Shown one piece after another: positions 1 through 64,000 of a stretch of DNA of 64,000 nucleotides. Numbering within the stretch: the stretch's first letter is position 1; each line of letters starts with the position of its first letter. The notes below the pieces were generated by a model that worked only from the letters and a program-made list of their open reading frames with translations, made no database searches and was not told the DNA's origin. The DNA comes from Saccharibacillus sacchari DSM 19268 (GTDB lineage: Bacteria; Bacillota; Bacilli; Paenibacillales; Paenibacillaceae): positions 1,454,407 through 1,518,406 of the forward strand of contig NZ_KK073875.1 in NCBI RefSeq assembly GCF_000585395.1, written 5' to 3'. Both the position numbers and the translations under genes were made by a program.

Positions 1-164
1 AAGATTCCGTCGATTTCGTCATCCCCTTTTTGCTCGGACAACTCTTCAATAAAATCTTTGCGGTTGATGCGGTTATAAACATAATCGGCGAGCATTTTAT
101 ATTTCACGTAATGCGTGCTGCAAATGTGATACACATCTTTTTGCAAGTCTTTTTCCGTATACAT
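1..164 (-). CDS. Partial unknown protein, N-terminal 54 residues, downstream of the NERD-helicase gene
   Basis: The reading frame opens with ATG at 164 (minus strand), three bases after the stop of the NERD-helicase gene, and runs off the left edge of the window. The visible residues begin MYTEKDLQKDVYHICST and are rich in Lys, Tyr and Asp with no motif I recognise. The upstream sequence GGGGCAAGAGTGAG gives a modest ribosome binding site. The tight spacing implies co-transcription and probably translational coupling with the helicase, so the two products may work together. Its length and function cannot be judged from this window. Confidence 0.6.
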   Translation of the reverse strand, partial: MYTEKDLQKDVYHICSTHYVKYKMLADYVYNRINRKDFIEELSEQKGDDEIDGI

Positions 165-167
165 GAC

Positions 168-3032
168 TCACTCTTGCCCCAATCCATAAGTTATTCGGAT
201 CATGCCTACCACCTGTTCGAATATATCGAGGCTGCCCTGAAGAAAATTGAATTTTGAAACCATTCCGCCGCCCGTGTACCAAACTTGAACGTCCACCTGT
301 TCGTCCGTGCGGGAAAACCGAAGAACAGCATGCCAACTATGCGAAGATTTGATTTTGGTTTTGATGTTTTCTTTGTCGAGAATGTCGACGAGCTCGGTAA
401 AGCTGCGTTGAATCTCCACCGACTCGCCCAGCACTCCCGCATCTTCGCGATCCAAGGCTTCCAAAACGGAACGGAAACTTTCTTCGGATCCGCTCTTCAA
501 TCTCGGCACCTTGATTTCTCCGCGTTTGTTGTAGTCGAAAAATAGCTGTATCTCTTCACCTTTGACTTGGACGGTCGCGATTTCCAAATAAGGCCTCGAC
601 ACGAGAGCGACAACGTTTCCTTCAGCGGGAGAAAGGCGTTCGGATAAGAAGCTTTTAAGTTCGTCGCCTGCTTGTTCCGTACCATTCGAAAGCGTCATGA
701 CTACCTCTTTGTTTTTCGGAACATTCGTCGGTGCTTCGTCGCTGAATTCGGTGTGCAGAAACGGGGAGATCGGCTGCCATTTGATCAGATTGACATGATT
801 TTGACCGATCGCAAGACCCGTGTACAGCCACTTGAAATAATCGGCGTTAGTTTTTCCCCTATTCTCTCCCTGCTCGGTGTCGAAGAATACCGTATCGAAT
901 TTGTACGCCATGGCCTTGTTGACAGTCATGCACCAGGCAAACTTGATTTTCGCGGCATTCAATAAATCGAAATACTGGCTTCCTCTACGGTTCAACTTGG
1001 CTTTGATTCTTTTGCGATAAGCTCTTTCCTGGCGGGTCAGCTTTCGTTTATCGTCTTCGTCGCGATAGAGAATCCGGCCTCCTTCGTCTTCATGATCTTC
1101 TTTTATGACATAACCGCCATCGCGGAACATCTCGGCGTATTCGACACTTTGTTCGAAAGGTTCCCGCGCCATCGCTTCTTTTTCCAATTCGGACAATACG
1201 ATCTGATAAGCCGCTATTTCGCCAGTATTCAGTTCTCCTTTATCCGTGGTCAAGAAATTATCGAAGACCAGCAGTTCAACAACGGTATCGTCCTGCAGCT
1301 TGACCTGTCCGGGGACGAACCTCAATTCGACCGTGGTTCCATTGTTCAAAACGACGGACTTGATTAACGTTTTGCCCGGATCGACGGCAGTTACGGTTCC
1401 GAACATTCCGTTATCGATTCTTCGAGGTTCGTCGACGAAATCGAAAGGATCGTTGTTCGTTCCGGCTTCCGAATAGACATAGGCGCGAATCGAAGAGTTA
1501 AAGATCACGAAATCCTTCACATTGACCGTATCGCCGTTTTGCGCAAGCTTCTGCTTGATCCAGCGGTTCACCCGGTTCGCGTGCTCGTTGGTATAGACGA
1601 TTACCCGGTGGGTATTCGGATTGAGGTAGGTGTTTCGTAGTGCTTGCGTCTGCTCGGATTTATCGCCGATTCGAATGCCGCCTTTACTCGAAAGCATCAA
1701 GTCGTTAAACCGATTCTCTTTCAGATTGACGGCTATTTTCTGGCAGCTCTTGACGATTTCGGACTCGGATTCCGCGTTTGCCAATTCGATCTCTACGACT
1801 TCGGAGAAAAGATTCTTGCTTTCGAGAAGCGATTGCAAGTAAGAAGGGTTCAGTGCATTTTCGACTTTCGATCCGTAAGACAGCTTATTCTTGTCTCCAA
1901 TAAACACGATTTTATCGTTTTTGTTTTTTTCTAGATCCAAGAAGGACAGGAGATCGTCAAGCAAATGACCCGTACCGAACTTCAGAAATTCGGAATCGCT
2001 TTTGGAATTGGAGATCAATTGGCTGTCGTCAATCATGTACAGTGTCTTACACGTTTCGTGCTCACGGTCGTCTTCACTTGTTTTCAAAGGAATCTGCTTT
2101 TGGTAATGTTCATCGATATGCTCGTCTTTGAAATCGAAAATCGTGCTAAACAGCGATTCCACGTCTTCGAGTTCAGGATTATTTTCCAACATGTTTCTTC
2201 GCAACCGCGCGGAATAAGCAAACACTGGAGTATCAGAAAAGCCTTTGTCGAATCCCCTTTCCCTGATCTTCGGGATCAAGCTCGTTTTTCCGCTTTGCGT
2301 CGTTCCCGACAGCACCAAAATCCGGCTTTCCGAGTCTAGGAAAGAAGCGATCTTGTCCATGACTTCCTCGTTGGTCTGCTGAAGCTTTTGCGCGGAAACC
2401 CCAGGCTCGGGAGCCGTGGTCCATGCATGTTTAGGATCATAAGCTTGAGCATTGAAGACGGTCTGTTCGAACACGTTTCTGCCGTTTGCGGACAGATAGT
2501 CGCGGCCTTCGGCAGAAACGTCCAGGAAATCGAACACTTTTTCGACATAATTCCGAGCATCCGCAATACCGAAGTTCAATCTGTGTCTGCCCGGAATTTC
2601 TCCAATGACCTTCATTTCGTTTTGAAAGCAAACCATCGTATAGATGGATCTACGTTCGAAACCAGTAAGCCGGTCCGTTAGTTCTTCTGCCAATCTACTC
2701 CGCTGCTTTTGCAGCTGTTTGAACGGATTGGGAGAGCTACCGCCTCGTACGATCACGCCGCTCGCGAGCTTCCAACTTCCATATTCGAATTGGCTTTCTT
2801 GAGGTAAAATAACTTCCCCTTTATAATTTTTAAAATCGATAATGATGATCCAATGTTCCGTTACTAAAAGCGCATCGATTTGGAGGTCTTCCCGGGTCAC
2901 GCATTCGGGCATGCCGAAAAGCATTCCGTTCCACCCCCGAGCGTCGAAAAGCCGGGACAGTGTGTTCGAAATTTGTCTAAAAAAATCGTTCTCGTACACT
3001 CGGGAAGATTTTCCTTTCCTGATTTCTAACAT
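168..3032 (-). CDS. NERD-domain nuclease / SF1 (DUF2075-like) helicase protein
   Basis: This 954-residue protein is a probable nucleic-acid nuclease-helicase of the defence type. The N-terminus carries a NERD-like (nuclease-related) core: Asp in LQIDALL near residue 53, followed by IIDFKNYKG with Asp66 and Lys68, which fits a D-x(n)-D/E-x-K nuclease. A P-loop GTTQSGKTS lies near residue 238, a Walker B-like MIDDSQL near residue 333, then IVFIGDKNKL, and C-terminal segments resembling the second RecA domain of UvrD/DUF2075 helicases (FAWCMTVNKAMAYKFD). I chose ATG at 3032 because AAGGAG sits nine bases upstream; the frame is open further up to a TTG at 3056, but that has no good binding site. 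It is downstream of the dynamin pair, separated by a hairpin terminator and an AT-rich promoter-like gap, and is followed by a coupled unknown gene. NERD-helicases are known in phage defence (for example Nhi-type proteins), but this family assignment is by motif only. Confidence 0.75.
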   Translation of the reverse strand: MLEIRKGKSSRVYENDFFRQISNTLSRLFDARGWNGMLFGMPECVTREDLQIDALLVTEHWIIIIDFKNYKGEVILPQESQFEYGSWKLASGVIVRGGSSPNPFKQLQKQRSRLAEELTDRLTGFERRSIYTMVCFQNEMKVIGEIPGRHRLNFGIADARNYVEKVFDFLDVSAEGRDYLSANGRNVFEQTVFNAQAYDPKHAWTTAPEPGVSAQKLQQTNEEVMDKIASFLDSESRILVLSGTTQSGKTSLIPKIRERGFDKGFSDTPVFAYSARLRRNMLENNPELEDVESLFSTIFDFKDEHIDEHYQKQIPLKTSEDDREHETCKTLYMIDDSQLISNSKSDSEFLKFGTGHLLDDLLSFLDLEKNKNDKIVFIGDKNKLSYGSKVENALNPSYLQSLLESKNLFSEVVEIELANAESESEIVKSCQKIAVNLKENRFNDLMLSSKGGIRIGDKSEQTQALRNTYLNPNTHRVIVYTNEHANRVNRWIKQKLAQNGDTVNVKDFVIFNSSIRAYVYSEAGTNNDPFDFVDEPRRIDNGMFGTVTAVDPGKTLIKSVVLNNGTTVELRFVPGQVKLQDDTVVELLVFDNFLTTDKGELNTGEIAAYQIVLSELEKEAMAREPFEQSVEYAEMFRDGGYVIKEDHEDEGGRILYRDEDDKRKLTRQERAYRKRIKAKLNRRGSQYFDLLNAAKIKFAWCMTVNKAMAYKFDTVFFDTEQGENRGKTNADYFKWLYTGLAIGQNHVNLIKWQPISPFLHTEFSDEAPTNVPKNKEVVMTLSNGTEQAGDELKSFLSERLSPAEGNVVALVSRPYLEIATVQVKGEEIQLFFDYNKRGEIKVPRLKSGSEESFRSVLEALDREDAGVLGESVEIQRSFTELVDILDKENIKTKIKSSHSWHAVLRFSRTDEQVDVQVWYTGGGMVSKFNFLQGSLDIFEQVVGMIRITYGLGQE

Positions 3033-3308
3033 TTCTTCATTCTCCTTCATAGTCAAGGCTTTTATTTATTTATATTTATTTATATTTAGTTATTAGTTTA
3101 CCATATTTTTATTGAACTTATTCTGACATTCCTGCTTTTTGAAACAAGACAGCTGGCCGAATAAATAAAATTAAGAACGCGAGCAAACTCGCGTTCCCTA
3201 TTCGTCCCCATTACTATCACCAATCCTCAAAATTACGTTTAGTTTTATTAGCTCAATGCGAATATTCAGAGGTAAATTAATTTATGGTCTTTGAGCATTT
3301 CGTCCTTT
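3033..3308 (-). promoter_or_regulatory. Intergenic region with AT-rich leader of the NERD-helicase gene
   Basis: The stretch directly upstream of the helicase start (about 3057-3110) is very AT-rich, with repeated tattta/ttattt units that could supply a -10 region on the minus strand. I could not place a convincing -35/-10 pair. The other half holds the hairpin at 3175-3196. No gene is visible. Confidence 0.35.
3175..3196 (-). terminator. Intrinsic terminator after the dynamin-like GTPase pair
   Basis: A perfect 9-bp stem (gaacgcgag / ctcgcgttc) with a 4-base loop. Read on the minus strand it is followed by a T-rich tail (ttcttaatttta). It lies about 110 bases past the stop of the 577-residue GTPase, so it most likely ends that transcript. 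Confidence 0.6.
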
Positions 3309-5042
3309 CTATTTTACCATTCTTAATTTCAACTTCGCCTTCTGTGACAACACCTCAATGCTAGTTTTCAAAGATGTTTTTCTGTTTTCACTTTCAGTTA
3401 TTTCCCGGCGAGTATTTTCGATCTCTTCCATCTCCGTATCGTAAAAGTCTCTTACTTCCTTTGCGATACCCGACTCATATTCATTTCTCATTTCCTGAGC
3501 AATTGTCCGGTATTCATGCCTAATATCAGCTCGTGCATCCCTAAGCTTTTTGGTCTGATCTTCAACGTCTTTCTCACCTTTGAGAGTCAGGAATACGTCA
3601 AGTGCTACACCGCTTATAGACAATAATGGGCCAAGCTTATTAATCATTTTAGTCAATTTTATAGCGCCCCATGGTTTAAATTTCCCACCAAACATCTTTA
3701 CAAGCTTATAGACTGTATCCTTAGAGATCCTAGCCGCCATTCCGCCCAAATTCCCCAGAGCTTGGGGTCCTTTACTAAGCCATTTCAAAGAATTTTTGGC
3801 ATCGATATCACGCTCATTAATAGAATGATTATGCTCAACCCATTCAGCCTGAATTTGCTTTCTTACAGTCGAGCCTAGTTCAGAGTCATTTAGCTGATCC
3901 AGTTCATCTTGGAGTCTGCTCATTTCACCTTCTATGATTTTGGATAAAGTATTCAACGCTTCTTTTGACTTCAACTCAATCATACGCTCTGAATTTTTTA
4001 TAGCCTTATTGATTTCTTCTGAAGTATGGTGACCGTCTACACTTGCTGCAACCGTCTCTCCTTCCATAAGCACCTCATGCTCAAGAGCGCTAAGTTCCGC
4101 TTTATACTGGTTGGTAAGCCTCACCTCCGACGAACGCAAAATAAGTGATTTACGACGGAGTAACTCCATCATATTTCGGCCTAAAGGAGTTTCTGTCGCA
4201 ACTAGGTTGTACACCTGATCCAAGATGTCGACGAGACGATTTAAAGGTGTGGCCAATTTGGCCGTATATCTGTTCCTTTCCGTGAGTAACTGCAGCCCGT
4301 TCCACAGCTCAGCAAAATTCGACTTGTCTAATAAATACTCTTTCTCATCTTCGTCTTCTTCTGTTTGAGCTGCCAAATACGAATCGGAATCGATGAAGCA
4401 AGTATAGTAATCGTCCGGATGAGTGGGCTCCATCACTTCCAATAAAGATTTTGTTAACGTTTCAGGACTCCCAGATTCGCGCGCCATCTTATTAACGACC
4501 AGAATCATTTGACCTTGACGCTGTAATTCGAATGCTAATTTACGGAAGAAAGCTCCTCCTTGTGGATTAAACAATTCATTAGAAACAACAAATACAATCA
4601 AATCCGATTTCGAAATCTGATTCAGAGTCACTGCATCATGGTCGTCGCGCCCTGCAAAAATTCCGGGTGTATCAATAAGCAACACTTCGTCCCACAAATA
4701 CTGCTCCGCTCGATCCGTAAGAATTTGAGCCCCAATCTTGATTTCTTTATCTTCAGCTTCGTACACCATGATTGTTTTGGGACCACTTTCCGTTCCGACC
4801 ACCTCTTTCCGATTGAACGAAGCGCCTGTTATAGCGGCTATTGTGGTCGATTTCCCTGCATTATATTGGCCAACGAAAGCGATAGTGAGGTGTGTTTGGC
4901 TTTCATACTCTCCCATAAACTGCTCTAACTGTGTTAAAAGCGGTGCAATTTCTACACTTTCTTCACAGTTCTTCAGCAACTCGATTGCACAGTCATAAAG
5001 CTCTTGAACTTCCTCTGCCAAAGTATGAAATTGAAAAGACAA
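3309..5042 (-). CDS. Dynamin-like GTPase, LeoA-like (Eleos-type defence, second gene)
   Basis: A 577-residue dynamin-superfamily GTPase. The G1 loop is GQYNAGKS at residues 58-65, a G2-type Thr lies in the GTESGPKT stretch near residue 85, G3 is DTPG at 124-127, and a degenerate G4 NKMA follows at 184-187. After the GTPase domain come long charged helices typical of a dynamin stalk, and a hydrophobic segment near residues 465-485 that could contact membrane. The start is TTG at 5042 with AAGGGAG eight bases upstream. It follows the 720-residue dynamin-like gene by about 60 bases. Paired dynamin-like GTPases of about 570 and 700 residues match the published Eleos defence system (LeoA and LeoBC), so the likely role is antiphage. 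The family match is by architecture and size, not by an alignment. Confidence 0.7.
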   Translation of the reverse strand: MSFQFHTLAEEVQELYDCAIELLKNCEESVEIAPLLTQLEQFMGEYESQTHLTIAFVGQYNAGKSTTIAAITGASFNRKEVVGTESGPKTIMVYEAEDKEIKIGAQILTDRAEQYLWDEVLLIDTPGIFAGRDDHDAVTLNQISKSDLIVFVVSNELFNPQGGAFFRKLAFELQRQGQMILVVNKMARESGSPETLTKSLLEVMEPTHPDDYYTCFIDSDSYLAAQTEEDEDEKEYLLDKSNFAELWNGLQLLTERNRYTAKLATPLNRLVDILDQVYNLVATETPLGRNMMELLRRKSLILRSSEVRLTNQYKAELSALEHEVLMEGETVAASVDGHHTSEEINKAIKNSERMIELKSKEALNTLSKIIEGEMSRLQDELDQLNDSELGSTVRKQIQAEWVEHNHSINERDIDAKNSLKWLSKGPQALGNLGGMAARISKDTVYKLVKMFGGKFKPWGAIKLTKMINKLGPLLSISGVALDVFLTLKGEKDVEDQTKKLRDARADIRHEYRTIAQEMRNEYESGIAKEVRDFYDTEMEEIENTRREITESENRKTSLKTSIEVLSQKAKLKLRMVK

Positions 5043-5103
5043 ATTTATCGCTCCCTTACGTATATAGACTTGTCAATTGGGAATGTGGTTTAAATCTGTG
5101 TCT

Positions 5104-7266
5104 CTAGGGAATTATGAGCTTAACTCCGGTTATCTCGCTAGCCAATCGAACATTGATCCCCTTTTTACCTATTAATTTCCCTTTCTCCCGTGTAGGGACA
5201 GTGATCGTTGCTTCTTGTTGCCTGCTTTCGACAACTTCGCTAAGCTGAATCATGTCTGGAGTTACATCGGCAGGATAAAGTGCACGACATATCCGTTCCG
5301 TTATATTGGGAGTATCACTAAATAGATGAACTTGTTCCCCGCAGATAATATCTATATTCGTTTTGATGCCTCCAACCATCTGCCACTCATTAGGAACCAT
5401 GATTTTCGTGCCACGACCTTGTTCTCTAGAAAGAGCAATCATTTGCGATTCCGTGCAATTTACCCCTTCGAAGCTAAGCAGCTTTGCAAAAAGCTTTTTG
5501 TTCATATTCATCTTTCTCAATCTTATTTCAGACGAAAATACTTTCAGCTCATTGGCAATTCCAAAGAGCCCATTAATATAAACAGATACCTGACCTAACA
5601 TTTCTTTCTTCCCCTTACGAATAATTTGCCGGTCGAACCACCCCAAATAGGATTCAACAGCCTTTTTATGGGCATCATCAATCATCCTTGTCAACTGCTC
5701 TTTTGCATCATGCTTTGCTTTATTCCACTTCTTTTCTTCCCAATCTCCGAACAACCAACTGAATAGACCCGCCCCTGCACTAACTCCCATTGCAATCCAA
5801 CCTACCGGATTCCAAAAGTTTGCAATTCCAACTTGAGCAAGAATAAAAGCAGTTGCCGATACTCCGCCTACGACAACACCTCCCCATTTAGCAATTCGCC
5901 CGACTTGCCCTTTCTTTAGACCATTCATCTCTACTGGATCAGTCTCTAAAAGCTCTAAGTCAAATTGATATTGCTTCGTAAACTCCGCTAGTTTTTCCTG
6001 AAGTTCACTAACAATGCTCTGAAGTTCCCCCTCCATCTTGGATTTCAGCACATCTTGCTCCTCCTTCAACCTGGAAGTAAGCAAATTATCGATATTAGAT
6101 GAACCCAAATTGGTATCAACAAAATCTGGTATCCATTGTTTGATCCGATCAAAATGCTTCTTGCAAGCGGTATTAATCCGACCTTCACCGTCCGATGAAA
6201 ATCTATCAAAGAAGGCCGATAATTCCTTTCGTTTCTTAACCATAAACTTGGCTTGGGTTCTGATCGAGAGTTGCTCCTCAAACATCATCTTTTCCAAGGT
6301 ATCTGCAAAGTAGATCACACTGTCGTAAAACGTGAGTAATCTCCTTTGTTTGCCTCGCTTTTGAACCTCAGCACTGATTGCATTATGGACTTCATCTAAA
6401 TTACTTAATCTCCACAGATCGGCATTATACGCCTCATACGCCGGTTGAGTGCTTTTAAAACCGGCATCCGCATGAATATTAACGATTTTGACGTAAGGAA
6501 TATTCATATGTTGCTTGACGTATGATCGGATATGCTTTTGATGCTCATCCAGACGTTCATTATCAAAAATTTTATGAGGTATACGAACGAATCGCTTCAG
6601 TTCCGCTTCATTATTAATATTGTATTTTACATTAAGTAAAATCATAAAGGGCTTGTTGATCTCTTGTAGCCTTACCATATGGTCAAATTCTCCAGGCTGA
6701 ATAGAATCGTCCGATGCTAGAAACAAGATAAAATCGGATTGATCGATGATATCATGAGCTTTGGCTGTGTCATCATCTCCTTTAAAAGCTTCAAATCCTG
6801 GAACATCCAGAAGACGAAGTCCGTTCCAATGATACTCCCTCACATCCCGGGTCGTTCTCTGGGCTCCCATGCCTATCGTTCCACCATCCCCACAGGTCAA
6901 AGCTTCACGGATAGTACTTTTACCTGCTTTTGTTCGTCCGAACAAAGCAACAGTGAAATCATTTAAATGCTTCTTTTTCAACTCAATGGAGTGCCTAAGA
7001 TCTTGCATGCTTTCTGAGGTTTGCATCTCTAACTTACGAGCAATTCCGCTCAACACAGGGAAGAAACTAAAGTTTTCCGCGTCCTTTTCCCGAAGTAATG
7101 CATCTGTTTGAACTCGAATATTCCGAGTAAGTTCCTCAACTTGATACTTGACCTCATCGGCAAAAAATAGACTTTCTTTATAAGCCTCTTTAGCAGTTTT
7201 TCTACTAGCCTGCAAGGCCTCTTTAAATCGATCATTGTGTGCATTTTCCAAGAAGATCCACTCCAC
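5104..7266 (-). CDS. Dynamin-like GTPase with C-terminal KH motif, LeoBC-like (Eleos-type, first gene)
   Basis: A 720-residue GTPase of the dynamin/GTP-binding-50S-like class. G1 is GRTKAGKS at residues 110-117, G3 is DVPG at 154-157, and the G4 region reads LNVKYN at 211-216. A strongly hydrophobic double segment at about 455-505 looks like a membrane hairpin. The last 31 residues contain LIGKKGINVRLASEITG, the GxxG loop and following helix of a KH RNA-binding fold, closely resembling the second KH domain of NusA. I know of no standard dynamin with such a tail. The frame starts with GTG at 7266, but AGGTGGAG at 7256-7263 points to TTG at 7251 (residue 6) as the real start. It lies just upstream of the 577-residue GTPase and downstream of BREX. 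Function is inferred to be defence-related. Confidence 0.7.
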   Translation of the reverse strand: MEWIFLENAHNDRFKEALQASRKTAKEAYKESLFFADEVKYQVEELTRNIRVQTDALLREKDAENFSFFPVLSGIARKLEMQTSESMQDLRHSIELKKKHLNDFTVALFGRTKAGKSTIREALTCGDGGTIGMGAQRTTRDVREYHWNGLRLLDVPGFEAFKGDDDTAKAHDIIDQSDFILFLASDDSIQPGEFDHMVRLQEINKPFMILLNVKYNINNEAELKRFVRIPHKIFDNERLDEHQKHIRSYVKQHMNIPYVKIVNIHADAGFKSTQPAYEAYNADLWRLSNLDEVHNAISAEVQKRGKQRRLLTFYDSVIYFADTLEKMMFEEQLSIRTQAKFMVKKRKELSAFFDRFSSDGEGRINTACKKHFDRIKQWIPDFVDTNLGSSNIDNLLTSRLKEEQDVLKSKMEGELQSIVSELQEKLAEFTKQYQFDLELLETDPVEMNGLKKGQVGRIAKWGGVVVGGVSATAFILAQVGIANFWNPVGWIAMGVSAGAGLFSWLFGDWEEKKWNKAKHDAKEQLTRMIDDAHKKAVESYLGWFDRQIIRKGKKEMLGQVSVYINGLFGIANELKVFSSEIRLRKMNMNKKLFAKLLSFEGVNCTESQMIALSREQGRGTKIMVPNEWQMVGGIKTNIDIICGEQVHLFSDTPNITERICRALYPADVTPDMIQLSEVVESRQQEATITVPTREKGKLIGKKGINVRLASEITGVKLIIP

Positions 7267-7682
7267 CTTTGGGAAAAAGATGATTTAACATTATTGCTTA
7301 AACACATTTAAAATCCATTTTTTCTCAACTACCTAGCTTGCCATTTTTGTCGACATGCAAATCGTATTTCTTTGAAGCTATACTCTAACACTTTCTAATG
7401 AAACCCTGAGAACTTTACAGCCGCCTCTTGCTCAAACGCGGCACCACCCTTTTTTTCTCAAATATGACGGATTGTTAAGCTAAGTGCAACACTTTCTTAT
7501 GAAAACATTCATAAAATCAAAAAAGCAAGCCGCTCTCCTCCTCGTGGGTTTCTCGAAAAACCTACGATCCTGGAAATACGGCTTGCTTTCTATTCTTTTA
7601 TGTTAGAGGTTGTTAAGGACATATTGCGGCAAAGAGTCATAGCGCATTATAGCTGTTTTTAACTAAATACTCACCTAATAAC
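7267..7682 (-). other. Gap between brxL and the dynamin pair: terminator, short repeats, likely promoter
   Basis: No coding frame with a ribosome binding site is visible. The half next to brxL holds the compound hairpin at 7522-7589. The other half holds two near-identical 17-bp copies (7387-7403 and 7488-7504) and then AT-rich sequence leading into the dynamin-like gene, where its promoter should lie. Confidence 0.4.
7522..7589 (-). terminator. Compound hairpin / terminator after the BREX operon
   Basis: An 11-bp perfect outer stem (aaagcaagccg / cggcttgcttt) encloses about 46 bases, which contain an inner 8-bp stem (gtaggttt / aaacccac on the minus strand, one mismatch). The minus-strand 3' side ends in gcttgcttttttg, giving a U-run, so it can terminate transcription from brxL. 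The long structured loop is unusual for a plain terminator. Confidence 0.6.
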
Positions 7683-9758
7683 TCATTCCACACCTAACGC
7701 CTTAAACACTGCCTCTTGCGGAGTTGAGTAAAATATCAGACTAAATGCACCAATAAGATCGGACGGTACAGAACCAAGTTCGGGAGCTGACGTTATAGGT
7801 AACAATACTTTTTTCGCGCCGCTGTCTAGACAGACTTGCAAGGTGCTCGCCAGTTCCTCGACTTTGAGTATCGTACCACTGATGCTTATCTCACCAAGTA
7901 CCACAAGGCTCGAAAGCATCGGTTTGTTCAAGGCACCGGAAGCGATCGCAATTACAGATGGCAACGTAAGGAATTTCGTTATTCCGATGCCATTCAGATC
8001 TTGGTAGTTGATAATATAGTTTTTCGTCGTTGTGCTGATAGAACTGCTTATTAGCGAACCGTTTGCTTTGAGGAAATTGAAGGCTGTATTGGCCGCTTCC
8101 TTTGCATCACGGTCGGAACCAAGTCCTGTGCGCTCAAACTTACCATTACCAGGGAGTATTTGCGTTTCGAGGCGATAAACTCCTATCATGCCACTCTTAC
8201 CTTGCGAAACGGTATAGACGTTCCCTGGATTAGTCATCCCTTCCGGGATGATCTTGCCACCACCTTGTTCCGGCACAGCCACATAATGTTCCTCGAATGT
8301 CTCGTTATCGATATACGAAAAGTTAACATCATAGAATTCCATACCACCGATTTTCTTGAGTTGCTCCTTAACACGCCGACGCATTTCGAGGGCAATGGTA
8401 AGGATCTCCCTAATATCCTCCTTATCAAACTCACCATTAGGATAGACAAGTTTGGTCAAGCCAGACACGATTTTACGGACAGCGATAGCGTCCCGTTGGT
8501 TAAGGTTGCTGCCAAAACGGAAATATTTATCGCAAACATCACCGAATGGCTCTTTTCGCATCTCTCGCATAAATTCGGCGAGATAGTCCGTGATCAATCC
8601 ATAATCGTTGGTGAATGATTCTGGGCGATACTTTGGAATCTCCCAACCTGGTACATAGCAATGCATACGGTCAAGAAAGGCCGTGTCATATGACATCGCC
8701 TCCGGAAACGGATCAAACAAATGCGATGTTTTCAGCAGAACATCGACACTCTGATTAATGTTTCCGACAAAAACCATAGAAGCAGTAGCTGCTTTTTCTT
8801 CTTTGCCTCTTGCAAATGAGCCAGAAGCCATATAATCCTTCATGATCTGAACGCCATCTTTGTCCTTAAAAGTGATACCTGCAACTTCGTCAAATGCAAC
8901 GCAGTCCCATAGCCCAACAAGTCCAACCGTCTTACTCGACATATTGTAGAACAGATTCGCGACTGTGGTCTGTCCGCCCGACACGAGGATACTGTTTGGT
9001 GAAATTTCTTTGTATAGGTGCGACTTACCCGTGCTACGAGGACCAAGTTCGCACAGGTTAAAGTTGTTCTCAATCAGCGGTAACATACGAGCCAGTTGCA
9101 ACCACTTCTCACGCTCTGAAAACTTATCCGCTTCCATCCCCGTGGAGCGGAGCAGGACGGTTATCCACTCGTCCTTTGTAAAAGCTCGGCGACCTTCCTT
9201 TATCTCGTCCATATCAATGTGCGGCATCTGAATAGGTGTTATTTTCATGATACGAATAGGTGTAGAATGCTTATCTTCCTCGATATATTCATATTCAAGT
9301 CCAACGATGCACCAGATCCCACCGCATAATAGACGGTCGTACTTAGAGACATAGTCTGAAGATATCGGAATATTACCAACACCAAGATTAGAGAAGTCCG
9401 CTTCATAACGGTCGCGTTTAATATTCAAACTTACTGTTATGCGGTCAATGACCGTATAACTGCCACGTTCGCGCAGTGAAGACAGTACCTTTTGCGCTTC
9501 GTCAGGACGCACGAAGTTATCGGAAAGTATTCGCTTGACGTTCTTCACACCATCTTCGATTATTGTCGGATCATCAGAACCGCAATACTGTCCGAGCAAA
9601 AATTCCAAGACGTAGACGGGAACGTTCGCCCCCTCCTTGATCGCTTTGGTCAGATCTTTACGGACAATCTTGCCATCGAAATGCTTACGCAATTTATGAT
9701 GGATGATAGTGTTCGCATCATCCGTATCCGGTATATATGAGTTTGCCTCTAATTCCAT
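7683..9758 (-). CDS. brxL: BREX system Lon-like ATPase BrxL
   Basis: A 691-residue BrxL, last gene of the type 1 BREX operon. The P-loop GPRSTGKSHL is near residue 236 and a Walker B-like VAFDEVAG near residue 287, forming an AAA+ core. The C-terminal part (from about residue 590) follows the fold of the Lon protease domain, with the conserved VLGEISISGTIL and KKVLLP blocks. The place where Lon has its catalytic lysine (GGLKEK) reads EELAST here, and no GPSAG-type serine loop is seen, so peptidase activity is doubtful. In studied BREX systems BrxL forms DNA-binding rings and is needed for phage restriction. Start ATG at 9758 has AGGAGGG nine bases upstream. It follows pglZ by 12 bases and is followed by a terminator. 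Confidence 0.93.
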   Translation of the reverse strand: MELEANSYIPDTDDANTIIHHKLRKHFDGKIVRKDLTKAIKEGANVPVYVLEFLLGQYCGSDDPTIIEDGVKNVKRILSDNFVRPDEAQKVLSSLRERGSYTVIDRITVSLNIKRDRYEADFSNLGVGNIPISSDYVSKYDRLLCGGIWCIVGLEYEYIEEDKHSTPIRIMKITPIQMPHIDMDEIKEGRRAFTKDEWITVLLRSTGMEADKFSEREKWLQLARMLPLIENNFNLCELGPRSTGKSHLYKEISPNSILVSGGQTTVANLFYNMSSKTVGLVGLWDCVAFDEVAGITFKDKDGVQIMKDYMASGSFARGKEEKAATASMVFVGNINQSVDVLLKTSHLFDPFPEAMSYDTAFLDRMHCYVPGWEIPKYRPESFTNDYGLITDYLAEFMREMRKEPFGDVCDKYFRFGSNLNQRDAIAVRKIVSGLTKLVYPNGEFDKEDIREILTIALEMRRRVKEQLKKIGGMEFYDVNFSYIDNETFEEHYVAVPEQGGGKIIPEGMTNPGNVYTVSQGKSGMIGVYRLETQILPGNGKFERTGLGSDRDAKEAANTAFNFLKANGSLISSSISTTTKNYIINYQDLNGIGITKFLTLPSVIAIASGALNKPMLSSLVVLGEISISGTILKVEELASTLQVCLDSGAKKVLLPITSAPELGSVPSDLIGAFSLIFYSTPQEAVFKALGVE

Positions 9759-9770
9759 TGCGAAGCCCTC

Positions 9771-12362
9771 CTATAGGTCAAATCCAAAATCATCGGCAAA
9801 CGCTATGTCTATGCGGAACTCTGTCTCTTCAGGCACATCCGTGTTATTTGCAATAACAAGGCGGTATATTTTATTACGATCAAATTGCATTTGTTTAAGG
9901 GTGAACCTGACACGGAATACACGCTCAGAAGCATTATCGCTTGTCCTGTCTGCAATCACCGTCTGTGTGTCGCTAACAGAAACACCACTTTCATCGGTAA
10001 AATGCAAACTATAGTTACAAACCTGCACTTTGTCATCAATCGGCTGTTTTTGCAAAAAGTCGAGAGAGAACATCAGGTTCGACACTTTACGACTTTCGCT
10101 GATAAGTGAAAGCCCCGGATTTTGAACTTCAACATACTTCTTAGATCCCGAACGCATACCTTTATAGACAATCACAGGTACGACCATTTCCTGTAGGCTG
10201 ATGCCGCCGTGGACGTAGTTCTCGCCACCACCCTGAACTTTAATGCGGACGATGTCCCGTGGAGTATAGCCTTTCATCGGAATTCCACTGATTTCACGCT
10301 CCGTTTTTACGGGAAGAAGGTAATCGGATGTCGCTTGAGGATCTACCAGGGCGTAACGTCGACCGAGTTCATAAATTTCACCATTAAAAGTCTGACGACT
10401 GATTTTCTGGCTTTCTTCAAGTGGTTTATAGGTATACAGAAAACCATGATCGGCAGTAATCAATACGTTAGTGCCACTTAGGTCATTAACGATTACTTTA
10501 ACGATTGCATTCAGTTCGGAAATTGCCGAATCACAGGCTTCAAATACCTTAGTCTCGGTAGCGTGTTTGTCGCCGAGTGCGTCAATCGTGTTGTGGTAAA
10601 TATATACGATTTCTTTACCTTGCACTAAGGCCCGACGTTCCGTTTGTTTCATCTGCAGTAGGTCATTATAGGTCACGGCTACACTATCGGGGTTAGTTAT
10701 GCTTAGAATTGCACCTCGTCCTACAGTGCTACTCGTTGAGCTACCGTCAACGGATACTTCCATCTTTTCATTTACCGACAACTCTTTTCCCGAGAGCAAG
10801 GCCGCCATACCGAATTTGGTAATGCTCGGGAACACGGATTGTACAGCCTCAAGTGCAGCTACGCCCTTGGTGGTGTGACCGAGCGTTTCAGAAAGTTCAG
10901 CGGCAACTTCAAAACGCAGGGCATCAGAAATCACTATAAATACACGATTGCCTTTGCTCAGATTCGGAGATACGTATCTTCGGTAAAATTCTCGCTGTTT
11001 GTTCACTTCAGAAACATAGCCAAGTGCCTCTAAGTCACTTGCTATAGCGTTCGTCCAATTTAAGGTGAGTTCTTTCAAGAACCATTCACTGTATAAACCC
11101 TCAACCACATCGGTGCACTTCTTTAATGCGTCTTCCAAGAGAACGTGAGGGGACTTCAGCGTATTTCCAAAAAAGTAATGGAAGTGTCTATAATAGCTGT
11201 CCATCTTATAAGCATCAGTCGTATAGAGTTTCCAGACCTTAACGGGCTCGACAAGGTGGAACCCTTCGATATGAGCCAAATAAAATTCTTGCAGCTTAGC
11301 TATCCAATAAAGACTTTCGAAGTAATCTGCAGACAAGTGATACCATGCTGCAGTGCGGCGATTCTCTACTACTTCAAGAATAACGTCTACCTTAATTACA
11401 TGCTGGATGATTTCAGCATAAAAGCGTTTTAAGATGCTTTCGTTGATCGCAGGAAAGGTGTCACTTTTTAAAAGACCCGTTATTTCTATCTTATCAAATC
11501 GGTCGGAAAGGCGAAGTTCATGTTCCACGAAACGACAAATTTCAATTAAGTCCTCATTGTTTTCGCTACGTTGCCACTCATGAACGAGCTGATAGCAGTA
11601 TGCTTTAGAGGAATCAGAAACATACCGCTCCAAGCCGCGCAAGACGGAGGCAGAAATCGTCTGTGACAGGGCAGTTATTAGAATATGTGCAGCGAGATCA
11701 GAAATCGGGCTGTCTTCGGCATTGACATACCCTGTATACTTCTGAATTAACTGCCAGAACGCCTCGAGATTCCCGAACTTCTCGATATTCGCAAGTAGCG
11801 TGTTGTTTTCTTTGTCCAAGCCAGCCGATAGCACGGCAATGATTATATCTTGCGCTGAACCACCAGGGACATTACACAGCACTGCCATGACGTCGATGTG
11901 TAACTGAAGCGGTGTTTGGTATGTCCTGCCGATTTTGCGAAGTTTGGCTTTGCGTTCTTTACTTTCAAGGAATTTGGCGTATAGCTTCATCGTCTTACGC
12001 ATTGCAGAAGACGGCTCGACAAGCAGTTCCTCCATTTGAAGCGACACGAGGTCAGCTCGGAACTCTTCGCTATACAGCTTGATGTCAAGCAGCCAGTCGT
12101 CCTTCCCATCCTTGTTATAAGAGAGTGGGTCATAAACAAGGTAGTCGCCTGTCAAGTCATCCGCCGCTAGTAATTTCTTAACGGCAAAGTTATTCTTACC
12201 GTTAAGTTTTACGAGCGTCACGTCGCTAATAGTCAGTTCATCAATCGCCTCGGCAAACTCGCTGTCCTCATCGTGCCAGAAAACGATACGACGTTTATGA
12301 AATTCCGGCAAGGGAGCAGCGAACCGCTCCACAAGCCTTGATTTTATTGTATCTGACAGCAT
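9771..12362 (-). CDS. pglZ: BREX type 1 alkaline-phosphatase-like protein PglZ
   Basis: An 863-residue PglZ, the alkaline-phosphatase-superfamily protein that is a marker of BREX. The metal-binding motifs are visible as VISDALRFE near residue 473 and ITADHGFLY near residue 632. The N-terminal 400 residues are helical and BREX-specific. The upstream ATG at 12374 overlaps the pglX stop (TAATG), but GGAGG lies five bases before ATG at 12362, which I take as the start. It sits between pglX and brxL in the usual type 1 order. In known systems it associates with PglX; its enzymatic target remains unsettled in general. Confidence 0.95.
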   Translation of the reverse strand: MLSDTIKSRLVERFAAPLPEFHKRRIVFWHDEDSEFAEAIDELTISDVTLVKLNGKNNFAVKKLLAADDLTGDYLVYDPLSYNKDGKDDWLLDIKLYSEEFRADLVSLQMEELLVEPSSAMRKTMKLYAKFLESKERKAKLRKIGRTYQTPLQLHIDVMAVLCNVPGGSAQDIIIAVLSAGLDKENNTLLANIEKFGNLEAFWQLIQKYTGYVNAEDSPISDLAAHILITALSQTISASVLRGLERYVSDSSKAYCYQLVHEWQRSENNEDLIEICRFVEHELRLSDRFDKIEITGLLKSDTFPAINESILKRFYAEIIQHVIKVDVILEVVENRRTAAWYHLSADYFESLYWIAKLQEFYLAHIEGFHLVEPVKVWKLYTTDAYKMDSYYRHFHYFFGNTLKSPHVLLEDALKKCTDVVEGLYSEWFLKELTLNWTNAIASDLEALGYVSEVNKQREFYRRYVSPNLSKGNRVFIVISDALRFEVAAELSETLGHTTKGVAALEAVQSVFPSITKFGMAALLSGKELSVNEKMEVSVDGSSTSSTVGRGAILSITNPDSVAVTYNDLLQMKQTERRALVQGKEIVYIYHNTIDALGDKHATETKVFEACDSAISELNAIVKVIVNDLSGTNVLITADHGFLYTYKPLEESQKISRQTFNGEIYELGRRYALVDPQATSDYLLPVKTEREISGIPMKGYTPRDIVRIKVQGGGENYVHGGISLQEMVVPVIVYKGMRSGSKKYVEVQNPGLSLISESRKVSNLMFSLDFLQKQPIDDKVQVCNYSLHFTDESGVSVSDTQTVIADRTSDNASERVFRVRFTLKQMQFDRNKIYRLVIANNTDVPEETEFRIDIAFADDFGFDL

Positions 12363-12373
12363 AGTATCCTCCA

Positions 12374-15300
12374 TTAAATCTTAGCTAAAATGTCAGTGAA
12401 TAAGGCGTAATTCTTCTTCACACCCTCGTCGAGGTCGATCGTGATTTTTTGGTCGGCGAGGTGGTGAAGCTTTTCTTCAAAAGCAGTAATTTCTAGTAGC
12501 TGCTCTGTCAGTTTGACCTGTCGCTTTAGTAACCGTGCACGTTCCGTGCCTGTCGCTGTGTTCAACGTGCCGGCGGTGTGCGCAAGCTGTGTTCGATACC
12601 TCTCTTGCTGTTCATGAACATAATCCGTGCGCAGTTTGGCAAAAAGGTCACTTGAATAGCGGTGCATATAGATAAGCGCCTTAAAGCCGTTTTTCTTACC
12701 GCTATCGAACATCCAGTAAATTGGACGTTTCTGATAGATTCTCACGTGGTCCTTGTAGAAGTCGTTTAGGAAGTAATTTCGAATGACTTCACGCGACGTC
12801 CCTCTGCCGCCAAGGGCATCGGCGATAAAGCGTAGGTTTTCCTCTAAAGTATCCAATCCGTAAACTGTCTTGACGAACTCTACGAACCGCCCTACGATAT
12901 CATCGTCGAAATATTCATCTTCACAAATAAGGAGGATGTTATCTAGGTCAGCAGGAAACGTCTTATACTTGTCCGCGTCCCAATCGCCACCAGCGTATGC
13001 TAGACCCTCACCATTTAACGAATACCGCCCAAACATACAGCCTATTGCATAACTGATAAGTGAGCGTATTTCACGCCTTAAATCGGCGCGACGTACGGTT
13101 ACGTTCTTGTCCTGGACCTCCGGCGTGAGTTCATCCTGTAGACCATAAATGTCGATGAAGATTCGGTTGAGTTCTTCCTCATTGACTTTAAGCATATTAA
13201 ACCGCTCCGCTGCTTCGCTTTCCCACTTTCTGAACGCGGCCGCAATCGTTTGTTCATCACAAATTAATGGATGTTGCTGGAAATCCCAAGAAGTTTCAAA
13301 TGCGTCCCAATCTGTGCGGGCAAGAGCTATGTTTGAAGATGCAATTGAGTTAACTTCTATTTCTCGCTCATATAATACTGGTACTCGCTCCAAGTCGTAT
13401 ACATTAAGCGCCATCGTCGGGCTAAGTATTTTTCCGAAATAATTAATTAGCACAGAGTTAAACAGTGCCATGAAATAATATAACTGTGATTCTTCAATGA
13501 AAATGCTACGCATATTAACATCAAAAATCGACCCTTTCGGATAGTATCTGAAACTATTTTGCGCAGATGTTAATGCAGAACAAGAAATAGATTGTTCAAA
13601 ATAATAGCGGGTATTTTGAGGTCTAGAACGTAACTTGCCTTTATCGTCATATAAGTTTTTAATTTCATATCCATCATTTTCCCAGTTCACAATATAATCT
13701 CTATTCCCATACCACTTTCGATTATCTCCACCTTTAATAAAGGGATACCATTTACTCGTGCTTACTTCACATAAACCGATATCATTTATATTTATTTCGT
13801 GCCACAAACGGGTAAATCTATCGTTATCGCCAGATTGCAAACCAACTTTTGGATTTGTTATGTCACCAAACTTTTTCTTTCTGAAAAGCTTTATAATGCT
13901 TTTTGGAGCCCAATATGATAAGGGGCAACCTGTTATCTTCTCAAAGTTTTCCTTCTTTGCAATATAACGGTCGTCGCCAGATAGGAATGCTTCCTCCTTT
14001 GCTTTTTGGCTGTTATAGTCCACCAAACGAACATATGTTGCCTCAAAGTCAATACTATTTTGTTTCGAAAGCACAAAGGTGGTCGTCTGTACAACTTCGC
14101 CGCCGATCTCCTCAAACGCTCTTGCACCAAGGTGTGCCATATTCACAATGCCACGATGAATCAGTTTACCGCGCAGTTTCTCGTAGCTCGACAGGAACAT
14201 CCAGGCATGTTGCGTAATCATTGCCTGATAACCTGTGGGTTTCAGCAGTTCGCCGCACTTTTCAATGAACACGGCGAATAGGTCGCTCTTACTGTCTGGG
14301 TAGTTCATCTTCACAAAATTCGACATTTTCACGCTTATACCAGATGCACTCATATACGGCGGGTTGGTCACAACTATGTCGTATTTCTGCGCAAGCAGTC
14401 TACGGAAGTTCCAAGCGTTCAGCTTTGTATCGTAACTTTCGTCAAATAAAGTCAGCTGACCTTCCGGTTCCTCCGGCATCGTTTCAAGCTTGTCCACCCG
14501 AATAAGCGATCCGTATTCCATGCCTTCCATATAGCCTGTCGGCTCGTACACTTGCGGGCACATACTTTGAGTCAGGATACGACGATTATACTGCCTTGCT
14601 TTCATCATTAAAGCGAAGTAAGCAAGCTGATAAGCGCGGCGGTCTATCTCTAAACCGTAGAGGTTCTTTTCCAGTATCAGTCTCGCCGCATCTCGCTCGG
14701 AATAGCCCTCAGATGTATAAATTTGCATCAGCACATCAAAAGCGTACACCAAGATATGACCGCTACCCATACAAGGATCTATTACCTTAATGTCTTCTGG
14801 TGACTTGATGGTATTTTCACTACGCAAGACGCGAAGACGCTCTGCAACTTCCGGCGTTTGCTCCGCCTCGTCAAGGTAGTATTTCCAGTTTTCACGGAGC
14901 GAGCTGTCAGGGCGCGATTCTAGCCATAGCCTACCGAGTGAGTTCTCCACCATATACCGCACGATCCAGTCGGGCGTGAAGAGCTGAGTGGCGGCAGGGA
15001 TGTTCTCTTTTGTGATTTTGACGTTCTTCTTGAGTCCGTCAAAAACCGTTTGTTTTAGCTCAGTGTTGTAATACTGGTATAACCAGCCGATGATCTGCAC
15101 GGCGTCGTGGAAATCTTCTTCTGGTATGTCTTTTACAAGTCGCCCTATAACGCCTTCCGGTTTCAAAATATTATTCGGCAAGAGAATTTCGGTATACGCC
15201 CCCAAACGCTCGAACATCTCCGGTAGGAGCGAGTTTAGAGCGTTGCATTGCGTCAATAAAAGATAGCGATAGAGTTCATCCGTTTTATTGTCGTTCAGTA

Positions 15301-15697
15301 GTTCGGATACTTTAGCCCTGTCTAACCCTTCAAGGTCGAGGTGCAGAACATTTTTTAGAATTTCTGGATTAAAAGCGCCATTCGAATCTGAAAACACACG
15401 GACGTGAGTCGGGAGGAAGTCGTTCACTTCCATATAGCGAAGGGCGACAAATCGGTTGAACCAAGTGTATGCTACTTCTTCGACTGTTTGGTTGAATCCG
15501 TTTGCTTTTATAACCTCAATAAAAGACTGTCGCTGACGCTTCTCGTTAGGCTCCAACACACGCCCTGCGATAACAGTAGCGTGCTCGTCGCCGTAACCTT
15601 TTTCAGTAATGTCATATTGGAAGGCGCGTTGCTTTACCTGTTCAATGAGTTCAGTACGCGCCCAGATCGCGTATTTTTGAATAGCGTTCTTATTCAT
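12374..15697 (-). CDS. pglX: BREX type 1 adenine-specific DNA methyltransferase PglX
   Basis: An 1107-residue m6A DNA methyltransferase. The SAM-binding motif I DPCMGSGHILVYAF is near residue 307 and the catalytic motif IV NPPY near residue 444. The enzyme marks host DNA at a specific non-palindromic site so that BREX spares it. The segment coding for about residues 590-750, where the target recognition domain is expected, is clearly richer in A+T than the rest of the gene, which suggests exchange of the specificity region. The gene is intact, with no frameshift and no long homopolymer tract that would suggest phase variation. Start ATG at 15697 has AGGGTGAG upstream; brxC ends 14 bases before it. 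Confidence 0.96.
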   Translation of the reverse strand: MNKNAIQKYAIWARTELIEQVKQRAFQYDITEKGYGDEHATVIAGRVLEPNEKRQRQSFIEVIKANGFNQTVEEVAYTWFNRFVALRYMEVNDFLPTHVRVFSDSNGAFNPEILKNVLHLDLEGLDRAKVSELLNDNKTDELYRYLLLTQCNALNSLLPEMFERLGAYTEILLPNNILKPEGVIGRLVKDIPEEDFHDAVQIIGWLYQYYNTELKQTVFDGLKKNVKITKENIPAATQLFTPDWIVRYMVENSLGRLWLESRPDSSLRENWKYYLDEAEQTPEVAERLRVLRSENTIKSPEDIKVIDPCMGSGHILVYAFDVLMQIYTSEGYSERDAARLILEKNLYGLEIDRRAYQLAYFALMMKARQYNRRILTQSMCPQVYEPTGYMEGMEYGSLIRVDKLETMPEEPEGQLTLFDESYDTKLNAWNFRRLLAQKYDIVVTNPPYMSASGISVKMSNFVKMNYPDSKSDLFAVFIEKCGELLKPTGYQAMITQHAWMFLSSYEKLRGKLIHRGIVNMAHLGARAFEEIGGEVVQTTTFVLSKQNSIDFEATYVRLVDYNSQKAKEEAFLSGDDRYIAKKENFEKITGCPLSYWAPKSIIKLFRKKKFGDITNPKVGLQSGDNDRFTRLWHEININDIGLCEVSTSKWYPFIKGGDNRKWYGNRDYIVNWENDGYEIKNLYDDKGKLRSRPQNTRYYFEQSISCSALTSAQNSFRYYPKGSIFDVNMRSIFIEESQLYYFMALFNSVLINYFGKILSPTMALNVYDLERVPVLYEREIEVNSIASSNIALARTDWDAFETSWDFQQHPLICDEQTIAAAFRKWESEAAERFNMLKVNEEELNRIFIDIYGLQDELTPEVQDKNVTVRRADLRREIRSLISYAIGCMFGRYSLNGEGLAYAGGDWDADKYKTFPADLDNILLICEDEYFDDDIVGRFVEFVKTVYGLDTLEENLRFIADALGGRGTSREVIRNYFLNDFYKDHVRIYQKRPIYWMFDSGKKNGFKALIYMHRYSSDLFAKLRTDYVHEQQERYRTQLAHTAGTLNTATGTERARLLKRQVKLTEQLLEITAFEEKLHHLADQKITIDLDEGVKKNYALFTDILAKI

Positions 15698-15711
15698 ATT
15701 CTCACCCTTGC

Positions 15712-18700
15712 TTAGTTAATTTGAATACCGTCGTTTGATTCCAGCGTGTCGTACAGCTTTTTGCGAATACCTTCAAGATAACCATCTACATCCTCGCGAG
15801 ATGCCAGCCGCTTGACGGGGAATACGTCATATCGGCGTACTTGTGCAATTTTCTGTGGTTTCGGAGGTGTGGTATTGCCCGGTATAGTCGGCTGATCGTA
15901 GAGCATAGATTCAATCCGTTTGCACACTTGGTCTTTATAATTCAGTACTTGTGTAATCATCGCATCAAGCATGGTCAAGTTTGTGGCGTCGTCAACTTTC
16001 CGTTTGTACTCGACAAAGCGGTCATCTGCCTTCTTCACTTCATCATAGGTTTGGTTACCGACATCGGCTAGCGTGTGAACGTCACCCATACACTGCGTGA
16101 TAATACCATGTACTTCCTCTTTCTTCTGCTCGAGCAATATGCCGTAGGCGTTTCTTACGCCCTGCATCAGATCGGAGAGATCTTTAATCTTCCCATAGGG
16201 CTTTGGCATCGCAAGAATTGACGAAATCAAGCTTATCTTTTCAATCGCATCTGTATTCGTAGCAAAATAGTCCCGCTCATTTTGCAGGTCATTCTGCAAC
16301 TGCCGTGCTGCATCAAAGATAGCCTTTTGAGATTTGAAGAAAGTTTCAACGTCCGCCATATCGTCGGAACAGTCGAGCAGATCATCTTGTTTAGCAATCA
16401 GGCGGGTGAGCAGTGCAACATCGTCGCGTTTTTGCGATAGGATGTCACTCATCAGATCGCGAGCGGCTGTTACCACTTCTTTTTGCGGATAGCGGTCACG
16501 GTTATATTCGTCAAGGAGTTTCTCATAATGCGCAAGTCTCGATTCGAATGTCTCTTTCACAAAGGTGATAAGCCCATCCTCGTCTTCAGGAATTCCCATT
16601 TGATCGAGCCAGTTGCGCAGGAATGTAATACTTTTACGCATCAGTTCTTCGCTCGGTGCAATTCGGCGGCTTACGCTAGCCTTGTCTATCTCGGATTTTT
16701 TGCGAAGGTAGCCGACAAGATTTCTGTCGTCCTTGCCAACGATTGCACCGCCGTAGCGGATTTCAATCTTTTGCGAAACAACGAGCCTTGCGATGAGTGC
16801 GGCAATATCTACCTCACGCCAACCATAAGGGATCGCCTGATAACGTCTTTGCACATCGCCCATCGAGACTGGGACTCGGCTCATATAACGTTCTTCCAAC
16901 CACTGACTCACTTCGTTTAGAGCAAATTCATTATTCGATCCACTGCCGGCAAAGCTCATTTGTTCCGGCTCGCCGTTGAGGATAGCCAGAATATCCGCAT
17001 CGCTGTCTCTAAATTTGTTTACGAGGTTTAACTTAGAGTAGACGCTTTCGATCAGTTGTTTCAAGGCTTCATCAAGCTTCCCTCTTGCCTCGCCATATTT
17101 CACCTCGACTTTTTCACCGTAGATATAAACCACACTATCAACGATAGACTTTTCAATCTGCTTTTTAGCATTCTCTTCAAGTATCCGCGCTTGCACCTGG
17201 CGCTTGCGAATAATGTCTTGAATGCTCTCAGAAAGTTGCGATACATTTTTTTGTTTAATATATTTCTTGATCTTCGCAGCGGTTTCCAATTCTTCGAAGT
17301 ATTGTACTGCGCTTGAAAGCAGCACAATTGCCTCATTGTTAACTTGCGAGTCCATAATCAGCTTTGTTTCAGGAGCACTGTAGTAATCACTTGCCACAGT
17401 GACAAAACGCAAGCGCACTCCACCAGTTGCAGCTCCAACGAGAGTTTCATCGATATACTGGTCGTAAGCGAAGTCATATTTATTGTACTTATATTTCTTA
17501 GACGGATAGATTTCGCTGAATAGGGTTTGTCCAATACTTTGGACGATAGTTGTACTATCCACAGTTGTGTTTCGAATATCGATCGCAACGTCTTGTTCTT
17601 CATCCGTGAGGAACGAGTAATGATCTCCGCTACGAGCGACATAGTTTTGTGTTTCCAAGCGCTCTAACGAAGCCGCGATTTCAAGACGAAGATTTATCTT
17701 GTCTGCCCGGATATCATCGATCATCAAAATAGCAATATTGTCGATATTCGCTTTGATGTCATCGATATAACGGACGAGGTAAAGGAGTTTCAAGACACTT
17801 GCATCAAGCTGCTCCAAACCATCGCCTTTGTCGGCCGCGGTCTGGCAGCGATCAATCACTCGGCGTATTGGACTTTCCAGGAAAGTATGCACCGTATCGT
17901 AGAATTGCGAGAAAGGCACGAGGGCATTTTCGTCTTTCTCTTGTACTTTTTGTGCAGCCTCTTGGAAACCGGAAAGCATAGAACGTTCGCCGCCCGAGAG
18001 GTGCTTCCCAGAGTTACCATGTTTGCGTATCTCGGCAAGTACTTTTTGAATAATAATGAACTGATAAGGCACAAACGGGTATGTAGCAGAAAACTCGGCT
18101 CCATCGGCGTAACCCTTGATGTCCAATACCGCATTATTAAATGTGAATAGATTTTTCAGTACCGCACGCTCTTTATCGTAAACAAGCTGCAGAAGTCGGT
18201 CGGCGTCTTCCTTCTTTTTGAGAATACGCTTTTTGATAACTTCATCTACCGATGCTGATGACAGAGACAAACGGGTATTAAACCGACCTTGGATCTTAGA
18301 AAAGTCGTTTCCGCTGATTTTCACAACAGAGTCAATCGCCTCTTGGCTCGTGACCATCACCCAAACTTTACCCTGACATTTGCTTCCAACTTCTTCGACA
18401 ATAGATTGAAGGTTTATCATCAGGTCGCTATCATCGCCGATGTACTGGCCGACTTCGTCTACGCAGAACAGCAAACGGAAGTCTTTGCCTTTTTCATCGA
18501 CGTACGACTTGATTTCTTCAACTAACTGCTTGATGCTCATATCGGCGTTTTCCTCGCCATTGAACCAATTGCGGGCAGCGATTTCACTCATGCCAAGAAC
18601 ACTTTGCAGCACAGATACAATATTATCCTCAAAGAAGGCATAAGTGGCACGAGCTTCTAACCATGACGCACCATTAACCTCCTCGAAAGCCTGTCTGAAC

Positions 18701-19233
18701 ATTTCGGTCTTGCCTTGCCTATCTACAAAGTGTTCGAGTTTTGCGATCTTCAAGTCCTCTCCATAGAAGCCTAGATGATTATAGAATACCTTGGCGAATA
18801 CACGAAGGACTGCCGTTTTGTCTTTATTAATAGGCCCTTCGATGTCTATGTTGAAGAGGATCGACTCTGTGGGAATATTGGTGCTACGGACAACCGTCGC
18901 ATACATCATTGGATCATCAAATTTATTTTCGAAGAAGTCCACAGCCTTTTTGTCGCCGATCTTGCGATTCGCTAGAAGATAGGACAACATTTTAAGAAAG
19001 TGTGATTTACCACTTCCAAAGAAACCTGAAATCCATACACCGATTTTATCGGTAGGATAGTCGATAGCTTTCGAGTAATTATCAAAAAACGTGCCGAAAT
19101 GCCGACGGAGTTCTTTGGTAATAATGTACTCGTCAAGTTCTTGAACGAGACTTCTCTCGTCATCCTGTGCCACTTTGATAACACCATTGATATCGCGATT
19201 GATATCCTTTTGTAACATACTTTGAATTTTCAT
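15712..19233 (-). CDS. brxC: BREX ATPase BrxC
   Basis: An 1173-residue BrxC, the large AAA+/STAND-like ATPase of BREX. The P-loop GFFGSGKS is at residues 70-77 and the Walker B LLFCVDE at 254-260. The central and C-terminal thirds are long charged helices, with coiled-coil character around residues 600-700 and 950-1100. The length fits the family (about 1200). Start ATG at 19233 has GGAGGG with six-base spacing. BrxC is needed for both methylation and restriction in characterised BREX systems. It lies between brxB and pglX with 14-base gaps on each side. Confidence 0.95.
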   Translation of the reverse strand: MKIQSMLQKDINRDINGVIKVAQDDERSLVQELDEYIITKELRRHFGTFFDNYSKAIDYPTDKIGVWISGFFGSGKSHFLKMLSYLLANRKIGDKKAVDFFENKFDDPMMYATVVRSTNIPTESILFNIDIEGPINKDKTAVLRVFAKVFYNHLGFYGEDLKIAKLEHFVDRQGKTEMFRQAFEEVNGASWLEARATYAFFEDNIVSVLQSVLGMSEIAARNWFNGEENADMSIKQLVEEIKSYVDEKGKDFRLLFCVDEVGQYIGDDSDLMINLQSIVEEVGSKCQGKVWVMVTSQEAIDSVVKISGNDFSKIQGRFNTRLSLSSASVDEVIKKRILKKKEDADRLLQLVYDKERAVLKNLFTFNNAVLDIKGYADGAEFSATYPFVPYQFIIIQKVLAEIRKHGNSGKHLSGGERSMLSGFQEAAQKVQEKDENALVPFSQFYDTVHTFLESPIRRVIDRCQTAADKGDGLEQLDASVLKLLYLVRYIDDIKANIDNIAILMIDDIRADKINLRLEIAASLERLETQNYVARSGDHYSFLTDEEQDVAIDIRNTTVDSTTIVQSIGQTLFSEIYPSKKYKYNKYDFAYDQYIDETLVGAATGGVRLRFVTVASDYYSAPETKLIMDSQVNNEAIVLLSSAVQYFEELETAAKIKKYIKQKNVSQLSESIQDIIRKRQVQARILEENAKKQIEKSIVDSVVYIYGEKVEVKYGEARGKLDEALKQLIESVYSKLNLVNKFRDSDADILAILNGEPEQMSFAGSGSNNEFALNEVSQWLEERYMSRVPVSMGDVQRRYQAIPYGWREVDIAALIARLVVSQKIEIRYGGAIVGKDDRNLVGYLRKKSEIDKASVSRRIAPSEELMRKSITFLRNWLDQMGIPEDEDGLITFVKETFESRLAHYEKLLDEYNRDRYPQKEVVTAARDLMSDILSQKRDDVALLTRLIAKQDDLLDCSDDMADVETFFKSQKAIFDAARQLQNDLQNERDYFATNTDAIEKISLISSILAMPKPYGKIKDLSDLMQGVRNAYGILLEQKKEEVHGIITQCMGDVHTLADVGNQTYDEVKKADDRFVEYKRKVDDATNLTMLDAMITQVLNYKDQVCKRIESMLYDQPTIPGNTTPPKPQKIAQVRRYDVFPVKRLASREDVDGYLEGIRKKLYDTLESNDGIQIN

Positions 19234-19247
19234 TTACTTCCCTCCGG

Positions 19248-19805
19248 TTATAGTAGATTAAATGCCCGGTAATAGTTTCCGTCAAGGAACTTCTCGAAAA
19301 GGATTAAGCTTTGTCCGTTAAATTCTCCCGGATAGAACATGACAATGGGTATATCCGAGAACACCTGCTGCATACTATCAAGCATCTTATGCGACCGCAT
19401 AAAGGGATATACTTTTCCGAGGCCCGTTAAAAACAGCACATCACCGCGTTCATGCGGTTCATATTCCATCTTCGCTAGGAATGCCTCCTGCGTAGCGATC
19501 TTCTGTAATTGTTTAAGGAGAAAGTCCTTGCCTTTTTTCTCTTCTAGTCCTGCAACCGTGCCAAGCACACGCTTCTCCTCCAAAATTTCAAGTAAAATCT
19601 TATACATATCCTTTTCAATAACGCGAAAATCATCGGATGGCGTGCTGACAAGTCGTTCAACGTAATCTCGGACGATTAACTCGTACTGTGGTGAATATGT
19701 AAATACGTGTATCCCAACCTCATTCGATAACCCCTTGTTAGCGAGAAAATTACTATCTGAGATTCGCGATTTGATTCTATCCAGTTCTTGTTTAATGTCC
19801 GCCAT
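19248..19805 (-). CDS. brxB: BREX protein BrxB (DUF1788)
   Basis: A 185-residue DUF1788/BrxB protein. The body contains the conserved-looking stretches GIHVFTYSPQYE and VLFLTGLGKVYPFMRSH, and the C-terminus has PIVMFYPGEFNGQSL, all typical of BrxB. The frame is open to 19841, overlapping brxA, but the ribosome binding site AGGAG lies seven bases before ATG at 19805, giving the start MADIKQELDRI and removing the overlap. The gene is the second of the core operon. BrxB is required in the systems tested, although its biochemical role is not established. Confidence 0.93.
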   Translation of the reverse strand: MADIKQELDRIKSRISDSNFLANKGLSNEVGIHVFTYSPQYELIVRDYVERLVSTPSDDFRVIEKDMYKILLEILEEKRVLGTVAGLEEKKGKDFLLKQLQKIATQEAFLAKMEYEPHERGDVLFLTGLGKVYPFMRSHKMLDSMQQVFSDIPIVMFYPGEFNGQSLILFEKFLDGNYYRAFNLL

Positions 19806-19815
19806 AGTCACTCTC

Positions 19816-20436
19816 CTATCTGAAACAATTGAAAGCGGCAAGCGCAGTCAAATCGTTATTTTCGCGGATGCCCGTTTCTAATTCTTCACTGATGAAGATT
19901 GGATTTAACGTAGTGTCCTTTATACTATCGAGCATCTCCGTTTCAATCAGACACTTAGTCAATACCTGCTTCAGCTTCATTACCGTTTGTTCACTCCAAG
20001 CCGCTAAGTCGTCGTTCTGTTCTTGCAAGCGGGAGAAAAACACATTGAGGTCCTTTCGAGTGTAAGCAAAGTCTTGCTGACGGTACTTCTCACCGATAAG
20101 GTCGGTCATAAATTCACGGACAAGGCGACTGTATCTCATCATCGCATAGAGGTTTATTTGCTTCGCTACCTCGACGGATGCGTTTGCCAATTCATGAATC
20201 AGACTCTCGTTACCGAGAGCGACAATCCTTTTTTGACAAGCTCGAGCAATCTTGGATATTTTCCGCTCAGTTGGGTACTGAAATAGATTATCACTTTTTA
20301 TATTTCCAACTATTTCGTCAGTCGACTTTCCTTCAAGGTATTGCTTAGAAACAATTCTCATTTCGTAAAAAAGAAACTGCTCGGTAGTCAAGCTGCTGTT
20401 GTACGACATATTTACAACCACCATATTAATCAACAT
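19816..20436 (-). CDS. brxA: BREX protein BrxA (DUF1819)
   Basis: A 206-residue BrxA/DUF1819 protein by position and sequence style: the conserved N-terminal pattern LTTEQFLFYEMRIVSKQYLEG and helical body fit this small DNA-binding BREX protein. The start is uncertain. ATG at 20436 is pressed directly against AGGAGGG; ATG at 20424 is 13 bases away from that site; ATG at 20409 (MSYNSSLTTEQ) has a weaker GGTGG eight bases upstream. It is the first core gene of the operon, preceded by a small HTH gene 38 bases away and followed by brxB ten bases later. Confidence 0.9.
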   Translation of the reverse strand: MLINMVVVNMSYNSSLTTEQFLFYEMRIVSKQYLEGKSTDEIVGNIKSDNLFQYPTERKISKIARACQKRIVALGNESLIHELANASVEVAKQINLYAMMRYSRLVREFMTDLIGEKYRQQDFAYTRKDLNVFFSRLQEQNDDLAAWSEQTVMKLKQVLTKCLIETEMLDSIKDTTLNPIFISEELETGIRENNDLTALAAFNCFR

Positions 20437-20474
20437 CCCTCCTGCATGCTCCTTGAGTTGTTGTCATTGGGAGA

Positions 20475-20666
20475 TTATTTAATCTCAGCACTCTGACCGC
20501 TTTCTACCCAAGTATCTACTTCCGAGATTCTGAATTTGAACAACTTACCTATTCGATGATGCGGGATGACGTCTTTTTTAATCCAGTTCCGAATCGTGTC
20601 CTTGCTCACGCCCAGGTGCTCGGCTATATCTTCAAGACTTGACCATTTTTCAGGTTCATTATACAT
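20475..20666 (-). CDS. Small excisionase/MerR-type HTH DNA-binding protein leading the BREX operon
   Basis: A 63-residue protein that is almost entirely one winged HTH of the excisionase/MerR (helix_turn_helix_17) type: WSSLEDIAEHLGVSKDTI, then WIKKDVIPHHRIGKLFKF, as in Xis-like proteins. ATG at 20666 has GGAGG eight bases upstream. It is the first cistron of the BREX transcript, 38 bases before brxA, so it may autoregulate the operon. This is not the WYL-type BrxR regulator often found with BREX. A role as a directionality factor for another element cannot be excluded. Confidence 0.8.
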   Translation of the reverse strand: MYNEPEKWSSLEDIAEHLGVSKDTIRNWIKKDVIPHHRIGKLFKFRISEVDTWVESGQSAEIK

Positions 20667-20708
20667 ATGCTTTACCTCCGTCTCTTACTCTAAGAATAAG
20701 ACTCCATC

Positions 20709-20736
20709 ATTATAACTTGATGAAATTTGAATTGAA
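20709..20736 (-). promoter_or_regulatory. Predicted promoter of the BREX operon
   Basis: On the minus strand a perfect -10 TATAAT (20709-20714) is preceded, with a 16-base spacer, by TTCAAT (20731-20736) as a weak -35. It lies about 43 bases upstream of the HTH gene start. The surrounding sequence is strongly AT-rich. Confidence 0.6.
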
Positions 20737-20906
20737 ATGAATATTTTCGATTTGGTATGAATTAGCGTGAATGTGTTGGAAACGATTTTCGTTTAACATC
20801 TTAAATTTCTTATATTAACGGTTCGAAAGAAAGGCTAGTGTCTCTCTTTTTGCGTACTCACAACTAATTCGTTTTACCTCAGATTTCAATTACATATTAT
20901 TTATTC

Positions 20907-20935
20907 GGATACCTATACAGTATGTATAGGTATCC
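20907..20935. repeat. Perfect 12-bp inverted repeat (operator or origin-like palindrome)
   Basis: The arms ggatacctatac and gtataggtatcc are exact reverse complements with a 5-base centre (agtat). There is no T-run on either side, so a terminator is unlikely. Its position between divergent operons fits an operator for a dimeric regulator, or a replication or transfer-related palindrome of the element. Confidence 0.6.
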
Positions 20936-21090
20936 CTTTAAAGAAAGGAGAAAATCTATACCAGCTTTGTAGATATAAGCAAGAAATTCTTCACTATCGC
21001 ACGTTGAATCCCCTACCCATACTGCTTATCGTTTGATTGAAAGAAGAAGTGCTCAATGTCTTTCTATAAAAAGAAAAGGAGACTACCAAA

Positions 21091-21663
21091 TTGAACAGCT
21101 CAGAAGAAACATTCGTTTTAAGCAACCAGCCAATTCAAATGCAGCATCCAATGAGAAAGTACAGAAAACAGCACTTATTCCTCATCGGCTTAGGAGCTGT
21201 CGGTTTTTCCGGATTCTTCGGCTTCGCACCTATACTTCTCTTATTCGGAGGAGCTATAGGTTGGGCTATAGGCTACCTCATCTTCAACTGGAATGCCGCT
21301 TTCAAGATCATGAAGCTTAACCGTACAAAACATCTTCTCCCGGCCTCCATTTCCCAAGAAGAACTTTATCAAAAATTAAGTACCCTCTTGCAGCATTCTG
21401 ACTTGAAAGTGAAAAATAAAAAACACTGTATCAATGTGTCTTTTCGTAACAAGTCCAATCACGGTATTTGGCTAGATAATGAACAGAAAACGTACTTTAT
21501 AGTCTCAAGATCTCAAGCAAATCGCATTTTCAAAGACCGCCACAATCCAGGCATTAAAGAATATTCTTACGGCTACACCATGTATCCCATAATCAAATCT
21601 GCTATGGACAAAGCTTTACAAACCAGAATGCATCAAGGAGAAGATGAATCGAAAATTGTATGA
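21091..21663 (+). CDS. Hypothetical protein with two transmembrane segments
   Basis: A 190-residue protein of unknown function. Residues about 27-65 form two adjacent hydrophobic, Gly-rich spans (LIGLGAVGFSGFFGFAP and LLLFGGAIGWAIGYLIF), followed by a soluble domain rich in Lys, His and Tyr. The start is TTG at 21091, supported by AAGGAG upstream. It is the first plus-strand gene of the mobile-element module and is followed 24 bases later by a secreted protein gene, so the two probably form one transcript. I do not recognise the family. Confidence 0.7.
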   Translation: MNSSEETFVLSNQPIQMQHPMRKYRKQHLFLIGLGAVGFSGFFGFAPILLLFGGAIGWAIGYLIFNWNAAFKIMKLNRTKHLLPASISQEELYQKLSTLLQHSDLKVKNKKHCINVSFRNKSNHGIWLDNEQKTYFIVSRSQANRIFKDRHNPGIKEYSYGYTMYPIIKSAMDKALQTRMHQGEDESKIV

Positions 21664-21687
21664 TCAAAAAGTGAGGGAAAAACAAAC

Positions 21688-22149
21688 TTGAAGAGAACAT
21701 TTCTTTTCGTTTTTAAAGTGGCTCTGGTGTTGATTATCGCTATTGGAGGAAGTTACGGCGGTTCACCCGAGCGAGCTGAAGCCAGAACCAAAGCCTATAC
21801 CCAGAAGGAACAGCGCGCCAGCCGTTACATCAATTTTGTAAGGTATAGCAACTATCTGGATCGAAAGCCTAATCTGTACGCTACGTTCAATCAATACTTC
21901 TCAAAAGGAAAATGGACTTACTTCCAAGTTGCTAGTCCCTATGATCATATGCAAGCTTTGAACAGTGTTCAGTATACCGGTCTTATGACATATGAAGATG
22001 ATCCAGATGTTCAGCACAAATTGAAGCTTCAGTTCCATGTCGAGCTGGATACTGATTACGAAGATTATGTTCCATATGCTATGACTATTGATGGTATCAA
22101 ACAGAGCGAGTATGAGATGAAGTCGCTTTTGATCCAAGTCACAAATTAA
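21688..22149 (+). CDS. Hypothetical secreted protein
   Basis: A 153-residue protein with a clear signal peptide: MKRTF, a hydrophobic core VALVLIIAIGG and a probable cleavage site before residue 33 (RAEA). The mature part is rich in Tyr, Gln and Asp and has no motif I recognise. TTG at 21688 is the start, with gagggaaa upstream. It lies directly after the two-TM protein gene and before an intrinsic terminator, closing that small operon. Export across the membrane is the only property the sequence supports. Confidence 0.7.
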   Translation: MKRTFLFVFKVALVLIIAIGGSYGGSPERAEARTKAYTQKEQRASRYINFVRYSNYLDRKPNLYATFNQYFSKGKWTYFQVASPYDHMQALNSVQYTGLMTYEDDPDVQHKLKLQFHVELDTDYEDYVPYAMTIDGIKQSEYEMKSLLIQVTN

Positions 22150-22169
22150 ATACAATCTACTATACCCTG

Positions 22170-22198
22170 AACACCGAGCACACTACGTGCTTGGTGTT
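22170..22198 (+). terminator. Intrinsic terminator after the two small element genes
   Basis: A 12-bp stem (aacaccgagcac / gtgcttggtgtt, with one G-T pair) closes over a 5-base loop and is followed by ttttta on the plus strand. It lies 20 bases past the secreted protein stop, and its tail runs into the leader of the RadC-like gene. Confidence 0.75.
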
Positions 22199-22235
22199 TT
22201 TATTTACCCTATTCTATCTCATGGAGGAAACCAGA

Positions 22236-22844
22236 ATGAAATATCACTTAAACGATGACCTTAGACACTTAATTGCTCAGTCTCTCAGAGAGCAAGAAGA
22301 CAGTTATACGATTCAACAGCTCTTCGATCAGTTCCCCACAAAGACGGAGCTTCTGAGCGCTACAGAACAACAGCTGGTTACGATCAAAGGCATTGGTGCA
22401 GGAAAAGCCCGTCAAATTACTGCAATGTTGAAACTAGCTATAGTTCTGGCAGCTCCGACTCATAATCCAACTGCGATTCGAAGTCCTCAGGATGTATTCG
22501 ACCTTCTCTCCTCTGAATACAAACATGCCACAAAAGAAAACTTTATCTGCCTTTTCTTGAACACAAAAAATCGACTGATCTTCAAGGAAGTAGTCTCTAT
22601 AGGCAACTTAAACTCAGCAATCGTACACCCTCGCGAAGTATTCCAAGCGGCAATCAAACGCTGCAGCGCTTCGTTGATCTGTGCGCACAATCACCCTAGC
22701 GGAGATCCGAAGCCTTCCTTTGAAGATGTGAAGATGACCAAGCGCCTTGTCGATGCCGGGAAAATCATCGGTATAGAGGTACTTGATCATGTCATCATTG
22801 GCGACCATCAATTTTATAGCTTAAAAGAACACGGACATATTTAA
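22236..22844 (+). CDS. RadC-family JAB/MPN domain protein
   Basis: A 202-residue RadC-like protein. The N-terminal part (residues about 20-80) has a helix-hairpin-helix signature (LVTIKGIGAGKARQI), and the C-terminal JAB/MPN domain carries the metal-binding pattern CAHNHPSGDPKPSFED. ATG at 22236 is chosen because GGAGG sits eight bases upstream; the longer frame lacks one. RadC-like proteins are frequent on plasmids and integrative elements. Their role is not settled, and the old DNA-repair name is not well supported. The gene stands between a terminator and an XRE regulator. Confidence 0.88.
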   Translation: MKYHLNDDLRHLIAQSLREQEDSYTIQQLFDQFPTKTELLSATEQQLVTIKGIGAGKARQITAMLKLAIVLAAPTHNPTAIRSPQDVFDLLSSEYKHATKENFICLFLNTKNRLIFKEVVSIGNLNSAIVHPREVFQAAIKRCSASLICAHNHPSGDPKPSFEDVKMTKRLVDAGKIIGIEVLDHVIIGDHQFYSLKEHGHI

Positions 22845-23022
22845 ATTACCAAAATGGAAATCCAATTCTCAAAATTCAATTAGTCGATTATGTATTCTAT
22901 ACTTTTATTCGTGTCCTTACTGCCAACTGTATCACTTCGCGACTATATCCATGCATTACTTCACTATAGTCTGTTGAGGCTTTCTGGAAAAAAATCTATC
23001 GTTTGGAGTGGGAGGAGGCATA

Positions 23023-23391
23023 ATGGATAGCATTCAGACGATTGGAGAAAGTATTCGATTTCTAAGGCAACAAAACGGTCTAAGCCAAGAGCAGCTTGCT
23101 TTGATCTCTGGGATCAACACCTCTTATGTAGGACAGATCGAGCGTGGAGAAAAGAATCCTACCATCAAGACACTGGAAAAGGTTGCTACCGCTCTTCAAA
23201 CAACGGTCGTTGGTCTGCTTACTATGTATGATCCGATTTTAAAGCATGGCTCTGTCAGAACATCACTTTTTTCGGAACTGATCAAGCAATGCTTGCTTGA
23301 GGTACTGATCGAGAACACCGATCTAATTTCGAAAAAAGGAAACTTCAAGAATGTAAACAAAGGGGACACGCATAATGAGAGCAAGCAATGA
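23023..23391 (+). CDS. XRE-family HTH transcriptional regulator
   Basis: A 122-residue regulator with a Cro/CI-type HTH at about residues 8-65: IGESIRFLRQQNGLSQEQL, then SGINTSYVGQIERGEKNPT. The C-terminal half is a short helical tail. ATG at 23023 follows GGAGGAGG, which settles the start over the GTG at 23008. The gene overlaps the start of the downstream lipoprotein gene by 17 bases, so both are co-expressed. It may be the repressor of the mobile element, controlling excision or replication. Confidence 0.85.
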   Translation: MDSIQTIGESIRFLRQQNGLSQEQLALISGINTSYVGQIERGEKNPTIKTLEKVATALQTTVVGLLTMYDPILKHGSVRTSLFSELIKQCLLEVLIENTDLISKKGNFKNVNKGDTHNESKQ

Positions 23392-23962
23392 GACAAAAAC
23401 AGAAAAAGTTCAGAAGAACTTGAAGACAATTTTGCAATATGCCTTACTGCCTTTGCTAGTGGTACTGGTGTTGTCTGGCTGTTCGGAGAATGGTTCAGCT
23501 GAAAACATTTTGGCTCAAGTTACCGGCAATGATCCTGTACAGGATGATCTTCTGAACTATATCAATGAAGAGCTTATTCCGCTCCAAACTGAAGAGTCTG
23601 CATTGATCCAAAAATACAACGAAAAGTTGGATGATCCAAATAGCGGAGATGCTGAGCTCTACGATACCTTGCAAAGTATTATTCCGGATTATAAAGAACT
23701 TATTGAACGGATCGAATCTATTCAGCCGGAAACCCCTGAAGTCAGAGAGTTGCATGAAATGTATATAGCAACAGCCAATAAGCAATACAATGCTATGGTG
23801 CAAATGCAAGCTGCTACTGAAAAGCACGACATGAATATTGTAAGCGAAGCAAATGAGAAATTGGATGAAGCACGTCGGGGGGAACGAGAATTTAGCAATG
23901 CGTTGGAGAAATTGTCGAAAGCACATAATGTAGTTGATGATCAAGGAAATTCAAATGAATAA
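23375..23962 (+). CDS. Hypothetical lipoprotein
   Basis: A 195-residue predicted lipoprotein. After a charged N-terminus, a hydrophobic run leads to the lipobox LVLSGC (Cys near residue 37), giving membrane anchoring on the outer face. The mature part is mostly helical with heptad-like Leu/Ile spacing (residues 60-190), suggesting a coiled coil. ATG at 23375 has AAAGGGG upstream. It overlaps the XRE gene and ends at a strong terminator. The function is unknown; small lipoproteins on integrative elements can act in surface exclusion, but nothing here proves that. Confidence 0.75.
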   Translation: MRASNETKTEKVQKNLKTILQYALLPLLVVLVLSGCSENGSAENILAQVTGNDPVQDDLLNYINEELIPLQTEESALIQKYNEKLDDPNSGDAELYDTLQSIIPDYKELIERIESIQPETPEVRELHEMYIATANKQYNAMVQMQAATEKHDMNIVSEANEKLDEARRGEREFSNALEKLSKAHNVVDDQGNSNE

Positions 23963-24000
23963 AAGCAAAGAGGGCGATTTGATTCGCCCTCTTTGCTTTT
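23961..24000. terminator. Bidirectional terminator, 16-bp perfect stem
   Basis: The arms aaaagcaaagagggcg and cgccctctttgctttt are exact reverse complements around an 8-base loop, with T-runs in both orientations. It ends the XRE-lipoprotein operon on the plus strand and the 449-residue gene on the minus strand. Confidence 0.9.
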
Positions 24001-24023
24001 ATGATATATCTAATCATAAAATC

Positions 24024-25373
24024 TCAAGACTTATATCCTTCACTGTCACGGATTTGTATATAAGCCTTTCTATAAATACTATACTTTTGTTGCCCTACCT
24101 TTTTAATTTTAGTTTTTCTCCTGAACATCTTGGTAGTAAGTGAATTATAAGGTTCTTCAGAAGAAAGTGCCTTATAAAGTTGATAATCCCAAAAAATTTC
24201 TGTAGGTATATCAATTGTATCAAACACTTCATTATTCTTGAAATCTTCTATAAAAACCTCTCTACATTTAAAGTCCTCTATAAAAATTTCTTTAGCTCTA
24301 ATTAAAAAATCATCAAAATACTCTTTTACCTCGGCATAACCATCAAAAATCATTCTATTAAAGTATTTATGTGTTAGTGCCTCATTAACTCCAAGATAGC
24401 CAAGATTTAAAATATTAGCTATATCGCTGTCTGATTTAATAGATTTAATGTATGGAGTGCGTTCTAAATATTCAACAAAAGCACGCGACCTTGACAATGC
24501 ATCTACATCGTAAAGACCCGTTACTTTATTAAACCAGGCTAAGCTTAAAGACTTATTGATTAGATGGCCATTCTTCTCATATTCTAACCTCAATATTTCA
24601 GAAAACAACCTAAAGTCTTCTTGTCCATTTATATATATATTCGTTGAATTGTTCTCACCGGATTTCAATCCCAAAATTCGTCTTTTGAATAAACGTTCTC
24701 TTCCGAATTTATTTTCAGAAGATATCAGTTTTATATCTTTGCAAAATAGATAGATCATCCAAGGGTAGACTACACGCGGCATTACCCAGGCATTCAATTC
24801 AACGCTCTCTATCTGTGTTTGTAATTCCTCAATATGTTCCTTCTCTAAAAGAAATTCAGAAAGATAGCGATTTATTGACTTCCCAAAAAATTCAACCTCG
24901 TCTTCATCATTGGTAATAAATATTTCTCTTCTTATGTAATCCAGTTCTTTCCCGCGCTTTTTTTTAAAGAAGTTACTCAATCTTTCTAAAGCGTTGCTTA
25001 ATATACTTACCTTGATATCGTTTAAAAAAGCTTTCTCAAGTTGATTAGATTCATCCTTATCTAATCTACCATCACCTTTCAAGACACTAAAAAAAGTCGT
25101 AGCGCCTCCCTTAAATATTATTTCTGTGCATACTCCTCTTTTATCCCAATAATATTTGCACAAATCATTTTGATTTTCAGTATTATCATAAGCGATTATT
25201 GCTTCGTGCAGCTCATCTAAAGCTTCGTCTAACTTTGCTTGATTTTCATTCAGAATTTCCAGTATATGAAAATTTTCATAAAAATTAATCTTAGTTTCTG
25301 AATTATGATTTTGCATAAGCTCTCTACCTTTCATTTGTTTATCTAACATGATTTCGCTGTTCATCAAGTTCAT
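24024..25373 (-). CDS. Unknown 449-residue protein, minus strand inside the mobile element
   Basis: I do not recognise this protein. It is largely helical and acidic, with aromatic-rich stretches (WVMPRVVYPWMIYLF near residue 200) but no signal peptide and no clear membrane span. Near residues 360-385 there is a short internal repeat, IFIEDFK then VFIEDFK, also visible in the DNA at 24229-24290. The DNA is strongly AT-rich and the gene runs against its neighbours, both marks of cargo acquired separately. The frame opens at 25373, but ATG at 25316 (MQNHNSE) with AAAGG upstream is a likelier start. It ends 23 bases before a bidirectional terminator. By position it could be an antiphage or toxin-like cargo gene; the sequence does not prove either. 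Confidence 0.7.
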   Translation of the reverse strand: MNLMNSEIMLDKQMKGRELMQNHNSETKINFYENFHILEILNENQAKLDEALDELHEAIIAYDNTENQNDLCKYYWDKRGVCTEIIFKGGATTFFSVLKGDGRLDKDESNQLEKAFLNDIKVSILSNALERLSNFFKKKRGKELDYIRREIFITNDEDEVEFFGKSINRYLSEFLLEKEHIEELQTQIESVELNAWVMPRVVYPWMIYLFCKDIKLISSENKFGRERLFKRRILGLKSGENNSTNIYINGQEDFRLFSEILRLEYEKNGHLINKSLSLAWFNKVTGLYDVDALSRSRAFVEYLERTPYIKSIKSDSDIANILNLGYLGVNEALTHKYFNRMIFDGYAEVKEYFDDFLIRAKEIFIEDFKCREVFIEDFKNNEVFDTIDIPTEIFWDYQLYKALSSEEPYNSLTTKMFRRKTKIKKVGQQKYSIYRKAYIQIRDSEGYKS

Positions 25374-25619
25374 AAGTCTTATCTTATTGTTTTCTAGAAA
25401 CTACGTATATTGTAACAGTTGCGTTTTGATCTGTAATTCAAATCTTCTTAAGTTAGAAAAGATTATTGAACATAGTGAACTTCCTCAATTCAAAAATGTC
25501 AATCCAGTTAAAATAGGCTGGATAGAATGACTTGCCTACTAGAATCGAGGCAGTACTATCTTCAAGTTTAACTTACAATACAGTCATCACCACGGGCCCT
25601 GGTAGATTAACAGAAAAGA
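25374..25619. other. Intergenic region with a possible gene remnant
   Basis: Between the divergent 449-residue gene and the element replication genes. On the plus strand about 25453-25530 reads as a short coding-like stretch (LEKIIEHSELPQFKNV, ending at TGA 25528-25530) without a ribosome binding site, perhaps the tail of a lost gene. No other feature is clear. Confidence 0.3.
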
Positions 25620-26246
25620 GTGATACTTGTGGAAGACCAAAACAAGAGCGTTGGCAAATTCAATGAAACTGTTCGGAAAAGTCGAGAAAGCATCGGTCAA
25701 GCTGTAACCCTGACAATTGGAGATGGCGAAGTACAGGTAGAAGGATTGACTCCTAAACCTTTTCTTCCACCTCAAGCATTAGTTTTGATTAGACAAGACA
25801 GCAAGTTTTACATCAAGGGTGCTTTCGATGGTAAAGAGTATGGCACCTCACAAATCGACGCTTTTGACCACAATAAAATTACGGTTAGCATTGATCTCAA
25901 AGATAAAGAAAATATTCAAATTTATTATAGAACGGGTGAAACTACAGCTAAACTTCAATCAAAAAAGATTAAAGATCCTAATGATTTCTTCCTTGCTTTT
26001 TGGGAAAACGAGTCAAGGATTTATCTGGTTTCTTCTACTTTTGATCCGGAAACAAAAAAACTAAGAAAAGATAATACCTCTGCTGTTGATCAAAAAACGA
26101 AGCAATTTATCAAAAGTTTCGTAAGGATCTCACTTTCTAATTCTCAAAGCCATGATTTTGAAGAGAACCATTCAGTTACCGTGAACTACCTTGGTATTAA
26201 CGAGAAGTCAGAAGAAGAAAGTTATGATGAACTTTATGAACGATAA
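25620..26246 (+). CDS. Hypothetical protein upstream of the primase-helicase
   Basis: A 208-residue protein with a mostly beta-strand N-terminal part (VTLTIGDGEVQVEGL, then PQALVLIRQDSKFYIKG) and a Lys/Ser-rich C-terminus. I do not recognise a family. The frame begins with GTG at 25620; a second GTG at 25629 is equally possible, and the ribosome binding site (agaaaagag) is weak. Its stop overlaps the start of the primase-helicase gene, so translation of the two is coupled. By position, a single-strand DNA-binding or replication accessory role is conceivable, without motif support. Confidence 0.65.
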   Translation: MILVEDQNKSVGKFNETVRKSRESIGQAVTLTIGDGEVQVEGLTPKPFLPPQALVLIRQDSKFYIKGAFDGKEYGTSQIDAFDHNKITVSIDLKDKENIQIYYRTGETTAKLQSKKIKDPNDFFLAFWENESRIYLVSSTFDPETKKLRKDNTSAVDQKTKQFIKSFVRISLSNSQSHDFEENHSVTVNYLGINEKSEEESYDELYER

Positions 26247-27837
26247 CTTTCAAAATAGTTTCCCTTCATTATCCGATGAAGGAATTTCCATAATAAAACC
26301 CGTTGAAGACAAAAAAAAATCAAAAAAAAGTGATAGCACTGCAGAAGCACCTCTTTTTCTTGAAGACAATTTAAAGTTAGAATGGCCGGAATATTCACAA
26401 AAAGTTGAGAAGAAAAATAAGAAGGAAGTTAATCATGTAAAAAGAAACGAAAAATCCAAGGAAAAGATACTACGTCCAGTATCTAGGTCTCCTGAAAAAG
26501 AAAAAGCATTGTCTATCAGAACTTCAAATCATCAACTAGCTGAAGTTCTAATGCAACTACATCAGTTTGTTGTAATTGAAGATGCCTTGTACTATTGGGA
26601 CTCTTCTCTTCAGTACTTTATCGATTTAATGGGTGACAAAATCGATGCTTTTATAAGGCAAAATATCCCTGAGGAATTTAAAAGGAATATAAATTCAAAT
26701 ACAAATAAAGAAATATTTCGCTGGATAAAAACAAAAAAACACCTTCAGATCAAAGGAGATGAATTACTTAAAAGAAAAGAATATGTCGCTTTTGCAAACT
26801 GTATTATCAGGATTGAGGACATGAAAGTATTAAGGCATAGTCCAGATTATTATTTCACTTCAGTTATTAATGCGAACTATCCAATAAATGAATTCGAAGA
26901 CGGAGAGACATTTGAAGAATTCGTTTATCAGATAACAGGCGGAAATCAAGCTTTATATCTCAGATTACAAGAATTGTTTGGATATGTTCTATCTGAAATT
27001 AGAGATGTGAAAGTCATTCCCTTTCTTTTAGGTCCTAAAGACAGTGGAAAATCAATCATACTCAAACTCTTGGAAAATCTAATCGGCGAAGACTTTTTTA
27101 CCAGTCTTAGTTTTGAAAATTTTAGTGATGCTAGTTATCTAGGCCATTTGTTTGGAAAAAAGCTGAATGCTTGCGGAGAAGTTTCCGAGATTGCTTTAAA
27201 TCGTTTAGATGTTCTTAAAAAAATATCTGGCGGCGATTATGTTATGGCACGCTTTCTTTATGATCAATCCTTTAAGTTTATCAATAAAGCAGCATTGCTT
27301 TTTGCAGGTAATCACCTGCCAACAATTAAAGGAATAGATAAATCTAATGCGTTTAGCGAAAGGCTAGCCATATTCCCTTTCAATTATCCAGTTCCCAAAG
27401 AACAACAAGACATTTACCTGTTGGATAAATTATTGAAAGAAAAATCTTATATAGTGGAATGGGCTTTACAGGGCTTAAGACGTTGGTCTAACAATAATCA
27501 CCAGTTTACAACATGTGAGGAGATTGAAGAATTGGAAGAACAATATTCTCAACAGAATAACCCTATTCTTACATTTATCCATAAGCGTTGTATTCTACAT
27601 TCTGATTCACGAATTTATTCAAGTGAGCTTTATGCCGCTTATAAGAACTACTGTAACGAAAATGGTATGGCTTATGAAACTATAACTTCCTTTAACAAGG
27701 AAGTTAAATCTCTCAGCACTCTAAAATACTCAAGGTTTCGTCAAGGAGAAAGGAATGATAACGGGTATACAGGGATAAGTTTAAGGTCGGAGTATGAATT
27801 AGAGGAGGAGATGGATTATGAAGATTCCGATTTCTAA
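26224..27837 (+). CDS. SF3 helicase / phage-plasmid P4-type primase C-terminal protein
   Basis: A 537-residue replication protein. The central part (residues about 240-470) is a superfamily 3 helicase as in D5/P4-type primase-helicases: Walker A GPKDSGKSII at 270-279, Walker B region ACGEVSEIAL near 320, sensor-like LLFAGNHLPTIKG near 360, and an arginine-finger-like stretch AFSERLAIFPF. The N-terminal 90 residues are Lys/Ser-rich and look unstructured; no primase catalytic domain is evident. ATG at 26224 (or 26227) is chosen as start and lies inside the end of the previous gene. It probably replicates the excised element. The excisionase gene overlaps its 3' end by 20 bases. Confidence 0.85.
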   Translation: MMNFMNDNFQNSFPSLSDEGISIIKPVEDKKKSKKSDSTAEAPLFLEDNLKLEWPEYSQKVEKKNKKEVNHVKRNEKSKEKILRPVSRSPEKEKALSIRTSNHQLAEVLMQLHQFVVIEDALYYWDSSLQYFIDLMGDKIDAFIRQNIPEEFKRNINSNTNKEIFRWIKTKKHLQIKGDELLKRKEYVAFANCIIRIEDMKVLRHSPDYYFTSVINANYPINEFEDGETFEEFVYQITGGNQALYLRLQELFGYVLSEIRDVKVIPFLLGPKDSGKSIILKLLENLIGEDFFTSLSFENFSDASYLGHLFGKKLNACGEVSEIALNRLDVLKKISGGDYVMARFLYDQSFKFINKAALLFAGNHLPTIKGIDKSNAFSERLAIFPFNYPVPKEQQDIYLLDKLLKEKSYIVEWALQGLRRWSNNNHQFTTCEEIEELEEQYSQQNNPILTFIHKRCILHSDSRIYSSELYAAYKNYCNENGMAYETITSFNKEVKSLSTLKYSRFRQGERNDNGYTGISLRSEYELEEEMDYEDSDF

Positions 27838-28033
27838 ACCAAAAAAAATGAATACTTTAACTGTAACCGAAGCCTGGGAACATATTTTCGAACGAAAAAT
27901 TTCTAAAGATACGCTTTACAATGAGGTTCGAGCAGGCCGAATCCCCCATACTCGTATTGGAAGCAAAATTTTATTTCGTCGGGATACCCTAAACGCCTGG
28001 TTTGAAGAACAGGAACAGAAAAATTTAAGTTAA
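27818..28033 (+). CDS. xis: Excisionase-type HTH protein (Xis)
   Basis: A 71-residue winged-HTH excisionase: LTVTEAWEHIFERKISKD, then EVRAGRIPHTRIGSKILF and RRDTLNAWF, the standard pattern of Tn916/phage Xis proteins. It overlaps the end of the primase-helicase gene and lies 83 bases before the integrase on the same strand, with a hairpin between. It should bias the integrase toward excision and may also regulate transcription. ATG at 27818 is preceded by gaggaggagatgg. Confidence 0.88.
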   Translation: MKIPISKPKKMNTLTVTEAWEHIFERKISKDTLYNEVRAGRIPHTRIGSKILFRRDTLNAWFEEQEQKNLS

Positions 28034-28048
28034 CACTCAAAAGTTTAT

Positions 28049-28074
28049 AGGGGCTCACAATTCTGTGAGTCCCT
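28049..28074 (+). terminator. Hairpin between xis and int
   Basis: An 11-bp stem (aggggctcaca / tgtgagtccct, one G-T pair) with a 4-base loop, followed by attta on the plus strand. It could reduce readthrough from replication genes into the integrase gene. Confidence 0.6.
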
Positions 28075-28116
28075 ATTTAGTCATGCCTATTTTAAGGAAT
28101 GGAGGCTGTATAAATT

Positions 28117-29364
28117 ATGGCTAGCATTGAGAAGCGCGGTAACAACTCTTGGAGACTCGTAGTAGAAATCGGTTACGATGCAACCGGTAAGCGTATAAAA
28201 CGCTATAAAACCGTTAAAGTTGATGATCCTTCCCTTTTGAGAACGACGAAGCGACTTAAGGAGTTTCTGAACGATGAGCTTTTAAAATTCAAAATCGAAG
28301 TAGAAGCTGGTGAATACATTGTCCCTGAAAAAATGACTTTTGCAGCTTTTGTACAAGAATGGAGGACCAAATATGCAGAGCGACACTTAGCCGAAAAAAC
28401 CTTAATTCTCTACGAGTCACATCTCAAAAATCGAATCCTCCCTCAGTTTGGTCATATGCGTCTGGATCAGATCAAGCCTCTTCACATTTTAGAATTCTTA
28501 GAAACTCTATCACGTAACGGAGATCGAATGGGCTTTCGCAAAGGCAAGGTATCTTCCGGAACGATTGAAGTCGTCCATAGAGTATTAAAAAATATATTTA
28601 CACGCGCAGTAGAGTGGAAACTCTTAAAGGAAAATCCTGTAGCCAAGATAAAGAAACCACGAGTCAAACATAAAGAGGTACGCCCATATGATGAACAAGA
28701 AATAAAGCTCCTTTTAATAGCGCTTCAGCAGGCCCCTATTCACTGGAGAGTCATGATAACCCTGGCACTGATAACCGGCTTGCGTAGAGGTGAATTGTTG
28801 GGTCTAGAGTGGCACCATATCGACTGGGAAACAGGAGTCATTTCAGTAGAGCAAAGTGTAACGCTCTCTCCAGGCGGCGAAGCTCATGTAAAAGAACCCA
28901 AAACCAAAAGCTCAAGGCGTAAGGTTGCTATACCTCCTGCTATGCTTAAAGAACTCCAAGAGTACCGTTCATACAAGATGGACGAGTTTGAAAAGATCGG
29001 AGACCGCTGGCAAGGTAATGGACGCTACTTTGTTTTCAGTCATCCAGATGGCAAAGCTTTTCATCAGGAAAGACCTTATCTTTGGTTTCGCGATTTCCTA
29101 AAGAAAAAAGGGCTTCGCTATATTCGGTTTCACGATCTCAGGCATACTTCAGCTACGCTACTGATCAATCAAGGCATACATGCTAAGGTTATCTCTGAAA
29201 GGCTAGGACATGGGAATATAGGGACTACTATGAACGTGTATGGTCATGTATTAAGAGCAGCAGATCAATCAGCTGCAGATAAGTTTGAGTCAATTCTAGA
29301 GCTTCAATCAGTTGCGAATGTATTAGATATGAAGGAACAAGGCAGTGATAAAGCTAAGCATTAG
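28117..29364 (+). CDS. int: Tyrosine recombinase / integrase (Tn916-phage family)
   Basis: A 415-residue tyrosine integrase. The N-terminus (residues 1-60) has the arm-type DNA-binding domain, MASIEKRGNNSWRLVVEIG, followed by a SAM-like core-binding domain. Catalytic residues are visible: Arg in ITGLRRGELLGL (about 226), His-x-x-Arg in FHDLRHTSA (about 339-342), His/Trp-box in LGHGNIGTT, and the nucleophile Tyr in MNVYGH (about 375). ATG at 28117 has GGAGG about 14 bases upstream. It would integrate and excise the element with the adjacent Xis. The attachment site is not proven; the nearby 3' end of rlmD is a plausible target. Confidence 0.93.
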   Translation: MASIEKRGNNSWRLVVEIGYDATGKRIKRYKTVKVDDPSLLRTTKRLKEFLNDELLKFKIEVEAGEYIVPEKMTFAAFVQEWRTKYAERHLAEKTLILYESHLKNRILPQFGHMRLDQIKPLHILEFLETLSRNGDRMGFRKGKVSSGTIEVVHRVLKNIFTRAVEWKLLKENPVAKIKKPRVKHKEVRPYDEQEIKLLLIALQQAPIHWRVMITLALITGLRRGELLGLEWHHIDWETGVISVEQSVTLSPGGEAHVKEPKTKSSRRKVAIPPAMLKELQEYRSYKMDEFEKIGDRWQGNGRYFVFSHPDGKAFHQERPYLWFRDFLKKKGLRYIRFHDLRHTSATLLINQGIHAKVISERLGHGNIGTTMNVYGHVLRAADQSAADKFESILELQSVANVLDMKEQGSDKAKH

Positions 29365-29676
29365 TAATTCCAATTAAAAGCGTATAGCGGCTCTTAGAAG
29401 GCGCCTTTTCTCCAACTTAGAACTGGTACAGCTAGCCTTCTTGAACTTAATCAAATGTCTCAAGATAGACTTCTTTGAATTGTATTTTAAGCAGATGAAC
29501 CCCCTCTACTCTCACTTCACATATTCAAAAAACTTTAAAGTAGCTGCAGATGAATGATTTTAGGGATAATACATTGAATTTCCTATACAATTTACTGCAA
29601 ATAAAAAATCTTCAACGTGCAGCAAACATAACTAAAAAGCTTCCATTGATATCAATGGAAGCTTTTTAGTGTCTCT
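29365..29676. other. Intergenic region between integrase and CBASS genes
   Basis: This 312-base AT-rich gap has no open frame with a ribosome binding site. It ends in the perfect palindromic terminator at 29632-29669. A self-complementary aaggcgcctt sits at about 29398-29407. I could not identify an attachment-site repeat here. Confidence 0.4.
29632..29669. terminator. Perfect 38-bp palindromic terminator after CBASS
   Basis: Each 19-base half (ctaaaaagcttccattgat) is the exact reverse complement of the other, with T-runs in both orientations. It lies 7 bases beyond the stop of the CD-NTase gene and also insulates against readthrough from the integrase side. Confidence 0.88.
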
Positions 29677-31080
29677 TTACGGATTAATAGGTACTCGAAT
29701 ACGATCTTTAGCCACCACCACTTGATCATGAACAATGTAGCATTCGACAATGTGGTCACCTTTAAATGAAGTGATCTCCGTTTTCGTTTCACCTCCAGAA
29801 CGAATTTGTCCTCTTATACAGTCTCTCCTAATCGCTTCCGTTCCTTGATTCAGTACTTTCCAATATACTCGATAACTACTATAACGTTGCTGGTCATCGG
29901 GTCGTATGCTTCGATATTTTTCTTCGAACTCGTTATAAGTAATCTTAAAAGTTAAATTCTTTTGTGCAGGTAATTTTAAAACGAGAGCAAGCATTTCTCG
30001 AAGTGATCTTCTTCGATATCCTGCAATATCAACTTCGCAATCAATCTCTAATTCGTATCGAATATCAACTTGAAACATATCATCAATAAATTCTTCAGTA
30101 TTTCGGACTGCTCCTACAAAAGGTTGGGTAAAACTTGAAGCTTCAATTACATTCGTAGGCACAGGGAATGCAGTACCAAAAAGATCTTGTAAAGATTCAT
30201 AAACATTATCGCTTTCTTCCGTGCAGTTCTTGATTTTATTATAGGCTTTTTTGGCACGGCTAATAAACTTACCGTTCTTGTTATAGACCCGTTGACGACT
30301 GCCCAAAGCAAACCAATACTTCTGCTGTGGATCTTGTTCTTTGAGATACCCGAATAGGTCAGTAAATAGTTGCAGGTAGTCATCAAAAGCACACTGTTGG
30401 TAGTGCTTATACTTCTCATCACTAAAGAAGTTATACGTTAGGGTATCAATTAGCAATCCACCAAATTTAAACCCTTTGTTGTTTTTCCAAGCTCGAATCA
30501 TTCGACAAACATTTTGGTAATGAGCATTCGTCATATCAATCATGACTTCAGCTTCTATCATCTCCGGAATTGGATTTGTTTTTTTCCAACTTCCTCCGTT
30601 ATTGCTGTCCGGATAATCAAAAGCTCCGTCTGATCGTTCAAAAACAGGACACACTTCAATCTCGCATTTAGCACTTTTCATACTGACAACTACAACTTGT
30701 CCGTCGCCACGTACAATTGTATTAGGATAAATTTCTTTGATTCTTCCTTTAACCTCTTGTAGCAACTGCGATTGAACATTTTCTGATCGAGAATCGAAAT
30801 CCTTTTTCACTTCAGCTGGCAAGATAAAAAGCATGTCCATATCACTAATACCTTTGATCGCTGTCTTTCTCCCTAATGAGCCAACGATATGACCATGATC
30901 TTCATCGCTCTCTTCCTGCCAATATGAGCTGTTTAATTTATTGACGATACGATAATATGGATCGTCATCACTCGATTCATCCTCTTGATCTTCTACTTCA
31001 GATTCCGTACCATCAACATTTAACTTTTCTACGTTAATAGCCAGACTTTCTACAAACGTTTTAAATGAATCTTTTAACAT
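29677..31080 (-). CDS. CBASS CD-NTase (cyclic oligonucleotide synthase) with AGS-C sensor domain
   Basis: A 467-residue cGAS/DncV-like nucleotidyltransferase. The nucleotidyltransferase signature is GSLGRKTAIKGISDMDM at residues 67-83 with acidic residues D80 and D82; the third metal ligand appears to be E142 in EIEVCPVF. The C-terminal 120 residues (from about 345: RYELEIDCEVDIAG to the end) match the AGS-C immunoglobulin-like domain found on SMODS/CD-NTase proteins and proposed to sense ligands. On phage infection such enzymes make cyclic di- or trinucleotides that switch on an effector. Here the effector is the SLATT protein encoded 13 bases upstream. ATG at 31080 has GGAG eight bases upstream. 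No ancillary ubiquitin-like or HORMA/TRIP13 genes are present, so this is a minimal (type I-like) CBASS. Confidence 0.9.
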   Translation of the reverse strand: MLKDSFKTFVESLAINVEKLNVDGTESEVEDQEDESSDDDPYYRIVNKLNSSYWQEESDEDHGHIVGSLGRKTAIKGISDMDMLFILPAEVKKDFDSRSENVQSQLLQEVKGRIKEIYPNTIVRGDGQVVVVSMKSAKCEIEVCPVFERSDGAFDYPDSNNGGSWKKTNPIPEMIEAEVMIDMTNAHYQNVCRMIRAWKNNKGFKFGGLLIDTLTYNFFSDEKYKHYQQCAFDDYLQLFTDLFGYLKEQDPQQKYWFALGSRQRVYNKNGKFISRAKKAYNKIKNCTEESDNVYESLQDLFGTAFPVPTNVIEASSFTQPFVGAVRNTEEFIDDMFQVDIRYELEIDCEVDIAGYRRRSLREMLALVLKLPAQKNLTFKITYNEFEEKYRSIRPDDQQRYSSYRVYWKVLNQGTEAIRRDCIRGQIRSGGETKTEITSFKGDHIVECYIVHDQVVVAKDRIRVPINP

Positions 31081-31093
31081 GCTCTCTTCTCCT

Positions 31094-31702
31094 TCACACT
31101 ATATAGTCAATTAATAATTGGAACAAATAAACGATAATAATGAGGACAATTAAGGTCACCAGAAGAAGAAGCATGATTTTATATATACCTGGAACTTTAT
31201 CTTTCCAGAATTTAAACTTAAGCTCATCATTCATCCATTCAATTTGTGATTCCCCAAAAAATTTGATGTGTGCGAGTGTGTGCGAAAAAAAGATTTGTTT
31301 AGATATAGATAATCGACTGTAATCATTCATGATACGAGTTAGTTCAGGCTTATGACGTTCATAATCGAAATGTGTTTCACTTTTAGCTGCAAGATATAAC
31401 GCTTTCAGATCATCATGTAAGCGTGTTAAAGCTTTACCAGAGTCGTTATATGCGTTTTTTTCACCATCATATTGAGTAATAGTGTACGAAATAATACTGA
31501 TTATTACTAAAGCCAATGAGATCAGATCACTATAAGGAATGTCTGATTTCCATAATTGAACTACTCCGATAGATACGCCTATCAAAGCAATGAACCTTGG
31601 AAATTTTTCGATAATATCATACGTAGATAGATGCTTCTTTGCCCCAAAGTAAATGTTGTATCCGCGGGATGCTAAAAGTTTCAAAAATTCTTCCCTACTC
31701 AA
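31094..31702 (-). CDS. CBASS effector: SLATT-domain membrane protein
   Basis: A 202-residue SLATT-family protein (SMODS- and SLOG-associating 2TM effector). Two adjacent transmembrane helices are visible at about residues 36-51 (RFIALIGVSIGVVQLW) and 60-76, then a helical cytosolic stretch (GKALTRLHDDLKALYLAAK), and a third strongly hydrophobic helix at 173-200. In CBASS these proteins are thought to form pores when they bind the nucleotide signal, killing the infected cell. The frame extends to 31774, but AGGTGG five bases ahead of TTG at 31702 marks that as the start (MSREEFLKLLAS). A strong terminator hairpin lies about 30 bases upstream of this start. Confidence 0.85.
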   Translation of the reverse strand: MSREEFLKLLASRGYNIYFGAKKHLSTYDIIEKFPRFIALIGVSIGVVQLWKSDIPYSDLISLALVIISIISYTITQYDGEKNAYNDSGKALTRLHDDLKALYLAAKSETHFDYERHKPELTRIMNDYSRLSISKQIFFSHTLAHIKFFGESQIEWMNDELKFKFWKDKVPGIYKIMLLLLVTLIVLIIIVYLFQLLIDYIV

Positions 31703-31737
31703 ACAATCCACCTCTTTCAAACTAGTCATATATAAAA

Positions 31738-31780
31738 AAAGCTTCGAGGGTCGATTGCTTAAGTCGAATCTCAAAGCTTT
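31738..31780 (-). terminator. Intrinsic terminator in the leader of the CBASS operon
   Basis: On the minus strand an 11-bp stem (aaagctttgag pairing with ctcgaagcttt, one G-U), then an internal mismatch and four more pairs, ends in seven T (31734-31740). It lies only about 30 bases before the TTG start of the SLATT gene and about 190 bases after the upstream gene, so it may be an attenuator of CBASS or the terminator of the upstream unit. Confidence 0.75.
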
Positions 31781-31973
31781 GTCTCGATTTCTAGAAAGAA
31801 ACTGATTTCGAGAGAATTACAATAAAGAATAGAATTTGTCCCCTGCTCTCTCCGTCTAATGTGAGAAGCAGTTGATTAGCATGTATGTCATATTAAAACT
31901 TTAATTTTGAGAGCAACCAGTCACTACAATCTTCAAGATCCTCAACCATTATCTAGGCTCACTCACTTATACG

Positions 31974-32717
31974 CTAAGAGAACCAATGGATAATAGTACG
32001 AATAAGCATTTCAATATCTTGAATAAGTTCAGATGCTCCTTCTTTGGTATCTGGGTAATCTCTTAATTCCGGTAAAACAATCTGATGAATAAATAGAAGG
32101 ATAGCTATAACGGGGTTTACTTTTACTTGGGTTTGATCGGCAGGGGCATCTGTGATTTCCTCAACGGATGCTTCTATAACTTCATGGTTATTCGCTCCAT
32201 AATCAAAATCTATTTCTTCGATTTTGATTGCTTCAGGAAAAACTTCTTGGAAATCGGTAACGAGTTTAGAAAATGAGCTGAAAATAGGATCAGGAATAAT
32301 CGACTCATAATTTCTAGCCAATTCTGCGGCTCGCAAAGTAGCGCTTAGCATACTTGTCGCATTCGAAGCAAAAACACTTTGATACTGTTCAAATATTTGA
32401 TGTCCAGGCTGTTCTATACCTTCAGTCATTTTAAGCATTTCTTCAATACCATTATTTTTGAAGGTCTGAGCCAAGTTATCTAAAGTACGAGCATGCTGTG
32501 ATACCACATCCAGATGAATAAAAGAGGCTTGAATACCCAAAGGATCGGTTGGGATCGATCCCCCTCCCATATCAAACTGCGAAAGCCCTAATCCTTTGAT
32601 AGAGTCTTGATGATCGCTAATCATTTTTATAGCGCCTGTATCAAAATTTACAGGCTGGATCTGCTTGAGAACATCCATAGCCCCTAATATGCTTGGGTCA
32701 ATTTCAAAATTCTTCAT
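31974..32717 (-). CDS. Unknown 247-residue protein upstream of CBASS
   Basis: I do not recognise this protein. It is acidic and predicted mostly helical, with an N-terminal part of repeated Asp/Gln/Ile patterns (IDPSILGAMDVLKQ), a Ser/Ala-rich helix near residues 115-135, an acidic linker near 180-195, and a hydrophobic C-terminal helix (NPVIAILLFIHQIVLPEL) that could be amphipathic or membrane-associated. ATG at 32717 is preceded by GGTGGGGAG, a strong ribosome binding site, so the gene is very likely real. It is in the same direction as CBASS but separated by 271 bases and a terminator hairpin. A phage-tail or abortive-infection role would be a guess. Confidence 0.75.
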   Translation of the reverse strand: MKNFEIDPSILGAMDVLKQIQPVNFDTGAIKMISDHQDSIKGLGLSQFDMGGGSIPTDPLGIQASFIHLDVVSQHARTLDNLAQTFKNNGIEEMLKMTEGIEQPGHQIFEQYQSVFASNATSMLSATLRAAELARNYESIIPDPIFSSFSKLVTDFQEVFPEAIKIEEIDFDYGANNHEVIEASVEEITDAPADQTQVKVNPVIAILLFIHQIVLPELRDYPDTKEGASELIQDIEMLIRTIIHWFS

Positions 32718-32988
32718 GAACTCTCCCCACCTTTTCCGAATGTGTGTTCCTACCCTCTTCCTTATACGATTGCTTAATTAAATGCGTTTCACGATTTTCT
32801 ACATTTCTAAAAGAAGTTCTACTACTCAATTTTCCGCACAATTTTCTGTCTGAAGAATACAACCCGCCCTCTCCGCTATAAGATCAAAACATCGTCGCTC
32901 GTATTTAATTCATTTCAGCATTTTGCACGCATAGTTAAAATATCTGCCGTCTCATACAATAAGATTATACCAACCAAGGAGGAGTTAC
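32718..32988. other. Divergent intergenic region
   Basis: An AT-rich gap between the 247-residue gene (minus) and the 323-residue gene (plus). It must hold both promoters. The sequence tctcatacaataagattatacc just before the plus-strand start looks -10-like, but I cannot pair it with a good -35. Confidence 0.35.
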
Positions 32989-33960
32989 ATGAGAAAAGAA
33001 GAGATCATTGCTCAAGCAAAAGCGGATGGCATTGTATTAAGCCGGTCGCAACTCGAAAGATATATTCAAAATGGACTATTAATCGGACATCGACAAAGTG
33101 AAGGATATAAAAAGGGCGTCGTTTCTTTTTTCCCAAACGCTATGGATACAATCCGCTTTATCGCAGAGTATACCAAAACATATAAACTCAAAAAGAACAC
33201 AGACCTGCTCTTTCTGCTTTTTTGGAATGGATTCCCTGTTGACGAAGACAAATTAAAACGTGAGCTGGTTGAATATCAATACACGCTAAATTGGGTATTT
33301 CACAAAATCAGCAAAGAACGTGAAGATTCTTCCAAATTGGAAACCATGCTTGATCGTTTATGGGACGATGATAAGAAGCTGATTCAAAAAAAACCTGGAA
33401 GACCCAGTAAACAGGTACAAGCCGAACAAAAGAAACTAGAGGCCCATTACCGTATGGAATACAAACTGTTTATGACGTTTATTAGAGATGGATTTTTGAA
33501 GAAGTCGATCGCTTGGGAGGCCGTTGAAGCGTTTTTCAAAGTCCATGTTCCCTTTGTTTATCTAGACCTTAAAGGTTTATATGTACAACTGCTGGATGTG
33601 TCTAAGAGTTTTAAATGGATCTCTCATTCTGATCCCATCGATTTTCTTCTATTAAAAAAAACCGTAGGACTGCTTCAACATTATCAAACAGAATTATATG
33701 TGCTTGGCCAAATTTCCTTCTTAGATCCTACAGGAGAGATGAATCGGCAACATCGAGCAGGGTGGCTGGGACAAGATCCGGAATTCACACGATTTGCTTT
33801 AATTTTGATACTTGCAAGTAGACAACTTCCGCAGTTGCATCATATGCTACAGTCTAAAGAACTAGAAACTTTCGCTGCGCAGGTCAAGCTTATGTTAAAT
33901 AACGCAACAAACTTGGAAGGAGGAGTAGAACATGAGCCACGTGCAGCTGTTGATCGGTGA
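32989..33960 (+). CDS. MerR-like HTH-containing hypothetical protein
   Basis: A 323-residue protein with an N-terminal MerR/excisionase-like HTH (LSRSQLERYIQNGLLIGHR, residues 17-35). A basic patch KKPGRPSKQ near residue 139 resembles an AT-hook. The remainder is helical and Leu-rich with no family I recognise. ATG at 32989 has AAGGAGGAG with good spacing. It could be a transcription or partition factor of the island. The following 37-residue membrane peptide starts inside its last codons with a very strong ribosome binding site, so the two are translationally linked. Confidence 0.75.
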   Translation: MRKEEIIAQAKADGIVLSRSQLERYIQNGLLIGHRQSEGYKKGVVSFFPNAMDTIRFIAEYTKTYKLKKNTDLLFLLFWNGFPVDEDKLKRELVEYQYTLNWVFHKISKEREDSSKLETMLDRLWDDDKKLIQKKPGRPSKQVQAEQKKLEAHYRMEYKLFMTFIRDGFLKKSIAWEAVEAFFKVHVPFVYLDLKGLYVQLLDVSKSFKWISHSDPIDFLLLKKTVGLLQHYQTELYVLGQISFLDPTGEMNRQHRAGWLGQDPEFTRFALILILASRQLPQLHHMLQSKELETFAAQVKLMLNNATNLEGGVEHEPRAAVDR

Positions 33961-34045
33961 TACTCATACAGTCGATCTCCCGAACTTCGTCATTTATATG
34001 ATGATTGCACTTATTCTGCATGGAATCTGGAGTATCAAACGCTAG
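33932..34045 (+). CDS. 37-residue membrane peptide
   Basis: A short gene starting with ATG at 33932, preceded by AAGGAGGAG at eight-base spacing, one of the best ribosome binding sites in the island. It overlaps the end of the HTH-like gene. The peptide has a polar start (MSHVQLLIGDTHTVDLPN) and one hydrophobic helix (FVIYMMIALILHGIWSI), so it should insert in the membrane. A toxin-like or holin-like role is possible but unproven. Confidence 0.6.
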   Translation: MSHVQLLIGDTHTVDLPNFVIYMMIALILHGIWSIKR

Positions 34046-34304
34046 TATGCTTAAAATATGAAAAAAACTGAATACCTCTTCTTTTAAACGCTTCACCTTT
34101 ATACGCCACATAGTGACTCTTCGCCTTTCGATTCGTAAACACAAGAACTACGAGCCAACCTGGCTCACTGATTCCCTACTTATACTGATTAAAAGAACAA
34201 AAAAGAAGCTATTATCACTTTATAAAGTGATAATAGCTTCTTTTGATAGATTTCAAAAAATAAATTCTTTGCGTCCCCAATCCGTCCCCAACTCATCTAT
34301 TATT
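34046..34304. other. Junction between island and core chromosome
   Basis: The AT-rich island ends here against the GC-rich rlmD gene. The gap contains the 44-bp palindrome at 34202-34245 and then a tandem cgtcccca motif (34276-34292) just past the rlmD stop. No gene is visible. This is where an attachment site would lie if the element used the 3' end of rlmD. Confidence 0.5.
34202..34245. terminator. Perfect 44-bp palindrome, bidirectional terminator at the island edge
   Basis: Two 22-base halves starting aaaagaagctattatcac are exact reverse complements with no unpaired centre. T-runs follow in both orientations. It sits between the last island gene and the convergent rlmD gene, and may terminate both. 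Confidence 0.85.
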
Positions 34305-35852
<1,548 letters not shown>

Positions 35853-36400
35853 TATATATATTCACTTCTTTCGCTCATATTGATCGTTTGCCTTGTCCGA
35901 CTTCATTACACTTTTACATCAGACAAAATACTATTCTTAAGACGTGTTGTAAAAAATACAAGATTATTGCCGCATCTTCTATATGTCGTACCGCCAAGCT
36001 GTATCTATGACAACATTTTCGCTTAATCCTACTTCCATTGAGCCAAAAATGCCGATAATCTTGCATTTTTTACAACACGGCACGCTATCTGGCTTTTAAT
36101 AGGCAAAAAATCCTGTAAAAACTGCAACTTCACTCACTGCCGCGACTGCCGCGTTTTCAGCCTGCTATTTCGGACAAATTCGCGGGAGAAGTTCCGAACA
36201 TACGCCTCACACCCAACTTCTTTTTCCAGGCACGCAAAAAAGGAGGATTTCCGTCGCCCGGCTGCTTGTCGCCGTCCGTGCGCGGTCCTTCCTCCCGTAT
36301 TGTAACACGTTCCTTCCGGCAGACGCACGCATTTCCTCCATGCTTCTACCGAGAAACGACGATTCCTTTTCAAGCCTGTTCCCGCCGCAACGGCAAGAGT
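35853..36400. other. Intergenic region between rlmD and dgkB with a hairpin element
   Basis: This 548-base gap contains the promoter region of rlmD, the 137-bp inverted-repeat element at 35943-36079, and about 320 bases after it in which I see no convincing gene. Short frames there lack ribosome binding sites. Confidence 0.5.
35943..36079. repeat. MITE-like element with 25-bp terminal inverted repeats
   Basis: The left arm begins cgtgttgtaaaaaataca and the right arm is its reverse complement over 25 bases with one mismatch (35943-35967 and 36055-36079). The 87-base interior has no coding potential. The whole could fold as a long hairpin. Size and structure fit a miniature inverted-repeat element or a similar dispersed palindrome. 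Confidence 0.65.
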
Positions 36401-37282
36401 TTACGTGAACACTCTCAGATGATGCGGCAGCACTTCGAACACGCCCGGCAGTTTGCCGCCGAGTTCGCCGTCCAGATTGAGCAGCACGTTGTTCGGCGAC
36501 GTCACTTCCAGGCGCTTCGTGCGGAAGTACAGCACGTTCGGATCGTTGAAATGATCGCCGCGCTGCGCCATCGAGACGACGCGGATAAACTCGGCCAGAT
36601 TGCATTTTTTGAGCGCGATGACGTCGAGCAATCCGTCGTCGATCCGCGCGTCGGGCATCAGCTTCTCGAAGCCGCCGACGGAATTCGTGTTGCCGATCAG
36701 GAAAATCATGAATTCGCCTTCGATCGGATCTTGGCCTTCGGCGTCGATCTTAAGCTGCATCGGCGACAGGTTGACCATCTTCTCGACGCCTTTGAAGTAG
36801 TAGGCAAGCTGCCCGATCATCGTTTTGAGGCGGCTCGGAACCTCGTAGGTCAGTTCCGTCAACGAGCCGCCGCCCGCGATGTTGATGAAATAGCGGTCAT
36901 TGGCGCGCCCGACGTCGATCGGACGCGACTCGCCGCGCAGGACGAGGTCGCAATAGTCCTCCCATTGACGGGAAATGCCAAGCGCCCGCGACAGATCGTT
37001 CGTCGTGCCCAGCGGGAATATGCCCAGCTCCGGACGGTGCTCCTGGTCCGCCAGGCCGTTGACGACTTCATAGATCGTGCCGTCGCCGCCTGCGGCGATG
37101 ACGATATCGTAGCCGCGCTGCGCCGCATCGACGGCTGCGCGCGTCGCGTCGCCCTCGCCGGTCGTCGCGTGCACCGTCGTCTCGATTCCGCCTTCGTCGA
37201 GGCGCTGCAAAATATCCGGCAATCGCCGCCGCATTTCCTCGCGCCCGGACGTCGGATTATAGATCAACCTCGCTCTTCTCAT
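36401..37282 (-). CDS. dgkB: Diacylglycerol/lipid kinase DgkB-YegS family
   Basis: A 293-residue lipid kinase. The nucleotide-binding motif GGDGTIYEVVNG is at residues 65-76 and PLGTTNDLSRAL at 90-101, both diagnostic of the DAGK catalytic domain; the C-terminal beta-sandwich runs to the end. Its length matches Bacillus DgkB (about 300). The enzyme returns diacylglycerol released during lipoteichoic acid synthesis to phosphatidate at the inner membrane face. ATG at 37282 has GGTGGAG eight bases upstream. It stands alone; the next gene upstream ends 140 bases away. Confidence 0.93.
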   Translation of the reverse strand: MRRARLIYNPTSGREEMRRRLPDILQRLDEGGIETTVHATTGEGDATRAAVDAAQRGYDIVIAAGGDGTIYEVVNGLADQEHRPELGIFPLGTTNDLSRALGISRQWEDYCDLVLRGESRPIDVGRANDRYFINIAGGGSLTELTYEVPSRLKTMIGQLAYYFKGVEKMVNLSPMQLKIDAEGQDPIEGEFMIFLIGNTNSVGGFEKLMPDARIDDGLLDVIALKKCNLAEFIRVVSMAQRGDHFNDPNVLYFRTKRLEVTSPNNVLLNLDGELGGKLPGVFEVLPHHLRVFT

Positions 37283-37373
37283 CTGTCAAACTCCACCTGT
37301 TCCTTATAAGTTCTTGCCGCTTCCATCTCGAACCGCCAAAAAAGCGCGAGAAGTGACGGCCGCCGATACACCT

Positions 37374-37409
37374 TGAAGCGAAGGTCGCCCGGAAGGGACC
37401 TTCGCTTCA
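37374..37409 (-). terminator. Hairpin after the cbiX-like gene
   Basis: A 13-bp perfect stem (tgaagcgaaggtc / gaccttcgcttca) just downstream of the chelatase stop. Neither strand has a T-run, so it may act weakly as a terminator or protect the mRNA 3' end. Confidence 0.45.
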
Positions 37410-37422
37410 TCGTTGCCTATCC

Positions 37423-38205
37423 TTAATTGTCCGTTTGCCGCTTTGCTTCGACCGAAGCCGACAGCTCTTCGACCTGCCGCTCGATCCAGACCGGAAGCAG
37501 CGGGTGAGGCAGCAGCGCCTCGCCCGTATATCCGTACGTTAACCCCTCAAGTTTTCGAGGAATCACCGTTTGCAGGAAATAGCCCGTACTCAAGAACAAC
37601 GGAGCGATCAGCACGCGGCGTCCTTTTTCCGTCCACTCCTGCGCTTTGACCCGCACGTTATCGGGATTGAGCAGCGCATAATCGCAAACCAAGCCGCTGG
37701 TTTCGCCGACGCGCTTGGCAAGCGCCGCCGCTCCCGACTCCCAGCGCTGCCGGAAGCCGTCGTGGATGCTGCCGTGCCCGACGAGCAGAATCGCTTCGCG
37801 CTCCGGATCGACCGAGGCCGGAGACACTTTGTCCCAGACCATGCGCGCCACGTCCGGATCATCGCCCATCGGTCGCCCGACGTGCATGCGCGCGGCGATT
37901 CGGAACGGCTCAAGATCCGTTTCCTTATCCGGCGCATCCTTGATGCCCAGCGCGTATTCGATCTCGTCGATATGCGTGCTTCCCTCCGACACGAACAGCA
38001 TCACGGCCAAAATATCCGTTACGCCCTCCGCTTCGAGCGCGTCGATGCCGTGCTGAATCGACGCGTCCTCCACATTGCCCAGAAACGATACCGCGACCGG
38101 CATATGTTCCTTAACCCGTACTTCGCCGGCCGCTTCCTCGACCGCCTGCACCCATTCCGGCTGCGGCGAACCATGGCTGATAATCAGCGCGCCCGCTTTT
38201 GTCAT
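37423..38205 (-). CDS. CbiX/SirB-type sirohydrochlorin chelatase family protein
   Basis: A 260-residue class II chelatase-like protein with two CbiX half-domains. The first begins ALIISHGSPQPEW and the second ILLVGHGSIHDGF near residue 140; the His of each HGS is the expected metal/tetrapyrrole ligand. Family members insert Fe2+ or Co2+ into sirohydrochlorin for siroheme or cobalamin. No tetrapyrrole genes are nearby, so the substrate is uncertain. ATG at 38205 lies six bases after the yerC stop and has a weak ribosome binding site, pointing to translational coupling with yerC. Confidence 0.82.
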   Translation of the reverse strand: MTKAGALIISHGSPQPEWVQAVEEAAGEVRVKEHMPVAVSFLGNVEDASIQHGIDALEAEGVTDILAVMLFVSEGSTHIDEIEYALGIKDAPDKETDLEPFRIAARMHVGRPMGDDPDVARMVWDKVSPASVDPEREAILLVGHGSIHDGFRQRWESGAAALAKRVGETSGLVCDYALLNPDNVRVKAQEWTEKGRRVLIAPLFLSTGYFLQTVIPRKLEGLTYGYTGEALLPHPLLPVWIERQVEELSASVEAKRQTDN

Positions 38206-38211
38206 AGGCGC

Positions 38212-38502
38212 TTAACGTCCCAGACGTTCGAGCGACATTTTGTAGCCGTCGTTGCCGTAGTTCAGGCAGCGTTTCACGCGCGAGATCGTCGCCGTGCTGG
38301 CACCGGTCTCGGCTTCGATCTGGTTGTACGTGCTGCCTTTGCCGAGCATACGCGCGACTTCCAGACGCTGCGAGAGCGACTGAATTTCATTGACCGTGCA
38401 CAGATCGTCGAAGAATACGTAGCATTCCTCCAGATCCTTGAGCGTCAGAATGGCCTCGAACAATTGATCGACCGTTTTATCGTTTAACTTTTTCAGTTGC
38501 AC
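38212..38502 (-). CDS. yerC: YerC/YecD family TrpR-like DNA-binding protein
   Basis: A 96-residue TrpR-superfamily protein of the YerC/YecD type. It is all helical, with the HTH STYNQIEAETGASTATISR at about residues 58-76 followed by VKRCLNYGNDGY, which is strongly conserved in the family. The start is GTG at 38502, with AGGGG upstream. It precedes the CbiX-like gene by six bases. Its regulon is not well defined in general; in this context it may simply share a transcript with the chelatase. Confidence 0.92.
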   Translation of the reverse strand: MQLKKLNDKTVDQLFEAILTLKDLEECYVFFDDLCTVNEIQSLSQRLEVARMLGKGSTYNQIEAETGASTATISRVKRCLNYGNDGYKMSLERLGR

Positions 38503-38804
38503 TGAAAGATCATCCCCTAATGTGTACTGGTTATGCTGCCGTGTATAAAAGCAAAGCGGTCAAGCGCCGGATTTTCCCATGCGACAAAACGCTTTCGGTA
38601 CTGCGATTCGCGTCCGAAGACCCGATATTTTCACTACTTTACCATTGTAGCGGTACAAGTTACGTTTTTCAAGCGTTAACGGTTTCACGCGACGCAGGCC
38701 GAACGGACAGAAGCAAGCACGACTCCTTGATCTGCTCGCATCGTACTTACACAGTGTCCGTCACATGCATACTTTCAGCTTCCGTTTTATGGACAGGCTT
38801 CCTG
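38503..38804. other. Intergenic region between yerC and corA
   Basis: About 300 bases with no supported gene. The part near 38503-38560 should hold the yerC promoter (a tatacacgg element is visible on the minus strand). The remainder is the 3' flank of corA; I see no strong terminator hairpin. Confidence 0.3.
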
Positions 38805-39761
38805 TTACTTAAACCATCCCCTGCGCCAAAACCACCCGATCATGCCTCCCGCCAGGAACACCATCGCGCCTAATATAATGAAGTAACCGTATTTGAAATG
38901 AAGCTCCGGCATATTGTCGAAGTTCATTCCGTAAATGCCCGCAATCAGCGTCAAAGGCATGAATACCGTCGTAATCACCGTCAGCGTCTTCATAATGCCG
39001 TTCATCCGGTTCGAGTTGAGCGAGATGTAACTGTCGCGCAGATCGGCCGTCATTTCGCGATTGGACTCCAGCATCTCCGACAGTTTCAGCAAATGATCGT
39101 AGACGTCGGTAAAATATACCCGGTATTCGTTCGAATCGTCCACATGCTGCGAGTTGATGATCCGGTACAGCAAGTCGCGCATCGGCACGACCGTATGATG
39201 CAGCTTGAGCAGTCGCGATCTCAGATCGAACACTTGCGCGAGCAGCTTGTCGACCGACTCCCTGCGTCCCTTTTCCTCCAGATCCGCAAGCTCGTCTTCG
39301 ATGCCGAACACGCACGGAAAATATTCGTCAACCAGCGCATCCAGCACCAGATAGGCGGCGGCTACGGGATTGGTCTTTTTCGTCGGATCTTCCGCACGCG
39401 TACAGATCCGATCCCAGGCTTCATCCACTTCCTTCATCCGGTCAAAATGGAACGTCACGAAAAACGTGCGGCCGATGAACATGTCGACTTCGCCCGCTTC
39501 CTTGCCGCCTTGCTCGAGCGCATGGGTGATCAGGAACACGTATTTTTCGTGCGGGTCCATTTTGGGACGCTGCACGTCGTTCAAGCAATCTTCGATCTCA
39601 AGCGGGTGAAAATGAAAATAATCGCTGAGCAGCTCGGTTTCTTTGGCGGTCGGCGCCATGAAGTCTGCCCAAAACCAGCGAAACTTGGTCGGGTCCAGCT
39701 CCGTCAGCGGAATATCCAGTTGTACTTTATGGTCATGCGTGACTGCCAACGTCCGGATCAC
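38805..39761 (-). CDS. corA: CorA-family magnesium/divalent cation transporter
   Basis: A 318-residue CorA channel. The soluble N-terminal domain (DPTKFRWFWADF, HFHPLEIEDCLNDVQRPK) leads to a long stalk helix and two C-terminal membrane helices; the pore signature YGMNF lies near residue 277, between TM1 and the loop before TM2, and the protein ends with the basic tail WRRGWFK. The frame extends to 39788, but AAGGAGG eight bases before GTG at 39761 gives a well supported start (MIRTLAVTHDHK). It mediates Mg2+ (or Co2+/Ni2+) uptake. It is divergent from the LacI-family gene. Confidence 0.92.
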   Translation of the reverse strand: MIRTLAVTHDHKVQLDIPLTELDPTKFRWFWADFMAPTAKETELLSDYFHFHPLEIEDCLNDVQRPKMDPHEKYVFLITHALEQGGKEAGEVDMFIGRTFFVTFHFDRMKEVDEAWDRICTRAEDPTKKTNPVAAAYLVLDALVDEYFPCVFGIEDELADLEEKGRRESVDKLLAQVFDLRSRLLKLHHTVVPMRDLLYRIINSQHVDDSNEYRVYFTDVYDHLLKLSEMLESNREMTADLRDSYISLNSNRMNGIMKTLTVITTVFMPLTLIAGIYGMNFDNMPELHFKYGYFIILGAMVFLAGGMIGWFWRRGWFK

Positions 39762-39995
39762 GGCAGACGCCTCCTTTTTCAATATCAAACTGCGCGGCTT
39801 GTCTATGGAACATTTCCTGTACGGTTACGCTCGAAATCTCGCCGCGCAAAGCTTCTCTATCTTAATCCTTCGCCAAGCCGCTTGCAATCTGCCGATGGTC
39901 GGACTTCCCCTAACAAAACCTGCTATAGACGGCAAAAAAGCGATTTTGTTATACTTTTGTTATTCATGCAACTCAATCGAGCGGAGGACCCCTTC

Positions 39996-41081
39996 ATGGC
40001 GAAAAAAGTAACGATGCAGCACATTGCCGACCAGCTCGGTGTATCCAAATTCGTCGTCTCCAAAGCCCTTTCGGGCAAGGACGGCGTAAGCGAAGCCACC
40101 CGCGAACGGGTCATTCAGGCTGCTTCGCAGCTTGGTTATTTTACGCAACCTCGCGGCTACGGACAAAATCGCAAGCAGCCGGCGGCTCCCGAAGCTTCCA
40201 ATCGGCAGTCCGTCCTGGTACTCATGCCGAATGTGCGCTTCCAAACGGCAGGCTCGCTCTACTGGGGCCGCATTTTGAACGGAGTAACCGAAGCATTGGA
40301 AAGCCACGGACTCGGCGTCGTCATTATTTCCGAACAACGCGCAGACGCCGTGACAAGCATTTTGAATCCGGACGGTTTTCTCGGCTTGATCGGCATCGGA
40401 CAAATCTCGACGCCTCTATTATTGGAAGTTCATCGCATCGGCCTGCCCATGGTGCTCGTCGATCACGAAGACCCGCTGATCCCGGCCGATACCGTCTTTG
40501 CCGGAAACGTCGACGCCAGCGCCCGCCTGACCGGCCACCTCATCGGAAGCGGCCACCGCAAGCTCCATTTTCTCGGCAACACCGGCTTCTCCTGCAGCTT
40601 CCGCGACCGTTGGATCGGCTACCGGACCGCGATGGAAGAACACGGCTTGCCCGTACAAGACGTCAACGATCCGTTGAATCATCTGGAAGGAATCGACGGC
40701 GCCGTCTACGAACCTGAATTGCGTCAATGGCTCGCCAAACGCAAAAAACAAGGCACGCTCCCGACCGCGCTCGTCTGCGCCAACGACGACGTCGCCTTAG
40801 TCGCGCTGCGCAACCTGGAACCGCTCGGCGTCCGCGTCCCCGAAGACGTATCCTTGGTCGGCTTCGACAACATTCACGAATCCGGCGGCGGCACCTCCCC
40901 GGAACTCACAACCGTCCACGTCCCCAAAGAAGCCATGGGCCGCCGCGCAACGCTCCGCCTGCTGGAACGAACCCGGGACCCCAAAGCTCCTTCGGAAAAA
41001 ATCCTGATCGCTTCCGAACTGGTCATGCGAGCGTCGGTAGCGGAATTGCGGACGGAAACCGAAACGATCATGGAAGAATAA
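39996..41081 (+). CDS. LacI-family transcriptional regulator
   Basis: A 361-residue LacI/GalR regulator. The HTH spans residues 5-27 (VTMQHIADQLGVSKFVVSK) with the hinge helix behind it, then a periplasmic-binding-like effector domain with SVLVLMPNVRF, DNASA-type ligand residues and LVGFDNIHESGG. ATG at 39996 has GGAGG eight bases upstream and a family-typical MAKKVTM start. It is a single gene with corA divergent on one side and a repeat-rich gap on the other. Its operator and target are not visible; the convergent AGE epimerase 620 bases away is a possible but unproven target. Confidence 0.9.
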   Translation: MAKKVTMQHIADQLGVSKFVVSKALSGKDGVSEATRERVIQAASQLGYFTQPRGYGQNRKQPAAPEASNRQSVLVLMPNVRFQTAGSLYWGRILNGVTEALESHGLGVVIISEQRADAVTSILNPDGFLGLIGIGQISTPLLLEVHRIGLPMVLVDHEDPLIPADTVFAGNVDASARLTGHLIGSGHRKLHFLGNTGFSCSFRDRWIGYRTAMEEHGLPVQDVNDPLNHLEGIDGAVYEPELRQWLAKRKKQGTLPTALVCANDDVALVALRNLEPLGVRVPEDVSLVGFDNIHESGGGTSPELTTVHVPKEAMGRRATLRLLERTRDPKAPSEKILIASELVMRASVAELRTETETIMEE

Positions 41082-41225
41082 AATCGTAACGCAGTACCCC
41101 AATCGCTTAAGCTGTTAGGTTAGCCCCTTGCAAACCCGCTTGAACCGTGCGCGCCTTCAAACCTGGCCGGAAACGAGACTCTAACGGAACGCATATCCTT
41201 TAGCCGCGCTTTTCGAAGGTGTTTT

Positions 41226-41329
41226 GATTTTTAACGGAACAGAGAGGCGCTTAGACGAAAAAAAGCGGCCCAAAGACTTAAAATTCCCGCTTTTTCGTCT
41301 CTAAACGTCACCTCGCTCCGTTAAAAATC
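41226..41329. repeat. Long imperfect hairpin flanked by outer taacggaa repeats
   Basis: The arms begin gatttttaacgga and end tccgttaaaaatc and can pair imperfectly over about 45 bases, including gacgaaaaa / tttttcgtc. Outside it a second pair, ctctaacggaac near 41181 and gttccgttagag near 41365, makes a nested palindrome. It is non-coding and looks like a dispersed intergenic palindromic element. Confidence 0.55.
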
Positions 41330-41429
41330 TCAAACGCGCAATTTGGCCTTCTAATCGTCCGCTGGTTCCGTTAGAGGTTTTAACGATCTATTGTGCCATT
41401 TCATAAGCACCCCTATCCATTCAAAAAAA

Positions 41430-41457
41430 GCTGTCCCAAAAATCACTTTGGGACAGC
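41430..41457. terminator. Bidirectional intrinsic terminator
   Basis: An 11-bp perfect stem (gctgtcccaaa / tttgggacagc) around a 6-base loop, with runs of T on both strands. It can end transcripts from both the LacI-family gene and the epimerase gene. Confidence 0.85.
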
Positions 41458-41701
41458 CTTTTTCTATCCTTGCCCTTTCTCTTCCTACCTTTCCCAAAGA
41501 AAATCCGTTCGCGCAAAGCGTCGAGCGTAGGGCGGAGGGGAAAATTTAGCGAAATACAGGATTTCGAAGAAAACCTGCGGTAACATAAGTGAAAATGTTG
41601 GCCTTTGAACTCGGAAAATTCCTTAGTTAAATCCCATCCATTTTCCGAGTGAGACAGCGTCTTGAGCAAATTTTCCCCGCAGCCCGGAGCGCCCCCGCTT
41701 C

Positions 41702-42949
41702 CTACCGAACAGGGTTTTCCCCTTTCTCCAACCTCACCAACATCTCCAAACAAGCCCGACTATTATGATACGGACATTTCCAAGCCCCGAGCTTCGGATT
41801 CTCCACGTTCGGTACCCGATCGTTCGACACGCTCCAATACCATTCCCCGTTTTCCCGATCCACGATATGGTTGCGGATAAAGTCCCACGAACGTCCTGCC
41901 GCTTCGCGGTATTTCTCTTCCCCGCTCAACTGGTACGCGTTATAGAACCCGACCATCGCTTCCGCCTGCGGCCACCAGTCCTTCGCGTCGTCGACCAGCG
42001 CCCCGCCTTCCGCTTCGTTCCACAGCCCGCCGTCCTGATCGACGCCGCGCTCCAACACCGCACGCGCCATTTGCAAAGCCACGCCGTGCACCCGCTTCGT
42101 CAACGCTTCGTCGCCCAGCACCTCCGCCGCCTCATACAACAGCCAGCTGCCTTCGATGTCATGCCCGTACGAGACATGATCCGATTTGCTGTCCCAGGCA
42201 TCGTCGAAGAACAGCAGGAAATGCCCGGTTTGCGAATCGACGATATGCTTCAACGTGACTTCGAGCAGATCGTTCAGCGCGGCTTTCAGCTCGTCCGACG
42301 GCCAGACGCGATACAGATTCGTATACCCTTCCAGCACATGCAGATGCGTATTCATCGACTTTTTCTCGTTCAGATCTTTGCCGCTCAAGCTCAAATCGCC
42401 CGTTTCCGACCAATCCCGCGCATGCGCTTCGATATACCCGTCATACTGCGGATCACGGCTGTATTTTTCCAACAATCCGAAGATGCGACGACATTCCTCC
42501 AGAAGCTCCGCGCGCAGTCCGTCTTCCGGTTCGCCCGCCGCTTCCAAAGCCATCGCATATTCGCTCAGCGCGTAGATGACGAAAGACTGCCCGTATACCT
42601 GCTTTTTCTCTTCCGACGGTTTCCCGTCCGCCGACAGCATCCAATAATAACCGCCGTGCTCAAGATCCTCGAAGTTCGACCGCAAATACCGATAAGCACG
42701 CGCCGCCATATCCAGATACGCAGCCGTTTTGTATCTGCGATACGCTGCGGCAAATGTCCACAAAATACGCGCGTTCAGCACCAAGCTGCGATCCGCTTCG
42801 GCATGCACGCTCAAGTCCGCCCCAATCTCGCCGACAAATCCGTTATCTCCCGGCGAAGGCGCGTTTTTCAGCCAAAAGGCCAGGATATTGTCTCGCAGTT
42901 CCTCTTCCAGCTGTGCCTTCCACTCCCGATCCAAACGAGCAAGCGTCAT
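41702..42949 (-). CDS. AGE-family epimerase, close to cellobiose 2-epimerase
   Basis: A 415-residue (alpha/alpha)6-barrel enzyme of the N-acylglucosamine 2-epimerase family. The motifs MNTHLHVLEGYTNLYRVW (about residue 195), SYGHDIEGSWLLYEA (about 260) and DWWPQAEAMVGF (about 320) carry the catalytic His residues and match cellobiose 2-epimerases, which turn the reducing-end glucose of cellobiose or mannobiose into mannose or glucose. The length fits. ATG at 42949 follows GGAGG at a six-base spacing. It is monocistronic and cytosolic, with no signal peptide. A role in beta-mannan or cellooligosaccharide use is inferred from the family. Confidence 0.87.
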   Translation of the reverse strand: MTLARLDREWKAQLEEELRDNILAFWLKNAPSPGDNGFVGEIGADLSVHAEADRSLVLNARILWTFAAAYRRYKTAAYLDMAARAYRYLRSNFEDLEHGGYYWMLSADGKPSEEKKQVYGQSFVIYALSEYAMALEAAGEPEDGLRAELLEECRRIFGLLEKYSRDPQYDGYIEAHARDWSETGDLSLSGKDLNEKKSMNTHLHVLEGYTNLYRVWPSDELKAALNDLLEVTLKHIVDSQTGHFLLFFDDAWDSKSDHVSYGHDIEGSWLLYEAAEVLGDEALTKRVHGVALQMARAVLERGVDQDGGLWNEAEGGALVDDAKDWWPQAEAMVGFYNAYQLSGEEKYREAAGRSWDFIRNHIVDRENGEWYWSVSNDRVPNVENPKLGAWKCPYHNSRACLEMLVRLEKGENPVR

Positions 42950-43124
42950 TCAAATCCTCCGTTCAATTTTTGTTATGTTTTAGTTAGCAAAAATATAATA
43001 AATAATATGATATTGTTATAACCCTTTTTGCAAACGGATTCAAGGATAAATGCTACTTTCCTATCCCTATACAAGATTTTGATAACGGATACATAGAAAA
43101 TTCGTTAGTCTATGATCAAAAAAA

Positions 43125-43153
43125 CCGATCTCCATCGTTTAGATGGAAATCGG
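43125..43153 (-). terminator. Intrinsic terminator after the lipoprotein genes
   Basis: A 12-bp stem (ccgatctccatc / gatggaaatcgg, one mismatch) with a 5-base loop. On the minus strand it is followed by a run of seven T, just past the stop of the 308-residue lipoprotein. Confidence 0.8.
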
Positions 43154-43163
43154 CATCCTTTAT

Positions 43164-44090
43164 TTATTGTCCCAAGATCGTAGCCAACGAAGCTGTCGCT
43201 TCCATATAGAACGATGACCCTTCTTCATTTTCGGGAATCACCAAGTGGAAGGTATAAGCACTGCCGTCTTGCGCTTCCCACACGATATAATCCTGAACTT
43301 CCTCCGCGCTGCTGCCTTGCAGGAACAACGAAGCGTTCATCATCGGGCTTTCGACCAGCGTATCGCTGCCGTATTCTTCCACGGTTCCGCCGGCCTGTTC
43401 AAGCTTGGCCGTGCCTTCGGTGCGGAGTTCATCCAGGTTGAAGTCGGCAGGAAGTTTCTCGATCTCCGCATAATAATCCGGATTTTCGGTTAACGTCATA
43501 CGCCCGGTCGCGGCATCCAACGTGTAGCCATCCAGCACATACAACGAATAGCCGTCTCCGGTCTGCAACTCTCCGGTGAGTGTCTGCGGCTCCCCGTCTC
43601 CGACCGTAAAGGTTTCCGTAGCCGGGCGGTCCGAGGAAGCTGTGTCCCCATCGCCGGATGCGCCTCCGTCTGCTCCCGATGTCGCTGCCTTTTCCAAGGA
43701 CTGAATCTCAAGCTGCGGCACATCGCTGCCTTCGATCGCACGTTCCACATAGTCAAACGAGATCGTATCCCCTTCGTTCAGACCTTCAAGTTGGGAGGAC
43801 ACGCCTTCCGCCAATTGGAAAGAAGTCGGGGTTCCGTCCATGTTGACTTCAATCGTGTGCGTATCGCCTTGTCCGTTATATTCGCCGGTTGCCGAAATGA
43901 TTTCTTCATCCGGTGTGTCCGGCTCGGCAGGCTCTGTCGTCTCATCCGGCGTCGTTTCGGCAGGCGGTTCTTGGGTCGCGGCCGTCTCGCCCGGTTCGGG
44001 AGCCGGCGCATTCGCTTGTCCGCAGGCTGTCAGCGCGATCGTCAACAGCAGCGCGGAGGCCAAGCTCATCATTTTAACGGGTTTGTTCAT
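43164..44090 (-). CDS. Hypothetical lipoprotein (long paralogue)
   Basis: A 308-residue predicted lipoprotein. The signal peptide MNKPVKMMSLASALLLTIAL ends in the lipobox LTACG (Cys23). An acidic Pro/Glu/Thr linker follows, then a domain of about 70 residues (TGEYNGQGDTHTIEV onward) absent from the neighbouring paralogue, and a C-terminal domain shared with it (YSLYVLDGYTLDA, AEIEKLPADFNLDELR). ATG at 44090 has GGAGG seven bases upstream. It is 68 bases downstream of the paralogue and likely co-transcribed. The function is unknown. It probably faces the outside of the membrane. Confidence 0.8.
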   Translation of the reverse strand: MNKPVKMMSLASALLLTIALTACGQANAPAPEPGETAATQEPPAETTPDETTEPAEPDTPDEEIISATGEYNGQGDTHTIEVNMDGTPTSFQLAEGVSSQLEGLNEGDTISFDYVERAIEGSDVPQLEIQSLEKAATSGADGGASGDGDTASSDRPATETFTVGDGEPQTLTGELQTGDGYSLYVLDGYTLDAATGRMTLTENPDYYAEIEKLPADFNLDELRTEGTAKLEQAGGTVEEYGSDTLVESPMMNASLFLQGSSAEEVQDYIVWEAQDGSAYTFHLVIPENEEGSSFYMEATASLATILGQ

Positions 44091-44158
44091 GGTTGACACC
44101 TCCAACTTTTTATATACCCCATATTCGAAGCGCAGCACTTCATCAACGTTTGTCCGCC

Positions 44159-44884
44159 TCAGTTTTCCGACATGACGGTATCTGCTTGAATGGACGACAA
44201 CGAGGTAAGCGCCGGTGTCAAAAAGGTCTCGGAAGCTTCGCCGCTCGGGGCATGCACGCGGAAAATATAACCGTTTTCTCCTTCCGGTTCCCAGACGACG
44301 TAATCGTGCAGTCCGTCCTCGCCCGATACCTGAAGCAGCAGACGGGCGCCGTACATCGGGCCTTCAGCCAATTGATCGTCCGCGTACTCCTGAACTTCGC
44401 CGTATTCCTGAAGTTCATTCGTCCCTTCGACTCTCAGCTCGTCCAGATTAAAATCCGACGGCAGCTTTTCGATCTCCGCGTAATACTGTGGATAAGCGGT
44501 CAGATATAGTTTATTTTCGCCAGCATCGAACGTATACGCATCGAATGCGTAGAGCGAATATCCGTCGCCTTGCTGAAGTTCGGCCGTGCGTTTATCGGGC
44601 ATCCCTTCGCTCATCATCTCAAACGTTTCGGTTGCCGGGCGAGCAGAAGCCTCGGCTTGCTCGTGATCTTCGCCAGTTTCCGGAACCACTTCTTCATCCG
44701 GCGTGTCCGATTCGGCAGGCTCGATCGTGTTATCCGGCGTCGTCTCAACGTTGGGTTGCTGAGTCGTATTTGTCGGTTCCCCCGTTTGTCCGGAAGTCGG
44801 GGCGTTCGCTTGTCCGCAGGCTGTCAACGCGATCGTGAACAGCAGCGCGGAGGCCAGACTCGTCATTTGGGCAGGTTTGTTCAT
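44159..44884 (-). CDS. Hypothetical lipoprotein (short paralogue)
   Basis: A 241-residue lipoprotein whose signal peptide and C-terminal domain are close copies of the next gene's (MNKPAQMTSLASALLFTIAL, lipobox LTACG; AEIEKLPSDFNLDELRVEG). It lacks the extra middle domain. ATG at 44884 has GGAGG nine bases upstream. The pair looks like a tandem duplication followed by domain gain or loss. The shared domain is not one I recognise. It is transcribed away from the phosphate transporter terminator. Confidence 0.8.
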   Translation of the reverse strand: MNKPAQMTSLASALLFTIALTACGQANAPTSGQTGEPTNTTQQPNVETTPDNTIEPAESDTPDEEVVPETGEDHEQAEASARPATETFEMMSEGMPDKRTAELQQGDGYSLYAFDAYTFDAGENKLYLTAYPQYYAEIEKLPSDFNLDELRVEGTNELQEYGEVQEYADDQLAEGPMYGARLLLQVSGEDGLHDYVVWEPEGENGYIFRVHAPSGEASETFLTPALTSLSSIQADTVMSEN

Positions 44885-44957
44885 GTTCAACACCTCCACT
44901 CTTTTAGACGAGCCTTGGCAAACAGATGTTACAGTTTTACGGCGAAAAGAAAAAAAG

Positions 44958-44980
44958 CCCGCCGGAGCATCCGGCAGGCT
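44958..44980 (-). terminator. Intrinsic terminator after the phosphate transporter gene
   Basis: A 10-bp GC-rich stem (gcctgccgga / tccggcgggc on the minus strand, one mismatch) followed by seven T. It lies about 20 bases beyond the PiT stop and ahead of the lipoprotein genes. Confidence 0.8.
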
Positions 44981-45001
44981 TTAACTTTATGAGACAAGCT
45001 A

Positions 45002-45991
45002 CTAGAACAACAATTTGAAGATCAATCCCGACATCACCGCAACGATCGGAATCGTAATAAACCAAGCTACGACGATTCGGCCGGCCATTCCCCATTTCAC
45101 GGCACGGAAGCGCTTAGCCGCGCCTACTCCGAGGATCGAGGAAGTTGCCGCGTGCGTCGTACTGATCGGCAAATGCAGCAATGTTGCCGTGAAGATAACG
45201 GAAGCGGAAGACACGTCGGCCGCAAAACCGTTCATCGGCTCGATTTTGAAAATTTTCGTACCGAGCGTCTTGATGATTTTCCATCCGCCTACCGAAGTCC
45301 CGAGCGCCATCGCCGTAGCGGCAGCGAGTTTGACCCACAGCGGAGGCTCAAGCGAACTCCACTGGTCGGCCGAAATCAGCGCAAAAGTCATGATGCCCAT
45401 CGCTTTTTGCGCATCGTTCGTGCCGTGCGCGAACGATTGAAGCGCCGCCGTCAAAATCTGCATCGAGCGGAAGCCCTTGTTCACCGTATGCGGGCTGCGT
45501 CGGCCGAGCGTCCATTTGAGCACCATCATAATGATGTAGCCGACGACGAACGCGATCAACGGCGAGAATATCAAGGCTTCGACGATTTCGAGGAACCCTT
45601 CCCAATTCACACTGTCCGCGCCTGCCCCGACGAAGACGGCACCGGCAAGCGCACCGATCATGGCATGTGAAGACGAAGACGGAATGCCGAACCACCAGGT
45701 CGCCAGGTTCCAGATAATGGCCGCGATCAGCGTAGCGATCACGATCTCGATCCCGTTATCCAGCTTGGTGGGGTCCGCGATGCTTCCCCCGATCGTTTTG
45801 GCGACGCCGGTGAAGGTGATCGCCCCGAGGAAGTTCATGATGGCCGCCATCAAAATGGCGGTACGGGGTTTCAGTGCGCGAGTGGATACGGACATCGCGA
45901 TCGCATTGGCCGTATCGTGAAATCCGTTAATGAAGTCGAATGCGAGTGCAAGAAAAACGACCACCGCAAGGACGATAAAAGTTGTTTCCAT
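45002..45991 (-). CDS. pit: PiT-family inorganic phosphate transporter
   Basis: A 329-residue low-affinity phosphate:cation symporter. The N-terminal signature DFINGFHDTANAIAMSVSTR and the C-terminal half's SFAHGTNDAQKAMGIM are the two PiT repeats, with about 9-10 membrane helices. ATG at 45991 (METTFIVLAVVVF) gives the usual start; the frame extends upstream but without family resemblance. It follows the DUF47 gene by 175 bases on the same strand, the standard arrangement for PiT with its PhoU-like partner. Confidence 0.93.
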   Translation of the reverse strand: METTFIVLAVVVFLALAFDFINGFHDTANAIAMSVSTRALKPRTAILMAAIMNFLGAITFTGVAKTIGGSIADPTKLDNGIEIVIATLIAAIIWNLATWWFGIPSSSSHAMIGALAGAVFVGAGADSVNWEGFLEIVEALIFSPLIAFVVGYIIMMVLKWTLGRRSPHTVNKGFRSMQILTAALQSFAHGTNDAQKAMGIMTFALISADQWSSLEPPLWVKLAAATAMALGTSVGGWKIIKTLGTKIFKIEPMNGFAADVSSASVIFTATLLHLPISTTHAATSSILGVGAAKRFRAVKWGMAGRIVVAWFITIPIVAVMSGLIFKLLF

Positions 45992-46166
45992 AGTATTTTG
46001 ACCGCACGAAGAAAGACGGCTTCGCTGCATCCGCAGTCTTTGCAAATGCCGTGCCGCTGTCCTTTTACGAAATTGCTGCCGATCGATGGACAATGCCCCC
46101 GCGCGAAAGCCGAATTCCGGAAAAAGCGGTCTTGACCTCCTTTAGCCCTAAAATGGCAGGCTCCGC

Positions 46167-46781
46167 TTAGGAGTTGCTCATAATGATGGTTTCCAGAATA
46201 TCGGCAACATCTTCGCAGTTGTCGGTCGTCGTCTCGAGACGCTCGTAAATTTCTTTGCGTTTGATCAATTCGATCGGGTCGCTTACCGTCGCAAAAAGTT
46301 CCGTGATACAGGTACGCAGCAGCTGATCGCCTTGGTTCTCCAGATCGTTCAGGCGGATCGTGTACTCGCGAATCGCCAGCAATTTCTTCTGCGACAACAG
46401 ATGAATCGCCTTCTGAATTTCGTAAGCCGACTCGCGCAGAATCTCGCCGAACTGAATCATATATTGGTCCGGCTGGCCCAGGTTGTACATGTAGAAACGC
46501 GAAGCTGTCGCTTCCAGTCCGTCCAATACATCGTCAAGCGTGGTTGCCAGCTTCAGGATGTCGTCTCGCTCAAGCGGGGTGATGAACGTCTTATTAAGCT
46601 CGGTAATGATGGTATGCGTAAATCCGTCACATTTGGATTCATAATCTTTCATATCTTTGACAAAGACATTAACGTCCTTCAGATCCGCTACATGCTTGGA
46701 AAAGTAGTCCGCGGCTTGTACGATCGTGTCCGCCATGTCTTCGAGTGTTTGAAAGAAAATATCCTTCTTTTTTGCACGCAT
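46167..46781 (-). CDS. DUF47 family PhoU-like protein (Pit accessory regulator)
   Basis: A 204-residue all-helical DUF47 protein, the PhoU-like partner of PiT transporters. Recognisable parts include the N-terminal KKKDIFFQTLEDMADTIV and the metal-binding-like ERDDILKLATTLDDVLDGLE. ATG at 46781 has AAAGGGG seven bases upstream. It is the first gene of the DUF47-pit unit and probably controls or couples transport. Its upstream region has a TAAAAT -10-like element and TTACA-rich sequence. Confidence 0.9.
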   Translation of the reverse strand: MRAKKKDIFFQTLEDMADTIVQAADYFSKHVADLKDVNVFVKDMKDYESKCDGFTHTIITELNKTFITPLERDDILKLATTLDDVLDGLEATASRFYMYNLGQPDQYMIQFGEILRESAYEIQKAIHLLSQKKLLAIREYTIRLNDLENQGDQLLRTCITELFATVSDPIELIKRKEIYERLETTTDNCEDVADILETIIMSNS

Positions 46782-47115
46782 TTTAAAACCCCTTTTCAAA
46801 TTTTCAAAACCAAAAACGGGCAAGGCTTTGAAGTCGCTTCTACGACCTCCATCATTTTATCACAACGATGTAAGGGATTAAAGAAAACTTATGCCGATTT
46901 TCACACTGTTTTTACATGAATATCGACTATTTTTAACAAAAATCGCGTTCATGCTGCTGTTCGGTCTTATTTTTGAGTTCCGGAACTCTTCAAGTCCTGA
47001 TTTCACTTTACAGTCCGTTCATGAAATGAACCTTAAAAAGACAACGCACTTGAAAAGAAAAACAACAAAAAAACCGGAAGCTCCAAAGCTACCGGTCAAT
47101 TGTAAGCGGTGAAAA
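46782..47115. other. Intergenic region upstream of the DUF47-pit unit
   Basis: A 334-base gap. On the minus strand taaaat at about 46858-46863 with tttaat 17 bases further up is a candidate promoter for DUF47-pit, and several ttaca-like motifs nearby could be Pho boxes. The right end holds the terminator at 47073-47096. No gene is supported. Confidence 0.4.
47073..47096 (-). terminator. Intrinsic terminator after a gene remnant
   Basis: A stem accggtagct / agcttccggt with one mismatch and a 4-base loop, followed by seven T on the minus strand. It lies directly past the stop codon of the remnant at 47116. Confidence 0.8.
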
Positions 47116-47204
47116 TCAAGCAGCAAGAGCATCTACTAGACCCTTGCCTTGCAAATTGATTGCATCACGGATCACGTTTTCAAAAACGAAACCGTCCGTA
47201 TTAG
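47116..47204 (-). pseudogene. Probable 3' remnant of a lost gene
   Basis: On the minus strand a coding-like tail of about 28 codons reads TDGFVFENVIRDAINLQG, continues GKGLVDALAA and stops at 47116, right before a strong terminator. There is no start codon with a ribosome binding site; upstream it runs into a duplicated piece of the hydrolase gene end. It looks like the C-terminus of a deleted gene. I do not recognise the protein. Confidence 0.45.
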
Positions 47205-47271
47205 ATCGTCCAGTGCTGCCAATAGCCTTGGCAATTCTGCACGATACGTTAAATCGTCCAGTGCTGCCAAT
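47205..47271. repeat. 19-bp direct repeat at the hydrolase 3' end
   Basis: The sequence atcgtccagtgctgccaat occurs exactly at 47205-47223 and 47253-47271, separated by 29 bases. The right copy includes the last codons of the alpha/beta hydrolase (QHWTI, stop). This is the footprint of a short duplication or of a past insertion/deletion event. Confidence 0.75.
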
Positions 47272-48064
47272 CGATCTCGCTCTTATGCCGATCCTGAAGC
47301 CAGCGCTTCGTAATATCGAGCAGTTGGCGACGGTGCGGGCCGGATGAATACGTATGGTCGGCCTGGAAAATGATCTCCTTGTCGCAACGGGAATCTTCGC
47401 GCGTCCAGAACAGCTTTTGATAGAGGAAAGCGTAATCGACCGGAATGACGTCATCCGACGTTCCGTGCACGACCAACACATCGCCGTAGAATTTCCCGGC
47501 TTCCTGGAACGGCTGGAACGCACCGAGCGATTCGAAGAATACCGGCGTGAACGAGTAACCCAGGAAATCGGCGCTGCCGGTGCGAACCGATTCGTCGTAA
47601 CGCTCACGTCCCGTAATTTTCACGATATCATTGAAGGGATAGCCCACCGCCGACCACAATGCCAGACTTTTCACCCGGCGATCCCGCACAGCAGTCAACA
47701 GCGCGACCGCTCCGCCAAGACTGTGTCCGATCAGCGTCACGCGGCTGGGATCAATGTCGGCGCAGGTCATCGCGTAATCGAGCACCGTGCGCGTCTGAAG
47801 AATCATCGACTCTATACCTTCTTCGCCGTAAACGCCATCACTTTCTCCGCACCCGATATAGTCGAAACGGACAACCAGTTGCCCTTCGGCAGCCAGCTCG
47901 CGAGCCGTCGTGACGAACAGCCGATCTACACCGATCCGACTCCCCACAAATCCGTGGCAAATGACCGTTAACGGAAGACGTCCCTCCGGGCTTTCGGATG
48001 TCGGGTAGTGAATCGTAGCGGTCAAATCGTGTTTGTCGTGGCGGATCAGAATCTGGCGTTCCAT
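47249..48064 (-). CDS. Alpha/beta hydrolase (esterase/lipase-like)
   Basis: A 271-residue alpha/beta hydrolase. The oxyanion-region motif is CHGFVGSRIG (about residues 36-45), the nucleophile elbow is LIGHSLGGAVALL (Ser near residue 115), an acid follows in VVHGTSDDVIPVDY, and the catalytic His is probably in QADHTYSSG near residue 236. It resembles feruloyl/cinnamoyl-ester hydrolases in layout. There is no signal peptide, so it acts in the cytosol. ATG at 48064 has GGAGG eight bases upstream. Its last 19 bases are duplicated downstream. Confidence 0.85.
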   Translation of the reverse strand: MERQILIRHDKHDLTATIHYPTSESPEGRLPLTVICHGFVGSRIGVDRLFVTTARELAAEGQLVVRFDYIGCGESDGVYGEEGIESMILQTRTVLDYAMTCADIDPSRVTLIGHSLGGAVALLTAVRDRRVKSLALWSAVGYPFNDIVKITGRERYDESVRTGSADFLGYSFTPVFFESLGAFQPFQEAGKFYGDVLVVHGTSDDVIPVDYAFLYQKLFWTREDSRCDKEIIFQADHTYSSGPHRRQLLDITKRWLQDRHKSEIDWQHWTI

Positions 48065-48280
48065 AGCAGCAGCCTCCCTAGTTTTTAATCCCTAGTTAAT
48101 TAGTATGAATTATTCTTATCTTACGCGTGCAAGGTTCTTTTGTCAATTCCGAGTTTATCACATGGTTTTATTAAAAGATTCAGATGTTCCGTCGCCCGTA
48201 GACCGTCTTTCAGGATTACGCTATGCTAGAGTGAGTACGCATACACCTTGAAAAGCATGCTTGCTTGGGAGGAACCGCTA

Positions 48281-48928
48281 TTGAGCCATTACCGTTACGG
48301 CGTGCTGAAGGCCCGGGCGATTCGTTCGATTCACGGGTTCGGCAACCAGCCGCATTTTCATATCTGCTTGCAAGACGATCGCGGAACCCGCTACCGGGCG
48401 TCGATCAATATCAAGTCCAAATCCTATCCGTCCGAGCTGCTCTACTGGATCGGCCCTTGTGCGCCTGAAGAGAACGAAGCTTTGAAGGCATTGCCCGGCG
48501 GATTTACCCCGATCGAACATCCTCTTCCGGTGAGCGGGCTGGATTTCATCCGCCGTCCGCTGTTCCGCCAAGAAGATCTGGTTCCGCTACCCGCGAGCCT
48601 GCCCGGACCGGATAATGATTTGAACGAAAAAATCGTGGCTCTCGTCGATACTGCGGTTCTTGCCAATGGAGATCTGTATGTATTCGGAGATGCTTGGGGC
48701 CCCGAGGCCGGAACGCCTGACTACTACTTCGGCTTCCGGCCGGGTCGCGGTCTGCACAATATTCATATGAACCAGGGCAATGCCCGTCCTTTTCACGGCG
48801 ACAACGGCATATTTCGGGACGGAGCGATTCTGGTGCATTTTGCCGAGGAAGATCATTGGATCGGGCTGTTTCTCGCCTTTCAGTCCCAATCATGGGAGAC
48901 GGACGAACAAGGACACGATCTAAATTGA
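48281..48928 (+). CDS. DUF2278 family protein
   Basis: A 215-residue DUF2278 protein: YGVLKARAIRSIHGFG near the start, HFHICLQDDRGTRYRASIN, and the C-terminal HNIHMNQGN and DGAILVHF patterns with several conserved His residues suggest a beta-rich fold and perhaps metal binding. The start is TTG at 48281, supported by GGGAGG nine bases upstream; earlier codons in the frame lack a site. The function is unknown in general. The gene is followed 37 bases later by a membrane protein gene and may be co-transcribed with it. Confidence 0.82.
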   Translation: MSHYRYGVLKARAIRSIHGFGNQPHFHICLQDDRGTRYRASINIKSKSYPSELLYWIGPCAPEENEALKALPGGFTPIEHPLPVSGLDFIRRPLFRQEDLVPLPASLPGPDNDLNEKIVALVDTAVLANGDLYVFGDAWGPEAGTPDYYFGFRPGRGLHNIHMNQGNARPFHGDNGIFRDGAILVHFAEEDHWIGLFLAFQSQSWETDEQGHDLN

Positions 48929-48965
48929 GGATTGTTACTTTTGCAGAAATAAGGGGATGTTAAAT

Positions 48966-49607
48966 TTGAGCGTCAGAAAAAAAATCCGCGAGATCAACTC
49001 GATCCGCGATCAATTGAGCAAGAAAAACGCGAACTACTTCGATGAAGTGATTGTTCATATCCGGTCAAGCCGGGTTCAGGAGGACAGCGGCGAGGAGTGG
49101 CTGCTTGCGCGCGGACAAGAACTGCTAACGGCGCAGCAGCGGGGGCAAACGGCGGTTAAATTGTTCGGGGAGAATCCGATCGCTTTTGCGGAAGCCGCGA
49201 TCGAAGGACTGCCGCAGCGCAAAGCCGCGCAAACCGTCCGCCTCTATGTGCTGGCCCCCTGGGTCGCGTTAAGCTGGACGTTTTTGATCCTCGGCCTGTT
49301 CGCTTTGTTCATGGAGGATGCCGAGACCGTAAGCCTGGGCATGCTGCTGATCGTCGTACTGGGAGCGATCGCCTTGGTCGAAGTGTTGATGCGGCTCACC
49401 CGGCGCGATCCGGAAGAAGGCGTTCCGGCGCCGCCGAAATTCAATCTGCGCGGCATCGGAGCTTCGCTTGCGGTGCTGATTGCAATTGGCGTTGTCGGGC
49501 TGCTGCTACAGCGCGTGCTGCCGGTCGTTACGGTTCCGTACTGGCTGAGCCTTGCGATTGCGCTGGTTGGATTTGCCGGACAGTTCGTGTTGTTGCGGAG
49601 AAGATGA
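48966..49607 (+). CDS. DUF1129 family membrane protein
   Basis: A 213-residue protein with a soluble N-terminal part (VRKKIREINSIRDQLSKK, then YFDEVIVHIR) and four hydrophobic segments from about residue 95 on (WVALSWTFLILGLFALF, GMLLIVVLGAIALVEVL, GASLAVLIAIGVVGLLL, YWLSLAIALVGFAGQFV). This layout is that of DUF1129 proteins. TTG at 48966 is chosen because AAGGGG sits nine bases ahead; ATG at 48957 is too close to that site. Role unknown. It ends at a bidirectional terminator shared with the convergent DeoR-family gene. Confidence 0.78.
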   Translation: MSVRKKIREINSIRDQLSKKNANYFDEVIVHIRSSRVQEDSGEEWLLARGQELLTAQQRGQTAVKLFGENPIAFAEAAIEGLPQRKAAQTVRLYVLAPWVALSWTFLILGLFALFMEDAETVSLGMLLIVVLGAIALVEVLMRLTRRDPEEGVPAPPKFNLRGIGASLAVLIAIGVVGLLLQRVLPVVTVPYWLSLAIALVGFAGQFVLLRRR

Positions 49608-49616
49608 TCGATATGG

Positions 49617-49650
49617 AAAAAGCGCGTTCGGAATATTCCGGCGCGCTTTT
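49617..49650. terminator. Bidirectional terminator
   Basis: A long stem (aaaaagcgcg with cgcgctttttt, continuing cggaatattccg) with T-runs on both strands. It separates the convergent DUF1129 and DeoR-family genes. Confidence 0.88.
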
Positions 49651-49654
49651 TTTG

Positions 49655-50437
49655 TTATTCGTTTTCCAAAACTTCGTTCCCGCACACTAACGTCACCCCC
49701 CGCCTGCGCAAAAATTCCACCCATTCCTCCGCAGGCTGTCGATCCGTCACCACAAAATCAATCTCGCCGAAGTCGAACAACCGGATAAAAGCCAACCGAT
49801 CGAACTTCGAATGGTCCGCAAGCAAAATGGTCTTATTCGCCTGACGGCGCATCAACAGCTTCAATTCGCTCTCCGCTTCGTTCGAATCGCAGATGCCTCC
49901 GTTCATGGACAACGCTTTGCACCCGAGCAGAGCCACGTCGGCGTTATACCGTTCAATCGTACGCGAAGCGTCCGGACCTACAAAAGAGCTGGTCGACGCC
50001 CCCAAGGTCCCTCCCGTACCGATCAATCGATGGCCGGATTGCTGGAACGCGGACAAGGCGACGAGCGAGTTCGTAATCAGCGTCAGGTTCTCCCGCCGTT
50101 CGGCCAACATCCGCAGCGTCTCGAAAGCTGTCGAACTCGTATCCGCCATGATGCTGTCTCCGTCATGGATCAAGTCGAGCGCATATCCGGCGATGATCCG
50201 TTTGGCTTCCAGATTGAGGTCATGCCGACTCGCATAGGAAGGATCGCGGTTGGTCGGAGCACTCAGCACCGCGCCGCCGTAATTTTTCTGCGCCACGCCT
50301 TCTTTTTCTAACTTATCCAGATCGCGCCGCACCGTCTCCTCGGATACGCCGAACTCCAGCGCCAGCGCCGATACCTGCACCTTTTTATTCCGATACAATT
50401 CATTGATGATCCATTCCCGCCGCTGCTCCGCTTTCAT
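49655..50437 (-). CDS. DeoR/GlpR-family regulator of the fucose operon
   Basis: A 260-residue DeoR-family repressor. The N-terminal HTH is KVQVSALALEFGVSEETVRR (residues about 20-40), followed by the typical DLDKLEKEGVAQKNYGGA. The C-terminal sugar-phosphate-binding DeoRC domain includes IMADTSSTAFETLRM and LLGCKALSMNGGICD. ATG at 50437 is chosen over the GTG-region starts upstream. It is divergent from fucI across 328 bases that hold several aaccaca-type repeats, its likely operators. By context it represses L-fucose genes and is released by a fuculose phosphate; this is an inference. Confidence 0.88.
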   Translation of the reverse strand: MKAEQRREWIINELYRNKKVQVSALALEFGVSEETVRRDLDKLEKEGVAQKNYGGAVLSAPTNRDPSYASRHDLNLEAKRIIAGYALDLIHDGDSIMADTSSTAFETLRMLAERRENLTLITNSLVALSAFQQSGHRLIGTGGTLGASTSSFVGPDASRTIERYNADVALLGCKALSMNGGICDSNEAESELKLLMRRQANKTILLADHSKFDRLAFIRLFDFGEIDFVVTDRQPAEEWVEFLRRRGVTLVCGNEVLENE

Positions 50438-50490
50438 TTTGCATCCGCTCCCCAAGAAATAAGTGGTTTTACCGTATCACGAAAACCAAG

Positions 50491-50573
50491 AAACCACAAT
50501 TATTTCACCATTAAAAAGAATAAAAATCAACAAAACCACAAAATAAACAAGATTATATGTGGTTTATTTGTTG
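50491..50573. promoter_or_regulatory. Candidate operator repeats between the DeoR gene and fucI
   Basis: Two direct copies of aaaccacaa-type sequence (50491-50505 and 50533-50548) and one inverted copy (tgtggtttatttgtt, 50559-50573) lie in the divergent region; a half copy gtggtttt is at 50463-50470. The inverted copy overlaps the fucI -35. Tandem and inverted repeats of this kind suit a DeoR-family repressor. Confidence 0.55.
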
Positions 50574-50599
50574 ACTTTGATATTGCGTGCTTTTAAGAT
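50571..50599 (+). promoter_or_regulatory. Predicted fucI promoter
   Basis: TTGACT (50571-50576), a 17-base spacer and TAAGAT (50594-50599) form a good sigma-A promoter about 165 bases upstream of the fucI start. The -35 overlaps a candidate repressor site. Confidence 0.65.
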
Positions 50600-50765
50600 G
50601 AAGAGGAAAATAAAAACAGTAACGGCCTGCGCATACCACTCCACTGTCACGCGGCCTTCTGCTTCAGTCATTTGTTGTTGCCGTGCTCGATTTTTTGTAA
50701 GCGTATACTTCTATCGAAAATATGAAGTTCAGCAGTTTTTCATCCAAATCCCGAGGAGGAACATC

Positions 50766-52544
50766 ATGTCATCCACCGTGATCAAGCAATATCCCAAGAT
50801 CGGAATTCGCCCGACCATTGACGGAAGACGCAGAGGCGTACGCGAATCATTGGAAGAGCAAACGATGGGCATGGCGCAGCGAACCGCTGCATTTTTACAG
50901 GAAAATCTGCGTTATCCCGATGGTTCGCCCGTAGAATGCGTCATCGCGGACAGCACGATCGGCGGCGTGGCGGAAGCTTCGGCGGCAGCGGCCAAGTTCA
51001 AACGCGAAAACGTAGGCGTGTCCATCACCGTGACGCCGTGCTGGTGTTACGGATCGGAGACGATGGACATGGACGCTTCGATCCCGCACGCGGTCTGGGG
51101 CTTCAACGGCACGGAGCGCCCGGGCGCGGTGTACCTGGCGGCGGTACTGTCGGCTTACGCGCAAAAAGGCATCCCGGCATTCGGCATCTACGGCGAAGAC
51201 GTGCAGGATTCGGGCAGCGAAGAGATTCCGGCGGACGTGCAGACCAAGCTGCTGCGTTTCGCCAAGTCCGCTCTCGCCGCCGCGCTGATCCGGGGCAAGG
51301 CTTATCTGTCCATGGGCTCCGTCTCGATGGGCATCGCGGGTTCGATCGTGGACGAGACGCTGTTCCAACATTACCTCGGCATGCGCAACGAATACGTCGA
51401 TATGTCGGAGTTTATCCGCCGGATCGAGGAAGGCATTTACGATCAAGACGAATATGAAAAAGCGTTGGCGTGGACCCAAGCAAACTGCAAGCTCGGCCCG
51501 AACAACAACCCGGAACATCTGGTCATTAGCGAAGAAGAACAGGCTAAACAGTGGGAATTCGTCGTCAAAATGACGCTGATCGCCCGCGACCTCATGGTCG
51601 GCAATCCCCGGCTCAAAGAACTGGGCTTCGAAGAAGAGTCCAACGGTCACTTCGCGATTGCGGGCGGCTTCCAGGGGCAACGGCAGTGGACGGACCATTT
51701 CCCGAACGGCGACTTTATGGAAACGATCCTCAATTCCTCGTTCGACTGGAACGGACGCCGCGCGCCATATATCGTAGCGACCGAAAACGACAGCCTCAAC
51801 GGCGTCGTGATGCTATTCAACCATCTGCTGACCGGCACGGCGCAGATTTTCGCCGACGTGCGCACGTTCTGGAGTCCGTCGGCGGTCGAACGCGTCACGG
51901 GACACAAGCTGGACGGCGCGGCGGAAGGCGGCCTGCTGCATCTGATCAACTCCGGTTCGGCGGCGCTGGACGGAACGGGCGAGCAGCAGATCGACGGCCA
52001 GCCCGCGATCAAGCCGTTCTGGGATGTGACGGACGAAGAAGTGGCGCGCACGCTGGAAAAAACGTTGTTCCGCCCGGCTTCGCAGGAGTATTTCCGCGGC
52101 GGAGGCTTTTCGACGGACTACCTGACGCGCGGCGGCATGCCCGTCACGATGGCTCGCCTGAATCTGGTCAAAGGTCTCGGCCCGGTGCTTCAGCTAGCGG
52201 AAGGCTACACGGTCGACCTGCCGGAAGAGGTGCATCGCACGCTCGACGAACGGACCGATCCGACGTGGCCGACTACCTGGTTTGCGCCGAAGCTGACCGG
52301 AAAAGGCGCTTTCGCCAGCGTTTACGACGTGATGAACAATTGGGGAGCCAACCACGGCGCGATCAGCTACGGACATATCGGCGCCGATCTGATCACGCTC
52401 GCGTCCATCTTGCGGATTCCGGTCAGCATGCACAACGTGGAGGAAAAAGACGTCTTCCGGCCGCGCGTCTGGTCGCTGTTCGGCACGGATAATCTGGAAG
52501 CGGCGGATTACGCGGCGTGCCGGAACTTCGGCCCGCTGTATTGA
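50766..52544 (+). CDS. fucI: L-fucose isomerase
   Basis: A 592-residue L-fucose isomerase, matching the family length (about 591). Characteristic stretches include [20 protein letters not shown] at the N-terminus, [25 protein letters not shown] and the metal-site regions within the C-terminal half ([34 protein letters not shown]). It converts L-fucose to L-fuculose in the cytosol using Mn2+; D-arabinose is a usual side substrate. ATG at 50766 has GAGGAGG nine bases upstream. It is first in the fucI-fucK-fucA-fucU order and is controlled from the promoter above. Confidence 0.95.
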
Positions 52545-52568
52545 ATCCTCTTTAGCGGGTAGCGTCCT

Positions 52569-54167
52569 ATGGATAAACGCAATCACACACATGCGGAATC
52601 GGAAAACTCTTCTATTAAAAGAGTACTGGCCGTCGATCTGGGCGCAAGCTCGGGTCGGGTCATGCTCGCAAGCTTCGACGGCGTCCGGTTGGAGCTGCGC
52701 GAGGCGCACCGCTTCGACAATGTGCCGATCGAGGAACAGGGTGGCTTGTATTGGGATGTCGAAGGGTTGTTAAAAGAGATCAAAACAGGAATTCGACTCG
52801 CAGCCGCCGAGAATCATCCACTCCTCGGCATCAGCGTCGATACGTGGGGCGTCGATTACGGATGGATCGGGCACGACGGCAAGCTGCTGCGCAAAGCGCA
52901 TCATTACCGGGATACCCGAATGAACAAGCATGCCGCAGCGCTAGAACGCCGACTTCCGCCGAGCGAGCAATTCCAACGGACGGGTAACCAACCGGATACG
53001 ATCAATACGGTTTATCAATGGTTTGCCGATCTGCAAGAAACGCCGGAGTTGCGCGAGCGTGCGTCAGGCATTCTAATGATGCCGGACTTGTTCCATTATG
53101 AACTGTCCGGGGTGAAAGTCTCGGAACGAACGATTTGGAGTACCAGCGGGCTATTGGCGGCGGGTGGGAATGAAGCGGACGCTGTCGTATTGGAGAAGCT
53201 GAATATTCCGTCGGAGCTGATCGCCCCGATCGTCCCCGCCGGAACCGTACTCGGCGAGCTGCGCCCGGATCTGCAAGCCGAGCTGCGCTGCGGACCGATG
53301 CAAGTCATCGCCGGGGCTTCACACGATACCGCTTCGGCGGTGGCGGCAGTTCCTTACCGAGACAGTGCTTTTACGGGGATGGAAAAGGATCAGCCGTCCA
53401 AACAGGGGGAGTCGAAAAAGGCGGATATAGCCGCGTCGGCAGACAGCCCTCGCGAGTACGACGAACCCGCTGTTTATTTAAACGATTCTGCTGAAAGCGC
53501 CGCTTTTATTAGCTGCGGCACCTGGTCGATCGCGGGTATCGAAACGCCGCGTCCGGTGTTGACGCAAGCCGCGTTCGAGCGCGGCTTTACGAACGAAGCT
53601 TGTTACGGCGGCGGCAACCGCCTGCTCAAAAACATCACCGGCCTGTGGCTGCTTCAGGAATGCCGCAGGCATTGGAACGCCGCAGGCGGGAACTTCAGCC
53701 ACGCGGACCTCGTGTCGCTGGCGGAATCCGCAGGGCCTACGGATTCGCGGATCGATCCGAACGATCCGCGCTTTGCCGCTCCGGGCGACATGCCGGAGCG
53801 GGTCCGGCAGTACTGCCGGGATACCGGGCAGCCGGTTCCCGGCAGTCCCGGCGAGATCGCGCGCCTCGTGCTGGAAAGCCTGGCCGACGCTTACGGCCAA
53901 GCGATCGACGAACTGGAAGTCGTCTCCGGCCGCGCGATCGCCGCGGTCCATCTCGTCGGAGGCGGCAGCCGCAACGCGCTGCTCTGCCGCCTGACGGCGG
54001 AGCGTATCGGCCGCGTCGTCATCGCCGGCCCTGTAGAAGCCAGCGCGGCAGGCAGCGCGCTGATCCAACTCGCCGCATTGGGCGAGCTGGATTTCAATAA
54101 GCGGGCAGAAATTATCGAGCGTTCGTTCACGCTACAACGCTTCGAACCGCACGCGCGCACGAACTGA
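52569..54167 (+). CDS. fucK: FGGY sugar kinase, RhaB-like, acting as L-fuculokinase
   Basis: A 532-residue FGGY kinase. Motifs: AVDLGASSGRVMLAS (about residues 21-35) for phosphate binding, GISVDTWGVDYGWIG, MMPDLFHYELSG, SCGTWSIAG (about 316), CYGGGNRLLKNITGLWLLQE, and the ADP-binding HLVGGGSRNALLCRLTA. The sequence is of the rhamnulokinase (RhaB) type, but its place between fucI and fucA points to L-fuculose as the substrate. Residues about 264-310 form a polar Lys/Asp/Ser-rich insertion not usual for the family. The length (532 against about 470-490) reflects this. ATG at 52569 has only a weak ribosome binding site, 24 bases after the fucI stop. Confidence 0.87.
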   Translation: MDKRNHTHAESENSSIKRVLAVDLGASSGRVMLASFDGVRLELREAHRFDNVPIEEQGGLYWDVEGLLKEIKTGIRLAAAENHPLLGISVDTWGVDYGWIGHDGKLLRKAHHYRDTRMNKHAAALERRLPPSEQFQRTGNQPDTINTVYQWFADLQETPELRERASGILMMPDLFHYELSGVKVSERTIWSTSGLLAAGGNEADAVVLEKLNIPSELIAPIVPAGTVLGELRPDLQAELRCGPMQVIAGASHDTASAVAAVPYRDSAFTGMEKDQPSKQGESKKADIAASADSPREYDEPAVYLNDSAESAAFISCGTWSIAGIETPRPVLTQAAFERGFTNEACYGGGNRLLKNITGLWLLQECRRHWNAAGGNFSHADLVSLAESAGPTDSRIDPNDPRFAAPGDMPERVRQYCRDTGQPVPGSPGEIARLVLESLADAYGQAIDELEVVSGRAIAAVHLVGGGSRNALLCRLTAERIGRVVIAGPVEASAAGSALIQLAALGELDFNKRAEIIERSFTLQRFEPHARTN

Positions 54168-54559
54168 AAACGAGTGCCCGAGTGAAAAACCAGGCCTTTA
54201 ACGGTGCTACAGGTGCTGCGACCCCGAACCTGTCAATCATTCATTGTCCATCGTCAATCGTCCAATTCTGGTCGTATCCTGACGCGCAAAGCAAAATTCT
54301 GCAACAAATGTTGACCATACGCACACATTTTTGCTCAAATCATGGCTTTCACAACAAATTTCTGACGTAACGTCAACAATTTCGTTCATTTCGGACGTTT
54401 ATTCGAATTCCCCGCTGAAATTGTTGACCAAACGCTCACATTTTGCGATTTTCAGTCTTTTTTCGCGCAAAATGTTGACGAAATGAGCAGATTTTCAACT
54501 TCTGCTATGATCTACTCTGCTCGATCCGACCTGATTCAATCGAAAAGGAGAATCCACCC
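54168..54559 (+). promoter_or_regulatory. Repeat-bearing region upstream of fucA with a possible internal promoter
   Basis: A 392-base gap inside the fuc cluster. It holds three copies of a roughly 24-base sequence beginning atgttgacc/ttgttgacc and ending cacatttt or cagatttt (54308-54331, 54421-54444, 54472-54495), and an inverted partial copy near 54369-54386. A tatgat element near 54507 could serve as a -10. The repeats may bind a regulator that gives fucA-fucU separate control. Confidence 0.5.
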
Positions 54560-55237
54560 ATGACCGATCCTTATACCGTCGTCGACCCCGCCGAACGCGA
54601 GCGCCTGCTGCGCCTGCAAATTTGCGATATCGGCCGCAATCTGTTTAACAAAGACTTTATCGCCGCCAATGACGGCAATATTTCCGCCCGCCTGTCCGAT
54701 AGCGAAATTTTGGCTTCCCCGACCGGCGTCAGCAAAGGCTATCTGGAGCCGCATATGCTGGTGAAGGTCAATCTGGACGGCGAGACTGTTGAATCCGCTG
54801 AAGGCTACCGCCCGTCCACCGAAGTCAAAATGCATCTGCGCGTCTACCGCGAACTGCCGGAAATGAAAGGCGTCGTGCATGCTCATCCGCCTTACGCCAC
54901 CGCTTTCGCGATCAAAGGCGAAGCGCTCGACAAAATGATGATGCCGGAATCCGTTATCGCGATGGGCGATATTCCGCTCGCCGTATACGGAACCCCGTCG
55001 ACGGAAGAAATTCCCGATTCGATCATGCCTTTTCTCGGCAAAAAAACAGCCGTTCTGCTCGAAAGCCACGGCGCTCTGACCTGGGGCAAAAGCGTGATGG
55101 ACGCCTACATGAACATGGAGCGCCTCGAATACACCGCCAAGCTAACCTTCCTGACGCGCATGATCGACGGCGAACGCGAGCTGCCCAAGCACCGAATCGA
55201 CGAGCTGGTCGCGCTGCGCTCGTTTTACGGATTTTAG
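54560..55237 (+). CDS. fucA: L-fuculose-1-phosphate aldolase (class II aldolase/adducin family)
   Basis: A 225-residue class II aldolase. The phosphate-binding stretch is AANDGNISARL and ASPTGVSKG, the zinc ligands are in VVHAHPPYATAFA and LESHGALTWG, and the general acid Glu is in STEVKMH. The length matches FucA. It splits L-fuculose-1-phosphate into dihydroxyacetone phosphate and L-lactaldehyde. ATG at 54560 has AAAGGAG with good spacing. It is separated from fucK by a 392-base gap with repeats, and followed by fucU 22 bases later. Confidence 0.94.
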   Translation: MTDPYTVVDPAERERLLRLQICDIGRNLFNKDFIAANDGNISARLSDSEILASPTGVSKGYLEPHMLVKVNLDGETVESAEGYRPSTEVKMHLRVYRELPEMKGVVHAHPPYATAFAIKGEALDKMMMPESVIAMGDIPLAVYGTPSTEEIPDSIMPFLGKKTAVLLESHGALTWGKSVMDAYMNMERLEYTAKLTFLTRMIDGERELPKHRIDELVALRSFYGF

Positions 55238-55259
55238 GACTGAAGGAGAAGATGCCGAT

Positions 55260-55682
55260 ATGCTAAAAAAGATTCCCAAAATCCTCTCTCCCGACCTGGT
55301 ACATGCTTTGATGAAAATGGGTCACGGCGATGAGATCGTTCTGGCAGACGCCAATTTCCCCGGCCACTCGCTGCATTCTAACGTGATCCGCTGCGACGGG
55401 CTCGGCATCCCGCCGCTGCTGGACGCGATCCTGGAACTGCTGCCGCTCGACCCGTACGCGGAACATCAGGCCGCGCTGATGAGCGTCGTGCCCGGCGATC
55501 CGGTCGTGCCTACGGTCTGGGACACGTACCGCGAGATCGTCGCCCGCCATGACGCCTCGGCTACGCTGGCGTTCGAAGAACGCTTCGCTTTTTACGAACG
55601 CGCCAAAAGCGCCTACGCCGTCGTGATGACCGGCGAAGAGGCGCTGTACGGAAATATTATTTTGAAAAAAGGCGTGCTCTGA
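55260..55682 (+). CDS. fucU: RbsD/FucU family L-fucose mutarotase
   Basis: A 140-residue FucU/RbsD protein: MLKKIPKILSPDLVHALM at the N-terminus, GHGDEIVLADANFPG with the conserved His and Asp, and ERFAFYERAKSAYAVVMTGE near the end. It speeds interconversion of the alpha and beta anomers of L-fucose, feeding FucI. ATG at 55260 has GGAG upstream. It is the last gene of the fucose cluster, followed by a hairpin and a terminator. Confidence 0.93.
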   Translation: MLKKIPKILSPDLVHALMKMGHGDEIVLADANFPGHSLHSNVIRCDGLGIPPLLDAILELLPLDPYAEHQAALMSVVPGDPVVPTVWDTYREIVARHDASATLAFEERFAFYERAKSAYAVVMTGEEALYGNIILKKGVL

Positions 55683-55726
55683 TTAAAAGCGGTCAAAAGA
55701 TTCGTACTCTGTCCACGCTAGCGGTA

Positions 55727-55783
55727 GGGTTACGTTCAACTGAAGCGTACTAGAACCCTATTCGTTCCAGCTGAACGTAACCC
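55727..55783. repeat. 12-bp inverted repeat with imperfect extension
   Basis: The arms gggttacgttca (55727-55738) and tgaacgtaaccc (55772-55783) are exact reverse complements. The inner bases can pair further with mismatches. There is no T-run. It lies between fucU and its terminator. Confidence 0.55.
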
Positions 55784-55843
55784 CCTGCTTGTTCGACTGC
55801 ACGTTGATCCGTTCTTCGATCCGGCTCCGATACGTTTGTCATT

Positions 55844-55884
55844 GCCGAACCCCGATTCGTCCCTGAGACGAGACAGGGTTCGGC
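55844..55884 (+). terminator. Intrinsic terminator of the fucose operon
   Basis: A 9-bp stem (gccgaaccc / gggttcggc) with partly paired inner bases, followed by tttattt on the plus strand. It lies 160 bases past fucU and just before the convergent enzyme gene. Confidence 0.75.
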
Positions 55885-55910
55885 TTTATTTCGCTACCTT
55901 CTACCGCTTT

Positions 55911-57842
55911 TCACGCTTCCTGCTTCGCTCCGAACGTATCCATATCCAGCTTCAGCGCTAGCTCCTCTCCGGCCGCTCGCAGCGTGACCAACGTATACAC
56001 GCCGTTTCGGTTCGCGCCTTCGGATTGTCCGACCGGAATCGCGTTCGCGCTCACGCGGTAGACGTTCTTACCGAGACGGACGTCGGCAAGCCGCGCCAGA
56101 GTATAATCTTTCTCCCGTTTTTTCTCCCATGCTCTCTCCCGCGCCTTTTGCCGTTCCGGCTCCTCTTCACCCGTCTTCGGCGCAGCGACCTCGAAAACCG
56201 TATACTCCCCTCCGTTCTCGACCAATAACGGAACCCGATAATACGCTTCCGGCTTTGCCCCGCCGCCGATCGGCACGATCCGGCACGCAATCTCCAACCC
56301 CCGCTTGGAGAGCGTGTACTTCTCTTTGATCCCGAAGATCCCTTTTTGCGTCAACGCCGGTCCCGAATACCCGATCCGCAGCACAACCTCCGATGTCTCT
56401 GCCCGGTCGACCTCGACTTCGCTTTTCAGCCCGTCGCCCCGCAGTTCAGCCAAAAAAACAATTTTGCCGTCGGGCGTCCTCCATCCCGGCCCGATGCAGG
56501 CATCCGACGAATCCGCTTGTCCCGGCAGCCGATAAGCGGCATTTGCAGCAAAAGGCGCCGACAACGCAAGCTCGGTCGGCAATCCCGCTCGATGATAACG
56601 CCCAAGCCCGGTCGAATCGTATCCGGCGCTGCCGCAAAGGTCGATCTGGATCGAACGGCCGGCCGCATTGGCGAAGACGGCATGAAAAGAATCCGACGTT
56701 CGCAAAACGTATCCGCCGGCTTCCGCCGGGCAAATCGCTTCTTCGATCCCGTCATCCGCAGCCAGCCAAGCCATGTAGGCGAAACTGCCAAGGCTGACGA
56801 TATATTTGGCGTAATGCCCGTAAGGCTCCGCGCCGTATTCCGACAGCGGATCGTAGTTGTTTTTCAGATGCCGGGGAAGTTTGCCCGCTTCGGGACGTAC
56901 CCAGCGTAAAACGGATCGAACTGCCAGCTTGGCGCTGCGTTTGAATGCTCCGGCTGCTTTGAAATTGCCCAGCTTGGCATAACGCGCCGCTTCATATTCG
57001 CAAACTGCCGCGTGCAGCGCTTCGTTGAAATTGAACTGACTGCTTCGCCCGCCGTACGGAACCTGACCTGCCGCCGACTGCATAAAGAGCGACATCAACC
57101 CTCCCTGCCGGATATTCCGGTCCAATGCTTCGCGGAACTCTCCGTCGTAGCCCGATCCAAGCAGCAATCCGACATGGGCCCGAACCGTCAGATCGTACAG
57201 CATCGGGCTGCCGGGGTCCCGGTACATGCCGTTCTCGTCAAAACGCTCCAGCTGCGCCGGCCAATGCCGGGCAAAATAATCGGCGCTATCGGTCAACCCT
57301 TCCGCTTCGCGCAAATATTCACCCGTCATATTATAAATGTTGATATTATGCAGCGCTTCTTTGCCGGATACGCGACCAATCGCGTACGCGTAATGGCGTT
57401 CCGGCTCGATTTGTCCAAGCTTCTTTTTCCAGCATTCGTATTTTTTACACGGCACGAAGGATTTCACGGCACGCAGCGCCAGCATCAGCTCCTTCACGGC
57501 AAAGTCGGTTTCCGGTCCGGCATGTCCGTTATCCCCGCGTTTCGGCAGATCTTCGCAAGTCCGGTCCATCAGGTCTTCCCACGCACCCAGCTCTCCCTGT
57601 TTTCGTCCCGCAGCGATCAGCCCGCCCAAGCACGACAATACCCGGGAGCGAACCTGAAGACCGTCCTTTTCCGTGTCCGCGCCTGCCGTTTGCCCGTACC
57701 GCCAGCCGTCCAACGCATGCTCCATCAAGTCGAGATAGATACTTCGATCCGTTCCGGTTGGTTCAAAGTCCGCAGGCGTCTCCAGATCGTTCAGCTTACG
57801 CAGCAGGTTCTCCGGACATGTCTTTTGCCTTCGTTTGTCCAT
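55911..57842 (-). CDS. Putative carbohydrate-active enzyme (alpha/alpha-barrel type), last gene of the ABC operon
   Basis: A 643-residue cytosolic protein. The N-terminal two thirds are helical with aromatic/acidic patterns (HYAYAIGRVSGKEALHN, YGGRSSQFNFNEALHAA, YDPLSEYGAEPYGHYAKY) like (alpha/alpha)6 glycosidases or polysaccharide lyases; the C-terminal part is beta-rich. I cannot name the family with confidence. ATG at 57842 has AAAGG nine bases upstream and lies just after the upstream permease stop; the longer frame overlaps that gene. Its place after an LplABC importer suggests it processes the imported oligosaccharide. There is no signal peptide. Confidence 0.65.
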   Translation of the reverse strand: MDKRRQKTCPENLLRKLNDLETPADFEPTGTDRSIYLDLMEHALDGWRYGQTAGADTEKDGLQVRSRVLSCLGGLIAAGRKQGELGAWEDLMDRTCEDLPKRGDNGHAGPETDFAVKELMLALRAVKSFVPCKKYECWKKKLGQIEPERHYAYAIGRVSGKEALHNINIYNMTGEYLREAEGLTDSADYFARHWPAQLERFDENGMYRDPGSPMLYDLTVRAHVGLLLGSGYDGEFREALDRNIRQGGLMSLFMQSAAGQVPYGGRSSQFNFNEALHAAVCEYEAARYAKLGNFKAAGAFKRSAKLAVRSVLRWVRPEAGKLPRHLKNNYDPLSEYGAEPYGHYAKYIVSLGSFAYMAWLAADDGIEEAICPAEAGGYVLRTSDSFHAVFANAAGRSIQIDLCGSAGYDSTGLGRYHRAGLPTELALSAPFAANAAYRLPGQADSSDACIGPGWRTPDGKIVFLAELRGDGLKSEVEVDRAETSEVVLRIGYSGPALTQKGIFGIKEKYTLSKRGLEIACRIVPIGGGAKPEAYYRVPLLVENGGEYTVFEVAAPKTGEEEPERQKARERAWEKKREKDYTLARLADVRLGKNVYRVSANAIPVGQSEGANRNGVYTLVTLRAAGEELALKLDMDTFGAKQEA

Positions 57843-57847
57843 CCGAT

Positions 57848-58792
57848 TCATCCTTTCAACGATCCGATCATGACGCCTTTGACGAAATACTTTTGAATGA
57901 ACGGATACACGCACAGAATCGGCAGCGTCGCCACGACGATCAACGCGTACTTGAGCACGGCCGCCGCCTGCACGTTCGCCTGCTGAAGCTCGGGGTCCAT
58001 GATCATGCTGACGTCTACCTGATTCATGATCAGAATTTCCCGCAAAATGACTTGTAGCGGATAAAGCGAACGGTCATTCAGATACATCAGGGCATTGAAA
58101 TACGCGTTCCAGTGTCCGACGGCCGAGAACAGCGTGATAACCGCGATGACCGCTTTGGACAACGGCAGCACGAAGAAGAAAAAGAAGCGGATATCGCTGC
58201 ACCCGTCCATGCTTGTCGCCTCGACCAACTCGCCGGGAATCGAGGATTGGATAAACGTCCGGGCGATGATCATGTTGTACACGGACAAAGCGCCCGGAAG
58301 CACCATCGCCCACATCGTATCGATCAGGTGCAAATTGCGCATCAGCATATAAAAAGGAATCAACCCGCCGCTGAAAAACATCGTGAACGTGAACAAAATC
58401 ATAAAAAAGTTACGGCCTCTAAGCCCGGGTCTCGACAGCGCGTACGCGCATGTCATCACGACGGTAACATTGATAAACGTTCCGAGTATCGTATACAAAA
58501 ACGTATTGCCGTACGAACGCAGAATGTCTTTGTTTTTGAACACGGCCTGGTAGCCTTCTAAACTGAGATCGACCGGCCATAGCAGCACCTGTCCCGAAGA
58601 GACGGCCGTGCCTGACGAAAACGAGGCCGATAGCACATAAATTAACGGATACGCGACAGCGATCAGAATACTCGTTAAAATGATGCCGGAAAACACGTAA
58701 TAGATTTTGTCCGAAGCCGGGTGGGTAGAAAACTTGACCTTTTTGGTTCCGAGTTCGGCTTTTGACGTTCGTTTTGCCCGAGCTGTGCCCAT
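57848..58792 (-). CDS. Carbohydrate ABC transporter permease (LplC-type)
   Basis: A 314-residue inner-membrane permease with six predicted helices. It has the EAA-type cytoplasmic loop LVEATSMDGCSDIRFFFFF for contact with the ATPase, and ends FIQKYFVKGVMIGSLKG, the usual end of LplC/CUT1 permeases. ATG at 58792 has AAGGAGG upstream. It pairs with the LplB-type permease 37 bases upstream. No ATPase gene is in this operon, so a shared MsmX-type ATPase encoded elsewhere is expected. Confidence 0.92.
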   Translation of the reverse strand: MGTARAKRTSKAELGTKKVKFSTHPASDKIYYVFSGIILTSILIAVAYPLIYVLSASFSSGTAVSSGQVLLWPVDLSLEGYQAVFKNKDILRSYGNTFLYTILGTFINVTVVMTCAYALSRPGLRGRNFFMILFTFTMFFSGGLIPFYMLMRNLHLIDTMWAMVLPGALSVYNMIIARTFIQSSIPGELVEATSMDGCSDIRFFFFFVLPLSKAVIAVITLFSAVGHWNAYFNALMYLNDRSLYPLQVILREILIMNQVDVSMIMDPELQQANVQAAAVLKYALIVVATLPILCVYPFIQKYFVKGVMIGSLKG

Positions 58793-58828
58793 ATCGTTCC
58801 TCCTTGCTTTCTTTGTTGGGAAAAAGCT

Positions 58829-59776
58829 TTACCACAAGCTTGCGTTCCCCATCCGTCTGGCGGCGAAATTGACGATAATCAACAGCACGAAATTGATTAC
58901 GGAATTGAACAAGCCGATCGCCGTCGCGAAGGAAAAGTCGCCTGCGCCGATGGTCAACCCGACCTTGTACACGTACGTCGAAATCACTTCGCTGCTGGAA
59001 AGATTCAGATCGTTTTGCATCAGAAAGACTTTTTCGAAGCCGATATCCATCAGATTTCCGACCGCCAAAATCAACATGATCGTGGCTGTAGGCAAAATGG
59101 ACGGGAAATCGATATGCCGTACCCGCTGAAGCCTGGAAGCCCCGTCGATCTGAGCCGCTTCATGCAAATGCTCGTCGACCGACGACAACGCGGCGATATA
59201 GATGATGCTGCTCCAGCCGATGCCTTGCCAGATCCCCGACCATACATACAGATGCGGAAACAGATCGGGATTGGCGAACGCGTCGGGCATCACGTTTCCG
59301 GTAAAAAAGGTATACAGCGAACCGAAAGCGCCCGTTCTCGGATTGAAGATTTGCACCAGCATGCCGACGATCACGACGGTGGAAATGAAATGCGGCATAT
59401 AGGAGACCGACTGCACGATCTTTTTGAATTTTTGCCCGATAAACGAATTCAGCACCAGCGCGAACAAGATCGGCAGCGGGAACGAAATGACCAGGCTGTA
59501 CAGCGAAAGCAGCAGCGTATTGCGAATGATCGTCCAGAATTGATAAGATTCGAAAAACCGACGGAAATTGTCTAGTCCGACCCATTCGCTGCCCCAGATG
59601 CCTTTGGTGAAGTCGTATTCTTTGAACGCGATTTGTACGCCGGCCATCGGAACGTACGCGAATATGACGATATAGACGACGGCGGGCAGCAGGAACAAAT
59701 ACATCTGCCAACCGGATCTGATGCTTTTTTTCGAACCGTTTTTCGCCCGGCTCGACGGCAAAGGTTGGGATGTCAT
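58829..59776 (-). CDS. Carbohydrate ABC transporter permease (LplB-type)
   Basis: A 315-residue permease of the LplB/CUT1 class: FLLPAVVYIVIFAYVPMAGV in the first helix, ISFPLPILFALVLNSF, and the EAA loop LHEAAQIDGASRLQRVRHI. ATG at 59776 follows GGAGG by six bases; the ATG at 59782 overlaps that site. It forms a heterodimeric channel with the next gene's product. It is 44 bases downstream of the solute-binding protein gene. Confidence 0.92.
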   Translation of the reverse strand: MTSQPLPSSRAKNGSKKSIRSGWQMYLFLLPAVVYIVIFAYVPMAGVQIAFKEYDFTKGIWGSEWVGLDNFRRFFESYQFWTIIRNTLLLSLYSLVISFPLPILFALVLNSFIGQKFKKIVQSVSYMPHFISTVVIVGMLVQIFNPRTGAFGSLYTFFTGNVMPDAFANPDLFPHLYVWSGIWQGIGWSSIIYIAALSSVDEHLHEAAQIDGASRLQRVRHIDFPSILPTATIMLILAVGNLMDIGFEKVFLMQNDLNLSSSEVISTYVYKVGLTIGAGDFSFATAIGLFNSVINFVLLIIVNFAARRMGNASLW

Positions 59777-59820
59777 CGGCATCCTCCTGTTCCGGTCCTT
59801 ACGGACCTGTTAAGTCACGC

Positions 59821-61470
59821 TCATTGAGCCTGCGATCGGTCGTAAGCCGCTTGAGCCACTTCCAGATAAGCATCCAGCCCCATCTTATTCAGTTCTTCCA
59901 GATAAGAATCCCATTGCGACATCGGACGGTTGCCCGTGATAAACGCGACGGCGCTTTCGTTAACGTAGTTATCGATCGCCGTTTTGCTATCCGCGATTTG
60001 CTTCAGTTCGTCCGGCGTATAGCTCAGTTTGGAGATCGATTCTTCGGGAAACGCCGTTACGTATCCGTCCGCGTAAGCAGGCTGCCAGTTGGGCGCTGCC
60101 GCGGCATCGTCTTTTTTCATATTGGAAGCCGAATTGTTGGTCTCGAGCGAACGGTAAGCCGGATTCGCGTCGTTCCAATTTTTGTTTTGCGGATTGTTCC
60201 AGATGCCCGGATTCAGATCCGCCAACTGGGTCGGGATGCCTTCCGTTTCTTCGAACGGGCCGAGATACTGCGCCGTGATCGACGGATCGTCGCTCCAGTC
60301 CACGTCTTTTTCGCCGTAACGGCTGACTTTGGACATTTCCGGATCAAGCAAATAATCGCCGACTTTGAAAGCCAGTTCGGGGTCGGCCGCGTCTTTCGTA
60401 ATAAACCAGAGCGGCGTAGGCATCGAAGGGCTGTACGGCGTTGCGGAGAATCCGGCAGGGCCTTTGACCGGCGCAAGCAGCGTCATATGATTCTCCAACT
60501 CCGTTCCGAACGCGCTGTAGCTTCCGGCCGGAACGACGCCCGCCATGCCGCCTTGTACGTTGATGAGCGCCTTCATCTGCGTCTCGTCCTGGGTGAACGA
60601 CAACGGGGAAAGCAGACCTTCGGCGACCAGTCGGTTCATGTACTCCAATCCTTCTTTCCATTCCGGCTGCGTGAACGAAGGGAATATTTTGCCGTCCCGC
60701 ACGTCCAGATACCCTTTCGCCGGATCGGCGTACAAGAACGCGTTCATCAAAAACACGCGTACGTTCTGCGACCAGCCGTTCGTGGAGCCGACCATGCCGA
60801 TTTCGTCTTTTTTGCCGTTGCCGTTAGGGTCCTGTTCCGCGAATGCTTTTAATACGCTATACAGTTCGTCCGTCGTTCGCGGCGTTTCCAGGTTCAGCTT
60901 GTCCAGCCAATCGGCATTGATCCACGCCCGATTGGAGCCTTCGTTCCATTCGTATACGTTGTGGCGCGGCAGCGAATAGACGCTTCCGTCCGCCAGCTTC
61001 ATCGCGTTGTACACGAAGTCTTTGTCCGGGATCGCGTTGAAGTTGGGCGCAAGCTCGGCGTTGTTCAGATAATCGTCCTGTTTGATGAACACGCCTTTGG
61101 CCGCATAATCATAGATCGTCGACTCGTTCAAATACACATTGATCACGTCGGGAAGCTTCGAGCCGGACGATACCATCAAAGACAGCTTGGTGATCGCTTC
61201 CTCCGCCTGGCTCGGCAGTTCCATGAATTGCAGGTCCACGTTCATCGCTTCTTCGATCCGCTTGGTGTAATGGTTGGTCTCGTAATCTTCGACGTTGGGA
61301 TTAGCCTGCACCGCCACCGTAATAATCGGACGCCCGTCTTCGCCTACGGCCGGCGCGGCTTCCTGCTCGTTGCCCGAAGCGCAGGCCGACAGCAGCGTTC
61401 CCGCCAAGATCACAGCCAGAGCCGATGCCGTTCCTTTTCGCCATGCCCCATATCTCGTTCGTATGCTCAA
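59821..61470 (-). CDS. Extracellular solute-binding lipoprotein (LipO/LplA-type)
   Basis: A 549-residue sugar-binding lipoprotein. The signal peptide ends in the lipobox LLSACASG (Cys near 29), followed by an acidic linker. The mature part resembles family 1 binding proteins of Paenibacillus (MVSSGSKLPDVINVY, NWNDANPAYRSLETNNSA). TTG at 61470 is the start, with GGGAGG eight bases upstream. It delivers oligosaccharide to the two downstream permeases. The substrate cannot be read from sequence; nearness to the fucose operon hints at a fucose-containing glycan. Confidence 0.9.
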   Translation of the reverse strand: MSIRTRYGAWRKGTASALAVILAGTLLSACASGNEQEAAPAVGEDGRPIITVAVQANPNVEDYETNHYTKRIEEAMNVDLQFMELPSQAEEAITKLSLMVSSGSKLPDVINVYLNESTIYDYAAKGVFIKQDDYLNNAELAPNFNAIPDKDFVYNAMKLADGSVYSLPRHNVYEWNEGSNRAWINADWLDKLNLETPRTTDELYSVLKAFAEQDPNGNGKKDEIGMVGSTNGWSQNVRVFLMNAFLYADPAKGYLDVRDGKIFPSFTQPEWKEGLEYMNRLVAEGLLSPLSFTQDETQMKALINVQGGMAGVVPAGSYSAFGTELENHMTLLAPVKGPAGFSATPYSPSMPTPLWFITKDAADPELAFKVGDYLLDPEMSKVSRYGEKDVDWSDDPSITAQYLGPFEETEGIPTQLADLNPGIWNNPQNKNWNDANPAYRSLETNNSASNMKKDDAAAAPNWQPAYADGYVTAFPEESISKLSYTPDELKQIADSKTAIDNYVNESAVAFITGNRPMSQWDSYLEELNKMGLDAYLEVAQAAYDRSQAQ

Positions 61471-61603
61471 CTTGTGTTCCTCCCTCTTGTTTGGAATCGC
61501 TTACAAATTCAATGTAGACAACGTTTCCGTTTCGCGGAACCGGCACTTTTGCGATCGCTGTCGCAGCGTCCGATCCGGGCACTGGCGCTTTCTTTTCGTT
61601 CCG

Positions 61604-63952
61604 TCACGGCGTAAGCTTGCGGTGCGTTTCTTTCCAGCTCGATGGCGTGACGCCGTGTTTTTTGGAGAAAGCACGATAAAAGGTATTTTCGCTGCCGAAG
61701 CCGCATTTTTTCAAAATGGCGCTGTTCGGCTCGTCGGTCTGGATCAGCAGACGCTCGGCTTTGTCCAAACGAATTTCCTCGATATATTTGCCCAGGCTTT
61801 TGCCGGTCTGCTCTTTCACGAATGAAAACACGTATTTCTCCGACAGCATCAATTCCCCGGCAATCTTTCCCGCCGACAGCGACGAGTCTCCGTAGTTCTC
61901 TGCGATGTAGTTCAAGATATCCGCTTTCAATCGGTCATTGTTGCTTTTTTTCCGACCGATCACCGACCTGCATAGCTCCAGAGCGGTTTGCTCCAGTTCG
62001 CCGAAAAGCTTGAATACGTCTTTCGTTTGATCATATTCGGGGAGAGCCTCTACCTTCGTTTCTTCTTTATATCCGTTGCCGAGGCGCATCACTTTGTGGG
62101 CATTGGACACGGTTTGCCTGACGGTAAAGAAAATTTGCAGCCGTTCCTGTTCGGTTCGCGCATGGTCGGCCATCTGAGTCGACGCATCGGCAAAAATCTG
62201 TTCCGCGCCGCGCTCTTCTCCCGCAATCAACGCGTCATGCAGCTTGAGCGGGATCGTATGGTCGAATTCCGGCCCGCCTTCCCCGCTGCCCGATCGCTCA
62301 AAGATATGCACGCCGCTGGAGATTCCGTTCTCATGAAGCGACAAGGCGTATTGCGCCTGTTCGTACGCCGGTCTGGCTTGCTTCAATCCGCTTTCGATTC
62401 CGCTCAACCCGATATTGATGATCGCGGCCGACGGAACATCGCGGCTCAACCTCCGCAGCATGCCGGATAATCGGTCTCCGAGCTCCTGAACAGAACCTTT
62501 TTCCTCCGATTTGCCGAACAGTACGAATACCGCTTCGTTTGCGTGAAAATGAAGCGCCAGCACGCCGTAATCCGGCAGCGTCCGCAGCACTTTTTCCAAC
62601 TCGATGCCCGGATTGGGCCGCAACGCAGCGGGGTTCGCCTCATCTCGCTCCTCTCTGTTCTCCTCCGTGCTCCACCTTGCCTTGGCTATGCAAAACCGTT
62701 CGAACGTATCGCCGAAACAATCGATCGCTTCTTCCAACTCGCGCTGCGTATGCACGCCTAGCACCAGCAGATTTTTGAGTACGGAATAACGAATCGAAAT
62801 GTTCAAGGCTTCGATTCGTCCCAGCTGTTCTTCATTGATCGAACGAATACGCGTGAATGCGCGATCCATGTATTTGTATTCGTTCAGCGTCGTAAAATTC
62901 ACCTGGCTCAGCGTTCCCGCCGTTTCCACCAACTTCCGGAGCGTCAACGTTTCGCGCATGGAAAACAGGACGGCCAGCAGCACGACGACGACCGCGCCCG
63001 CAGCCGCATACGTCACCACCAGTTCCATCAGCGCATCGATATTGGTCTCGAATGTGCTGGAAGGAATCGCGACGACGACGCGAATACCCAACTGAGCGCT
63101 TGTGTCGCTCAGCGTCACGTATTGCTGCGAGTTCAGCTCGATTGCGCCTTCCTTCGGACCGCCTACAGATGCTTGTTTCGTCAGAACTTCTTGCAGAGTA
63201 TCGGCTTGCGACGCGCTCGCTTCGCTCCCTTTTGCCAATAACAGATTGCCGTCCAGGTCGGTCAGGTATACCTGATGATCGCCAAGCTGTTCCTCGTACA
63301 GCAGCAGCTTCGCGATATCTTCCGTATTGATGTCGATCGCCAGCACGCTTTTGACATCCAGCGCATTATAATAGGAATTATTGATCAGCACCGTCATGGC
63401 CTGAAAGTCGTGTCGGCTGTAATAAGAGGAATGAACCGCCTTGGACGGCAGGATACGGAAAACGTCCGTTTTGCCGAACAACATCGTTTTCCATTCCTGC
63501 GCGGTCATGCCAGGGTAGCGGTAATAACGCCGGTAAACATCGTCCGCGTTATCCGAAGACAGCGAATTGGATACGAAAACCGGATTGTCGCGAAAAGCGA
63601 TATAAGCGTTCGAGAACAGATCCTGCGTCAGCGACAAGCTTTTCAGCTTGGTTTGCAGCCGTTCGAAGTCGTAATAATAAGCACTGGAAGGCTTCCCTTG
63701 CAAAAAGAACAACCGTTTGAAACTTTCTTCCTGTCTGAGCAGATTTCCGATCTCTTGCGCTCGCAGCACCTGCCGCTCCAACACCCCGACCCCGTCTTCC
63801 AACCGAGCCGAACTTTTTTCAATCGTCAGCCGCTTGGCCAAATCATACGATTTGACATACAACGGAGCCATCATCAGAATGAGTATAGCCAAGATCAGAA
63901 AGTACTTAATCAACCGTTTGAAAAAGAGGATACTCGTCTTGTTGCGCTGCAT
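61604..63952 (-). CDS. Membrane-bound AraC-family regulator (YesN-type)
   Basis: A 782-residue regulator. A first membrane helix (YFLILAILILMMAPLYV, residues about 15-31) is followed by a large external Cache-like sensor region, a second helix (VTYAAAGAVVVVLLAVLF, near 315), and a cytosolic part ending in two AraC HTH motifs (LSAGKIAGELMLSEKYVFS and SAILKKCGFGSENTFYRAF). ATG at 63952 has GAGGGGG eight bases upstream. Such one-protein sensors switch on the adjacent sugar ABC operon, which begins 133 bases downstream. Confidence 0.9.
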   Translation of the reverse strand: MQRNKTSILFFKRLIKYFLILAILILMMAPLYVKSYDLAKRLTIEKSSARLEDGVGVLERQVLRAQEIGNLLRQEESFKRLFFLQGKPSSAYYYDFERLQTKLKSLSLTQDLFSNAYIAFRDNPVFVSNSLSSDNADDVYRRYYRYPGMTAQEWKTMLFGKTDVFRILPSKAVHSSYYSRHDFQAMTVLINNSYYNALDVKSVLAIDINTEDIAKLLLYEEQLGDHQVYLTDLDGNLLLAKGSEASASQADTLQEVLTKQASVGGPKEGAIELNSQQYVTLSDTSAQLGIRVVVAIPSSTFETNIDALMELVVTYAAAGAVVVVLLAVLFSMRETLTLRKLVETAGTLSQVNFTTLNEYKYMDRAFTRIRSINEEQLGRIEALNISIRYSVLKNLLVLGVHTQRELEEAIDCFGDTFERFCIAKARWSTEENREERDEANPAALRPNPGIELEKVLRTLPDYGVLALHFHANEAVFVLFGKSEEKGSVQELGDRLSGMLRRLSRDVPSAAIINIGLSGIESGLKQARPAYEQAQYALSLHENGISSGVHIFERSGSGEGGPEFDHTIPLKLHDALIAGEERGAEQIFADASTQMADHARTEQERLQIFFTVRQTVSNAHKVMRLGNGYKEETKVEALPEYDQTKDVFKLFGELEQTALELCRSVIGRKKSNNDRLKADILNYIAENYGDSSLSAGKIAGELMLSEKYVFSFVKEQTGKSLGKYIEEIRLDKAERLLIQTDEPNSAILKKCGFGSENTFYRAFSKKHGVTPSSWKETHRKLTP

Positions 63953-64000
63953 CTGTCTGGCCCCCTCTTGCCCGTTCTTTTTTGTAATCGTTTGCAAAAA

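Follow-up and report, generated by a model that had tools for sequence, protein, structure and literature searches.

Among described systems, the one closest to the gene considered here is Eleos, in which LeoBC and LeoA form a pair of dynamin-like GTPases; the original report of Eleos is that of Millman in 2022. Eleos or LeoBC is mentioned in three other papers (PMC10999152, PMC10482375, PMC12915292), which report, in the parts of their text accessible to us, its presence only, and in the accessible part of one of them Eleos of Actinobacteria is described as enriched in Rhodococcus (PMC10482375). The accessible text of PMC4159319 contains no "KH domain", "NusA" or "RNA", and that of PMC12839542, on BREX, contains no "GTPase", "KH domain" or "NusA".

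Two other proteins bear on what follows, since each includes KH domains. Era is a GTPase with one C-terminal KH domain and a role in ribosome assembly, has neither a dynamin stalk nor a paddle, and responds to rRNA, which acts on its GTPase through the KH domain (PMC10582724, text available in part). KHNYN is an antiviral human nuclease whose ex-diKH, of the type I KH class, has a KH1 without and a KH2 with the GxxG motif, as has the tail described below; in the available part of the report its diKH showed no RNA binding, and a GDDG mutant was still active (PMC11997328). GxxG is thus not sufficient for binding. KHNYN has no known kinship with dynamins.

The window, as we call the whole 64,000-nucleotide stretch of the Saccharibacillus sacchari DSM 19268 genome that was analysed, shares with Eleos the LeoBC body, the LeoBC-LeoA gene order and the setting in a defence island. 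Its minus strand reads, in order, brxC, pglX, pglZ, brxL, LeoBC, LeoA and a PDC-M16A protein, so that, to judge by profile matches, an Eleos-type pair adjoins a BREX-1 set. Two further genes of that set are, to judge by gene order, presumably brxA and brxB. The genes are as follows.

15712..19233, minus strand: brxC (PADLOC)
12374..15697, minus strand: pglX (PADLOC)
9771..12374, minus strand: pglZ of BREX-1 (NCBIfam TIGR02687, 3.6e-184)
7683..9758, minus strand: brxL of the BREX-1 set, upstream of LeoBC (NCBIfam TIGR02653, E 0)
5104..7266, minus strand: LeoBC-like dynamin-like GTPase of 720 aa with a NusA-type tandem KH tail (PADLOC LeoBC, E 9.7e-110; ORF; AF2 mean pLDDT 82.1)
3309..5042, minus strand: LeoA-like dynamin-like GTPase, the partner gene, directly downstream (PADLOC LeoA, E 8.2e-119; NCBIfam DLP_LeoA_gen; no NusA match in the C-terminal 126 residues)
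3173..3198, minus strand: terminator-like hairpin after LeoA, 11 pairs and then a T run (weak, as the region has 3 such sites against 3.5 expected in shuffles)
168..3056, minus strand: NERD nuclease/helicase protein, PADLOC candidate type PDC-M16A (PADLOC 6.2e-73; Pfam NERD 1.1e-10, TBP-TOTE 1.9e-6)

Promoter and terminator scans of the region gave sites no more numerous than in shuffles. We considered LeoBC, or its KH tail, as a part of BREX and rejected the idea, as homologues of the window's BREX genes lie near only 4 of 88 relatives (flanks of up to 8 kb, often less). LeoBC-LeoA is found near BREX genes at loci L072, L074, L079 and L116, and between PglX and PglZ in L072 and L074. The window also contains a CBASS-like pair on the minus strand, an oligonucleotide cyclase (29677-31080, PADLOC 3.5e-158) and a 2TM effector (31094-31774, 1.4e-66), so that several defence systems are present in it. 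On the plus strand, at 25620-29364, a large ORF resembling a phage-type primase/helicase is followed by a tyrosine-type integrase, both recognised by reading only; a 548-aa ORF within this segment has no PADLOC match. The segment may be an integrative element, lying as it does with the BREX/Eleos block on one side and the CBASS pair on the other.

LeoBC is read from a GTG start, and frame 1 of the plus strand over the same positions is rich in stops. The domains of the protein are these.

6346..6960, minus strand: GTPase domain, about residues 103-307, with G1 (GRTKAGKS) at 110-117 and G3 (DVPG) at 154-157 (Pfam MMR_HSR1 1.1e-10, Dynamin_N 3.2e-4; EF-Tu and Era matched by fold, over about 103-307)
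5740..5943, minus strand: hydrophobic hairpin, a putative membrane paddle, residues 442-509 (seen in the sequence; AF2 pLDDT < 50; role by analogy with dynamins)
5317..5442, minus strand: KH1 remnant, residues 609-650, strand-strand-helix-strand without the first helix and GxxG, carrying R614, G617 and E644 (AF2 secondary structure; hhalign to NusA; conservation 70/71, 70/71 and 68/71)
5107..5304, minus strand: KH2, residues 655-720, both helices present (NusA TIGR01953 over 643-717; AF2 helices 692-699 and 701-713)
5158..5169, minus strand: GKKG (GxxG) loop of KH2, residues 700-703 (seen in the sequence; GxxG in 16 of 71 full tails)

The PADLOC LeoBC model (PDLC03841, 601 positions) matches residues 23-615, and in the nine proteins scanned, the window LeoBC and eight relatives, its match stops before KH2, leaving the KH tandem unannotated by it. 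AF2 and fold search give the GTPase and the helical trunk with paddle of a Mitofusin/BDLP-like dynamin, the paddle itself being of low confidence, and in the full-length fold search GTPase and dynamin bodies are among the matches listed. By sequence and model, then, this is a membrane GTPase of the mitofusin/BDLP kind, and it makes up the LeoBC half of a dynamin pair of Eleos type. Mitofusin matches stop near residue 600, and in comparison with Mitofusin 1 and BDLP the KH tandem is extra. A preliminary description of this DNA had called the protein a dynamin-like GTPase of Eleos type in a defence island, a view that PADLOC, Pfam, NCBIfam, AF2 and the fold search all support; the two G motifs, the GKKG loop and a hydrophobic stretch at 455-505 lie where it had put them. 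The overall anatomy, a LeoBC dynamin followed by a NusA-type KH1-KH2 tail, we regard as very nearly certain.

The same description had recognised a NusA-type KH end in the last 31 residues. The NusA kinship is well supported, and AF2 does predict a KH fold there; the extent was too small, as the homologous unit, by its alignments, is of about 110 residues and takes in the KH1 remnant as well as KH2. The NCBIfam NusA model TIGR01953 matches the whole protein at E 2.1e-8 and the last 108 residues at 1e-9, both far under the full-NusA cut-off (253.4 bits), as expected for a partial NusA. Pfam KH_1 scores the tail alone at 23.0 bits, above the gathering threshold of 21.5, and the whole protein at 19.4, below it. 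When the single window tail is compared with the PDB, the best match is the KH protein IGF2BP2 (9.9e-5), followed by NusA (0.0017). A profile of 13 of the 16 GxxG-keeping tails finds NusA of known structure at 3.4e-17, with profile positions 13-120, which span KH1 and KH2, aligned, and hhalign of the tail profile with a NusA alignment (seven of the 12 NusA loci found) gives 98.2%, E 4.6e-14, over 110 columns. Single-sequence matches to TIGR01953 at E <= 0.01 were obtained for 12 of 13 GxxG-type tails. A control with 16 LeoA proteins, one from the window and 15 encoded beside GxxG-type LeoBC, found no match to NusA in their last 126 residues. Both for the profile of GxxG-keeping tails and for the predicted fold of a relative's tail, bacterial NusA KH1-KH2 (TIGR01953; PDB 1hh2, 2atw) is the closest match, ahead of other KH proteins.

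The tail also departs from NusA. The window KH1 lacks about 11 residues by hhalign, its first helix by AF2, and its GxxG; the N-terminal polymerase-binding and S1 domains of NusA are unmatched in the window LeoBC, the TIGR01953 match covering model positions 264-333 of 340 only; and the unit is fused to a dynamin. The net charge of the tail is 0, not strongly basic. The same genome (6.08 Mb, single contig) has a separate full NusA gene (C1:68727-69737), and a same-genus genome has a second, more divergent NusA-type gene (G339:C80:8117-9136, E 6e-95).

Is the tail an odd fusion in one genome? Among 392 genomes of the order, matches at 1e-10 were found in three: the window genome; G163, whose copy is 82% identical to the window LeoBC, tail included, and likewise adjoins LeoA; and G362, where a 21% match is confined to the body. 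A scan of genome contigs with the single window protein gave no relative, and a scan with alignment A1 gave 251, of which the best 80 were picked by likeness to the window LeoBC, so that the tail-state counts given here are not natural frequencies. Together with three plasmid sequences (from three of seven records), three from viral contigs, those of G163 and G419, and the window's own, they make a set of 89; loci L004 and L008, remote or fragmentary, were set aside. The LeoBC homologues, to which the preliminary description had pointed for comparison, do for the most part carry the tail: it is at least 100 residues long in 71 of the 89, shorter in three and absent in 12, and three are fragments. 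Two of the 12 are uncertain, L052 being cut by a contig end and L050 ending early, which leaves ten clearly tailless LeoBC, nine cyanobacterial and one verrucomicrobial. From these sequences the KH tail appears common among the relatives examined, and not peculiar to one genome. It is not universal, given the tailless LeoBC, which include L005, the best PADLOC LeoBC match in its scan; this protein is outside the 89, has no KH tail in frame and has no blastp match to the window LeoBC at 1e-5. Actinobacterial Eleos is absent from the best 80 of 251 relatives. LeoA adjoins LeoBC in 82 of 88 relatives.

The KH2 loop of the 71 full tails falls into three states: GxxG in 16 (the window LeoBC and 15 others), GKDH or GKDR in six (L035, L067, L072, L074, L079 and L121, of which one is from a Klebsiella plasmid, one from a viral contig and the rest from other Pseudomonadota) and degenerate in 49, so that GxxG is lost in 55. 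In the 16 the loop is mostly basic and is always followed by N. This group was chosen by its loop, by eye and then by pattern, and its invariant glycines are therefore no evidence in themselves. In the KH1 part GxxG is found in 5 of 71 tails and is absent from 66. The preliminary description had staked its KH assignment on a predicted KH fold and on conservation of the loop; the fold is predicted, and the loop is kept in one set and lost in most of the relatives examined. The relative in Rossellomorea vietnamensis NBRC 101237, which we take to be the source of the tested Eleos system, has the same tail with the loop GKHG.

For 48 of the 49 full degenerate tails, NCBIfam gave no KH or NusA model match at 0.1; against PDB sequences the degenerate tails found no NusA at E <= 10, direct hhalign with NusA gave a probability of 0.4%, and in Pfam any one KH family was matched by at most 10 of all 71 tails at 0.01. 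They do align with the GxxG tails (hhalign 97.8%, E 8e-13), and structure prediction followed by fold search gave one relative's degenerate tail a fold that is still NusA-like. It is because of this homology and this predicted fold that we ascribe a NusA origin to the degenerate tails.

The residues that persist across phyla, R614, G617 and E644, lie in KH1. In the hhalign alignment R614 and G617 correspond to an Arg and a Gly in NusA's first KH1 strand, and E644 to the Glu that opens the last KH1 strand; their counterparts are invariant in the seven NusA rows. Between the window LeoBC and that of G163, dN/dS is 0.18 for the tail (KH1 0.17, KH2 0.20), 0.17 for stalk plus paddle and 0.06 for the GTPase, and of these pieces KH2 has the lowest identity, 69%. 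On a tree of 86 LeoBC bodies, tail excluded, the four tail states require 4 changes against a minimum of 3. The degenerate tails form one group (support only 44) and the GKDH tails one clade (100); the tailless state takes two changes and GxxG three, the GxxG rows being spread over several lineages. The cyanobacterial LeoBC that have no tail cluster with the lineage to which the window LeoBC belongs (98). These patterns suggest that GxxG is most simply ancestral and its losses derived; many long branches and weak deep forks make the order of losses only a suggestion. The best explanation of the tail is that an ancestor of this LeoBC lineage was fused to a NusA-type KH1-KH2 tandem.

What might the tail do? 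The explanation that we prefer as a whole, at a probability of about 0.48, is that LeoBC carries a NusA-derived KH regulatory head and that RNA contact by KH2 gates the dynamin. The tail would begin where the body helix returns to the neck, beside the GTPase, and would act there as the regulatory head. KH2, with its basic GKKG loop, would bind single-stranded RNA, host or phage, in this lineage; the contact would gate GTP hydrolysis or assembly with LeoA, as rRNA acts through the KH domain of Era, and the LeoBC-LeoA pair would then act on the membrane. In the large GxxG-less group the same scaffold would have to serve another ligand, most likely protein. For RNA binding by KH2 in the GxxG-keeping subgroup, the sequences leave the odds about even, and for gating of the GTPase by the tail we would wager neither way. 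Several findings count against RNA gating: the absent KH1 GxxG, the loss of the KH2 GxxG in 55 of 71 tails, the low conservation of KH2, the KHNYN precedent, the zero net charge, and the ten clearly tailless LeoBC plus L005. The preliminary description had proposed that the protein senses phage or host RNA, or anchors to nascent transcripts, and then acts at the membrane. As the window KH1 has no GxxG, and 55 of the 71 full tails have none in KH2, canonical RNA sensing cannot serve the whole family.

Its chief rival is that the tandem is a protein-docking module without RNA binding, as in KHNYN, and that its role is to recognise a protein of phage or host or else to keep the dynamin inactive. 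Both GxxG motifs are widely lost, and yet the core of R614, G617 and E644 persists and one degenerate tail is still predicted to fold like NusA; KHNYN supplies a precedent (PMC11997328, available in part), and the loss favours docking in those relatives that have undergone it. Docking alone, however, would not require that 16 tails keep a loop that is mostly basic and always followed by N, and we consider docking a serious possibility without thinking it probable. The tail as a docking site for LeoA in particular is disfavoured, as LeoA adjoins LeoBC in all ten clearly tailless rows. A further idea is that, as a NusA look-alike, the tail either brings the dynamin to RNA polymerase during transcription or competes with the host's own NusA, and in this way lets it recognise phage antitermination complexes. 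The closeness of the matches to bacterial NusA rather than to other KH proteins fits, as do structure entry titles in which phage lambda N and Q complexes contain NusA; the missing polymerase-binding N-terminal and S1 domains, the short stretch of TIGR01953 covered, and the ranking of the IGF2BP2 KH above NusA in the single-sequence search make it unlikely. The serial pattern of loss, of the KH1 GxxG, of the KH2 GxxG in one large group and of the whole tail in a cyanobacterial group, together with the weak constraint on KH2, might also mean that the tail is a ligand-free, fold-stabilising remnant of an old fusion in slow decay. We think this quite improbable, in view of the purifying selection seen between the window LeoBC and that of G163 and of the core residues, which 68-70 of the 71 tails retain across phyla.

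Our best reading of the tail is thus a regulatory module of NusA descent by which the dynamin would be gated, in this subgroup perhaps via RNA. Did Eleos begin as an RNA-gated system? On a rather doubtful scenario, a KH tandem of NusA type served near the membrane as a reader of single-stranded or nascent RNA and licensed membrane remodelling; the lineage of the window LeoBC would be one of those that kept this reader, with its GKKG loop, and others would have replaced the RNA ligand or dropped the tail. If true, transcription-derived RNA sensing would have been joined to dynamin-type membrane immunity. If the tail gates the GTPase, the coupling of KH domain and GTPase known from Era would have arisen again in an immune dynamin. 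The tail hints that LeoBC senses or docks onto something, perhaps RNA, and this overlooked NusA-type domain is a concrete candidate for a sensor or switch in the recognition of infection by Eleos dynamins. The preliminary description knew of no standard account of the combination, and our searches agree: no earlier description of a bacterial dynamin with a KH or NusA tail was found in the open-access literature searched, a result that falls short of proof of novelty.

Some relatives show other arrangements. LeoBC is split over two frames at L046 and L073, where LeoA follows the second piece. In G163 the gene after the Eleos pair encodes a helicase-like protein of 1601 aa (L038:10139-14944) with TmtA and MkoA matches (PADLOC 1.2e-36 and 2.7e-34). 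Two LeoBC with half tails of 69 and 65 residues (L037:6949-9474 and L118:7206-9698) have a TerB domain at the N-terminus (Pfam 1.1e-9 and 7.1e-7), which hints at an exchange of sensor modules.
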